Source: Bolinopsis microptera (lineage: Eukaryota; Ctenophora; Tentaculata; Lobata; Bolinopsidae). Taken from it: a stretch of 64,000 nt of DNA. The translations under genes and the position numbers were made by a program. This document shows, in pieces, positions 1 through 64,000 of the stretch (positions are counted from its first letter, which is position 1; each line of letters begins with the position of its first letter). The stretch lies in NCBI RefSeq assembly GCF_026151205.1, contig NC_087082.1, positions 11,044,901 to 11,108,900 of the forward strand, read 5' to 3'. The notes beneath the pieces are model-generated. The model made no database searches. It was not told the origin of the DNA and was given only the letters and a program-made list of their open reading frames with translations.

Positions 1-1856
1 CTCAAATCTTGCATCATAGCAATTGTCACTGCCTGAAATGCCTCATTTAAGATGGTTTTTACTTATTTATTAATGAGTCTCTGTTAGAAGGGTTGGATAA
101 GACGGACGATCTGAAATCAAAATTAATTAGATTTCATAATATCATAAAAGAAATTGGTGCCGTTACGTTCGTCAGCATAACGTTTCTTTAAAACGTCTGA
201 TCTAATAGCTTAAAATACTTCAATCTTCAAGTTTTTACATTATCAAAGAAATCAGAGGACCGAAGGATGGCCCAGCGGTTATGACAACCATCAGTTTCCT
301 CTTCCTCAGCAGTTGTTAGGTTCTCATTTGCACAGTGATGTTTTATAAGGTGAGCTATAAGTGCCTCATCAATTTGATGTCCTTCGAACTCGGCGAGCAG
401 CTCCCATATGTCCCTCAAATCTTGGAGTAGATCCGTTCCGATTTCCTGAAATCATGTGACTTTGACGTATTAATGCTTTTCATTCATACAAGTTAAAACA
501 AATTCTTCTTGTAGTGCATCCTGGGTTTGGACAGGATATGCCCGCTTAAAATATTTTCATCACGTTACATTACATAATTCTGAAAAATATATTATATTTA
601 CAATAAATTATGCAATATCACAACATTACAACCAACAAAATAAATTTAATCGCAGAATCTCAGATACAAATAATCGTAAATTAAACACAAAAAAACAAAT
701 TAAACAAGCAATAAATGTATATACAAACTATGTATAATACTGATTAAATTGATACAAAATCTAGTCTAGAATCGTCACAATAAACCTAGGCATAACCTTT
801 ATTATTGTTTTAATACCTCTGGTTTAATTAATTAAAATCGAATTATCTAAAATAATTGTTTAAGAATCTTAACAAAATACAGATTTTGTTAATGAATTTA
901 ATAACCATAAAAACCTTGTTATAGAATTCAGTTTGTTGGAGAATTGACCAGCGGTTGTTGCAGCCCCCCTCAGATTCTTCTGTTTGTTCAGCAGTGGTTG
1001 GTACAGCAGTGGTTGGTACAGCAGTGGTTGGTACAGCAGTGGTTGGTACAGCAGTGGTTGGTACAGCAGTGGTTGGTACAGCAGTGGTTGGTACAGCAGT
1101 GATTGGTTCTGGAGTGGCAGGTATGACAGTAGGTGGTTGGCTGTGTGTGTGGTCAGGACAGGTCAAGCTCAACTTCACAATATTTCCATGTTTTTCGGTA
1201 TTATCGGAAAGTAGCGTCTCCCAGGATAGATGAATGTCTTCTTTGAACGTTTCTTCGAAGTTGGAACAGATCCCTGACTCGTACATTTTAGCTACCTCTT
1301 GTTCGGTCAGTTCTCGTTTCAGGATGTTCACTTTTGTCATTTCACCTCCAAATGAATATTGTGAACCAGAAAAAGAAGCCTCCATCTTGTAGGTTTTATG
1401 ATGTTGTCCAAAAACAAGAGAGCCGGTTTTTACAGAGAACTTCGCGCCAGACGAAGAGGCAGTCCCTATCTGAACACCATCATAATATAGGGTCTTTTTT
1501 CCGCTGTTATATGCCCACGTAAGACAAACATGGTACCATTGTGAATGTGCTGGTTTCTGGCTGTGTGGGAGAATGGGAGAACCTACGATATAAGCCCATA
1601 CAAGGTTATCAGAGAGAGTTATTCCATCATGATGTTCAATAGTCTTGTAGTGAATCCACCCTCCTATATGAGATATGGCGCTAAGCTGCTTGATCCAGGC
1701 ACAGATGGACACCTTTTCCTCCAGGGGTGACATATCCGGGGATATCATTATGTAGCTTCCAATGTCATCTCCAAACTTTAGAGCAATATGGGGCTTGTCA
1801 GAGAGGACTGTCGTCAGTAAGGGAAGTATGAGGAGCAAGATTCTATACGCAGGCAT
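1..1856 (-). CDS. Secreted LamG/pentraxin-like protein with TTAVP stalk and tandem C-terminal exons (partial)
   Basis: Starts at the ATG at 1856 with a signal peptide (MPAYRILLLILPLLTTVLS). A LamG/pentraxin-type beta-sandwich follows, seen from W-x-H-V-C-L-T-W, YYDG and the closing FGGEMTKVNILKRELT segment. About eight TTAVP pentapeptides form a mucin-like stalk. The first exon (915-1856) can splice in phase 0 (AAG|GTTTTT) to an exon at 239-445 (TTTCAG acceptor), and a further homologous exon starts at 32 and runs off the window. Exon 1 ends in GCNNRWSILQQTEFYNK and exon 2 in GCHNRWAILRSSDFFDN, so the C-terminal module is repeated. Unspliced, exon 1 reads 23 more residues to a stop near 843, and exon 2 stops at 227, so short isoforms are possible. 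Role inferred: secreted or surface lectin-like or adhesion protein. The module after the stalk is not recognised. Confidence 0.7.
991..1110 (-). repeat. Coding 15-bp minisatellite (TTAVP stalk)
   Basis: About seven to eight near-perfect 15-bp copies of gcagtggttggtaca (plus strand). They stay in frame with the lectin-like gene and encode Thr-Thr-Ala-Val-Pro, a likely O-glycosylated spacer. The number of copies probably varies between alleles. Confidence 0.9.
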
Positions 1857-3169
1857 CTTGTGAGCGGTTGACGGTGTTTAGGAGGAATTCTGACTTGTTT
1901 CTTTGAGAATTAACTGTCGTTAGAGGTCGTTCACATATTATGATATTACGTTATCAATTTTTTGACAATTCTTGAAACTATTCTTTAAAAAATTTAAATT
2001 CGTACTATTCTAGAGATTGAAAATGAAAAATATGTTGATTACGTTATCAACATGGTTATATGCTCCAATTCTCCAAAGTCTAAAGTGCTTATTTCAAGAA
2101 TTACTTTAGAATTACGTTATGTTATCTGGCGATAACATTCGTCAACCTCTCGCCGTGACCATCCTATTCTCCAAAATTTTTGCCTGGGCTCAATTCAATA
2201 ATTTTGATCACAAATACATTTTTAAACAGTAATTTTGTCAAAAACCATGAAAATGTAAAAAATAACTATTAAACCATAAAATGATAAAATAAGAATTGAC
2301 TAACAAAATTGCCGAGTTGTTTGCGAACAAACCGTTCACACAAAACAAATTGAATTGCGAACGTGGCAGCTAGATAAAGATAGCGAAAACACGGTATGTG
2401 ACTGCCAGGGGAGCAACTTAGCAGCGCTTCAATACACAATTTATCTGCTGTGAACCAACTTCTTATACTTTAGATTGCAGGTGCCAGTGTGATTTAAACC
2501 GTCGGGCCCAAGATTTAAGTATCTATAGTAACAATTATTTCAGATTAAGAGATGTGGACGTACATTGTAATCTTATAAAAGCGTGTCCCCAATTTGTAAT
2601 TAAAGATAAAATTCATCTGAAAATGAGTAAAACATGAGACGAAAAAGAAGCGTTCAGCTCATATAATTATAGGAGAACTGAGAATTAAAAGTAACGCAGC
2701 GATGTTCTTAAAATAACGGTCAAGGGCAAACCACTTGGCATTGTGAACTCTTGATCCGGGATCGAGATGTAATAACTTACTGACGGGCGGTTCCCATAGG
2801 TGTGACAGAAGATTACCAATAACTTCAGACCCGCATAATATTATTGAGCTGGTAAGGGTTGGTCAATCCTGATAACAACTAGATATGCGAGGTACCTACT
2901 AGACAGTTATAGAGCGAGATGTTGCATTGATATGATCTCTATCAAGATACTGATCATAAATTGTAGCACGAACAAGTAATTCTACTCTTAATCATATCAC
3001 TACGGCAAGGAAGCTCTGTTGGTTAATCCGCCAGTTTACACCATCGGGTTCAGACGTTGCGAGTAAAATCCCGTCGTATCGGTAGTAGTTCCCAAAAAGA
3101 TAGCGAACCAAAATACCACCCTTGCGCAGTACGTGCTAACAAAATAATTGAATATCGACCTCCTTGATA
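1857..3169. other. Intergenic, no gene seen
   Basis: AT-rich DNA upstream of the lectin-like gene, which would hold its promoter, and upstream of the LRRK gene. No ORF or convincing exon was found. Any additional 5' exon or UTR of LRRK could lie here but I could not identify one. Confidence 0.5.
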
Positions 3170-4538
3170 ATCTGTTACATGTTACATACATGTTACATGG
3201 TAAGGTCTCCTCCTAGTCGTTGGAGTGGCCTGCATCACACACATCGCGTTGGCGGCGTAACATATGTCTCCACTGTACTCGGTTGGTAGCCAAAGCTTCT
3301 GTTGTGTCGTTGTCGATGTTTTCAACACCTGTAAACTTAGCAGCATCTTCGAGTACGCAGGACTTCCAGTTCTTACGGGGTCTGCCCCTTGACCTCTTTC
3401 CATAATTTGGCTTCCAGTTCAACAGAAACCTCGTTAGTCTAGAGTCTGGCATTCTAACTACATGTCCATACCAACGTAGCCTGGCAGCACTGATGAAAGT
3501 CTCAACTGACTTGATGCCAGCCCTCCTGAGAACTTCGTCGTTGGTCACATGAAAGAACCATTTAATCCTAAGTATCCTTCTCAAGGAGGTTTGATGGAAA
3601 ACCTCGAAGCGTTTCATCTGCTTTTTGGTGGTGTTCCAGACTTCAGCTCCATACAACAAGATGGTGAGAACAGCAGCCCTATAGATCCTGATCTTGGTTG
3701 GAGTCTTTATAGTTCTGCTATTCCAAATGTTCCAGAGCTGATGAAAGGCGCCATTAGCCTTCTGGATACGGACATCCAGGTCTCTGTTGATTGTCCCATC
3801 CCCACTGATAGTTGCACCCAGGTAGACAAAGTTGCTAACCTGCTCGACGGGTTCACCCTCAACCGACAGCTCAATACAATCATCCTTGATGAAAGGTCGC
3901 TGGGAGGCGCACTTGCTTACAGCCATGCATTGGGTCTTCTTTGCATTTATTCTGAGCCCAGCGTAGGAGCTGTAATGAACTAATAGATCAGTTGATTCCT
4001 GTAGGCCTTCCCCTGAGTTGTCCATAATAGCCATGTCATCAGCATAATCGGTGTCCAGAATGACCTTTTCCTCGACCGTCTTCATCTTTTTCTGCAGCAC
4101 TGCGCCCTGACTGATGATCTTGTTGGTCTCAGCCAGAAATGCAGAAAAGTTTAGGCAGAAATTAAAGACAGGAGGTGCTTGAATGTCACCCTGACCTGTG
4201 CCTGAATTAACATCAAACCAGTCTGTCAGCTCCCCATTAACCCTCACGGCACTCATGGTACCCCCAAAAAATGACTGAAATATTCTGACATATTTTTCAG
4301 GCAGCCCATAGTGTCTCATACTGCACCAAATAAAGTCCCTTCTGATAGAATCGAACGCTGCCCTGAAATCGACAAAATGATAATCTGTGGAGACTATTAT
4401 TGAAACTAAAATCATGAAAAGGTGTCCACTGTCCACAGGGCTTCGTTGAAGTGGCAAGACTCTACATCCATGAATTGACGACGACAATGTACTAGCGATC
4501 GACCTCCGACCGACCAGCCTTGTCTGATCTATGACCAC
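3170..4538 (-). mobile_element. 5'-truncated non-LTR retrotransposon (LINE), RT domain
   Basis: An open frame of about 441 codons (3213-4538) carries the reverse transcriptase half of a LINE ORF2. Visible motifs are HFVDFRAAFDSIRRD (motif A), GTGQGDIQAPPVFN (motif B), catalytic YADDMAIM (motif C) and LGATISGDG. The C-terminal RLRWYGHVVRM segment is typical of RTE/BovB-like and related LINEs. The endonuclease and the start of RT are missing; the first 60 or so residues look scrambled, so the 5' end is near 4540. After the stop the element ends in a short TGTAACA/TGTATG tandem (3170-3199), as many LINEs do. It lies antisense just upstream of the first recognised LRRK exon. The clade is a guess; being a LINE is near certain. 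Confidence 0.9.
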
Positions 4539-4618
4539 TTTTTTAGTGGGTTCACTCTACTTAACTAGCTACAATCTACATACATCTCTTTTCTGGTCCT
4601 TCTAATTATTTTCACATT

Positions 4619-7600
4619 ATGATTTATATCAACTCTTACAGGTTGCAAAAGACGGGAATATGCCAAGTAGTACGAAAACTTATTCTCGATGACAACACGG
4701 AAAACCGGGACATAATTTTTAGTGGACTTTATGTGTTAGAGTATCTAGGTAAGTTATCCACAAATGTTGGGGTGTTTATTCACTCATTTATAAAAAACAA
4801 TATAATTGTAAAAGACAACATCATTGCCCGATGTAATTGCTATGGCCAGTTTACTGGTCATCTGGTGTTTCGGTGTCCCTAATAACAGGAACTCTAACTT
4901 TCAGACCAATACGAAGAATGTTCGGAATCTGAAGCAGTAACCTGGTCCGACTACATGTTCTCACTGCTTGAGTCAAATTGTTGGGACGACGAGAAGAAAA
5001 AACTGGTTGAAGTGGCTTGTGCATGTCTTGCTAAGGTTTGGGAAATGTGCATACAAAACCAAAACTTATGATCTCAACTTTAAAATTCACCTCTGATTTT
5101 ATTTTAAAAGAAATTGTAACTTTATAACTTGATAACATATGATGCAGATTGCAGCTGTGATAAGTTCTCGATAACTGCGATGAAATAAAAAAAATTTAAT
5201 CTCAGCACCATTCACCCGAGTCCCGAATACCTATTCTCAGCATATACTGAATTCTAAACAGATCCAATTACTCTCGCCTAAAACCCCACTGCTTCCCACA
5301 TCTCACCACCACTACTCCATTTTCATCGGGCAATAAAAAAGGATATGATAAAATCCCAAATAAATATATTCCGCTTTGGTCCGCAGTTGCACGAAGTCAG
5401 AGAATCAGTGATGGTATCGGAAGCACAGTGCATGAACCTTGTGCACGTGATCTTCCTTCACAAAGAAAACATACCTATATTTATTGGGAGTTGTCAAGCA
5501 ATCGCCGAGATCATCCAGAAAAATCAGACCTTCGCTATGACCTTATTTGACAAGGGGATTCATCTACAGGTTTGCAGATCCCTAACCACATTTTCCTTCC
5601 AAACTTTCTCTTTTCAGTGACCATATTTTAGTTAAGATTAATGAAAGATAACGATGCACCTATAATAATCTGTATACATGTCATGGTAGTCATGGTTACT
5701 CATCTTCAGGTTCTGAAGTTTATGAAAGACCACCCCTCCTCTGATGATATTCAATATGTGGGATGTCTCTTCATGATAAACTTCCAGCTTAAATTACCCA
5801 GTGATGTCAGACAGAGAACAAAGTTTGATTCGAGGTTATTTTTGTTTTATGAACTATCGGACCCATAAGAATCCCAATGTTTGTAAATTCACCGCCAGTT
5901 TTTAAAGGTACAATTAGAATTTCTCAAAGAAATGGGTTATTATATAAGCTCTTTTCCAATCTACCAAACATGATAGATTAGGAGTAATTAATTAATTAAT
6001 TACCTCTCCTACTCAGTGGCACGTTCAAGGAGCTGATCACTCTGTTCTGCGACAAGAGACACGAGGTGGTGATCAAGGAGCTGTGTCTGGGAGCCATTAC
6101 TCTTCTCCTGCGGGACACCAGTGTGGTTAACATGTGCCATGATACCCCTTCGGTAGGTAACTTACTGAAAATATTATCTTATGGTCACATGGTTAATTTT
6201 ATAGATTGGAGAATTTGGTCGGATAGCCATCTGGAAATTTCATATTTGTTATGTGAGCGGAAATTAGATTTTACTCAATTAAGTTTGTTTTATTGTTGAT
6301 GCAATACTTGAGATCAAAAATCTTAAGATTAAGATGAGTTAAGACTTAAGATACCCATAAAGAGTTATACCACGTCACAATATCACTTAACAATATCACT
6401 TGTATCAGTTATACAAGAAGATCCTGACAGCAGCAGAGTTGTATGGCCTGGTAAGCTACTTGAACCTTGTAGCTATGATGAGTATCACCCTTCTCTGCAA
6501 CCACAGTAAGATCTGCCAGAATTCATGATAAATCTGCTGTCTAAGTATAGTATTTTTAATATCACAAATAGTTAAAGAGAGATTTTAATGATGCGACTAC
6601 AGTCTCATCTAGTGGATACGAATGCTTTGGCACTGTGAATCCATTTCTATTACAATGTAGAAATACAAACTGTAACTTTACGTAAAGCTGGAACTGAAAG
6701 CTCTCAACTTGCCCCCCAGGAAAGATAGCACATGACCTTCTATTCAGTGGTCACGGTGGGAAGAAAGATAACGGCACTCTATCTTTTGTAGTGATCCTTA
6801 CCCGCAGAAATCAGAAGTACAGAGAGGTTTGATAAATCTCTATATTAATGAACTAAATCTCTAGATGAACAAATTCAAAGTTTAAGTAAATTAGTTAAGA
6901 CATATTCAACCATTCATGATTCAGTAACATAATCAATAAAACAACTACCGACTAGTACGAACTGTCATCAACGATTGTTATAAAAGGCAATTAAGGCACC
7001 TTAATTACCTTAATTACCTGTTTCTCAGTGGGTTGTAGCTGGGCTGTACACAATGTCAGCTCTGCTAAACTGTGATTTAGATCCTAACGTGGCGGTAGAA
7101 GGGGTACCGGGGGCCCTGACCATGTTGCACGACCTCTTCAACGAACACTCTCATGATATCGAGATCATCAAATCTGTACGTTTCGTCGCGTGTCCTTGTT
7201 CTCCAGTTCTCGTGTCAATTGATAAGAATAAATGTTTTCGGTTTGCATCGTTAGTGGATTGTTCCTATGAATATTTTGCTAATGACTTTATGCCCTATAA
7301 TAAATTGCAGATGATTATCAGTAGTATATTTTAAAGAGTCACCATTACCAAAAGTTTGTTTTGCAGGTAATAACAGCTCTGAGATCGTTCTGTGGTCTTG
7401 CCAACTCTGTAAAACTCCAAATCGTGGAACTCTTTCTACCAATGACACTAGATCTGTTCCGGGAATCCAATGTAATATTTCACCTTGTATAAGACCCATC
7501 CGCCCATCGTTGCATAATAATTAATATTTACATTATTATCAAAATGGATCAGTTAGAGATAACATCAAATTTTTATGTTTCAAAAGCCTTCATCCGAATC

Positions 7601-7814
7601 AAATTTGACGTTATGAATTTATTTGAATCAAATCTCTATAATTACATATCAAGCTCGAAAGATAAACTAATAGCAATTACTTTAATAATTCTCTCCCACT
7701 TCTCAGGACGAGCATCTAAGTTATCTGATCTACAGTTTCTGGGGTGCCCTTGGTACAGACATACAGGTGCTCTCTGCAGCTCTCAACAAAGCTATTGACT
7801 TAGGAAACGCTGTG
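4619..7814 (+). other. LRRK: LRRK N-terminal armadillo-like exons 1-10
   Basis: Ten short exons encode about 420 residues of helical, Leu/Val-rich repeats, for example LYGLVSYLNLVAMMSITLL and ELCLGAITLLLRDTSVVNM, spaced like ARM/HEAT repeats. All splice sites are GT-AG and the phases agree from exon to exon. This matches the N-terminal ARM region that separates LRRK2-type proteins from LRRK1. Inferred role: scaffold and Rab docking. Confidence 0.75.
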
Positions 7815-10800
7815 GTAAGTACTGATACTGAGACACTTTTTTAGGATGACTAGAAGAATGAACATTCCTCATTCCTACTAGTACTGATCAATAGTACAAT
7901 GAAAATAGCACTCTGCAAATGATGTTGTCACCATTAGATTGCTGAATTTTTGTTGGTCTTGGTTACTCTTTGTGATTGTAAGCTCTTATGCTCCATGATA
8001 TCCTCAGAGCGTACAGATAATATTAGAGATGAACGCCAATGTGAATGTTCCCTATAACGGTAAATACCCCCTCATAGCAGCTGTCGAGTCCATGGACCCG
8101 AGGTAATGGAATTACAATTTTAGCTAAAACATGAGCATCTCTATGGTGCCTAATGCCTTCCAACTCATTTGTTTTGAAATCGATGAAACTCAATTAGTTT
8201 ATGTACGTGATTATTCTATATTTTATTTTTATGTTTAATTATTTGTTCCAACAGTATCGTGGAACATATTCTGTGGCAGAACGTCGAACAAAAACAGGTT
8301 GAAATAGCCCTGAGCAAAACAACAGCCGGTGGGCCTGGTCTGAATCAAGTGAAGATAGATATCTTGGGCTATTTACTAAGGGAAATCGGGTACAGGTCGC
8401 AAGGTTTGTACCGAATTAGACATTGTAAGATTTTATACTGATAATTGCATAATAGCCAAGGTTTAAAAAACAAATGACTTCCAGTTTGATGAAGAGAAAG
8501 GTTAAAATGAATAAGCAAATCTCGTTAACTTTTTCTCCAAAAATGAAAACTATTTTTGCCATTAGTTGTGAGAAATGGCAAATATATACAGATCATTAAG
8601 TAGCTGTGTTATAGTTTGCAGCACGATTATGCGTGGTATGAAATGGATATAATGAGTTAATAACATGAGGCGATAAGAAACGAGTAAATTTCAAGTTTAA
8701 ACCTTCGATAAAAGTAAAAATGGATATCAACCCAACAAAATCGTATCACTGATATCATATTGTAACGTAAAAATGGCATAAATATAATACGTTTAACTTA
8801 TCCGTTTAGAAAAGATAAAAATTAAAAATGTTGGCTGTCAATTTGATAGGGGTTCCCGGTTCATATTCTTCAGCCGTCATTGTTGAGTTCATCCTTTCCA
8901 AGGCTAATCAATTGACAACCTTTAGGGACCATTCACTCATTTTGCATGGCAAATACTTCGCAAGCTTCCTCGCCTTTTTAGCCCCTCGGGACACACTTCG
9001 TTTGCAGATATTATGTGAATGATGCTGGTTTCATCAATCATCATGAATGATTCACCATTTCAGATTTTCAACCTCGTGTTACCGCTCTCTATTTCGAGGT
9101 TAAATTCATATTCCAAGCTGAAATACACTGTTAGATTTACCCACCCGTACGGCGTAAATAAAAGTAATGAGTTGAAGATTTCGAACATCCAAAAGGCCCC
9201 ATGACCCATTGATGGCCTCATGATGAATGAACTAAAATCTTCAGTTTTCATGAATGATGTTCATTTTTAGTTTCTGCCGCCCAACTCAAGTACGGTTCCT
9301 TGACTTGTATCCTCTCGCGATATTCCAGTTCCCGTTTTCTTCGTCTTTACCTCCAACTCCTCTATCTCCTCCATTGTCATGTACGTTTCGTTCACTTCAA
9401 ACTGGTGGATCACACTGTCGATTCTGATTTCTGCTGGCCCTCTTCGTCTGATTCAAAATGTTAGTATTATTTTCTAAGATTGCTGTAGAGTGTAGACAAA
9501 ATGATAACAGGCAAGAAAATTAATTTTAACCATGATAATCATACAAAAAAGCTTTTTAAACGTATCCTTATTCCGAAGCTATGCGTACTACTCACCCATC
9601 GTTGTATTTTAGTTTTCTGACGAGAACAACGGCAACTGCTACAAAAAGTAATAATACCACTATCCCACCAGCTGACCCACCAATAACCAGTGGGGTCTTA
9701 TTCCACTTCTTCTCCTGGTACAATAACATGGTTTTAACATGGTTTTAACATGGTTTTAACATGGTTTTAACATGGTTTTAACATGGTTTTAACATGGTTT
9801 TAACATGGTTTTAACATGGTTTAAGATGATGTTAGGGTGTGCTCATTATTTAGCAATACCCAGGAATCTGCGAGCTAGATGCTGTAATTGGTTGTTGGGG
9901 AAGCTTGTGATCAAGAACATAAACCAACCATCTGATTGATATAAGCTAAGACTGAAACTAGGACGTACAGTGATAAACCTGAGTATAGTAGTCAGTATAC
10001 CTGAGTAGGTGGCACGGGGGGTTCTACTGTTGTGACCTTGCGTGTGGGTAAATTTGCTACGTTACAGAGAGGTTGATCATCGCAAAATAACACATCACTT
10101 CGTCTGCAGTCCTCCCCTTTAAGGGACCTGAAATTGCACAGTTTATTTATTTCTTGTTGCTCCTATTAGCTTTAAGAAGTACTTCCTTTCTTCTGATGAT
10201 ATGTTATCTATATCTAATAGCATCAATTTAAAGACGTTACAACTTACCCGACGAAATTACAGACATTTTCATAGGAAGGTAAGGCAGCGTCAATACCGGG
10301 AACTTTTGAGTAACACAATCTGTATTCAGTCAGTACATCAGGTTCCGGCTCTAAAACTGCTACAACACACCTGAGCATATTCTGTTAAAGTATTAAAACT
10401 GGCTGGTTGACTGGCTGGCTGGCTGGCTGACTGACTCACTGACTCACTGACTGACTCACTGACTCACTGACTCACTGACTCACTGACTCACTGACTCACT
10501 GACTCACTGACTCACTGACTCACTGACTCACTGACTCACTGACTGACTCACTGACTCACTGACTCACTGACTCACTGACTCACTGACTCACTGACTCACT
10601 GACTCACTGACTCACTGACTCACTGACTCACTGACTCACTGACTCACTGACTCACTGACTCACTGGCTCACTGACTCACTGAATCACTGACTCACCGACT
10701 CGCTGACTCACTGACTCACCGACTCACTGGCTCAATGACCCGATATTTATAATTTTACGACTTACTGTGCTCTGCAATTTTGCTCTAAACAGTACTTTAT

Positions 10801-13800
10801 CCGCTCCCCACCTGCGTCGTAAATCACGCCCTGATCTATCGTACAAGTATAACACTTTAGTCCGTAACCCTGTCAAAAATTAAGTACGTGTTAACGAAAT
10901 AAATATAAACCATACAATACAAGTGAAACATTATATAAAAATGTTTTAAACTAGCGCTAAACAGAGATAATCAGAAAGAAATTTCAAGGTCTTAAATATA
11001 ATTATGTAAATATACATCGAGTTTTCTAACCTTTTTCAATACAGACAGTAGAAGCAAGCACACAAACGCATTCATTTAGAAAAAATTCATTTAGTAGAAA
11101 ATGTGGAAAACCCTCACGGTCTGAGTTCATATCTACAGCGCTATGTCAGTGGAATACCTTCCCATATGTTGAACCGTAAATTTGATACTATAAATGATAA
11201 GCTCTTATCTCTCCGTGCACCCATTGTTTGCCAGTTACTAGCATTTACAAAAAAGGAGTACAGCTTCATAATATCCAGCTAGTATATTAGGAGGACAAAA
11301 GAAAAGCCCGGCAAAAAAGCTCATGATATCCTGATTTAAAAGCGGCTATTATTACCACAATATGTACCAGGTTATTTCTGTATCAACAGTTAATTCTGCT
11401 TATCTGTGGTGTTTTTCTGGAGAATACTTTACTGAAGAATGCGTTTTTATATTGGCTGATTATTAAATTATTTGTTCAGCCGTGCCCTTACATAATGTTA
11501 ATCTAATGTTAGATAGGACACAGCATAAAATCTGGATTACCTTACCTTACTTGGATTGGGCGACATCTGTCCGACAGCGACATCTGTCCGAAAGCTGAAT
11601 TAGGGATTTCGGACAGATGTCGCTGTCGGACAGGAGTCGTTTTTGGCGACATCTGTCCGAATTTGGATCATATTGTAATTTCGGTTCACATTCGTATTTC
11701 ACAAGCTCACAGGTAATCTCGTGACGTTCTAAAGCTGATGTGATCGCTTAAGATCTGATCCATCGATACGTGATTGACTAGTTGAGAACAGGATCGTGCT
11801 AGCCGTACCCTAACAAGCTGTCGATCACATCACAGGACATGAGTACATATAGGACAGCAGTATGGAGATCACTTATCGCAATCCACAATGGCAACCAATC
11901 TTCAGTTTATCCCTGGACGCAAACAAGGCTCGGACAACCCTGTCCTAAATGGCTTCAGATACGTCTTCGACAAGCGAAGAGACGACACCTCCTATTGGAA
12001 ATGTTCGGATTTCGAAAGGGTTGCAGAGCCCGCACCTTCAAATCCGCACCTAATCTCTTCCATCAGCTCTTCACAGTCCATGGCCTCTTCCCTGACGGCT
12101 GGCACCTCCCCCTCTTCTATGGACTCCTTCCTGGAAAAACGACGACCCTCTACCGCAACCTGTTCGAGGAGATAGACACCTGGGCTTCTGGGGGCTACCA
12201 ACCACAATCCATCCTCATGGACTACGAGCTCGCCATTCACAACGCAGTTGCTTCCGTGTGGCCCTCCACTACCAGACGAGGATGTAACTTCCACTACAAG
12301 AAAGCCCTCCTGAAGCATGTTAAGCAGACCAACATCTGGGAGGAGTACCTGACTCCAAACTCTCCTGTTCGGGATTTCTTCGCGATGACTGGAGCGATTG
12401 CCTACGTACCGGAGACTGACGTCCCTCGAATCTGGAGACACCTGAAGCCCCTCCTTCCTATAGACATGGCTGAGATTGCTTCATACTACGAAAACACTTG
12501 GATCGGGACATCAACCACCAATCCTAACTTCGCTCCCCACATGTGGAATCAACACGAAGCTGCACAGATGAGGATTCCTCGCTCATCCAACATCGCAGAA
12601 GGTTGGCATCACGGATTCCATTCAATGCTGTCCTGCTCGAAGCCCACAATTTGGAAGTTCCTTGATTGCCTTAAAGCAGAACAAGCCCTTACAGACGTGA
12701 AGAAAACCAAGAGAGACGGGCGGGAACTACCTGAGCCACGTGCACCCAAATGGATCCGTTATGATCGACAACTTCAGAGAATTGTAGATGATTACGACAA
12801 CTACAGCAACCCTATGGATTTCCTTAAAAGCTTAAAGCTATCGGAAATTTGACTTTGCTTTAGATTTGATTCTGTGATATTGTATTATATTGAATTAATT
12901 TATAATATTTAAATAACATTGAAACTATTGTTCAATTTATCGACATCAAATGAAAATAAACAGTAATAGTAAACTATGGCTCAGATCACATCTCAAATTG
13001 GACATGTTACGTATACAATTTAGCAAGTAACAGTTTAGATCATGTCTCTAATTGGAAATGTGTCGTATTGAAATCAGGTCACAATTTCGGACAGATGTCG
13101 TTTTTTTCTGGTACCCTGATTCGGACAGATGTCGCTGTCGGACAGATGTCGCTGTCGGACAGGAGTCGTGTTACCCCTTACTTGGTTATTCGACATCTGT
13201 CCGAATCAGGGTACCAGAAAAAAACGACATCTGTCCGAAATTGTGACCTGATTTCAATACGGCACATTTCCAATTAGAGACATGATCTAAACTGTTACTT
13301 GCTAAATTGTATACGTAACATGTCCAATTTGAGATATGATCTGAGCCATAGTTTACTACCACAGTTTATTTTAATTTGATGTCGATAAATTGGACAATAG
13401 TTTCAATGTTATTTAAATGTTATAAATTAATTCAATATAATACAATATCACAGAATCAAATCTAAAGCATAGTCAAATTTCCGATAGCTTTAAGGAACAG
13501 GTTGCGGTAGAGGGTCGTCGTTTTTCCAGGAAGGAGTCCATAGAAGAGGGGGAGGTTGCCAGCCGTCAGGGAAGAGGCCATGGACTGCGAAGAGCTGATG
13601 GAAGAGATTAGGTGCAGATTTGAAGGTACCGTCGACTACCCAATGCTCCGCGTCCACCATATGATTTGCGTTCTTAGGAGTCCCCCAAAGGAAAGATCAA
13701 CGAGTCCGTTCGTCCCATCCAGAGTCCCAGAGCATCATTGGTTCGTTGTCGGTAGAGAGGATGTAGTTTGCAGGAATGGAGAGCGTTTCCAGATCTCTCG

Positions 13801-16800
13801 GGTTAGAAGGGTGTCTGTTAGCTGCTTTTCTGCTTCTCTGTACCATTCTGTTGAGGGATGACAGCTGGCAGCCAAGCTTTGCTCTAGATTCGTAACCCAA
13901 TCCACCGACTGCTTCAGATACGAGGTATTTCGTACGTGGACGGTCGTTTCAGCATGGTGGACAGGGTGAGTGTGGTCAGGAGTAGGAGTGATCAGTTGTC
14001 TGTCCACGGTACGGATGCGGGCTCTGCAACCCTTTCGGAATTCCGAACATTTCCAGTAGGAGGTGTCGTTACTTCGCTTGTCGAAGACGTATCTGAAGCC
14101 ATTAAGGATAGGGTTCTCCGAGCCTTGTTTGCGTCCAGGGATAAACTGAAGATTGGTTGCCATTGTGGATTGCGATAAGTGATCTCCATACTGCTGTCCT
14201 ATATGTACTCATGTGATCGACAGCTTGTTAGGGTACGGCTAGCACGATCCTGTTCTCAACTAGTCAATCACGTATCGATGGATCAGATCTTAAGGGATCA
14301 CATCAGCTTTAGAACGTCACGAGATTACCTGTGAGCTTGTGAAATGCGAATGTGAACCTAAATTACAATATGATCCGAAATTCGGACAGATGTCGCCAAA
14401 AACGACTCCTGTCCGACAGCGACATCTGTCCGAAATCCCTAATTCAGCTTTCGGACAGATGTCGCTTTCGGACAGATGTCGCCCAATCAAATGAAAATAA
14501 ACAGTAATAGTAAACTATGGCTCAGATCACATCTCAAATTGGACATGTTACGTATACAATTTAGCAAGTAACAGTTTAGATCATGTCTCTAATTGGAAAT
14601 GTGTCGTATTGAAATCAGGTCACAATTTCGGACAGATGTCGTTTTTTTCTGGTACCCTGATTCGGACAGATGTCGCTGTCGGACAGATGTCGCTGTCGGG
14701 TAGGAGTCGTGTTACCCCTTACTTGGTTATTCGAGGACGATATCTTATCGATTTTATAACTTCATCTAGTCAGTGGTGCAACAAAGGGCCCCGCACACCC
14801 CGTACACTTCGTACACTTCGCACACCCCGTACACCCCGTACATCCCGTAACGCGAAGGAAATATTGGGGCGTCCAAAAAAGACCTAGCCTTATTTTAGGA
14901 CATAAGAAAATGTGTATAAGGGCGCCAAAACCTTTCGGGGGGGGGGGGGGGGGGGGGGGGGGAGAGAGGGAGAGAGGCGCCAGATGGTATTGTTACTCAC
15001 TGCATCCATTATTGTAGGCTTGATCAATGGTTCTTGAGAAATCACGTGATACATGATATTGTAGGAGATTATTTAAATTTAATAAAGTAAAATAGTGACT
15101 GGCTAGAAATTATTGTCGACCTGCCGGACCCGTAACTTGTTTCAGCATCTGATATATAATTTGAATTAAATTTTCATAAAATCAAAAAAACGATGTATTA
15201 CTTCTGTTTCCTGCGGAACCACTGATTGGACATTCTTATGTTTTGAAGGAGATCCTCAAAAATATTAAGCCGGTGAAAAGTATGATCGGCTAAAAATAAT
15301 GCGGTGAAATTGTTAATCAGGGAATAATTTAAACAGTAGTAGTAAACTAGCGATGGGGTTTCGATAGGATGTTACATTTACAGCCGTTTGCACCGACCCA
15401 ATTTAAGCCAACAAAGTAAATATTTTCAGACCAACAAATCGACTGGTGTAACAGAAACTTGGTCTCTCTTGAACCGGAGTGGTTATTCATCATTATCGAC
15501 CTTAATCACGTACAGTAAGTGTGTTGTTCTAGAGCTTAATCACATACAGTAAGTGTGTTGTTCTAGAGCTTAATCACGTACAGTAAGTGTGTCGTTCTAG
15601 AGCTTAATCACGTACTGTAAGTGTGTTGTTCTAGAGCTTAATCACGTACAGTAAGTATGTTGTTCTAGAGCTTAATCACGTACTGTAAGTGTGTTGTTCT
15701 AGAGCTTAATCACGTACAGTAAGTATGTTGTTCTAGAGCTTAATCACGTACTGTAAGTGTGTTGTTCTAGAGCTTAATCACGTACAGTAAGTATGTTGTT
15801 CTAGAGCTTAATCACGTACAGTAAGTATGTTGTTCTAGAGCTTAATCACATACAGTAAGTATGTTGTTCTAGAGCTTAATCACGTACAGTAAGTATGTTG
15901 TTCTAGAGCTTAATCACGTACAGTAAGTGTGTCGTTCTAGAGCTTAATCACGTACTGTAAGTGTGTTGTTCTAGAGCTTAATCACGTACAGTAAGTATGT
16001 TGTTCTAGAGCTTAATCACGTACAGTAAGTATGTTGTTCTAAACCTATTTTTTCTTTCTGCAAATTCCTTGTTTAATTGATTTTACACTTCAACTCTCAC
16101 CTAACGAAAAGTCACCCCTTAAACGAGGGACATGACAGCTCAGTAGGCTGTGCACTATTACTCAGTAGGCTGTGCACTATTACTCAGTAGGCTGTGCACT
16201 ATTACTCAGTAGGCTGTGCACTATTACTCAGTAGGCTGTGCACTATTACTCAGTAGGCTGTGCACTATTACTCAGTAGGCTGTGCACTATTACTCAGTAG
16301 GCTGTGCACTATTACTCAGTAGGCTGTGCACTATTACTCAGTAGGCTGTGCACTATTACTCGTGTATTACTGATCACATGTATATCTCAGTTACAGTAAC
16401 CCGGTGAGTCATGGTCGTAAGATATCCCTGGCTAGTCGGGCTGCTAGTGTTAAGAAACAGTGGGTCTCTCTCAGGGGTGTGGAGCCGTCCACTCTCAGCG
16501 TGTAAGTTCTGTTGTGTAAGTTTTGTTGGGTAAGTTCTGTTGTGTAAGTTTTGTTGTGTAAGTTCTGTTGTGTGAGTTTTGTTGTGTAAGTTCTGTTGTG
16601 TAAGTTCTGTTGTGTGAGTTCTGTTGTGTAAGTTCTGTTGTGTAAGTTCTGTTGTGTAAGTTCTGTTGTGTGAGTTCTGTTGTGTGAGTTCTGTTGTGTA
16701 AGTTCTGTTGTGTGAGTTCTGTTGTGTGAGTTCTGTTGTGTGAGTTCTGTTGTGTAATTTCTGTTGTGTGAGTTCTGTTGTGTAAGTTATGTTGTGTAAG

Positions 16801-19800
16801 TTCTGTTGTGTGAGTTCTGTTGTGTAAGTTCTGTTGTGTAAGTTCTGTTGTGTAAGTTCTGTTGTGTGAGTTTTGTTGTGTGAGTTCTGTTGTGTAAGTT
16901 CTGTTGTGTAAGTTCTGTTGTGTGAGATCTGTTGTGTGAGTTCTGTTGTGTAAGTTCTGTTGTGTAAGTTCTGTTGTGTAAGTTCTGTTGTGTAAGTTCT
17001 GTTGTGTAAGTTCTGTTGTGTAAGTTATGTTGTGTAAGTTCTGTTGTGTGAGTTCTGTTGTGTAAGTTCTGTTGTGTAAGTTCTGTTGTGTGAGTTCTGT
17101 TGTGTCAGTTTTTTTGAACCCATCACATTTTCATGACAACGATTTTGCTATATCGGAAAATGTATACTTTGTAGTAACTCACCTGTTAATTTGGTCTGAC
17201 TCCCTCTAACTTATATCAGTGAGTTCGAGATGTGGAAAGGTGGGGGAGGTAGGGGAGCAGAGGAAGTAGGAGCAGGGGTGGAGCGGGTGTCGGAATCAGA
17301 AAACGAAGAATCGGATATTTCAACTCCACATCCCTTGGAGTCCAAATCTGGAATTTTAGATGAGCTTCATAAAGAGCTTTGCCGAAAGGTCTGTCTATCA
17401 ACGTATTCTCTTAAAATAATCTCTGTAAACATGTTAAATTATGGGTAACTCTAGAGATCGTCCACATATTACATAAGACAGGGATTTAGAAAAGCTTTCG
17501 GTAGTGTAATTTCTAAACAATAGCTATGTATTAGACAGCTTACGGAGGGAGTTCGAGTCTACGGTACTAAATAAAATGGCTTCCGTAAAAACGGCTCCTT
17601 ACGTAAAAACGGCTCCTATAACTAATGATCCCCGATGTAACGTGTCTCGTCGCCTGTAGCAATATTTACCACCAGCACCGCTTGTTTCTTGTTTTTTTCC
17701 ACAGGTTTGTTGTCTGATTTCTGTCAGAAGCACTATTTCGTTGCGGTGGTTGCGGAATTATTTTCCGTGTGTTTTCTGCCTTCTTGTGTGTAATTGTGCA
17801 ATTCAAATGTGAAAAGCTGAGGGATCGCACAATTTGCAATATTTTGCCGCACCTAAATGGTACCTCTGATGTGTGTCTAGAGAAATTTTTACGACAGTGC
17901 AGTCTGGTTCGAAGGTCTATTTCTCACGGATCTTTTGTATCAGGCAGTTTGACCTGATTGTACGAGTCATTTGTTATATCCAAATAGGTCAAATTTGTGC
18001 AGAATAATTCAACTTTCTTTATATCTTCTTATTATCTATGAGAATCACTCTGACGTTGATAATTTATATTTAAAGATCTATTCACTATTGTAGATATGAC
18101 TTATGAATGAGATGTACATACCCTGTTTCATTTCATTCCTTACCAGTTAGGTACCTTATCTTAGCCTACTGGTATGGCTTCTGTTTAAACACGATATTCT
18201 ATGATCAATATTCAAAGGTCCCTTCAAAATTAAAAGATCCCTTACACTCCTGTACTCTGTTTCAGTGATCGCACAAACATAGATTTTTCATAATTGTCCT
18301 CAGAGTCGTACCGAGCTGTTAAGAGTAGATTACGGTACGTGATCAGGTGGTCACAAGAACAGCGGTCTGTGTGTCAGGTTCCTGACATCTGTTCCCTGTC
18401 TAGCTACTTTGAGGGTCATTCGTTTTGTGAGTTACAGAAATTATCATAGTCAGGCGTCACGAGACTAATTGTGTAGTTTCTGTTTATAGGACCACTTTTT
18501 AACTCCATCTGTCCTGTAATTACAGTGTTACTTCACAGTTTAGCTGTCTTGTTACTTCACGTTCCACAGCTGCCAGGAGTTACTTTATAGAACAAGGTTT
18601 AAGTTTGTTGTGCAATATTGTGCCATTAGTCCACCGCGACCGTACTGGGACACGTGGAGATATTATAGTTGCGTACTGAACCGCGCACCTCACTATGGAT
18701 ATAATGTTACATAACATTCCGTAGCGTGGTTGTTGTGATTGCTTTACCTCTCGTCGGTCCGATTGGTTTCTTCGACCAGCCTTTCCAGCGATCTGTTTGT
18801 AGGTTAATTTTATCTGATTATAAAGGAATTCTGAGTTTTATAAAGAACTTCAAATTGACCGCTCACGTGGTTATATAGACTGCACGTTACAATCAGTACG
18901 GTCTCAGTATTTGCTTGATCCATCTAAAAAAGCCGACTTCTCGTAATTTTCTTTGGTTGGTTGCTATTAAATACCGGTGACAATTTAATATCGTGTCTTT
19001 GGTGCGTGAACAAAGCAGATGTAAAGTATCCGAATTATTCATGGACAGGTGTTCGGGATTATGAATAACTGTTTGACACCTTTCATGTTACAACTCGGCA
19101 TTGAAACGTTGCGGCGCTCCGAGGTGTCACAACACCAACCCTCTCTAAATTATATTTATAGATCGTCACCATGACAGGGACAGTTGAAGTTTAAGTAAAG
19201 CTTGTTAGTGTTAGATTGAACAGGGCGGTTGTGAAGTTAGCGTGAACGTTTATACTCGGGTAACAATAGGATCTTGTTTTATTGATAAAGGGTGCCGAGT
19301 TGCATCCAGGTGTCTAAAACTACTGTCATATTTCACTTTCCATATATTTTGACAGTTGATGTCGTCTCCAAATTGGCGTTTATAATCGCTCGTTATTGTT
19401 GAAGAGGTTCATGCTCTGGTGCTTTCAGATATATTTATATTTGAGTCAGCCTTCTGAGTTCTGTCACTTTTATTGTATATTTGTGACAGGATGATTCAGA
19501 TTGCTTACCTTAGATTCTCCCAAAGCTGGTATTTATTTTATAGTTCATATTTCTATTGATATTTATGGATCTTGGAAGGTGTAACAACTGATTCGTCCAT
19601 AGACAGGTATCATTTGCCTCCATTGCATTTTGCATGGTATTTTCCTTTGTCTGGATCTATAATGTATGGTGCTTTGCTGTCGGTCCTAGTATTTTCACTC
19701 AATCTGTTCTATTCTGTTGATACATAAATGTTGCCTCAGTTTTAATTTTAGGCTAGCCGCATAGAATATGACTGTACTTTTACAATTTTTTAAAAGCATC

Positions 19801-22800
19801 TGCCACATGTACTTGTGAGTAACCGAAGGAATGTATATCTGAAGACACAGTGAATTAATCTTAAAGCATACTCCAAAGTTAAACTTTGCAACGCTTTTTT
19901 ACATATTACATTCAATATTCATAAGCAGGAACCCGTCTAACCCTAAAGTGGTGTCAAGACTCAAGAGACTAAAATAAATATTACCTATTTAATTCGCGTT
20001 TTTGACACCACTTGAGGGGCCACATTTTGGGCACTAAACTTCTTATTCCTTGACAAAATTTTTATTTTTACATGCTGATTTGAAGGCCATTAAAGTATTT
20101 GAACCAGTCAAAAAAGTTTAAGTTGTATATCTTTTTATATCGTCTCGCTTTATAAATGTTAGATAATTGAACAATTATTATTTAGTTAAATTGTAATATC
20201 AACTTTCTAAACCTTATATCAATTATACCCAATAGATCCATTACAACCGTAAGAAATATGTACAACTTCTCTTTAATGGGAACTGTTACCACCACTGACC
20301 CTAACTTTCCTCAACCGGTGAGATCACTCGACATCGTCTACGGCACTGTCTACATTATGGGCGGAGTTCTTGGTCTCCTCGGTAACTTCCTCAGCCACCT
20401 CTTCTTCAGGAGCAAGTCACGTGACCTCAGCAGCATCCTCTACCAGCTGATAACGCTGACTGACTTCCTCATCAGCTCTCTTATCCTCCCGTGCGGGGTG
20501 TGTTTCCTCCGGGGCCGAGATCCGGGATTCTACAGCGATCCGGTGTTCTGCAAGATGTGGTCAATATTGTGGTACATGGCAGCTCGGCTGAGTGTGTTTC
20601 TGGTGGTGGTGTTGACTGTCTCCAGAACCGTGTCCATCATCAGACCCCTCAGGGCCGTTTCTCAGAAGTGGGTTATCTTCAGTATCGCCGTCTACTTTAC
20701 CTATCTCCTCTTGCAGTTCACTGCGTATCTCCTGATGAAAGGGATTTCTGTGCAATTTAGTTCGCCGAGAGGAAATTGTGCGATCTTGATTGATTCAGAT
20801 ATAGACATGTCAAATGTTATTCGCTTGCTGGAGGCATCTATGGTTATCGCGATTTGGTGCCCTGTCTTCATCGTTATCATCAATAGTGCCATCTCAACCT
20901 GGGCGCTTTGTCTAAAAAAGCACTTTCTGGACACGAGAAAATCCCGAATAGGACAGATCAAACTACGAGCCTCTATGACGATATTGATGTTTGGACTGGT
21001 TTATCTGATCTTTAACGTTCCCCTAGCTGTATATCAGATCCTTCAAACAATTGACATTAACCTCCTCTCGTGGGACCACGGTAACGAGTATTTCAACTAC
21101 TTTGGTGTGTTTTGTGCGTCAGGATGTGTCATCCTTAATGCTGCTGTGAACCCGTTTTTGTACTACTGGAGAATGGACAGGTTCAAAGAGTTTCTACTGG
21201 ACAAAGATTATAATCCTCGCCTGTCACGGCTGATAACAACTAGGCTTCATAATCGGGATGATAGGGAACTTACTGAAGTTTGATAATGACAATGTGGATA
21301 CTAATCGTGTATTTTTACAAACTATTTGTCCTTTCTCTAAAATGTTTCTTTGTTACTAAAAAATAATGAATATTCGATTTGATGTCAAACTGTTTATCTT
21401 TTCATTTGTAGTCCTTATTATCCTCTATTTCATTCGTCAACAATCAACATACAAAAAGTTGACATAATTGAAACACTTTTGGCGGCAACTCAATGTCTCC
21501 TGTCAACCTCCAGTCATTCACAGATGACCTCAATGAAGTGTTGTGATGGCGCCTACAAACTACATCCCCCATTTCATAAATTTCCGATGAATATTTCAAT
21601 GATTTATTTATTCCTCGTCGCTAAATAATTAATCTCCACAGTCTCTGGAGATTGATAAGAGTGCGAGTTTACGGGAGATGAGAGCTCTGAAGGACCTGTC
21701 CAGTGTTAACCAGACGTTGAATCAAAACAGGAGGAGGATTGGGTCTGTGCCAAACAGGAACATTTGCAACACTATTAGAATTATCAACGTTTCTAACAAC
21801 AGGATTACTTCCATCGAACGATTAGGTACTGTGGACAGATATCAGCAGATAAGTAATTATCACAAGTTGGCCCTATTTACCCTTATAGTTTTAACGGGAA
21901 AATGCTAGGGTTTGCGGATATTTTGGTAATTTTGATTAATAACCTGGCTGTGGGCCATTTCAATGAAATGTTGTCAAAAATATGCCGCCTTGCCAGGAAC
22001 CAACACTTGCTACAAATTAAAGATTGATATCAGATTTAGTTTTCAAGGTTCACTGGGAAAATTTCCTATTATGGTCTTCGAAAACGTCGTCCATCAGTTT
22101 CGGGGAAACAATATTACACGCTAGAAAACATTTAAAAACCCAAAGATTTTGTCGAATTACGGCAGACAAGCCCAAGGTCAAAACAAGCCCTACCAGTATT
22201 TTTGACCAGCGCAGGAATCTAAACTAGCTATTTGTGCGTGAAATAATAAAATTCATTTAAGAATAACGTGTCTGCATCACGATTCGCGTCTCATAAGCAC
22301 CTCCAATTGCTCCCTTCATCGCTCTACTCGTGTTCCAGGAAGCTGCAAACCCATTATGATGAAGTTGGGGGACGTAACAGAGCTGAACTTTAACCACAAC
22401 CAACTGAGGTCTATCCCTAGTACGTTTGGGAAGTATCTCCGGAGTGTTCGGGTACTGGACCTGTCCTATAACAGACTCACTTCCTTCCCTGTCTGTGTGC
22501 TTAACATGCCTCTTGTTGCACTCAACATATCTGATAACGAGGTGTGTTATTTAGGTTTATTAATTACTGGGTTAATTAACGGTTAATTAGGTGCAATGAT
22601 AGATCACTAAACTCTGAATTTTACTTAATTTCTGACGACTAGTAAACGTATGACCGTTAACTAATAAAAGGTTTGGAATTGTAGTGGTTTGAGGAATCAC
22701 ACCAGATTTTCCGGTCAGATTTCGACTGGAGCGCAGCCTACTCACGAGGAAAAGGGACACGAATCCGATGACCCGTTTTGTCCCAGTCTCAAATCTCTAG

Positions 22801-25800
22801 ATCTAAGCAGCAACTCCTTCAAAAACATTCCAGTATGGCTGAAATCCACCTGTCCCAATTTGGAGTTCCTCAACTTTTGTAACAACTCTATTCAATATCT
22901 GCCGGACGACAACTTTGGTACGTGCTCACTTTCAAGATATCATAACAAATTATACCCAAATCTAACTTCCCAAATTGGAATAATGGAATTCGAGGCAATT
23001 TTCTGCATCTTTTTGGTTAAGTGTGAAAAACTCTTAATAATACTTAAAATTGATTAAATCATTTTTTAGGATTCGAAGCGCTGAAAACTCTTAACTTCTC
23101 CAAGAATCAGATAACGAGCATTCCTGAGCCTTTCTTCGAGGGTATGGAAAGTCTCCAAACCCTCGACATGAGTTACAACAATCTTATAACTTTGTCCCGG
23201 TCATGTTATAAAGATCTGCCTAATCTTAAGATTCTAGAACTTTCCAACAACAGGTGAGTCCAAAAAACAAATTCACACAAAAACCATTACATAATATGGG
23301 TCACATCTTGACGCTAGTATAAAATAATATACAATTCTTGTCTAGTGTCTACCTTAGTAGCAAGTGTCACTATTAAATTGTAATCTTCACCACTCCAGAT
23401 TGAGTTGTGAGCAGGTGGAAATCATCCGGCAACTCCCCTCTCTCACCCGCCTGTATCTGGCCAACAACAAGATATCTGGCACCTTCCCCAGCATCTCTAC
23501 CTTTGAGAGTAGAACACTCGTTGAGCTCAACATCAGCAAGAATCCTGAACTTGTAAACCTGGTCATCGGTGACGAAACTAAGTATGTAATTAGCTGGATT
23601 AATGTGTTAATGTTGTGTTGTACTTCGTGTCAACGGTTAATTTTAACAGACCGGAAAAGCTCGCCTCTAAAGTAAAATGAAATAATAATTTATTCCATAG
23701 TTTGGCGCTGGAGACTCTGAAGATTAACGGAACTAAAGTCCAAGTTATCCCACCTGAAGTTGGAAATTTGACGAACATGATTGATATGGATATTTCCAAC
23801 ACCTTCATCCATAACCTGCCTCTGGAAATGGGTAGACTCGTCAACCTGCAATCCCTTAAAATGGAGGTAAGTCGAAAAGGGCAAGTGGGTCATACGAAAT
23901 CACAATACGTTCTACTGAAAAAAAAAAGGGTTCGGAGTTCCATCAGTAATAGTCAATTTGGTGATATCATTGACTCCTAATTGTAGTGACGATACATCCA
24001 ACGCCTCTTCTTAATCGTGCCAATAAAGGGGTGTGTTAACAACATTAGAAACATCAATATGTGATAACAATGACACGGATACAATCACCATCTTCGAAAT
24101 AAGCGCTGAAATGAAGGGCGGTATTGGTTAAGGGTGGATTTGTTCTGTGACTCATTTGCAGGCCTCGTGATAATAAAGTCTAATATTAATCCTAAGCAGG
24201 ATATATAATTGTGTCAACAGTTTAGACTTATTTTTGTAATTTACAGAATTAACGCCTATGTTTTGGAGTTATATGGCTTGCATGGATTGGCAATATTTAT
24301 TTTTATACATGAGAACTTGGAAATTCCTGCTGAAGAATGCCAAAGAAGTGATACAACTCTTTTCTCTCTGAAATATATATCTAACTCTAGTAAACATTAA
24401 ATCATAAAAAATTACAAACAATGCCCTCTGACCTAATCCTTTTATTTATCGGCACGTGGGTCATATCTTGTATCTAGCATACATTTCTATTGCCATTTAA
24501 TCTGTTCCGCGTATCCACTGTTTTGATTTACAACTCTGTCTGCCAATATTTTGCCATATTTATATCTTTGTATTCTGTACACCTTGTACTTATATCGGAA
24601 GACACACACAACAAAGCATGGGAATTGTGAAACGAATCCGCAAATGTTGGCAACACCAGGTGAATCCCCTAAATTCATTGATAATGTTGACGGTTATTAG
24701 TACCTGGAGTTGACACGTGACTGATTATGGATGCTGCAATCTTATTGGTTAATCTTAATGTCGCGTGTAAACACAATTGCTTGCGCGACCTCCGCACGTT
24801 CAGTCTCACCGACCACCGCCATCTATTGGATGTGGAATATGTATTGTACTTGAAGCAGGGAAATGGTTTATAATTATAGATGGCCATGTTCACTAAAGAA
24901 TAAAGATACTCAACTTTAGCTTAGGTACTATACTGGTTATCGTCTCCATGGTATTATTGCTTTCGTGGTATTGACTAAGGAGGTTTGGAATCATCATTTT
25001 CCTGACGAAATTGAATCTATAAACTAGATACTGGCACTTCTCTCTCTCTCTGTTCTGGTCAACGGTTTCTGGCCTCTTACGTTAAGATGGAGGCCTTCTC
25101 ACCGTGCCCACAGAATTCAACTCCTGCTAGCTGCACGCCAGGACTCCCAAAGTATATACGAAATCATAAAATAATAAATATCAATGCAACAGACCCCTGG
25201 AGTCTTGAAGCTGTCACTACCTGTCTCAGAGCAAACCCACTTCCGTTGTAGTACTTCTGCGGGTAGACAAGGGACTTCCGAGCAAGGTCAAGATAGGTCT
25301 TGAGATATGTCTCTATGCGGAGATGGGCCTAGGTTGAGTTCCTAGTATGGGATTTAGCGAAAGTTCCTGGTGAAGAATCCAAGGAGGTTACCCAAAAGAG
25401 TTTTCCCTATCCAGTCTTGTCGACTGTTCCACAAATTTGAAGATATGATGTAGTTTACTGGTGTTAAGGTAGAGTTTACCAATTATTCTCATTCTGAACG
25501 TCATGATCTGGATGCACTTGTAGAGGAGGTGCTGGGATGTTGCTGCTTCTCCTGAAAAGTGTTCGCAATCTTGCGTCTTGAAGTTGACGTTGTTTGCCAC
25601 GTTCTGAAAATAAACTAGTGGGCTGTGACCTATTCTGAAAGCGACCATGTTAGCCATCTGATGTGAGTTCCAGAAAAATAAAAGTTCCTGTATTTAATTT
25701 GTGGAGGAACATCACAAGTGGAATGTTCCTTTGTCTGGAAGCCCAAGCAATATGCAGTTCTGGTCTTGAGGCTATTTTACAATGTTTTATGTGCTTGCAA

Positions 25801-28800
25801 CTAGATCTTGAATGTCGCGTGCCCCACGGGGATTTGATTTATTCATACAATTTATTATATATTGGTTCCAAAGCCCTTATGGGTACCAGCAAAAACTGGT
25901 TTTCAAACAAACAAACAAACAAACAAAACATTGTCACTGAGTGTGGCCTATTTGGGAGGAAGGGTTCTGGTCCTATGGGGATGTTGTTGGATTGATCGTC
26001 CCTTGCGAATTCTTCCGCTAGTTCTTTACCGTATACTCCTTAATGTCCTGGAACGAAGTCCTACTTGATGTGAATACCTAGTGAGTTGGTCTGAGATGTT
26101 CAGAACGAACCTGGAGTTAAAACTGGTGCTGTTAAGCGCTTTAAATGCAGCCTGGGAATCTGAGAGGAATTTATGATTGATGGAGATCCTAAGTTATCAT
26201 AAGTCCAGATACTTGCCATGTATAACGCAAATAGCGGGTATGATTTCCTCAATTAACCTGAAGGAGGAATGTCAGTCCTGAAATGTTACCATGTAACGTC
26301 GAGCTAAAAAAATGAATCAAAAGATTGAGTAATGCATTCGATAAACATTGTATGTTCTATTTGCAACCCCTAAGCATTGCATTGATGTTTATTCCTGATC
26401 CGGTTAGCTTTGCGTCTCAGAACTAAAGAGGTCCACTATGCTTTAGTGAGCTATGCTCGCCACCAGGGTACTGTAGATCTAAGGGTTCCCCGTGTAATGG
26501 GGCAGGCTGTGAAAAAGCAGCTCTGCAGGATGTCCGAGATGAACTGTTTTCGAGTGTTGAGATCTTCCGCTGTAGAAACTGAATAGAACCAGTAAGGGTG
26601 TCAGTCAAACTCTGCTGATACTAGATGATTGTAGAGCGTCCAGTCACACTTCAATGAAGAGTGTGGCAAAGCTAACCCGGTCCCCTGAAAAGTGGTTACT
26701 GGAGGAAGAAGTGCCAGGAATTCTCGCTATCAGTGTGTCCTCGTAGTCAGAGTTTAAATCCCTAACTCTGTCATGAGCCTGTGTCTAGCGTGTGTCAGCC
26801 CTTACGCATTAGCTGCCTTAACTGAAAAGACCTGAAAAGTGGTTACTGGAGGAAGAAGTACCAGGAATTCTCGCTATCAGTGTGTCCTCGTAGTCAGAGT
26901 TTAAATCCCTAATTCTGTCTTATCACGAGCCTGTGTCTAGCGTGTGTCAGCCCTTACGCATTAGCTGTTTTAACTGAAAAGACCTGAAAAGTGGTTACTG
27001 GAGGGAGAAGTGCCAGGACTACTCAATATCAGTGTGTCCTTGTAGTCAGGATGAGCGAATTGGAATCCCTAGCTCTGTGGTGGGTGACTTCGATGGGACC
27101 TGAAAGCTGAAAGAGAATTTCCTGGTGATTTAGTAGCTCTTAGAGCTAGGTATCTGTGTCCAATGTATCGTCATTTGTGTGTGTACTATCTTGTAACCTG
27201 ATATCTGAAAGAGAAATTTCCTGGTGCTTGGTAGCTGTTAGTGTTGACTTCCTGGTTCCTATGGGAACTTTGAGTTGGCAAGGCCCAACCTTTGTACTCA
27301 ACAAGAGAGCACACCACCCGTTAGTGCCAACCAGGCCACACCACGTGGAGGTTCGGAGAGGATTTCGTGACCCCATATATACTGGCACTTATAACAGTGG
27401 TCTTTAAGTGGAAGTTAAATTTCAGTTTTAAATAAACGAGTGGTCATCGCGCGGAATTTGAGTTCAAGGTATGTAATTTACGGATGACTCGTACTTACAA
27501 GTTATATATAATCTGAATCTAAGTTAAAGGTCTCCTCCGCAGAACCTGAAAGATATGGACATATCTATAGCTATGATGAAGAAGACGAACATCATAGTAT
27601 ACCTCCGCCAGAAACTCATGAACAGCAGATCACATTTCAGGTGAGTCATCATCTATGATTGCGAGGATTGTGAAAAGTTACACATGCCTATCAAGACGTG
27701 TTACCTATAGTATTTACTACCGATATGTTAATGTTATATTTACTCAACAATTGTAACCATCAGCTTCTAACAAGGCATCTATTTGTTCTCTTTGATCTTG
27801 AAAAGACAAAATTATTTCTATGCCAATGATACACGTTAATTTCGTCTTCAGTTACTGTATTCGTGAATAACTAATATTTCGAAGCACAATTTAGTATTTA
27901 TCCGTGATAATTCTCATTCCCAGAGAACTTTAGATTTCGCCCTAGTCTCGCTTTTCTAACATTATGGAGCGTGAGTTTGTGCCTAATTTCAGAATAAAGC
28001 TGTTTGTGGTGGGGTTGGAGGAGAGAGGGAAGACCAGTCTCTGCTCGGCAATCATCAGGAAACAGAGGGATAAGTCCCCCAATATCGCTACTGTTGGGGT
28101 TGTAAAGACGGACTGGTTTTACAGAGGTCAGTCTCTTTTCATGGATTTCTTCTTGCAACCAACTAAGTTTTTCGTTAAACGAATGTTTTTTATTTTCTTT
28201 CAATGTTCATGCATTTACTCCGAACTTTAGGAGGGATGGAGAATTTGATAACTATCTGGGATTTCGCGGGTCAGAAACAATTCTACGTGACTCACCAGTG
28301 TTTCTTATCTCAGAGAGGCGTTTACCTTGTTGTATTCAGTCTCAAGGTTAGAATCTTAAATATCAGCTCTTCGCTCTTCATATACATATATTTGGCAATG
28401 GCTGCGCGTTAATTGATACGTTGTAGAACCTATTTTTGTTTTTGAACCTGTTGTTCGATATTTTGAATTCGAATAACATCTTTTGTTCTGCAGAAAGGAA
28501 TGGAAGAGATAGATAGAATTATACCCTGGCTGCATACCATCCAATCTCGCTCTCCAAACGCACACGTGATCCTGGTGGGCACTCATCTGGATACTGCAGG
28601 TTAGAAACTACAACCAATCAGAATACAGTATACACACTGGATACTGCAGGTTAGAAACTACAACCAATCAGAATACAGTATACAGCATCACACATACTTC
28701 AAAATATTATGTCGATGCCACAAAATAAATTGAGCTAAATTGGCGATAGTCACCACAAGATAAAATAAACGACAGAGTCCAATTATTTGTGAACCGCATT

Positions 28801-31800
28801 GTTCTGCATATTTTTCAGCTTGCTCGGAATTTCATAAATTCCATTGCAAGACGTTTGGCAGGAATATTATTTGAAAGTGATGACGTGTTCTTCTCAAGGA
28901 GACTTGAAGGCGATTAGGGAGGCGCTAGACGACTTGTTGAAGTCAGAGGTAAAGGACTTTCTCCCGAAGATAGAGAGCATTCATTTTGTGACCACGTTGC
29001 AGCCAAACAGTGGTGGCATGTCTGAACTCAGACTCAAGATTATGAACGTCGCTGAAAAAGCTGAGGCAACTCCTGCTGGTTTGTTTTTTATCACTGTTTG
29101 CTTCCGTTTGCTCAAAAATTAAGCTCGATCTTTTAATCAACTTAATTAATTGATTACTCTGTATCACTCTGTTAGCCGATTTGCATTGAACCTTATGTGT
29201 TAAATTTCGTTTTTTTATAGATGCGAAGAGTAAAGTCATGCGAAGAGTTAAAATCATGGGAGAGAAAGTTCCTGCTTGTTTCCTGGTAAATAAATTGTGT
29301 TGCCTCGAATTTTTTTAAGACTTTTACAAAATCCAAAACGTTTTTCAATAGTGTTGTTATTCATCGGGGTAACACTCACTTACTCACTAAGTCTAATATT
29401 CAGACAGCACCACGTCTAATAATAGATAATCTATCTCCAGGAACTGGAGAGGTTTGTAGCCGAGACACAGTTGTTAGAAACCAACAAGTACTATCCCTTC
29501 CCTATACTCGAGCACGAGGAACTAGTGGAACAGCTTGAAACTCGTGGTTTTGACATTGACAGCGAGAATCTGGATAATGTACGTGACCATGACACCGTAC
29601 ACCTCACATTACGTCAACCAAGTCTCACGAGTTATAATGTCTTCATTACCACTGCATTCCTGACATACCTGAAGGTTTCTTATCTTATAATTACTTTTCT
29701 ATCAACAATCAGGCGATAACGTTTCTACACGAGTGTGGGGTGATGCTGCACTACAACAGCTACACGCAAGGCCTCAACAAGCTCTACTTCATACAACCAG
29801 AGTGGCTCTCCGACATCTTCGGCAAGATTATAACCATACCTGAGGTGCAGAATTGGTGAGTTTAAAAGTTAAAGATTCTGCCATCATGTCAATTTCCTTG
29901 ATTTTCATCGTAGGATTTTGGAAACTGACCAAGATAGCGAGGTCTCTTAAAACAGTATTTTCTACCCAGGGTTAAACAGGGTATACTGAAGAAGAGTGCC
30001 ATGTTGATATTACTCAGTAAGTTACGGTTTTACTAATGTTTTGATGATATGAATGGTTTTGTCGTCTCCAGAAGATTCCTTTACTGCACTTCATACGATT
30101 GTAATGTGAATATATTCAAAATAAACCGTCAATTCAAATGAAAATTCTCTCAGAGGATATCGTGGCAAGTCAGAATATTCACGCGACTGCGACTAAGGAA
30201 GTGATAGATAACACGGAGCTTATCGAGAAGATAGCTCATGTTATGGAAAGGTGAGGAAACCAAGATTTAATATGAAGGTTTTATGGGGAACCCATTTTCC
30301 GGTTATAATATTCATATTTTTTTTCCTCGAATTTAACTACCTCTTCTCCACAGATTCGAGATAGTGCTCAATATCAGTGATGATGAGATTTTGATACCAT
30401 CCCAATTACCTGACATGAAACCTGACGACCTCTATCCTCACCATGGTGGTGACTGTTTGGAGCGTCTCTACCGCATGCCATGCATTCCACACGGCTTCTG
30501 GTCCAGGTAGGAATGTGACAGATTTCTGTTTTTAGCTATTTCAGATTTTACATCGTCATCGGCTCTTTTACTTAGGGTCAATAGTCAATAATGTCACATG
30601 ATTATAATACGGGACCTTCATTATAATGCATATAATGACAGTTAACACCAATTTCAGTGTAACTAGATATTGTCTCTCAGATTGATCACACGGTTGGCGC
30701 TGTTTGCTCCGGTAAAGGGTTGCGGACAACGCAGAGTCATGTGGAGAACTGGTATCTATATAGAAACATTGTGCCTGCTGAACAATGAGGTTTGAACACT
30801 CACGGATTTTACTTTTAAATTCTTCAGTTGTCAGCGAATTATATACTGATAGGCCTCCTTATATTCCCAGTCCCACCAGAGATGAACATGGATCTGTTAA
30901 AATCTACTCATATTTATTCTTATAGTTGGTGAGGGAGAATTAAACACGATTTCTTAGTATCTCTCCGCTCACGTCGTGCATTCAATTCTGATGATCTAAT
31001 AAAAATCCTATTTCAGACGGTGTATTTCCTAGTTGAGGGTATAGAGAACACCACAGTTCGCATAGAGACGACAATGAGTAACAGCGGGTCTGTCTTCCTG
31101 GGTCGGATCGTGTTCCATATTGACAGTTTGGTGAAGGAATGGTACCAAGGTCTCCTGGGTAAAGACTGCAGAGGGAACCCCATAGTGGAGTATCTAGTGC
31201 CCTGCAAGCATTGTAAAGAAGAGGGCCTGGAACCGACTGTGTTCACCCTGCAGAAGCTGATAGAGGAGAGTAATGCTAGTAACTACGTGCTGTGTGGCCA
31301 GCATACCCAACATGATGGTATTGTTGATATCGGGGATATAGCCCCTGATGTTCTGCTCAAAGACTTTGGAAATCACCTGATTAAAGACGACGATATTCAC
31401 TACAACGAGACAGCTAGTTTAGGAGAGGGGACCCAGGGTGCTGTTTGTACTGGTACCTTCCAGGGTGTCAAAGTGGCGGTTAAAATATTTGGAGGGATGA
31501 TAGATGATGAACATGACTACGAGGATCAACCGCATTATCAGCTGAGACAAGAGTGCTCGATACTAAGACTCCTGGATCATCCTTCCATTGTGAAGTTCAT
31601 AGGAGTGCTGCTCAGACCACGGTGTTTGGTGATGGAACTAGCTGGGTATGGTTCTCTTGATAAACTTATAAAGTGCTCACGGGAGACTATGACCAGAAGA
31701 TTTATCCACAGAATCCTGATTCAGGTGAGTGAAGGTCTCGACTACCTCCACAGACATAACGTCATATATCGGGACCTCAAACCACAGAACATTCTTATTG

Positions 31801-33389
31801 TCTCGAAGGATGTCGGAGTACCAATGAATGCGAAGCTCACCGATTTTGGTGTTTCTGGGCTGACAACGGATGAAGGTCTATTGAGTTACGAGGGAACGGT
31901 CGGTTACATGGCTCCCAACATAACTGGCAAGCAACGTTACGACAGCAGTGTCGATGTCTTCTCTTTCGGAATTCTAATTAGAGAAATTCTAACCGGCAAG
32001 AGAGTTCTGAGTGAGCTTTGTTTCCCAAACCAGGTGGCGGGTGCTTTTCAGCTTGGTAAAGCTGCACTGGAGAAAGAGTTAGGCTGGCACGACATGACCC
32101 ACCTGCTGAACCAATGTGTTAATCCAAACCCAGAGTATAGACCCAGCGCTCTCCTTATCACTGATCTTCTCAGTAGAGCGGACATGCTGTGTTTACGTGG
32201 TGTTTACGACCCATTTAACAAAGTACCAGTCAGTCTAAAAGAGTATTGTGTTATCAATAAGAGTGATTATGAGACGGAGTTGTGGGTCAAGACCAGATCT
32301 ACACAGAAAACAGATCATCTTAGTGGACTTGCGGTTATTTCCCTGACTGAGCTCAACATTGTTCAGAAATCTATGATACCTATCAATGATGTCATCTGCT
32401 TTACGAGTTACCTCAAAAACACTGTTTTTGTTGGATGTTCCGCAGGCACAATCGCGGTTATCAACGCACAAACGTACCGGATAGAATACAAAGCGGAGAT
32501 AAAAAGTAAGGGTAACAACCAGTCGACGTTTGCTTTGAACATACTGTCAATGATCTGCATGGAGGAGCTAGACCCTTCTTACCTTGTCATTGGACTTGGT
32601 AACGGACAGATCTACATTTACTCAGACGCTGATATCGAGAAGAAGTTTACTTCTCACCAGAAAGTCATAACAGTGGACAAGACCAAGCCTATCACAAAAC
32701 TAGCGCACTGCAAGGAGAACTTGTTTGTTGCCGCGCATCAAGTAATCCACGTGTACGAAGTAGAACACTTCAAGAAAATTTACACATTTGATCTGAACTT
32801 GCACCAGCAGGGCCTCTACCAAAACCACATAACCAAGCTATGTGTAATGAACCATTCGATCTGGGTGGCATTGCACAACGCTAGCACCGTGTACGTGTGC
32901 AAGTTTAAAAAGAACCCCAGCGGTCACATCAGCAGTATGGAAATGGATGAGAGGAAGACTTTAAATCTTCCCGCCATGTTGCCCTCACTACGCTCCGTTC
33001 CTCGTGACATACCTGGACCTTCCTTCAACCTCTACGACTCTGACTTGTTTCAGGAGTTCAGCCCACTAGACATCAGGATCACGTGCATGGTGCAGTGTGA
33101 CAGGAGTGTTCTCCTGGGACTGGGTAACGGAATGTTGCTCCAACTTGACTCTAACACCTTCAAGATCAGGTTCCTGGCTCGTCGTCACCACTCACCAGTG
33201 AGAGTTGTGGTGCCCTACCCAGTTAGAGGTGAGGAGATGCTGGTTGCTAGCTTCGGGGAGGATGTTGTGGACATTAGGGGAAACATTATCCCTCATTCCA
33301 TTGCTTGTACCTGGGGTGTGGGGGATGAGACTGAAAGTCTGAGTCGCTATCTGGACGCGAGAAGGTCAATGGTTCAACCTCTTGATTAA
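4619..33389 (+). CDS. LRRK: LRRK-family Roco kinase (ARM-ANK-LRR-Roc-COR-kinase-WD40), 34 exons
   Basis: Exons joined in phase: 4619-4748, 4905-5035, 5387-5569, 5710-5834, 6017-6152, 6409-6505, 6720-6826, 7029-7175, 7367-7471, 7707-7814, 8008-8102, 8255-8403, 15430-15514, 16391-16501, 17220-17388, 21642-21825, 22339-22541, 22719-22917, 23070-23253, 23399-23581, 23701-23866, 27543-27640, 27993-28126, 28231-28346, 28494-28599, 28851-29078, 29221-29285, 29441-29578, 29713-29855, 29970-30016, 30154-30250, 30354-30506, 30681-30789, 31017-33389. The total is 6804 nt, about 2267 residues, against 2527 for human LRRK2. A large cytosolic GTPase/Ser-Thr kinase; vertebrate LRRKs phosphorylate Rab GTPases at membranes. 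The start ATG at 4619 is the first in-frame Met, but 4642 is preceded by a good acceptor, so upstream exons are possible. The 7 kb gap between exons 12 and 13 holds other genes, so a split into two genes cannot be fully excluded, although phases and domain order match LRRK2. Confidence 0.85.
7707..8403 (+). other. LRRK: LRRK ankyrin-like exons 10-12
   Basis: Exon 11 encodes SVQIILEMNANVNVPYNGKY followed by PLIAAVES, a recognisable ankyrin repeat (LL..GA.VN.......PL..A). Exons 10 and 12 have similar helix pairs but weaker signatures. The position after the ARM block matches LRRK2. Confidence 0.7.
9267..11075 (-). CDS. Single-pass membrane protein with three-finger (Ly6/uPAR or activin-receptor-type) ectodomain
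   Basis: Six exons on the minus strand: 11031-11075, 10766-10869, 10248-10370, 10001-10127, 9596-9714, 9267-9447. They total 699 nt, 232 residues, and all phases agree. Exon 1 is a signal peptide (MNAFVCLLLLSVLKK). Exons 2-4 carry a ten-cysteine ectodomain starting LKCYTC and ending VLFCDDQPLCN, the classic three-finger pattern. A Pro/Thr-rich stalk follows, then a transmembrane helix (residues about 140-165, PLVIGGSAGGIVVLLLFVAV) and a cytosolic tail of about 65 residues rich in Glu and Lys without a kinase domain. Most Ly6 proteins are GPI-anchored; a transmembrane form with a short tail recalls BAMBI-type pseudoreceptors of the TGF-beta pathway, which is only an inference. It is nested antisense in LRRK intron 12. 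Confidence 0.8.
9722..9830. repeat. 11-bp minisatellite next to an acceptor
   Basis: About nine copies of catggttttaa (plus strand) in the intron of the three-finger gene, directly upstream, in that gene's sense, of the acceptor at 9715. Confidence 0.9.
10395..10735. repeat. 8-bp minisatellite of GTGAGT (donor-like) units filling an intron
   Basis: About 40 copies of gactcact on the plus strand. In the sense of the three-finger gene (minus) this reads (CAGTGAGT)n, a tandem array of the 5' splice-site core GTGAGT. The array occupies most of the 395-bp intron between exons 2 and 3, beginning about 30 nt downstream of the real donor (CA|GTAAGT at 10765). Confidence 0.9.
11554..13190 (+). mobile_element. 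FLYWCH/MULE-type DNA transposon copy A (defective)
   Basis: The left end starts gattgggcgacatctgtccg and contains several copies of the subterminal motif cgacatctgtccga in both orientations. The same motif closes the element near 13070-13190. Inside is a broken transposase gene (11888-12852). The arrangement fits Mutator-like elements that carry a FLYWCH zinc finger. No target-site duplication could be assigned because copy B abuts it. Confidence 0.85.
11888..12852 (+). pseudogene. MULE transposase with FLYWCH finger, frameshifted
   Basis: The ATG at 11888 opens a FLYWCH finger (LQFIPGRKQG, GFRYVFDKR, SYWKC). A one-base loss near 12008 shifts the frame, and the finger continues in another frame as FRKGCRAR. 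That frame then carries a MULE transposase domain: LFTVHGLF, a QSILMDYELAIHNAV segment with the acidic residue and a C-x2-H (CNFHYKKAL). A downstream IAEGWHHGFHSML segment follows, ending in a stop at 12852. Compared with copy B about 300-350 nt between finger and transposase, including the first catalytic region, are missing. It cannot encode an active transposase. Confidence 0.85.
13192..14488 (-). mobile_element. FLYWCH/MULE-type transposon copy B, inverted and internally deleted
   Basis: It is the reverse complement of copy A: its right end (14488) reads gattgggcgacatctgtccg on the minus strand and its left end pairs with 13073-13135. The copies meet tail to tail at about 13191 and make a palindrome of nearly 3 kb. 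Copy B keeps the finger and linker that copy A lost but lacks most of the transposase that copy A kept. Confidence 0.85.
13480..14163 (-). pseudogene. FLYWCH-transposase remnant of copy B
   Basis: The minus-strand frame 14163-13735 encodes a complete FLYWCH finger (GFRYVFDKR, SYWKCSEFRKGCRARI, later H-T-H). A frameshift follows at about 13780, then a MULE-like stretch (ILSTDNEPMMLWDSGWDERT) that ends in a stop. Then comes a short piece matching copy A (LFYGLLPGKTTTLYRNLF region). From there the sequence jumps straight to the 3' end of the gene, deleting about 600 bp. Confidence 0.8.
14489..14735 (+). repeat. Third, direct copy of the MULE 3' end
   Basis: About 245 bp almost identical to 12950-13193, in the same orientation as copy A, with only a few mismatches. 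It includes the donor-like end cttacttggttattcga. It shows that copy B lies between two copies of the same end, as after insertion into, or unequal exchange within, an older element. Confidence 0.9.
15501..16041 (+). repeat. 34-bp minisatellite made from the exon 13 end and its splice donor
   Basis: Sixteen donors spaced exactly 34 bp, from 15515 to 16025. Each unit is gtaagtgtgttgttctagag + cttaatcacgtaca; the last 14 bases equal the last 14 coding bases of exon 13 (15501-15514) with few changes (tact for taca, gtaagta for gtaagtg). Confidence 0.95.
16138..16361 (+). repeat. 22-bp minisatellite in LRRK intron 13
   Basis: Ten near-perfect copies of ctcagtaggctgtgcactatta. Each contains actattactcag, which looks like a branch-point plus AG. 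The array ends about 30 nt before the acceptor of exon 14. Confidence 0.95.
16502..17107 (+). repeat. 14-bp minisatellite of splice donors starting at the exon 14 donor
   Basis: About 43 copies of gtaagttctgttgt, alternating with gtgagttctgttgt. The first copy is the exon 14 donor itself (AGCGT|GTAAGT). The array fills most of the 718-bp intron 14. Confidence 0.95.
17389..20257 (+). other. LRRK intron 15, 5' part, no gene seen
   Basis: About 2.9 kb of unique-looking AT-rich sequence with no convincing ORF or exon. It must hold the promoter of the nested GPCR gene at its 3' end. Confidence 0.5.
20258..21283 (+). CDS. Class A (rhodopsin-like) G-protein-coupled receptor, intronless
   Basis: A single exon of 341 residues with seven hydrophobic segments. 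TM1 has GNFLS (Asn1.50), TM2 LTDFLISS (Asp2.50) and TM3 a Cys before WSILWYMAARL (3.25) that can pair with a Cys in extracellular loop 2 (GNCAIL). The DRY position reads VSRTV, so the Asp is replaced by Ser while Arg3.50 is kept. TM6 has IFNVP (Pro6.50) without the usual CW, and TM7 ends NPFLYY (NPxxY). The C-terminal tail is about 30 residues. The N-terminus has an N-glycosylation site (NFS). The ligand is unknown; small-peptide or amine families are possible. The gene is nested in LRRK intron 15 on the same strand, so it needs its own promoter. The absence of introns suggests retroposition or a tandem-expanded receptor family. Confidence 0.92.
   Translation: MYNFSLMGTVTTTDPNFPQPVRSLDIVYGTVYIMGGVLGLLGNFLSHLFFRSKSRDLSSILYQLITLTDFLISSLILPCGVCFLRGRDPGFYSDPVFCKMWSILWYMAARLSVFLVVVLTVSRTVSIIRPLRAVSQKWVIFSIAVYFTYLLLQFTAYLLMKGISVQFSSPRGNCAILIDSDIDMSNVIRLLEASMVIAIWCPVFIVIINSAISTWALCLKKHFLDTRKSRIGQIKLRASMTILMFGLVYLIFNVPLAVYQILQTIDINLLSWDHGNEYFNYFGVFCASGCVILNAAVNPFLYYWRMDRFKEFLLDKDYNPRLSRLITTRLHNRDDRELTEV
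21642..23866 (+). other. LRRK: LRRK leucine-rich-repeat exons 16-21
   Basis: Six exons, residues about 627-999, encode at least a dozen LRRs, for example LNFNHNQLRSIPSTF, VLDLSYNRLTSFPVC, LKTLNFSKNQITSIPEPF and LQTLDMSYNNLITLS. For exon 18 the phase demands the acceptor at 22718 rather than the AG at about 22682, which would bring a stop. Confidence 0.9.
25390..26200 (-). mobile_element. Decayed LINE 3' part with RNase H domain
   Basis: On the minus strand the fragments KFLSDSQAAFKALNS (26180-26130 region), FVPGH-stop-GVYGKELAEEFARD (about 26060-26005), GPEPFLP (about 25970) and GHSPLVYF...EHFSGEAATSQHLLYKC (25650-25510) come in the order of a LINE-encoded RNase H and the following Cys/His region. 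Stops and frameshifts separate them. It is therefore an old, dead insertion in antisense to LRRK. Confidence 0.7.
26684..27130. repeat. About 150-bp tandem repeat, 2.5 to 3 copies
   Basis: Copies start at cctgaaaagtggttactgga at 26684, 26831 and 26983. The first two are near identical through gcccttacgcattagctg; the third degenerates after about 90 bp. No coding capacity was seen. Confidence 0.85.
27543..29078 (+). other. LRRK: LRRK Roc GTPase exons 22-26
   Basis: Residues about 1000-1225. P-loop GLEERGKTSL (GxxxxGKT/S), switch II DFAGQKQFYVTHQCFLSQRG, and G4 motif GTHLD correspond to GNTGSGKTTL, DFAGREEFY and GTHLD of LRRK2. The expected catalytic switch II Arg is Gln here (DFAGQ). Exon 23 starts at 27993, where the acceptor tttcag gives the phase-correct RIKLFVVG. 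Exon 26 needs the weak acceptor at 28850; see findings. Confidence 0.9.
28587..28686 (+). repeat. 50-bp tandem duplication spanning the exon 25 donor
   Basis: Two identical or nearly identical 50-bp copies. Each starts with the last 13 coding bases of exon 25 (ctggatactgcag) and includes the donor gttagaaac and 30 more intronic bases. Confidence 0.95.
29221..31300 (+). other. LRRK: LRRK COR-domain exons 27-33 and start of exon 34
   Basis: Residues about 1226-1590. The segments AITFLHECGVMLHYNS, LYFIQPEWLSDIFGKII, RMPCIPHGFWSRLITRL and FLVEGIENTTVRIET follow the COR order of LRRK2 (HxxGVLLHF, LYFVEPKWL, MPYFPMGFWSRLINRLL). COR mediates dimerisation of Roco proteins. Confidence 0.88.
31017..33389 (+). 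other. LRRK: LRRK exon 34: COR end, protein kinase and WD40-like domain
   Basis: One exon of 790 codons. Kinase motifs: LGEGTQGAV (residues about 1612-1620), VAVKIF with Lys about 1633, ECSILRLLDHPSIVKF (alpha-C Glu), YRDLKPQNIL with Asp about 1730, DFG at about 1753, and GTVGYMAPNI, where the usual APE is APN. Human LRRK2 has DYG; DFG here is the common kinase form. The last 380 residues contain repeated beta-strand blocks (VFVGCSAGTIAVINAQ, LVIGLGNGQIYIYSD, VLLGLGNGMLLQLDS) as in the C-terminal WD40 propeller. The protein ends at a TAA (33387-33389). It is odd that the last third of the gene has no introns while the rest has 33. Confidence 0.93.
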
Positions 33390-34857
33390 TGATTGCTTGA
33401 GCCCTTTTTTATTGATCAGCTTATCAGATTTTTCACGATGAGTTTTATGCGAGCCGCCATGTACAGTTACCGAACAGAATTATCCTTATCGATGGTACGT
33501 ATGCGCTGTTTGAGAGTCAGAATGAAATATTTACACTACATTTACACTATATAGGTTCAAATACAACTTTTATACAAGCAGACATGCCTCAATCATAGAA
33601 ATGACTCGAGAATCCACGATGCATGCCAATTAAATGGCTTGATGAATCTTATTCATTCTGCCGACATAGCTTTTTAATACATTTTTAAGAGTCTTCGTGA
33701 GAATAATTATGCTACTTTCTTTATTAAATCCAGTTACAGAATGAATATGATATAAATGTATGCAATATGCATTCAATTTATCTTTTTCAAGTGACAAGTA
33801 AGTCTGCAGAAGCCACGAAAACTATAATGAATTTTTAATTAGTTATGTATAAACCCACCAAAAAGGAAGACTAATAGTAATTAGGTCACCAATTTTTATC
33901 GAACACTTCGGATAGATTTATTCTGAGGTTTTTTATCGTACAATGTTATGTCTTATTCGTAAGTTTTAAGAAAAAAGGTTGTGTAAATGTTATCAAGTGA
34001 TTGGATGAGTTTTGTATTAATATCATTATGAGACGTGAGTCGTGATTTATGACTGCAATAATTCTTATGCGCTCAGTGTTTATCATCAATTAGTTTATAG
34101 CATCGTGTTATGTGTTATGCTTTAAATTTTTTCTAATAGTAATACAGACTAATTTTATCAGATGTTTTTCAATCCAGACCCATAAATATGATTCATAAAT
34201 GATGAGATGAGAATGGAGGTGGGTGCATGTACGAGAAGCCGTACTTTATAAGACACCTTTTTAATTTTTATAGTGATACTTCAATTTGTACTGTAAGTCA
34301 TATTTTTTTGCAATGCTGACAACTTTGACATTTGAACTGATAGATATGAATTTTCAATTGATCAGTGATGCTAATAATAATATAAGGAGGTTTTACTTTT
34401 ACAATCACTAAATTTAAAGTCAGACATAGGGCGAAGCCAACGATGAAATTTGGTCATTCTCTTGCAATTGCATCTTGGTTTGATTCACGGTGTCAATCCT
34501 TCGCATCTCGCCGATCTGCATACGTGAACGTCTGTGGTTGCAAGAAAATGCGCGGCCCAGTAGTGCATCGCGCTACAACATTTTGGTGTTATTAATATTG
34601 TGTTCATGGTGTTATCAATATCATTAATCTGAAAGGGATGATTCAAAAGTGATATGAATCGGTACAGAGGAAATAGCACGCAAGGTTTAAAAACCCTGCC
34701 TAGATGACAGCCCGGCGCGCTACTTTATACTTCGCATTGACAATTGACGGATACTCGTCCAAATTTCTTGGAGTTCGACATCCGAAGTAGCGCTCGTCTT
34801 TTCCTCGAACTATTGCGACACGAGATAAAATCTTGCGAAGTAGCGTCCATAGTTAAT
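33390..34857. other. Intergenic after LRRK
   Basis: AT-rich, with the LRRK 3' UTR presumably at its start. No gene is seen. From about 34500 it carries cgcggcccagtagtgcatcgc-type fragments of the repeat family that fills the next 3.5 kb. Confidence 0.5.
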
Positions 34858-35258
34858 ACATTGTAGGTTTATAACCTCCCAAGACAGCAGACGCGCGCTG
34901 AGTTGGACCCGTCGACGGTCTTTGCCTCTTTGGTTCACATAGCCATGTGTATACGCGTACTGCGTGACGCGCTTGTTTCACAAGTTGAATATATATATAT
35001 CTTTGCCGCCTCCGGCGGTCGCGCGCTACTGCAAGCGAGAGGGCTTTGGTTAGAGCAACCTCTTTGGATCAAATATTTTACTAGTTTAATTAAAGGGTAA
35101 AACTCGTAAATATTTGTTTCAACAACTAAACTCGACACGCATTTTGGTAGGTCCGGTTATAAACCAAAAACATACAAGGCCGCGCGCTATGAGCTGGGCA
35201 GAAGGATTGACATCGTCAATCTGCACTGCTTATGATTAAGGCCAGGATATCAATTGTA

Positions 35259-36000
35259 TCACGTTGTGACACCCACGGCACACGGCCGGTCGTTTCACTA
35301 GGTGACGATACAGGGGGAGCCGCGCACTTCGTGCGCGGCGGGTCATACAACGTATGACAAGGTATCAACTTTTTTGTTTGCTCTGACCAAAATCCTTTTA
35401 CTGGGCGCGGCGGGCGGCGGCGCGCGGCGCTCGCTGCTCAGTCTATCATTCCGACGTAGCTTCTATCGTGTTTTAATTTGTGAACACTATCTCAATCTGC
35501 TATCAGCCTATAGGCGGTAATGAAATTATTTAATTTACGATGTCAATTCATCGCAGTTCGGCGCAGCACAGTAGCGCTTACTGGGCCGCGTTCAGCCTGT
35601 CATTCCGCCTAATCTCTATTTGTTTATGAACATAATAGCCTGAGGTCCCCAGGTAAAGTAGCGCATTCCGCCGATCTAGCCTCATTGAGTGTGCGGCGCG
35701 GCACAGTAACGCATTGCGCTACAATGAAATTATTTACTTACATAAGCAATTTACTGGGCCGCGCTCAGCCTGTCATTCCGAACATAATAGCCTGAGGTCC
35801 CCAGGTAAAAGCAATAAGCACATTAAATATATGGTTAGGTAACAATTTTGTATAATACCCTGTTGTAGCGCGATGCACTACATGACAGGGCCTCTTGTAT
35901 CACGTTGTGACACCCACGGTCGTTTCACTAAATGGACCCCTTTCTGACGATACAGGGGGAGCCGCGCACTTCGTGCGCGGCGGGTCATACAACGTATGAC
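35259..36000. repeat. Two copies of a triple-palindrome block
   Basis: Each copy has three palindromes with 3-nt loops: tcac-gtt-gtga (35259-35269; 35900-35910), gccgcgcac-ttc-gtgcgcggc (35319-35339; 35961-35981) and gtcatac-aac-gtatgac (35342-35358; 35984-36000). About 55 bp around the last two palindromes is identical in both copies. Confidence 0.85.
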
Positions 36001-37350
36001 AAGTGGCCTCGCCGAGCTGGGAAGGATTGACATCGTGAATCAAATTACCCTGTTAAAAGCAAAATGTCATATATTATTTGTAACTTCAGGTATAAACATA
36101 CTTGGGGACCCCGGCCAGCAGCCAACGCTATAATGTTTATAAACATATAAAATAAAGATTTGGCGGAATTTGACAGTGTACAGGTTGACCATTGTTAATA
36201 GTCTGGCCCTTCTATTTCGAGAAGGAAGCGGCGCGCGCTACTTCGAAGAAATTTAGACGAGTAACATCCGTCAATGTACAGGCTGAGCGCCGCCCAGACT
36301 TTACTACTAGTGTAATGTGCTTGCGAGGAAAACTTAAACGTGCGCTATTAGCCAATCAGCATAACCACGCCCTGCTTGATTGGACCGTAAAAGATTTTGA
36401 CTGCACAAATGTTATTTTCCAAACATTATAACTGGCTGGTCACACACATTTCAATTAAATTCCCTTAGGCTACTGTTTTCCAAGTTTTGTCATGTGATCG
36501 ACGGATGTTACTCTTCTAAATTTCTTCGAAGTAGCGCGCGCCGCTTTCTTCTCGAAATGTGCTACGAAGAAGTGCGCGCCGGGCCAGACCATTAACAATG
36601 GTCAAGTCCTGTGAGTAAAGAATGTGTGAGAAAGTATTAATAAAATAAATGTATATTTTTTGAATTTTCTAAATCTAATCTGAGAATGAAGTATAAAGAC
36701 ATTTTTAATTAGCACTGTATAGTTTAAGATATTTATAGCTTATTATAACCATTGATACAAAGGCCATAATCTTTCGCCAGCCCTTTAATACCCACCTTGA
36801 AGCTACATTTTATATCCTTGAAAGTTACACAATATAAACTAAAGCATGTTTTAGTGTAGACTTTTTGTCACAACAAGACTGAAACCTATAGTAACAACTA
36901 TAAACAGAACCCCTAATGTCTATTAACAAATTTCTTTTAGTCCTAATATGAGCCTTGTCTCTAAAAACCTAACTGAACTAGCGTTTCGGTGTGTGCAAAA
37001 GCTTTCAGGCACGCGCATTCCTTGCCCCGTTAGTTACCTGTCCTTCCAAAACCAAACTAGCAGTCAAGGACAAAAAGTCAAACACCAAATGGGCATTATA
37101 TTTTATGAATTGTTTTACATCTTTTTATTCTGTAAAATGTGCTAAAATTAAATTTCTTGTTTCATAGAAATTTTTTGTTTCATTGAATAACCTTAAATAA
37201 CAATCAAAGTGCCTCAAAATTCATTTAATACAATGCTTTCAGTATAAATATTTTGTTTTTTAGAACGTTGTCACGTCGCGTATTACTGAGCGGCGCTCAG
37301 CCTCTCATTCCGCCGAATCTTTATTTATGAACATAATAGCCTGGGGTCAC
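35590..37350. repeat. Dispersed repeat family (cagcctgtcattccg / aacataatagcctgaggtccccagg)
   Basis: The modules gcgctcagcctgtcattccg and aacataatagcctgaggtcc recur at about 35600-35665, 35758-35812 and 37290-37350 with small changes and varying spacing. They are non-coding fragments of the same repeat family as the surrounding region. Confidence 0.75.
36185..36605. mobile_element. MITE-like element with about 90-bp terminal inverted repeats
   Basis: Starts ttgaccattgttaatagtct and ends with its inverse (agaccattaacaatggtcaa). The inverted arms also share gcggcgcgcgctacttcgaa and aaatttagacgagtaacatc. The right arm has an insertion of about 25 bp. The 421-bp element has no coding capacity. 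No clear target-site duplication. Confidence 0.8.
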
Positions 37351-38269
37351 CAGGTAAGTCGCGTACTTCATCGTATTTGGTATCGCGCACTATCAATGAT
37401 CAAGATGCCTTTGAATTAAAATGTAGTTTAAACGTTTAGTTAACAGATGGTACTCGTACATCGTACACTATTTATTTAAAATATTGATTGACGATGTCAA
37501 TCATTTGCACATGCAGCTCGGCGTGGCCCAGTTAAGTGGTGCATCTCGATCTCGGTGATCTAACAAAGTGGTTGCAAAAAGCATTATTGAATGCATAGCG
37601 CAGCCCAGTAGTGTATAGCGCTACAACATCAAACATAAAATGTAAAATATTGTAGAATGTCGAGGCAACTCACCGCGCGTCTTAGTACAGTAGGTTATAA
37701 ACTTATAATTTAAGCGTAACATCTAAAAAGTTAAACAATTTTATTTATAACTATGCACTACTCTCAACTTTTAAAATGTAGATTCAAGCCCTTCAAGATT
37801 TTAAAAATTTAAAAAACATGTAGAAAATGCTTTTAATGTAAATTTTATGGTCGCAATACAAATTCGTTGTAGGCTGTAGCATACACTATCCAGATTTTGT
37901 ATCAAACACAATTTTGTGAACGGAAGTTGCTAGGAAATAGTTAATTGTATTTTTCTTACGGCTTTGTTTCCTAAATGGGCATAATTGGCCCTTTTTCTCC
38001 AAAAGGAACATAATGTAGTGAGACTGACAAGACAATTTTACGATCTTAAGAGAACTTTGTCTCTTGCTGAACGGGTGATACTCGTAAAATATCTGTTTCA
38101 TATATTGGACCGTCGACGAGTCCAACTCGGCGCGCGTCCTGGTAGGTTGTAAACCTACAATCTCTTGCTAGATTTTCCTTTCTTTGATTGTTGAGGATGT
38201 GTATGCAGAACATGCTTCTACATGGTTTAATTACTACTTCAACCTGAATATCACACAAATATGATACCA

Positions 38270-38365
38270 CTTAATTATGATACCACCTAATTATGAAACC
38301 ACCTAATTATGATACCACCTAATTATGATACCAATTATGATACCAATTATGATACCACCTAATTA
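38270..38365. repeat. Short tandem repeat taattatgataccacc
   Basis: About six copies, some truncated to attatgatacca, in intergenic DNA. Confidence 0.85.
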
Positions 38366-39107
38366 AATGCAGGATGAGATTTTATTACCTTTAAGAGTCT
38401 CAAAGCAATACTGTAGTCATTCTATGGACTGATGCCCCATTTTGGGTGGCGAGTATTTTTTGAAACGTTGGAATTTTTGAAACTTATCAAACCAGAAAAT
38501 CGCTGGCTCAGTCTTGGAGTGGATGGGGTGAGGTGTTACGAGGATTAGACAATGCGATTGTTTCGTTTTATTAGATATAGTCAAACCTCCACTTACCATG
38601 GCTTAGTTCACCAGTTCAAATTGTATTTGCATACGCTATAAGTAGTAGTTTGAACCTTAATTGACCAAGCCGTTTTAATGCCTGGTCAATGGAATTTTGA
38701 TTGAACACTGTTAAAATTGGCGATAAAGCTCATAATTGATTTAACATGATTTTTAAGATGGAATGATATGAGATTGTATGGAGACTGACAAAGTATTCGA
38801 CCATGTGATCAAGGATCATAACTTGAACTCATGCAATATTGAAGAAGGTTTGCTTTATTAATTCGTTTCCCTAATATTTTCTTCTATGCAGAATTTTGGC
38901 AATATTTTGTCGTGTATGTGCTGTGAATTTGATGGAGTAATGCACAGATTTGTGATAACAACGTTTATATTGTGAATTGGTTGAAAAAAATGGTAAGTTT
39001 GGTATTGTAAAAATGTTGATATCTTTTTATCATTTACTTATTTTATGTTATCTATAGTTTTTACCGCTTAACTGTTAAATTTGTCTTATAGTTATCTTAC
39101 TTTTCAG

Positions 39108-42100
39108 AGCTCCACATAGCTGCAACCCTTGGAAGAGAATTGCTGCTGCAAAATGATTCAATTCGTGAAAAAAACCGAACACTTTGGGAGACAAACGAGG
39201 AACATGCCAAAGAGATTGAGATGTTGCGACAGCAGAATCATCTGCTTAGAGAAGAAGCAGAGTCAAAAGCCAAAGATCAGGTACATATACTGAAATGCTG
39301 TCACATTTGTATTTAAATGCTCTCAATAATATAACCAGATTCTTTAAGTTCATTATCAGCTGCTTAACTTATTTATAAACTAGAATTGTAGTATTAAATT
39401 TTTTATTAATTTTTGGTACACTGCTAAGAACTATGACTCATCTTCAGATCGAATTAGAAAAAAAGTCTACAGAAATGTTGGCTAAGATAAAATACCTAGA
39501 AAAAGACATGTTTGATTTACAATCATTAACTATTGGTATGCGCGAGAGTTCCCAGGAAACTGAAAGACTCTATCTTGAGGAGTCCAGGTATGTCAAAAAA
39601 TATGACCAAAAACATTTAGATATCAGGTATTGTTAAATTCTTCAAATCAACGTGATTAATCTACGGCCTGATTGATATGATAAAAGTTTTGAACTACTTT
39701 TCTCATGCAGGCGTGCTGAACTACTAGAGAGCAAAGTTTTCGAACTTGAAAGACAGCTTGACGAATCAGCCTACCCTGCTACACTTTCACCCGTTTCGCC
39801 ACGAAGAGAAACCGTCAATATTAATAAACTTCAAAGTAACTTATCAAGGTAACACAGTTAATGAATGTTTGAAAACTATCTCCGATTTAGGTGTTAGTTT
39901 CGAGATTAACCCATTAACTTGTATTACATAAGTCAGGCATAACTTTACGTCAACTTTACTGATGTCAATAAACTAAAACGTCTCCCAATATCGAATAATT
40001 TGTCTATTTTAGGTCAGAAGAAAAAAGACGGGGCCTAGAATCAGAGTTAAAATTACTTCTTGACGAGAACTGTGATTTATTCAGTAAAGTTAAAATGCTG
40101 GAAGATATGCACAATGACAATAACTGCAAAGAAGGCATCACCAATTACTGTCGGGTAAGTCATTTTCCAGACTTTTATCAATTGATACGGCTCCTATTAT
40201 AATCGTATATAAGAAAATTGCATACAAAATTGGCCAACTTGAATGGTGCAAACAGAAACCACCGGGATGGATTTATATTTATCAATTCACCTGTATATGG
40301 ATGTCCTTGCTGTACGGCAGTGTTAAACAAGGAACTGAAACCGAGGGGTTCCGTTCAGGCCCTTCACAATTTGTTTCTGTATAGTTCTAATGTACCGTCA
40401 CAATAGTGACTTTAATATATAACCTACATCAGCTGTCCCTTGATAGGGAAGTATCCAAACCAATAACAAATAAACTTCACATATTACACTATTAAATAAA
40501 TCTCACCCCACAGACAGATTCCTACGAAGGAGATACGACGATGAACAGCACTCTGGATATGGAGTCAGAGTGCAGTACTATTGAGAGTCTTACCTCAGAG
40601 TCGTGGCTGACGGAAAAGCTCACCACTTTGGAGGTAAAGAGTTTTTATAACGGGCGTTTTGTTTGGTTTGACAACTGACTCAAGCCCGAGATGAAGATTG
40701 TAAATGTGAACGATTAGGTTGCGCACACATTTTATGAATTTCACAATGCTTGTGAGTTTAGACATTTCAGTAAAATGGGTTGAATACTAGGCCCTGTTTC
40801 CCTTGTAACTACAAACCTCCACCACATACCTTCACCACACCTTAACACTGACCACTCCTCCCCTCTCAGGAGCGCTACAACAGTGCGTGTGATAACTGTA
40901 TCTGTGGAGCATGTGAACCCATTATCTTACAAGAACAGGTTACTTACACTCACCATGTTATTTATAAGTATTATATATAATCTATACATCATGATACAGA
41001 CCTAGTCTCACATTTATAAATAGCTTATTAAGAATGTGTCCGTGTTTAGTACGATTGCTTGCTTGCCAGGTTGTAAAGCCTCGCCATTACGGCAAAGTCA
41101 CCATTCGTCTTGGAAGTCGTAGTCCTGGTCTTATCTTGTCATTGTTAGAGGCTGAACAAATTCCCTTAAACAGTAAATACCTCTGGGGCTGTTCACATAT
41201 TTAAACATAAGCCAAATGTTTGCCATTTTATACCCCGTCCCCTCTTCGTAGGTCATTTTACACATAGCTATTGTGTAGAATTTAAACTGGTGTAAGTTTT
41301 TCTGAACCTTCCTAGGCTGGTTTACGTTATATGTGAACACTCCCTTAGTTGAACGATGTCTTGCTGATATTTTTATACTGAGTAATCCAGTATTTGTCCC
41401 AACTCCATCGCTACACAGCATCAGTCACATACTACATATCCCATAACAATAAAGAGATAAAGGACACCGCCCACTGGACCTGAGTATAACAAAGTGCGGA
41501 CAATACCGCACTTTGTGTAAAATCAATTAACCTGGATCACTCTTATTTTAGTAATCCATTGTAAGACATTTGTCTAGCTGTGTGCTTGCAGTAGAGCTCA
41601 GAACAATACTCAGAACAACTCTCTGAACAACACAATGGTAGAGTCATCAACACACATTTAGAGATATGATCGCTATTTTAATATGGTATAATGACGACTT
41701 GGTGATATGACGCGGGTAGGACCTGTGTTTTAATCTTGTAGTGGTTGTTGTAGCCACCACATACTGACTGCTGCAGATTTACATGGTAACACAAGTAACC
41801 ATGGTAACACAAGTAACCATGGTAACACAAGTAACCATGGTAACACAAGTAACCATGGTAACACAAGTAACCATGGTAACACAAGTAACCTGGTGTTTGA
41901 AAGTGATTTATAGTTTACTAATAATGGATTGCTGTTCCTGAACCGCAAATTATATAATGTCCGATTGATTAAAATAATCTTTACTTGGTAAAATAAAGAA
42001 CTTGGTAAAATAAAAATATTTGGTAAAATAAAATGATCTTTACTTGGTAAACATAAAAGTCAGTTAAATTGGACACTTTTCACAAATTTCTTCCGTAATT

Positions 42101-45100
42101 CAGAAATTAGACTATGGTCGGTGCGTTTGATAAGTCAGGGAATATGAAAATGAGGTTTTAGTATGTTGAGTATAATTAATAATTATGTCTATATATCTAA
42201 TGTATGCTATTGTTCTTACATAACCGGCCGCTGCTTTGATAAACTTGTACGCCAAGATATTTCCAAGCTCCCGAACGACGATTACAAACAGCCTAAGGAA
42301 CAAAGAACTTTGTATAATATCACTATAATTGTTGCATGCGTACACTAAAGGCTCCTAGCTGTGCTATTTTCTTTGTTTTTACTGTATACACGGTAAGGAA
42401 CCACGCATAGTTGAATGTAGTGTAACAAGAAGCATTAACAGAGTAAGATAATGTTAAACTTAGAGATCATGTTAAAATACTTATTAAGTTATCACTTGAT
42501 TTATTAAGTTATCACCAAGATGGAGCGAATGGCGCCATGGTGAGCCGGATATTAATTTTACCATAATGAAATTTATTATAAATGTAAAATCGCATTACAA
42601 ATATAATAAGCTTAAGATAATAATTTTGACGAAAATCGTTTTACATTCGTGATCTTCTATAAAGGTTCCCTAAGCAATGAGACATCATCAGTGGATTAGA
42701 TTTGATATAGCCCATTCCTAACGGTCCAGTGGAACGGGGAGAGGGAGAGGGGGAAGGAGGAGTAAAGGAAAAAGGGGAGAGGGACTCTTCGATGGGTCGA
42801 ATTGAGGCATGTCTGACACCATGTTATATTTCTTGATTTTGGAAGACTGAATTTGGAAGATGAACAATGAAGACAAGATTTGACCATCAAAAGTCAAAAT
42901 AAACCTAAGGATGGAATAATTAGAATCATTTCATAGAATCATATCATAGTCATAACTCATAGCATCAGAATATATATCAAGTGGGGTGGGGATGGGGGAA
43001 TATTACACTCATCCGGCTTAACTACCGCCACATCCGCCACTCAGTTATTTGACTATAAACTGTAAATTTCTTCATGACGATGTAATGCCATCTTTCGAGA
43101 AATTCCTGTCTACCAGTCATCATGTTACAACAAAGTAGCGGGATCACAAATTGTTTTCCTGGATGTTAACATTCGTCACCTAATTGTCAACTAATTGTGC
43201 TAAATTACCAATTCTTCACATTACTTTTATCACAGAACCGTCGGTCTAAAAGGTTTAATTGCATTCTTTAGACTTGTAGAAAGGGAGTTAACCCACTTGT
43301 CATAGTGCGTCATAAAAACAGGAACATCACAACAACCATATAGTATTTCCTGCAGTCAGAGAATGAATGAGAAGGAATATCCAGGGAATTGTGACTCGAG
43401 TCGTAAGCTTGATTTTGAGTATAATATGAGTGCTTGTGAACCACTCTAAAATAGTGTTTTGTGAAGGAACATTTCAACTCAGGAGTTTAGTTCACACTAG
43501 AGACTATAGAAATTATATTTATACACCGAAAATATCAGCATATCCTCCTCATTACGTAACGGATCAGTATGCTAATTTAAAACTTTCCATATTTTGTTTA
43601 AAACTTTCCACTCAGTACGAACTACGGATATGCAACCCCTAAACATTCAAGTCAACAATTCTAAAGTATACAAATTGTTTGTATTATTTAGCAAGTTAGT
43701 TTACAGAGGGTGTATACTGCAGGACACAATGTTACAAGACAGCCTGCATGGCCCCTAACGTTATATTACATAACTTGAAACATTACATTAATTAAACATT
43801 ACATTAATTAAACATTACATTAATTAAACATTACATCTCTGTATTTTAACACGGTACAGCTAGATCTGTATAAAGGAATGCTATTGCTCAATTACTCTGT
43901 GTGTTCTAATATTATAATGAGACATATATACTGACTAATACTATCGGCTTTACCGTGTCCAGTAAGCTAATCGTACACTGTACAGCAGAATAAATCACAG
44001 TGGACCACCTCGCATTGTAACTCCGGATTCCGGAAGTAACTCCAGATTCCGGAAGTGTCTCAGCTCATACCACCACATTGCTGAACTGTATAATAATACT
44101 AGTTATAATACTACTAGTTGTAGACGGTTACTTACCATGGCTTCTTTACTTCTCTCTCAACAATCAAGACATTGGTTCGCCTACATTACAACATATAACT
44201 GTATTATAACACTGTAGCTTGGTTAGTTACACTCGCTGCTACAAAGTTACCAAATTGGTAACCGTGTAGCAGCGAAGGGAAAATGAATGTGTAGATGTTT
44301 TGTGTGAGTAGTAACCACCCTGGTATACTCACTGTCAAGCAAGATATTGTATCGTGTCGGGTTGCAGCTCTGTCAGTAACTGAGTGTACCTGGTAACTAG
44401 ATTATATCTGTTTAACAATGTCGCTATGTAACGGACTACTTATGTTTAAAAAATCTTATAATCTATCTGGTGACTATAACAGTATGTGATACTGGTTGGT
44501 TAGTATTAGGTAACATTGGGTGCTAGTATTGGTCGCAGAAACTTACGCAACTTTGGTTTATTATCGTCCTGTGATAATTTACAGACAGGAGAATTTTCTG
44601 CTTGAAATTGGAAAAGTGAATTATGGTCATGGGTCGAGTACATTCTGTGAACTTCCCGCTATACGAGGAAGTGGGCTGATTTCCATCTGGACTTTTGAAG
44701 ACAGTCGATTATTCTTGGATAGGGTGTGCACTGTGCATACTTTCATATGACTAACAGTGTTCTATCATCCTCTGGAATTCTGATTGCATGATTCATCACA
44801 TTATTCCGTATTCTGATAAACATACCAGAACTGGAAGCGGCCGGCGAAGGAATGTAGTTCAGCGTACAGCCGCACTACATAGTTCAGGGAATTTACCATG
44901 AATTAATGCCGGAAATGTTGACAAATTATTAGAAATCGAAAGTTTTCAACACCACGATGCATATTACATATTTTTCTTAAAAACAGCAAAAATCGATGTT
45001 ATCTCTCTTTTCCAGAAACAGTAAAAGTTCTATTCCAATTTGGCAATTACTTCGTAGAAACTATTGCGAATTAAACAAACTGCATTTTTACCTAAGGATT

Positions 45101-45364
45101 CTCTGAAACCTTGTAAATGTTAGAATTCCTTGCTCGTTCTCTGAGTTACATCCTATTTTCTAACCAACCCCTCTCACTCTTCAGGACGAGGGTGATCTGA
45201 CTAAACTGAGTTACCAGCAGCTCTTTGATCAGCTCTTCGACGCACTGCGATCCATCCAACTGCGCACTCCGCGCGGCACGCTCAAGCGCAAACAGGCAAC
45301 CACGCCCAAACGACCACATGTGAATACTGTGTTTGATAACCCACCCTCACCAACTAAACAGTGA
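39108..45364 (+). CDS. CC1-box coiled-coil protein, CDR2/BICD-adaptor-like
   Basis: Exons: 39108(or 39110)-39280, 39448-39587, 39711-39848, 40013-40154, 40514-40633, 40870-40938, 45185-45364; phases agree and the stop TGA is at 45362. The N-terminus LHIAATLGRELLLQN is a CC1 box (AAxxGxxLL), which binds dynein light intermediate chain in BICD, TRAK and Spindly adaptors and resembles the AAELGKTLL of CDR2. The following TNEEHAKEIEMLRQQ also recalls CDR2. Long heptad-type coiled coils cover residues about 1-190, then an acidic Ser-rich stretch (STLDMESECSTIESL), a CDNCICGAC cysteine cluster, and a C-terminal helix (YQQLFDQLFDALRSI) with a basic, Pro-rich tail. The first coding exon is not certain: an ATG directly before a donor (38991-38993, ATG|GTAAGT) could splice to 39110. 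Total about 285 residues. Confidence 0.7.
40939..45184 (+). other. Long last intron of the CC1-box gene
   Basis: 4.2 kb, no exon or ORF that I trust. Contains the 18-bp array at 41782, a short aacattacattaatt tandem at about 43785-43830 and a duplicated ctccggattccggaagtaa at about 44022-44058. Confidence 0.5.
41782..41890. repeat. 18-bp minisatellite aaccatggtaacacaagt
   Basis: Six near-perfect copies in the last intron of the CC1-box gene. In the sense of the gene each unit has two weak donor-like GTAAC cores. Confidence 0.9.
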
Positions 45365-48300
45365 ATAGAGCCCCAATGTAGGAGTTCTGAAATGTTTTAC
45401 ATTTATTGATCGTGAAGCCCTGGGTCATTGGGTCATTGGGTCGATGATATATCAAGTTTTGGTGGGTGTTCGAAAGTGTAACATTGGTTTTTTAAAGGTT
45501 TTCTTAAATCTGCCTTTTTGCTGCTGTTCTTATCTTGATCGAGATGCTTAAGTAATATACTGTTGAAACTTGAAACTAAACGCATAACTTACAAACTGTA
45601 ATGAAGGAAAGAGGTGATGACAAATATATAATTTTAATTTTAAAAGTCGTAATAATTCCATCCGATTGAGCAGCAATATCATGAATAATGCAATTAAATC
45701 ACCGATGACGCGACACCAATGAATGCGTAAGAAACATTCGATAAACTATAACTTTTAATTTTTCCCTCATAAATTAGTGTAATTATGTGCTATACTTAGA
45801 TTTTATTTTTATACTGATCATATAATGAATTATTGAGAATCTAGCCATATGATTTTATTATATATGACATTGCTTGGGAGAGCTGTTTGAGATTATACTA
45901 TTCAATGTTAATTAGTAATAATATAGGTGCCACATAGTAATTATAATTACAATTTCACCAACAAGTTTAATCTAGCAGTGTTTACCATAATTACATGTAT
46001 AATGTTACATTTAGTGACTATTTATTCCAGTGAGCATTGATTTTCTGATAAAGACATTTGAAAACTTTTATTATATAACTTTCTAAGAAGTAAGGGTTTT
46101 TACGAATGATTTTCTATCCAGCAAACTGTAGATGCGATACACTTTACTTTTCTTAGATTTTTCAACCTATTTCGTTAAAAATAGGATTGTAGACATTTAC
46201 AGATTAGTCTCGGTTAACTTATCTGAATCCAGGTTTGCAGTGTTTAAAAAGAATGATTCTTAAAAAACATTGTCCTCGATCTCGCCATCTTGACTATCAA
46301 ACTTTTTAATTTGAAGTGCAGTAGATTTGAATTCCAAAGTTTGACATTTCTGATTTTTCCACCCACTATTTAATTTCATTTGACGTGATTCTTATTGTTT
46401 TGTTTAACCAAATGTGTGTGATTTTTGTCTCCTTAACAAATTGAAAATCAATTCCTTATCATGAAACCACCATTCCCATTTCCCACCACATACGCACTGC
46501 CTAAATTCAAATTGTAGTGTATTAAATTTCAACAAACGAGTTGGGCATCTTGCGCAATCCCCTCAACATTTATGATTAGTTTAAAAGGTTGTGCAGCTAA
46601 TACATTAGTGATTAGCTGAGAACCTTATCTTATCAACGTGTTGCCGTATATAAATCTGATTGTACATGGTGTAGGTTTAAGGTACTTTTCTATTATATTT
46701 TCTGGTTGCGTCATAAACTCAACACGTACGGGGCTGAAGGATTTATAACCATATTCGCGCATATTACAATTACATATTGCAATAGTAATCTGTACTTTGC
46801 ATGCTTCGTTAAAGTTCTACACAAGTCATACACGTAACATTATGTTACCGAAAATTTCCCGCGTTTCTTTGAAATCGAGTGGGTAATAGTAGGTGAGTGT
46901 GACGGACTTTATCTGGGTTCAATTATCACAAGTGGTGTGATGAGTGATGGCCATTGCTAATAGGCTGTAGGCACAGAATACTGTGTAGCAGATTTAACCG
47001 GTGCCCGATAATAAGTTTAAAGTTTCTCCTCGTCTATTAATAGCTTCTTCAAAATGAAATTAAACATACTTATTACTCGTGTAATGGTTGAAAGAAGTAA
47101 AGACGAAGTTGGGGGTCATCTTCGTGGGGGTCATCATGGATGGTGTTATCAGGAAGGCGCGTTGAGACTTTTCTAATGCGCGCAAATAAACACGCGGTTT
47201 AACCTGGCAGAACGAAACTTTTAGGCATGTGGTAGCCACGTGTCATGCGAATACCAAATGTACGGCATCACATTACCATGCTTGAAATATTATCCGATTA
47301 TGTACAGACTATACATATTATGGTATCCTGGAAGTCATACAGTATGATAATAACAGTAGCTTGGTGGAATGTCTGTATTGTTGCACACTTAATTAATGCT
47401 TGAATGGTTTGAGATATTATGCTTCTAAATAATACAAAACATTGCGTATTACATTGGGCAGATTAGAGGAACTTTCAATCGACAGGTTTGTGTCCTTAAA
47501 TGTAACTATGACTGATACTCACAGTAATTGAAATGACTCAGGTTTGTATACACAACTGAGTAGGCCAACAAATACTCAGGAGCTCAAATAGGCTTGCGAA
47601 TACTATGACGGTGAATTAATATTTGACCTTCCAGTGAAAACTCAAAACACAATCAATACTTCATGAACCTACACGAATGGAATGTGGACATCAAAAGGTT
47701 TTCTAGATGCTAAGCAATATTGGAGGCAATTACGTGAAAAATACATACGGCACCACCGATAATGGAAAACAAACTGAATTTACATAATAGAAATTAACTC
47801 TGGAGACCCTGGGTCCTGGAATGTAGATGACAAGTAGTCGTGGAGGGACAAGAACAATATTATTATTAACGTTACCAGCTGCTTCAAGATTTCGGCGGAG
47901 GAATGCAATACAGTTTGTTATCCATTCGTCGGCTACTATATATACCATGTATACGATGCTCCAAGACATTATTAACAGTATATCCAGCCTCTAACTACTG
48001 AAACGAGATCTGCTGGTCACGAATCAAGTTCTTGAATCTGACAGGATAGGATGGCATCTAACATCAATATAGGCAGATCAAAGGTAAATCGTGTTCATTT
48101 CACACACTTTTTGAATTTTCATTTGAAATAAATGAATAAAGACGAAATATTATCGCCATGATAATACATCCAGTATAGTCTCGCATTATTTAGGCTACAT
48201 TTCATAATATTGGTGAGCCTCGAAACATTGTCAAAACAGTTTTCCCATACGTCTCCAAACATTGGATCAGCGTGCATTCTCCGTGCATGCAGCGCGCCAT

Positions 48301-49391
48301 GGTGCAGTGCGCGCGCAAACAAGTTACGATCAATATAGATGTCTTTCGTAAATATTTTCACCATGCGCCGTCCATTTGTTTATTTAAAATTTTGCGGAAT
48401 TCAGGATAATTATTACCCGGATGTCATTTAGGACGCACCTGTCAAATCACAATGTGCTCATAGCTCAGCTATCAAGTCATTTCTTTTATCCCATTCTCCA
48501 CTACTTTCATGGCGATAAAACTAGAACAAAATTTTCCCAGTGATATCATTCAAGCAATAATTAGAATGGAACAAAGGCTACATGGGTACCTTTCAGCCTT
48601 TCCTTATCTCTGAAGCCCGAGATAATTTCCTACCGTCAACCTTTGACAAGAGACTACAGAGGAATTTAATGACAAGCAATTATTGTTAACAGTATATATA
48701 ACTTAAAGTCGACAATTTTCTCATTTCTATTAATATCGCTTATTATAATCTCATCACTTATAATCTCCTTCGAAACATATTATCTCGGCAAAACAATATG
48801 AATCGATCTTAGTAAATAATGGATCACGCGAATATGTAACAGTTCACATTCCATGATCGGTAAGTTAATCTTTTAACAATATAGCTCAGATCGAAGAAAA
48901 ATCTTGAAAAATGTTAATTTTGTTGAATATAATGCATGGCAACCAAGAATTCTAGAACGAAAACTGGTGCTATACTCTCATCACCGTGTACCAACAAAAT
49001 TCTGTTAAGCAGTGAAATTAAATTTAGACAGTTTAGCAACGAAAAGACACAAAACAGAATAATATATAAAAGTTTTTGAAAGATATCAAAAGTAAAAAAA
49101 GTTTTAACATCAACCCAGAATGATAAACATCATAACATTTTCGCGATGTCCCGAATATTTCCGAATACTCACAAAACATCCGTACGGGTAATATCCAGAG
49201 AGTTCTTAAATGATTTGAAAGAATTTCAAATTTTGATTTTTTGAGAGAGAGGTCACGAATACAAAATCCAGAAAATTGAACTTTAGATAAAATTGGAGAT
49301 CTGAGTGTCCCTGTGAGGTTAAACATTCCACACTCTACAAAATAGCAACGTATATACTGGAACAGTACGACACAGTACAGCCCGCACTCCC
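45365..49391. other. Intergenic between convergent genes, no gene seen
   Basis: It separates the 3' ends of the CC1-box gene (plus) and the SMAD-like gene (minus), so both 3' UTRs should lie here. Only short chance ORFs and no notable repeats were seen. Confidence 0.5.
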
Positions 49392-52300
49392 TCAAGTGTT
49401 GGGTAAACTGGGACTGTCCCGCCGCAGCGGCAGCGACACATCTGCCGACGTCAGGTTATTGGGCGGCGAACTTATTCTCCGAGATCTGAACAGCTCATTG
49501 TCCCTCAGTGCCCGAGAGGGCGGCGCCTCTTCCGTTGCATCCAAACAATCGTAGTTCAGCGTGAAAGGCTCCAGGTGCTGAGATACGCCGCTGTTCCGGT
49601 TAGACCGTGGCTCGGGACTGGCACCGTTACTAACTTGGGACTTTTTCTTGTTCCTGAACATCTGAGACTTTGACTTGGTACGTGGTATGGGCGTGTTGCC
49701 CGAGTCTGATGAGTTTACGGAGGATTTTGAGTCTTTGAGCGAGCCCTTGCTGAGACTTTTACCGAATGAGAGACGAGCTTTGCTGACACGACGTGGCGAT
49801 TGCGCGCAATCCAAGCTGGGTTTTCTCAGCCATTCTCTTTCTTCTGATGTGGATCCTGCCAGTAAACCTGAAATATATAAGATGTTTATTTCCCTGCGTT
49901 TAATGTTGAGGAGAATTCATAATTTCAAGGCTGGAAATTGGATAAATATTAATTAATGCAGTCTAGTGTGGTCTTAACAAGAATCAAATTTAAGACAAAT
50001 AGTTTGATGATTACATGAGTTGTTGAGGTAAATAAGCTTTCTCGCACACAAATCATAGATCAAAAGAAGTAGAAAATCAGTGATGTACAGAAAAACTTGG
50101 AATTCAAAAAGGAAAAAAATGTTAGGCTGCGAGACAAGCTCAAGACATAGAAAGAGTAATAGAACCCTCCAAACATTCTATCAAAATAGAATGTCTATCA
50201 CGTGGAACATAGAAGTGTATCTCAGTGTAAAAAAAGAAGGAACAATCTAGAAATATGAGAAGAATGTGTCAGGACTGCTATCTGTGTCACTCGACAATCT
50301 CTTCAGAGTTCAGTTAATCTCATTAGTATATAATTACACGAAGCGAAGTACACTGATCGAGTCAGATCTATCAACACTCGGCTATGGTATTGAGCCTTCT
50401 TCTTGTCTCTGGCTTTATTCCTGGGGCACGCCATCATACACTCAATTAGATAATTAATTTGTTGTTTTGTTTTGCTGGCACATTATTCTGGGTGATCAGC
50501 AAACATGGGGAACTATTAAACAGCACCAGCGAAGACTAGCTCGCGATACGATACCTCAACACTTGTGACTTGATAAGTTGTGGCATGCGGGGGGTTTTAC
50601 GACTACTGTGCGACACGATACAAATTTACAGCATTCAATACAATCACTACGTGCCGTTATATGACAAGTGTGGAATTTTTCCAGTATTAAATCACTGAAC
50701 GTTGGCATCAAGAATTTAGCTCTGACCTAGTACTAAACTATGTGCCCTAATATGCTGAGCCATGCAAAACTCTGCACGATCGAAATATTTTTCTGCCAAG
50801 TTCTCCAAACATTTACGGAAGGAGCATGATTGTAAATATCAGCGACACGCGCGATGGTTACCACGGAGTACAATATTTGTATCATGATGCGAAATAAACA
50901 TCAATCAAAACAACAATGCACATTGAACAAATTTTTTGCATGCTTTCCTAGATTGTGATTAATGGCATCCAATCTGCACACAGTACACATCATTAATGAA
51001 CCGCAGTTAAACGAAACAACTGATAGAATTCAACAAAAAATAAGTATGAAACTTACTTTTAAGTAGGTTCATAGCCTCGAGACACTGCACTTTAATCCAG
51101 CAAGGAACACCCTTTACTGAGTTACCGTTTATCTTTATGAACGATATCGCCACCTGTTGAAGAAGTTACACAGTTACACCATGAATGTAATTTGACAGGC
51201 TCGCGTGACAGCAGACATTTTACTACTTGGAAACGTGTTAAAATTGCCAACATTAATTATGTCGGATAATCATGTCGGATAATTATGTCCGAGGACATAA
51301 AATGAAAGTAACTTAACAAACGGCAATGTTACACGTATAATTTTAATTATGCAGAGTTAATACGCACGTGGGCCCACTAAAGTTTAATAAGTGGGGCAGT
51401 TTTAAAGTTGCGAATATTCCAGCACTACCACTGTATGACACATTACATGGTTGTTATGAATTATTTAACCAATTCATCAATAAGTTAAACTGAAGTCAAT
51501 TATCTAACTAAGAATCGAATAGATAAAGCTAATAAATGAACAATTAATTACTCGATTAAAAACTAATTAAACCCTCGGCCTGACATACCTGTCCGATGGT
51601 ATGTATCTTGGTGAGGTCGATGGCACTATTCCGGACATCTTCCACAAACTTTTGTTTGTTAAATATCGTGTAGGTGGTATTTTGTTCGAGCTTTTCATGT
51701 TTTCCCTTGCATTTCTCATCTTCCTTCAGCGCCAGGAAATTGTCGTTCTGAAGAGAGAGGTGTTTTATCTGGAATGTTTCCGGAAAACAGTTTGCAGTAC
51801 ATAAAATATGACGTGTGTGTTCTTAAAGCGGAGATAACAAAGCTAAAAATGTGATACTTATAAATTGTGTGTGGACAAAAGTTTAAACATTTTACACTTT
51901 TAGACCCGGATAATTTCCCCAAAAACTATAAAATTGACTCGTTTTATTGCAAACTGTATGATAATATGTACATAATTAATGTACGGGTATACACGGAATG
52001 TGCAATTATGCGATCAATACCTGTTCAATCACACATGAAAATAAACTTCAGTCCACTATAATATTGTGATATTAATTAATCATTATGCTCGTGTACCATC
52101 ACACTCACAGATGCAGCTCACCAAGTACCGTGCGATACATTACATCTTTAAATATACGTGTAGTACTTCATGTTTAGTTTCCCGAGACGAGAATGCTTTA
52201 CTTTGCTTACTAAGACATCTATGAGCTCACAGACAAGCAATTTAACTGTAGCTCACAGCTAAATTGTTAAATTATCCGCCGAGACAAATATTTATTGGCC

Positions 52301-55300
52301 AAGACAAATATTAATTGGTCGTCTGGAGAGTAATTTCTGATTGTCTTATCGCAGTGACGGGTGAAGTGGAGAATGTGTCGTTTTCGATGCCTTATTATGA
52401 TTTCTCAGGGTTAATAAATCGGCTCGGATTACATGATGATAAAGTTAACAATAATTTCACTGACACAATTAATTCTCAACATATTACAGACTCGTTATTT
52501 CTGTGACACACTTGGTATTCTCTGTAAGGTCACCAATACAATATCCTGCACGAAATTGGGACAAATGTGAATAGAATGTTATAGAGACCACTTATATACG
52601 AGCACTTTCTATTTCTGAAAGATTAACACGATATCCTATATCTCGTAGAATAGAGTGACTGTCTTGCAGGGTTTATTGGAAATTCAACAAATTTGTTACT
52701 CTCCAATTTACCATATCGTACACAGGCGACGTGTACGTGCCACAGGCGACTATTATTACAAAATATAGTTGGCTCTTTCCCAAGATTTGGTTGCGAAGCC
52801 ATGTTAACAAAATATGTTAAATGTCCTCTGATAATATATAGTTTGTGCTATTCTTGTTGAAGGAATCTCATGACTTAACCAGAGGTCGGCACATTTCCCA
52901 ACTAATTTGGAAAATAAGTGATTTAATCAACACACACGACTTATCATATTAGATACCTATTATTACAAATCATATTGGAACTTTTCTATTCATCTATCTA
53001 ATCCATTTTAAGACATACAAAAATCTTGATGAAGATAGAGCTACAGTCTACAGTCTACACTCAACAGGCTATACCACTCGCAGAAGGCGTTCGATTGCTC
53101 ACAGTGTTTTGATTACCAAGGTATGTTATGCAATAGCTATATTTAGTACAGGTAAGACCAGGAGATATGTTATGTCAGCCAGGATGGACGCGCACTTATC
53201 AGCACACTCTTCTTTAATAACCCCGGCAACGAAATAAGCTGGCCAGTCTGAAATTAATGCACGTGTCTGAAATTAATGCACGTGTCTGATATTAATGCAC
53301 GTGTCTGATATTAATGCGCCCCTATTGGATTAAGATTTGCAAAGATCGGGTAATATTATGTGTGAGATTGTTTAGTGCAAGGAAAAGTGCACGGTGTGCA
53401 GAGTGGCATTTCCGTTTGGCTACGACTGTGTCATGTGAAATAGTACTGTAAATATTTGTTCAACAGTTGAGGAATATCAAGTGATAATGTAAAAGAATGT
53501 GGAGTGTTGTTGAGAGCCAGCCAAGATGTACATTATGTAGCTTCTGGAATGCGTGCCAGGTCGTCAACTTGTACAGAACATATTAACTAATTGCCCTTAA
53601 CTTAGTAACGTACTTTATTTGGCACATTGAATATTCAAAGTTTCAGAAGACACAAAAGATAAAATGTAACAAATAAACGGCTGAAGCCGGATCAGAATAT
53701 CCAGAAAACAAAACTTTTACAAACGTTAAAAAAAACATTTCTACAAGAAATAAAACACTAACCATCAAATATACGTCTTTACGGCAGAGTTTAGTAAGGG
53801 TAACATCCCCCGTGGCCCGGTCACGTGATATGATAACTCCGTCTCCTATCTCCGGCAACATCTTCTCTGTTTTGGGAAGCCGCTCCTCGTTAACAAGACC
53901 AGTTAACGATATCCTGACGGGTAATCTTAATTGAACAAATTATATATTTTTTAAATTGCTGATTTCCTTAGTCGGTAATATTATAAAAATATGGACTGTT
54001 ATAAACATGGTTCTTTGGACCGAAAAGAATTCGAACCCCACAATTTTAACTGCGACTTTTTTTTTCCCGCAATTATAACCACATTGCCGCTTTCACACCA
54101 AATTTAATATTATTTTCATTAGATATCCGATTGAAATTGTTCCTAGTTAACCACTCAAATTGAAAGGATGGGGGGAATCGTAGACAAATCTGACTTTTTG
54201 AACCAGAACTAGCTTCAATCTAGCAAACAATAACGTGAGCATACTTCTGGACGTGAATGAAAGAAACATTAAGCATATTATGATTGATATACCAAAGGGA
54301 ACATCAAAATTTGACTCGGGGGGTTAAATTATGGGGGGTAAAAATATGGACTGTTATAAATATGGTTCTTTGGCCCGAAAAGGACCAAATTAGGCCCCAA
54401 ATAATATTACCGACTAAGGTAGACGATATCAATGGGTTGATGATATCAATACGGCGGAATTCAACATTTTAAATAAAGTTGCTATCCAAGAAAATTGACT
54501 TATTCAGTTGACTTATTCTATATAAAAATATTCAAACACAAATCACAACAATAAATTTGTTGACACGAGCCAATAGCTGTCACTACCACTGTAATTACAA
54601 CTATTTCATTGTGCACAGAATATAAGTACGCACTTCTAGCCTCTCAGAAGTCTTAGTAATTCATCACAAATATGCCCGAGTATTTATCCACAGTTTCGTG
54701 TTTAAACGGGAGTCATTAATCATGATGTTTGTTGTTATCTGTAAAGTCAAACTTTACACATCAGATCACGTACAAAGCAGATAATATCTCTAAAAGAGAT
54801 ACCTAATCAAGATACGTACCTGTAAAGTTCAGGGTCGTTGTTCAGTTCCGGATGGAGGAACTTGCCGTCTATCTGAACTTTGTGTTTGTCAATGAGGAAG
54901 TTACCGGTCTGAGCGTCTCGTTCGTAACAACACACCTGAGGCAAGATGATTTTAGGTCACGTGATGATATGTTTTAGTCTGAGACTGTTTGTAGCTCAAG
55001 TTCATGTTATTTGGGTCTTCATATCGTCTCATGACTTTATCTAGATCATCAATGGAATGCAATCGAACACATGAAATCATCGAACATGAATATTGGATAT
55101 CATGATACATCATAATACAACAACTAAACAAATATCTACTCAGGATTAAACGAAGATACTCAAAAACCAATGAGCCGAACAAGTTACCTGTAACCAGGCC
55201 TGTCTAATGGGAGTACCAGCAAAGGACTGAGTACGTGGTCTGTCCAGGGTGGTGAGGATGTGGTCGGAGGAGTTGCTGGCCACACTCCTACTGCGTCCTA

Positions 55301-58300
55301 TACTGGAGGGTAGGTCCGGGAGCGAGGATATTGACGTGCTCTGAAAACACAACTATTAGTAGGAAGTAGGGGTGGGAAGTAGGAAGTAGAAGTAGGAAGT
55401 AGAAGTAGGAAGTAGAAGTAGGAAGTCAGTCAAGATTTAATAAAGCAACTTAGACCGAACTATTATTATATAATGTACTTAGAATTATGATTTGGCGATC
55501 AGATAGGAGTATCTGTTCTGATGCATATTGAATACGAGGGTTCGCTAAAGTAACTTGCTAAAGTTACTGTGTATGAGATACCCAGAAAGGAGACTCACGT
55601 GTCTTGGAGGACTGATTTCAGAAGAGTCGCTCATTACAGGGGAGCTAGGACAACTGACATCCTCCAAGGAGTTCCCACTAACACCACCTGAAACAAACAG
55701 TCTATTAGTAATTAGTAATTAGTAATTAGTAAGAACTAATTAGTAATTAGTAATTAGTAGATCACATGGTGTTTTGAACTGGCAGCTTTATTCACAATAA
55801 CTCCCGCTTAAATTATATCTGATATTTTATTGAATAAGTTATAATTCGTGGAAGTATATCACTTTATTAAAATACACAATATTAGGTCTCACTTTATTAA
55901 AATACACAATATTATTAGGTCTCACTTTATCATAATACACAATATTAGGTCTCAGGGGATAAATGATAAATGATAATACACAATATCGCGAATATTCACA
56001 ACATGCGTTTAACATCATTACTTTAACAAATTAAGTCGCAAGGTAGTTTTATTTTCAACGGAACAGCTTATACTCATTAACCAGAAAGGAAGCATTTATC
56101 ATCGCTCTGGCCTGGGAAATGTAGGGAGAATATCACTTTGTTGCCAATTTGAAAGATCTATTTACGATTATTGAAACCGAGAAATGCGTGTGGTGACAAT
56201 GATTGCCTTTGTACACTTATGGATATTCAACACGCACAGTTTCTAATTAAATGGCCAGTATTTGTCTGCAATGAGCAATGCGCTGCTGTGAGACTTTGAG
56301 AGTGAGAGACTTTCTGAGACTTTCTGAGTGAGAGACTTTCTGAGACTTTGGAAGTGAGAGACATTCTGAGACTTTGGAAGTGAGAGAGTTTCTGAGACTT
56401 TGGAAGTGAGAGACTTTGTGAGACTTTGGAGACTTTGAAAGTGAGAGACTTTGTGCGCATACTTAAATTAATGCAAATCAGATTTCCTTACATCTTTGTG
56501 TAAGGAAAGAAATTTTTGATTTTATTTAAGTGATCACGGTAAACGAGACACAAAGTTAGTGGGTCATCAAATTTTGTGGACAACAGTCAACATTGTCGAC
56601 TCTTAATGTAATTACCTTTATAAATTTGAAATATTGGACATGATCTGTAAATTATAAATCAGTGCAAGTCAACTCTCTTATTAACTATTACCTCTCACAA
56701 AATGTACATCGAACAGTTGCATTAGTCATCCATCATCGGCAAAGCTAAACGATCATCGCTTTGTATTGAAGTGCCGATATTAATATTAAATGAATCACAT
56801 AATATAGTGTAACTTGTGTGAAACTAAGCACAATGATCTTTAAACAAGGTGTTCTCGAACGTGTCCCATCTTTGTTATTAAATTAAATCAAAATATGCGC
56901 GCGACATCCCACAAAAAGTTCATGATAATATTATGTGAACAGAAACACATGAAACTAGTACACAATCCTCGATCATTTCTATAAATAGCAGCAGGAGGGC
57001 ACGGTCTCCAGTGGGAGAGTGAGAGGAGGTTCTCTGCCACAAAACACGGGGACTCGTGAAACAAAATTCGGCCGATAAACATGTATCACATATCAAATTG
57101 AGAAATTGGATCAACCCGGAGCGGTGAGGGATTGGCAGGGACTGATGTTTGTGTTTATAAATAAGGGATGATATTATCTGGTGTCGTCGGGAAACTGTTT
57201 TCATTTGTTTATATCAATAGAATTAGTATTTGAGAGGGTGACGCAACTCCTGGGCGTCTGGGAAACAGAGGGACGTCTGGGAAACAGAGGGACCAGAGGG
57301 ACCAGAGGGACCAGAGGGACGATTACTATTTACAGAGTCTGACAACATCGAGATATTATCCGTTTAAGGCGTGACGTGTATCAAGTGTGGTATCTGGTGG
57401 GCCTGTAGCACGGCTAATTCATTATAATTGGGTGCAACACGTTCAGATTGACGTCAGTAGAAAATTGTAGTATGGTATATAAACAACAGATTGCGATCAG
57501 AGGCAACATTTATGAGTGGTGGTTGCCGAATCGCTTAATTGTTGTATATTTTATACATTTTGCAATACAAATTATCAGATGTGGGATCACAACATTTGCG
57601 AGAATTGTCCGTACCCAATGTTGCCTCTCAATCTGCGATCACGACGATGGGCCAAGCAAACAGAGCTTTGAATGGCTTGCGATTATAAGAAGACAAACAA
57701 TTCAATCGAAAATGTACCAGAAAAGAGAAAACATCGGTCTATATTTTCGAAAACATGCTTACTTTAAAAACACCACTGAACGAGCAGTTTATATAATACA
57801 GTATATCGGAGCGGAGTGTATTCACTGCACAACGCTGAGAAATTCGTGCGTGCCGACACAAGCTACAGTGCACTTGAAACTGTCGTATGTATGTAGTTCA
57901 TGGATATTGAATACATGAAGAGTATCGCAACTATTGATTTGTTACTCAGTGTCAAATTTGGGGACAAGCTACTGTCTTGGTATCAAGATTCTGTCAGCAG
58001 AAGAAAAGCAGAATATTTTAAGCAGAATAAAGAATGTATTCAAAACTTCTATAAGACTGAAGATTGCATCATTTGCTTTATTTTGATGCAATTTTATTGG
58101 TTGATTATGTATGTGCAACATGTAAATTACGGAAAGCTAGCAACTGAAGGGTACTCACTTTTAACAGCCATGATGGAGAGGTGATATGTTCTATTTAGTG
58201 GGCATAGCAACGACTATTAATCTATAATATATACACACTAACATGAGTACAAAATACAAAGTGTACTAAATCGTAGGCTGTAAAACTAAAACACTAGTAG

Positions 58301-61300
58301 CACGCTGTGGAAAAGCATGCGCCAATCAAGCCTTGCGCCGGTTGCCACAACGACAGCCAATGAAATCACGGGGATGCAACTGTGAACCAATCAGGAAGGC
58401 GGAAAGCGGTCAGGTGATGTGTAGTCATGGCAACATGTGCGTTTCACGTGACACCAGGCGCAGTCACTGCTTTAACCTAATTACTGAACATAGTAAATAC
58501 AGTACTGTTGTATTATTAGACACGAGCCCCGGCATGTGACTACAAACAAACTGACAGACAAACTCACAAACACTCCATTCAGATGGGGAGTCTTTAACAT
58601 TAAAATTTAATGGGTAGCCTGTCTTTTGATAAAAACTAACGAACAAATTAACCATACATGGTCTTACCTTATTCCTTTACATGGTAATGATCAATGGCTA
58701 GATATGGAAATTCTCAATGCCTATATATGGCAATGCTCCATTTTCTTCTAAAATCGTTATTTGTTTGATAGTGTACGAAATACGAAAACAATGGAGATAT
58801 AATCTAACGTACCTGTGCTGGACATAGTACTGTTTTCTGTTCTTGCTCCCCTCTTTACTCCACGTGACGGCTGAAGTAAATATCTGTAGTAATCAACTAA
58901 ATAATTAACCTAATAATTATAGAATTATAAATAATTATGCACATTATTACGTGATATGTAATTTTAGTGTAAAGGTATAATAACGGTCATTAAATAATCA
59001 TATGGACTGTAGTGAACAGTTATTAGCGGTATTTATATGGAAGATGTAGCCGAATCTAGAATGTAAAGTATTTAATTTAATGGGAAATCACAGATTTCAG
59101 CAAAAAGCCATTTGTCATGTTTAAGAATAGTGCAATTAACATCACGATTCGTAAACTGTTCGGCAGAAAAATGACCAGAGACAACTGACGCTCTGTATTA
59201 AAATGAAAATTTCACTAAAGTGACAGTACGGTAAAGAGGTAAAGGGGTAAACTGTAAAGCCAACCCAAACTGCAACTCCTTTTATTACCTAATTGATTCG
59301 ATCTGGCGATGTTATAAACTGCACTGTAGCATGTAATATTATGTATTATAGCGTCTTGCGTATCCAGTATCACATCTCGGCACACATTTAATATTATGTG
59401 TGTGTGCGGGATAAGTCTTACACAGCTTTCGTTACAATGATGACCTTCCTTCAAGGATATTTTATAAATATGAAACTCGTTATAATGACTATTTTATAAG
59501 ATGAAACTCGTTATAATGACTATATTATAAGATGAAACTCGTTATAATGACTATTTTATAAGATGAAACTCGTTATAATGACTATTTTTTAAGATGAAAC
59601 TCGTTATAATGACTATATTATAAGATGAAACTCGTTATAATGACTATTTTATAAGATAAAACTCGGTATAATGACTATTTTATAAGATGAAACTCGTTAT
59701 AATGACTATTTTATAAGATGAAACTCGTTATAATGACTATTTTATAAGATAAAACTCGTTATAATGACTATATTATAAGATGAAACTCGTTATAATGACT
59801 ATTTTATAAGATGAAACTCGTTATAATGACTATTTTTTAAGATGAAACTCGTTATAATGACTATATTATAAGATGAAACTCGTTATAATGACTATTTTAT
59901 AAGATAAAACTCGGTATAATGACTATTTTATAAGATGAAACTCGTTATAATGACTATTTTATAAGATGAAACTCGTTATAATGACTATTTTATAAGATAA
60001 AACTCGTTATAATGACTATATTATAAGATGAAACTCGTTATAATGACTATTTTATAAGATGAAACTCGTTATAATGACTATTTTATAAGATGAAACTCGT
60101 TATAATGACTATATTATAAGATGAAACTCGTTATAATGACTATTTTATAAGATGAAACTCGTTATAATGACTATTTTATAAGATGAAACTCGTTATAATG
60201 ACTATATTATAAGATGAAACTCGTTATAATAATAATGACTATTTAAAATATCCCACACAATACACAACGAGGTATGTATTATGAGCTGGTTACTAGTAAC
60301 TTCCTGCACAACAACTGGAAAGGCTATACCAGCATGAGATCAAGTTATTTAACAATTATGTAATTCTTTAATTACACATCCCAGCTCTGAAAGGTGGAAA
60401 CTTCGTCAAATGTCATTCTCAGTACAAAAATATCGACGAAAATGTATGAAATTACAAAACTGAGCACGGAGAAAGTGAGACTAGAATGTTCAAAGGAATT
60501 AAGTTTTACAGAAAAGGAAGGAACGTACAGCTGATGCCGGTAATAAAGATAAGTAAATTACACTTAAGATAAGTAAATTACATTCAACAAGTGTTGGGAA
60601 ATAATGTTCGGCAATGACTAGCGACACGATCCGAGCAGATATTGAGTAAATACATTATCCTCCCTAATAACAACACGATCTTGATATTACACACTGTTAA
60701 ATATCTTAATGATGTGAAGTGAAATGCAACACGGATATATTCATATAATTTGATGCAAGAGAGAGAGAGAGAGAGAATGAGAGAGAGAGAGAGAGAGAGA
60801 GAGAAAACGGTGCCGGATTTTATAATAATAGGCCGGACTGTACTGAGTGTGTAATGAAGCGTTTTTAAGTCAAATTGAGAATGTCACGTGATAAAAAACA
60901 GGGTAACACGTGGTAACCACATGGCAACCACATGGCAACCACAAGACTACCAGGTGCTGCCAAGGTTACCGCATTTCTCCCAATTAACACTTGATATATA
61001 TAAATATATGTGTTTAAATTAAATCCTGTTTGTTTGCAGATATATATATTTCTCAGCAGTGTAATTAAGTGAAAGGTTGTAAGCATTGAGATCATTCGTC
61101 AAACCTACTCACGATAACAAAGTGACACAGCCTTTGTAATTTCAGTGACAATTGCTAATTATTGCTCATTATCGTTTTAATTATCGTGCGAATATGTTTG
61201 GATGCCCTGACAGGACTTTAGGATGCAGTGATCGTACTCCCCCCGCACGGTTCATTGAGTTGAAGGCGTTAAGTCGGCAAGTAGGTACAATGCCAACCGA

Positions 61301-64000
61301 CTGTTAGATGGCTATCAGCGTAATAGCCGGTTAATAGCCCCCTAACATCCGGTTAATAGCCGACTAATAGCCGGTTAATAGCCCTTTAACAGCAGGTCAA
61401 TAGCCCCCTAACAGCCGATTAATAGCCGACTAATAGCTGGTTAATAGCCCTTTAACAGCAGGTTAATAGCCGACTAATAGCCGGTTAATAGCTCCCTAAA
61501 AGCCGGTTAATAGCCCCCTAACAGCCGGTTAATAGCCGACTAATAGCCGGTTAATAGCCCCCTAATAGCCGGTTAATAGCCCCCTAACAGCCGGTTAATA
61601 GCCGACTAATAGCCGGTTAATAGCCCCCTAATAGCCGGTTAATAACCCCCTAACAGCCGGTTAATAGCCCCCTAACAGCCGGTTAATAACCCCCTAACAG
61701 CCGGTTAATAGCCGACTAATAGCCCTTTAACAGCCGGTCAATAGCCCCCTTATAGCCGGTTAATAGCCCCATAATAGCCGGTTAATAGCCCACTAATAGC
61801 CGGTTAATAGCTCACTAATAGCCGGTTAATAGCCCCCTAACAGCCGGTTATTAGCCCCCTAACAGCCGGTTAATAGCCGACTAATAGCCGGTTAACCTAA
61901 TAGCCGGTTAATAGCCCACTTATAGCCGGTTAATAGCCCCCTAACAGCCGGTTAATAGCCCTTTAACAGCCGGTAAATAGCCCTCTAATAGCCGGTTAAT
62001 AGCCCCCTAATAGCCGGTTAATAGCCCCCTAATAGCTGGTTAATAGCCCTTTAACAGCCGGTTAATAGCCCCCTAATAGCCGGTTAATAGCCCCCTAACA
62101 GCCGGTTAATAGCCCTTTAACAGCCGGTAAATAGCCCTCTAATAGCCGGTTAATAGCCCCCTAATAGCCGGTTAATAGCCCCCTAATAGCCGGTTAATAG
62201 CCCCCTAATAGCTGGTTAATAGCCCTTTAACAGCCGGTTAATAGCCCCATAATAGCCGGTTAATAGCCCCCTAACAGCCGGTTAATAGCCCCCTAATAGC
62301 CGGTTAATAGCCCCCTAACAGCCGGTTAATAGCCCTTTAACAGCCGGTAAATAGCCCTCTAATAGCCGGTTAATAGCCCCCTAATAGCCGGTTAATAGCC
62401 CACTTATAGCCACCAAATGAAAACCTCGCGAGTCTTAAATCATTGTGATGCAATTTTGTCAATCAAATTTTCTAACCTGTTCTTTGATACAATTAGAACG
62501 TTCTGCTGTAAGATTTGATTCCAACAGCGCATGAAACATAACAATATCAAACAACAGATCCACCGAAACGGGAAGAAACGTTCTTAACAGTACAAAAGTG
62601 ACAATTTCAACTGAGTGTAACAGAGGGAAGACATTATAACCCAATTAACTAATTAAAACCCAATTAACGAGCACTTAGTGTAATGTTGTGTTTAGCTAGT
62701 TTAAACGTGTGACTGGTATCGTGTTTCAAGGGCTCTGCTGCGCAATTGGGTGGTGTCACAAATAATTACACATATGTTCGAATGAAATACAGCGTAGCTT
62801 AACGATATCAGGTCTGTAATGATGAACAAGGTCTGACGTGCCCACTATTAAGGTCACGTGTCCACTAATTCAGGTCACGTGGGTAGTATTGAGATCACGG
62901 TGAGAAGCAAGTGCCACCTAAAGGTGAAAATATAACCTGTCAGCGGTGTGGATAATGAATATTACTACAGCTCGAAAAAAGGCTAGAAGAATGGAAGGGA
63001 TGGTCTTTATGAAATACTGGGGTTATTAAAATCGAAAGATTTTAACCAGTGTTAAGAAGTGAATAAGTCGCGACTTCCTACGTAGTAGATGCGATAACTT
63101 TTATTTGACCATAAAATTAAATCTCGTGCTAAACTGGATTTACCTTTAAATTGCGTGCTAAACTTACCTTTAAATTGCGTGCTAAACTGAACTTACCTTG
63201 GGAGGACGAGAACTTGTGACGCTGCTGCTCTCCAGAGAATCAAACCCACTATCTCGGACATCTTGATCACTGGGATGGTTAGAAACTTGCATCTTGAACC
63301 CGGACCGTTCACAGAACATAGAGACAGGTCTCTTCTTGTCAGATGCAGAGCAGGATCTTTTGATGTCACCTGCGTCCGAACCAGCTCTGGGCCGATTAGG
63401 CACGGAACCGGCTCTACTGCGGACAAGGCCAGATCCTGAAGCGCCTGTACTTCGGCCACTTTTAAGATCTCCCGATTGGGAACTAGATCTTTTAATATTT
63501 CCCGATTGGGAGCTTAGTTTTTTAACATCCCCTGATTGAGAACTAGATCTTTTGAGATCGCCCAATGCAAAACTAAATCTTTTAAGACCTCCCGAACTAG
63601 ATTTTTTAATATTTCCCGATTGAGAACTAGATTTTTTAAGATCGCTCGATTGAGAACTAGATCTTTTGATACTTCCCGACTGAGAACTAGATCTTTTGAT
63701 GCTTCCCGACTGAGAACTAGATCCTTTGATATTTCCAGACTGAGAACTAGATCTTTTGAGATCCCCGGATTGAGAACTGGATCTTTTAAGATCGCTAGAC
63801 TGAGAACTAGATCTTTTAACATTTCCCGTTTGAGAACTAGATCTTTTAACATTTCCCGTTTGAGAACTAGATCTTTTAAGATCTCCTGATTGAGAACTAG
63901 CTCTTTTATGATCGCTTGATTGGGAACTAGTTCTTTTATAGGTCAAATTAGCACAGTACCGTTGAAGGTTGCCTGATTGGGAAACCGATCTTTTGATAAG
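49392..64000 (-). CDS. Divergent SMAD-like protein with KRSSSQSG repeats and MH2 domain (5' end outside window)
   Basis: Minus-strand exons: 63197->64000, 58813-58870, 55599-55687, 55188-55340, 54820-54935, 53763-53913, 51589-51747, 51057-51153, 49392-49867; phases agree throughout. The first exon encodes about 268 residues, largely 10-residue repeats (L/I)KRSSSQSG(D/N). A Ser-rich linker follows. The MH2 domain begins near QAWLQVCCYERDAQTG and continues with VQIDGKF, YRISLTGLVNEERL, IGDGVII, TYTIFNKQKF, IHTIGQVAISFIKINGN and VPCWIKV. These align in order with the YYE, VTVDGF, GLLSNVNR, IGKGV, LKIFNNQEF, MSFVKGWG and TPCWIEIH segments of SMADs. The C-terminus is a Ser-rich tail without the receptor-phosphorylated SSxS end, so it is not a typical receptor SMAD. 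Any MH1 domain would be beyond 64000. Expected role: nuclear/cytoplasmic TGF-beta pathway factor. Confidence 0.78.
53265..53320. repeat. Short repeat tgaaattaatgcacgtgtc, 3-4 copies
   Basis: Tandem 19-bp units in an intron of the SMAD-like gene, with a cacgtg palindrome-like core. No function inferred. Confidence 0.8.
55341..55430. repeat. Pyrimidine-rich tandem repeat at an acceptor
   Basis: Several copies of aggaagtagaagt (plus). In gene sense they read CTTCCTACTTCT and lie directly upstream of the TTTTCAG acceptor of exon 55188-55340, so they extend its polypyrimidine tract. Confidence 0.85.
55700..55760. repeat. tagtaat tandem repeat upstream of an acceptor
   Basis: About seven copies of attagta(att) upstream, in gene sense, of the TTTCAG acceptor at 55688 of the SMAD-like gene. 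Confidence 0.85.
56288..56452. repeat. Degenerate minisatellite (gagactttctgagactttgg)
   Basis: About eight imperfect copies in an intron. The long minus-strand reading frame over it is a consequence of the repeat. Confidence 0.8.
59460..60240. repeat. 31-bp satellite-like array with 8-mer higher-order repeat
   Basis: About 25 copies of aagatgaaactcgttataat + gactattttat. Diagnostic variants (actcggtataat and actattttttaag) recur 248 bp apart, which is eight units, showing that a block of eight was itself duplicated. Lies in the 4.3-kb intron of the SMAD-like gene. Confidence 0.95.
60760..60805. repeat. (GA)n microsatellite
   Basis: About 22 GA dinucleotides with one AATGA interruption. Confidence 0.95.
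61315..62410. repeat. 22-bp satellite-like array (ccggttaatagccccctaat)
   Basis: About 50 copies of a 22-bp unit with a conserved half (agccggttaatagcc) and a variable half (cccctaac, gactaat, ctttaac). Blocks of several units recur (for example around 61960, 62110 and 62335). In the same intron as the 31-bp array, about 1.1 kb from it. Confidence 0.95.
62411..63196 (-). other. First part of the intron after the repeat exon
   Basis: No exon is seen. The 76 bp adjoining the exon (63126-63199) are a three-copy repeat that includes the splice donor. Confidence 0.6.
63126..63199 (-). repeat. Three-copy repeat that duplicates a splice donor
   Basis: Units starting gtgctaaac at 63126, 63155 and 63179 (plus). 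In gene sense the real donor CCCAAG|GTAAGTT is followed 29 nt later by an identical AAG|GTAAGTT and then by AAG|GTAAATC. Confidence 0.9.
63197..64000 (-). repeat. Coding 30-bp repeat (KRSSSQSG) of the SMAD-like gene
   Basis: About 16-18 copies of a 30-bp unit (plus strand like gatcttttaagatcncccgattgagaacta) between about 63465 and 64000 keep one open frame. The repeated K-R-S-S-S-Q-S gives many basophilic (RxxS) and SQ kinase sites. The array continues beyond the window. Confidence 0.9.

Follow-up and report, generated by a model that had tools for sequence, protein, structure and literature searches.

A donor-spanning minisatellite of the mirage type, probably grown from the exon 13 junction of a ctenophore LRRK-type gene

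Within a 64,000-nucleotide stretch of the Bolinopsis microptera genome (hereafter the window), the exon 13 donor of an LRRK-type gene forms part of the first unit of a 34-bp minisatellite, and every one of the 16 units carries the same donor hexamer. We judge it likely, with a probability of roughly three in four, that this array is a 'mirage'-type minisatellite that grew from the junction of exon 13 and its intron by tandem duplication, and that its presence is probably tolerated because the donor nearest the exon, the first of the 16, remains the one used in splicing. Two further donors of the gene are also repeated, and similar arrays adjoin apparent exon ends elsewhere in the genome. Coordinates are collected in Table 1.

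The 34-bp array and the gene that carries it

The gene model was drawn up manually, with acceptors, donors and open frames as guides, and was later corrected with an alignment to a predicted protein of the related ctenophore Mnemiopsis leidyi (ACHWQZ_G018118, 2606 aa; P0121 in Table 1). This protein was the best of the three returned by a search with region 277–700 of a 2243-aa version of the model, with 73% identity over 98% of that region. The corrected 34-exon model is a single frame with 0 internal stops and shares 1861 of 2234 aligned residues with P0121; of its 33 exon junctions, 31 are ungapped within four residues in the alignment. Both Pkinase and Beta-prop_LRRK2 domains score above their cut-offs in the last exon, and the best 60 of 202 matches in a PDB search with the N-terminal half of the model fall in the leucine-rich repeats. 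A direct join of exon 13 to the exon at 17220 was rejected when the alignment revealed exon 14 between the two.

P0121, as a predicted protein, may rest on the same reasoning as the hand model, and joins corrected with its help do not count as independent agreement; exon 13, including where it ends, had been modelled beforehand. Exon 13 and P0121 share 25 of 27 residues, and across junction 13/14 the nine residues LNHVHYSNP are identical in both species, which makes the first of the 16 donors the conserved one. The first-pass annotation, which had taken the first copy for the real end and donor of LRRK exon 13, is borne out by these matches.

For the array itself, TRF gives a period of 34 at 15501–16041, with 15.9 copies, 95% matches, 0% indels and a score of 970. 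Shifting the register three bases to the left yields 16 whole units, in agreement with the 16 donor-bearing copies first described; unit 1 starts with GAC and the other 15 with GAG. Five of the 34 columns vary among the units, and GTAAGT is invariant (16/16). Only the first donor gives an in-frame join, as had been proposed: translated from the sequence, all 15 later donors would read CAG TAA immediately. The earlier expectation that later donors would add 34n nt with a stop holds for the stop but not for its codon, given as TAG: the stop is TAA and is formed from letters of the donor itself. The unit differs from a recursive (ratchet) splice site, AG|GT, in that it reads ACAGTAAGT, where AG and GT share one G.

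Table 1 Features of the LRRK-type gene and donor-motif arrays that start at apparent exon ends elsewhere in the genome (positions are those of the window).
Feature	Position	Strand	Exonic bases	Basis
LRRK-type gene, 34 modelled exons, gene start not included	4642–33389	+		2259-aa frame; P0121 match; domains
Exon 13	15430–15514	+		phase fits both sides; 25/27 residues as in P0121
First (true) donor of intron 13, GTAAGT	15515–15520	+		junction residues identical in P0121
34-bp array, 16 units	15498–16041	+	17	GTAAGT in every unit; unit 1 has 17 exonic and 17 intronic bases
22-bp array, 10.1 copies, intron 13	16139–16361	+		TRF; not donor-derived as far as seen
Exon 14	16391–16501	+		translation matches YSNPV..STLSV of P0121
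14-bp donor array of exon 14, 44 units including degenerate last	16500–17115	+		GTRAGT in 41
Exon 15	17220–17388	+		model and P0121
Exon 25, ROC region, donor duplicated	28494–28599	+		model and P0121
50-bp repeat, 2.0 copies, 100% match, over exon 25 end and donor	28587–28684	+		TRF
Array L031			46	AAA_8 of dynein, E 2e-5, just under cut-off
Array L036			25	P0124, unnamed protein, 84% identical, same end point
Array L045			27	WD40 of MABP1-WDR62, E 1e-4, under cut-off; PDB WD-repeat chains, best E 9.4e-10
Array L041			24	open frame, 0 Pfam matches
Array L049			25	open frame, 0 Pfam matches
Array L040			5	open frame, 0 Pfam matches
Array L039			4	weak F5_F8 match, E 0.048

Several other features lie in or near the gene. 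An imperfect 17-bp repeat of 2.9 copies (window 29221–29269) is found inside exon 27 from its first base. An intronless frame for a rhodopsin-type receptor (window 20186–21283, plus strand; 7tm_1, 48.2 bits) is nested in intron 15 on the same strand. The 7-kb intron 12 (region 11513–14514) contains a MULE transposase frame (11803–12852; PF10551) and, on the opposite strand, similar-looking pieces (13462–14208), and a 447-codon open frame on the minus strand (window 3213–4556) resembles a reverse transcriptase by eye.

Donor repeats in the same gene and across the genome

The donors of exons 14 and 25 are repeated as well. Exon 14 ends in STLS plus GT, its donor being unit 1 of the 14-bp array, for which TRF gives 43.6 copies extending to 17110; the exon 25 donor has a 24/24 match 50 bases downstream. 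The account of an array at exon 13 alone was therefore correct for that array and incomplete for the gene, and other parts of the genome hold similar arrays. Its proposed check ended at 16501, the end of exon 14, with the exon 14 donor array unmentioned there. The four later units tested, of 43 at exon 14, lead to an immediate TAA, and the exon 25 decoy donor leads to TAG.

GTRAGT occurs 16 times in intron 13 and 41 times in intron 14, and at most three times in each of the other 31 introns. With the extra units removed, and in intron 13 the 22-bp array too, these introns measure 165 and 116 nt; the 30 introns in which no donor is repeated have a median of 165 nt. We thus attribute the exceptional size of these two introns to the extra units, and the LRRK case shows introns lengthened by array growth alone. 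Inside the gene, repeats were found at 3 of 1159 exon positions vs 287 of 2002 intron positions.

We searched the whole Bolinopsis genome for comparable arrangements. Three GTAAGT motifs with 16–46 bases between them gave 8199 + 8858 matches, against 1744 + 1377 for the reversed motif, in counts that are dominated by long arrays; the background in 264 kb, both strands, is 186 for GTAAGT and 166 for the reversed motif. Paired CAGGTAAGT gave 181 + 316 = 497 matches genome-wide and its reversed form 0 + 0, the reversed control 9-mer being rarer at baseline (0 vs 1 in the 264-kb sample). Among the matches listed, the first 2.6 Mb of contig C1 contain nine distinct GTAAGT arrays (plus strand), and the first 3.7 Mb five control (reversed-motif) arrays (both strands). 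The flanks of those nine GTAAGT arrays, and of 13 distinct CAGGTAAGT arrays among the matches listed, were examined by eye and with translations. Seven of these 22 arrays start at an apparent exon end in the same orientation (Table 1), and proteins support the exon ends at L031, L036 and L045. Apart from the three arrays described next, an exon at the first copy was not recognised in the rest of the 22; two of the arrays (L038 and L044) extend beyond the piece examined.

Three arrays outside the seven also touch exons. L028 borders a CDK1/2-like exon (E 1.2e-42) at its donor. On the other strand, L034 repeats 36 exonic bases with 0 Pfam matches, and L033 repeats 62 exonic bases in an LMF1_C exon (E 1.7e-28). 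At this last locus (G000:C1:1290730–1291450) the minus-strand exon appears to be flanked by minisatellites: behind it a 65-bp repeat that spans the donor, of which six copies were seen, and beside its acceptor the 14-bp GTAAGT array.

Four other loci were noted. In the 37-bp array of L047 (G000:C8:7268220–7268960) the unit end TTATTTCAG is followed directly by GTAAGT, so that acceptor and donor seem joined in a single unit, much as at recursive splicing sites. The unit CAGGTAAGTAA, little more than a perfect donor, is repeated every 11 bp for more than 500 bases at G000:C8:17904441–17904966. At L029 (G000:C1:304300–305050) a 39-bp array whose units carry CTAAC, a branch-point-like word, is judged by eye to lie immediately upstream of an acceptor that belongs to an open frame on the minus strand. 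Finally, the 10 kb of L023 (G000:C6:5000001–5010000) hold two arrays with a 13-bp unit (588–3801 and 5542–8717), both of about 250 copies.

A general preference of repeats for exon junctions found little support. The 138 arrays in a 264-kb sample, made up of the window and a further 200 kb, occupy 11.7% of its bases, and donor hexamers are not enriched in them: GTAAGT is present in 3 of the 138 units vs 2.6 expected, and GTRAGT in none of the 96 arrays that lie in the 200 kb beyond the window. With a 24-base test that misses the 14-bp array, a nearby copy was found at 2/32 donors and 0/32 acceptors of the first model vs 254/3000 random window positions, and at 2/33 donors and 0/34 acceptors of the corrected model vs 371/4000 random gene positions. 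Coding-like flanks stand beside arrays in 19/189 cases vs 394/6000 random windows, on a weak score that catches 20% of the windows in an independent GPCR frame, and their frequency further from arrays is similar (16/187, 25/185, 15/183 and 19/179). When the first units of the 17 arrays in the gene were placed at random, they spanned a mean of 0.42 donors, and three or more in 0.63% of trials, a figure computed after the three donor repeats had been seen. Based on these negative or weak results, we take mirages as one product of a minisatellite-rich genome; a donor hot spot is possible.

Donor choice, origin of the array and alternative readings

For pairing with the U1 5′ end, we obtained duplex energies of −7.3 to −7.5 kcal/mol for the 16 donors of the 34-bp array and of −1.2 to −12.2 kcal/mol for the 32 donors of the then-current model. 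The 15 exon 13 decoys equal the true donor in U1 pairing, and donor sequence thus gives no reason why the first should win. Competing-donor experiments often favour the acceptor-proximal donor, a preference that, combined with equal U1 pairing, predicts decoy use and so speaks against the view that the first donor is chosen. We consider that the extra donors are probably ignored, given that a message spliced at one of them would carry a stop codon, and that the first one is most likely used. The acceptor would pair across the 85-base exon 13 with the nearest donor (exon definition), and the first donor would be selected in this way. Since use of a later donor would add 34n bases starting with an in-frame TAA, the predicted product is a nonsense message. 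With the first donor selected, the array would be near-neutral, one of the three roles named in the first-pass annotation beside a U1 snRNP binding platform and unproductive splicing.

Equal donors could instead compete, such that some transcripts, in a proportion dependent on copy number, are spliced at a decoy, acquire an in-frame stop and undergo degradation, and the length of the array would then set LRRK output. Several observations agree with this idea: (i) the decoys stop at once at exon 13 (15/15, TAA), exon 14 (the 4 tested of 43, TAA) and exon 25 (TAG); (ii) U1 energies are equal across the exon 13 donors; and (iii) donor hexamers are intact in 16/16 units of the 34-bp array and in 41/44 units of the 14-bp array. 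However, the intact hexamers may only reflect young, homogenised arrays and, with 5 of 34 columns variable, the absence of variants in the hexamer is unremarkable. No observation links copy number to expression, and amphioxus mirages are reported, in the available parts of the two sources, not to disturb regular splicing (PMC3087553, PMC3902484). We therefore regard such a splicing dial as unlikely. It is quite unlikely that, as a wider form of the idea would have it, minisatellites have repeatedly originated at 5′ splice sites throughout the ctenophore genome, independently of amphioxus, and that trains of stop-bearing decoys of equal strength are heritable, fast-mutating dials of gene output.

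The order of unit types bears on how the array arose. Classified at four variable sites, with the GAC/GAG column excluded, the units follow one another as abcdededeefecdee, with blocks repeated. The exon's own type occurs once; four of the five other types are one step away from it, and its summed distance to the other types is the smallest (6, next 8). This hub position vanishes when the GAC/GAG column is included (zero one-step neighbours), since GAG is common to all 15 other units. The pattern fits outward growth from the exon copy and then block duplication, as far as one sequence and four sites can indicate. The junction of exon 13 and intron 13 would have been duplicated in tandem, by slippage or unequal exchange as we infer, and growth of the array would have lengthened an existing intron.

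A search of the animal's own genome (264,652,675 bases, 232 contigs) for a 29-base stretch of the unit with up to three mismatches located at least 15 sites, a lower bound, and 15/15 of these lie inside the array. Introner elements occur in many genomic places; the 34-bp unit, among the sites found, occurs only within its own array. A dispersed element was rejected as an identity for the array, no further copies having been found in this lower-bound search. The suggestion of the first-pass annotation that the array was probably seeded on the exon–intron junction gains from both results, the hub position of the exon unit (at four sites) and the unit being found nowhere else in the genome.

Each unit also carries donor and acceptor-like letters, as might be expected if the array were older than the exon end, for example a dispersed repeat or introner-like element from which that end was recruited. 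We consider this very unlikely given the same two results, and the junction residues conserved in Mnemiopsis imply that the exon end is no recent recruit. There is a slim chance that the array is an assembly artefact or was wrongly sized, as long tandem arrays commonly are in assemblies; the irregular order of unit types and the same design at several unrelated loci of the genome speak against it, although the copy number may still be off. Least credible of all is that the CAG found in 12/16 units acts as an acceptor and, with the next unit's donor, adds 33 bases (11 codons) in frame as an expandable coding repeat: 5 unit pairs inspected of 15 possible are stop-free into exon 15 (in the earlier exon 13–15 join), but the Mnemiopsis protein is without such an insert, 3 of the 4 variable sites within the 33-base reading alter a residue (by inspection), and an open frame of 33 bases is not rare by chance. 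Growth from the junction, with the first donor retained, is thus the reading we prefer.

Comparison with known systems

No report of a ctenophore mirage or donor minisatellite was found among the open-licence papers listed, and the available part of PMC11184263 does not mention tandem repeat, minisatellite, satellite or intron. An intronic minisatellite linked to splicing is described for C. elegans in the available part of PMC4039745, where CeRep25B lies near alternative splicing; unlike the LRRK arrays, it is a 24-base repeat family at many places and does not consist of copies of the host exon's own donor.

In both the LRRK gene and introns born by tandem duplication, the duplication carries splice signals. 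Such births of introns were reportedly described by Zhuo in 2007. The available part of PMC4974935 adds a potato RdRp intron derived from a tandem duplication or array. In contrast to these cases, the LRRK joins fit the Mnemiopsis protein and the arrays lengthen existing introns, with no new exon or intron shown.

The closest likeness is to the mirages of amphioxus, tandem repeats across an exon–intron boundary that are bordered on one side by the genuine exon, contain decoy splice signals and have units from tens of bases up to about 160. Those of Adh3 were reportedly described by Canestro in 2002. As judged by the available parts of two papers, mirages also occur in the globins BflGb6 and BflGb9, with unit lengths of 10–72 bp in Adh3 and 150–160 bp in the globins (PMC3087553), and in PGBD5 and TnC (PMC3902484). 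The first unit of the LRRK 34-bp array holds exonic and intronic sequence of one junction, an authentic exon stands at the cluster edge at exons 13, 14 and 25, and the unit lengths of 34, 14 and 50 bp fall within the reported range. In terms of sequence, the 34-bp array is a mirage by the defining feature of that class. It differs from the amphioxus cases in its host, a ctenophore, in affecting three donors of one gene and two consecutive introns, and in having up to 44 units. Introns 13 and 14 together present 57 donor hexamers with coding joins conserved in a relative, a natural experiment on donor choice among equals. The phenomenon is hereby carried from lancelets to a comb jelly, which suggests that mirages arise wherever minisatellites form frequently and splicing retains the first donor.
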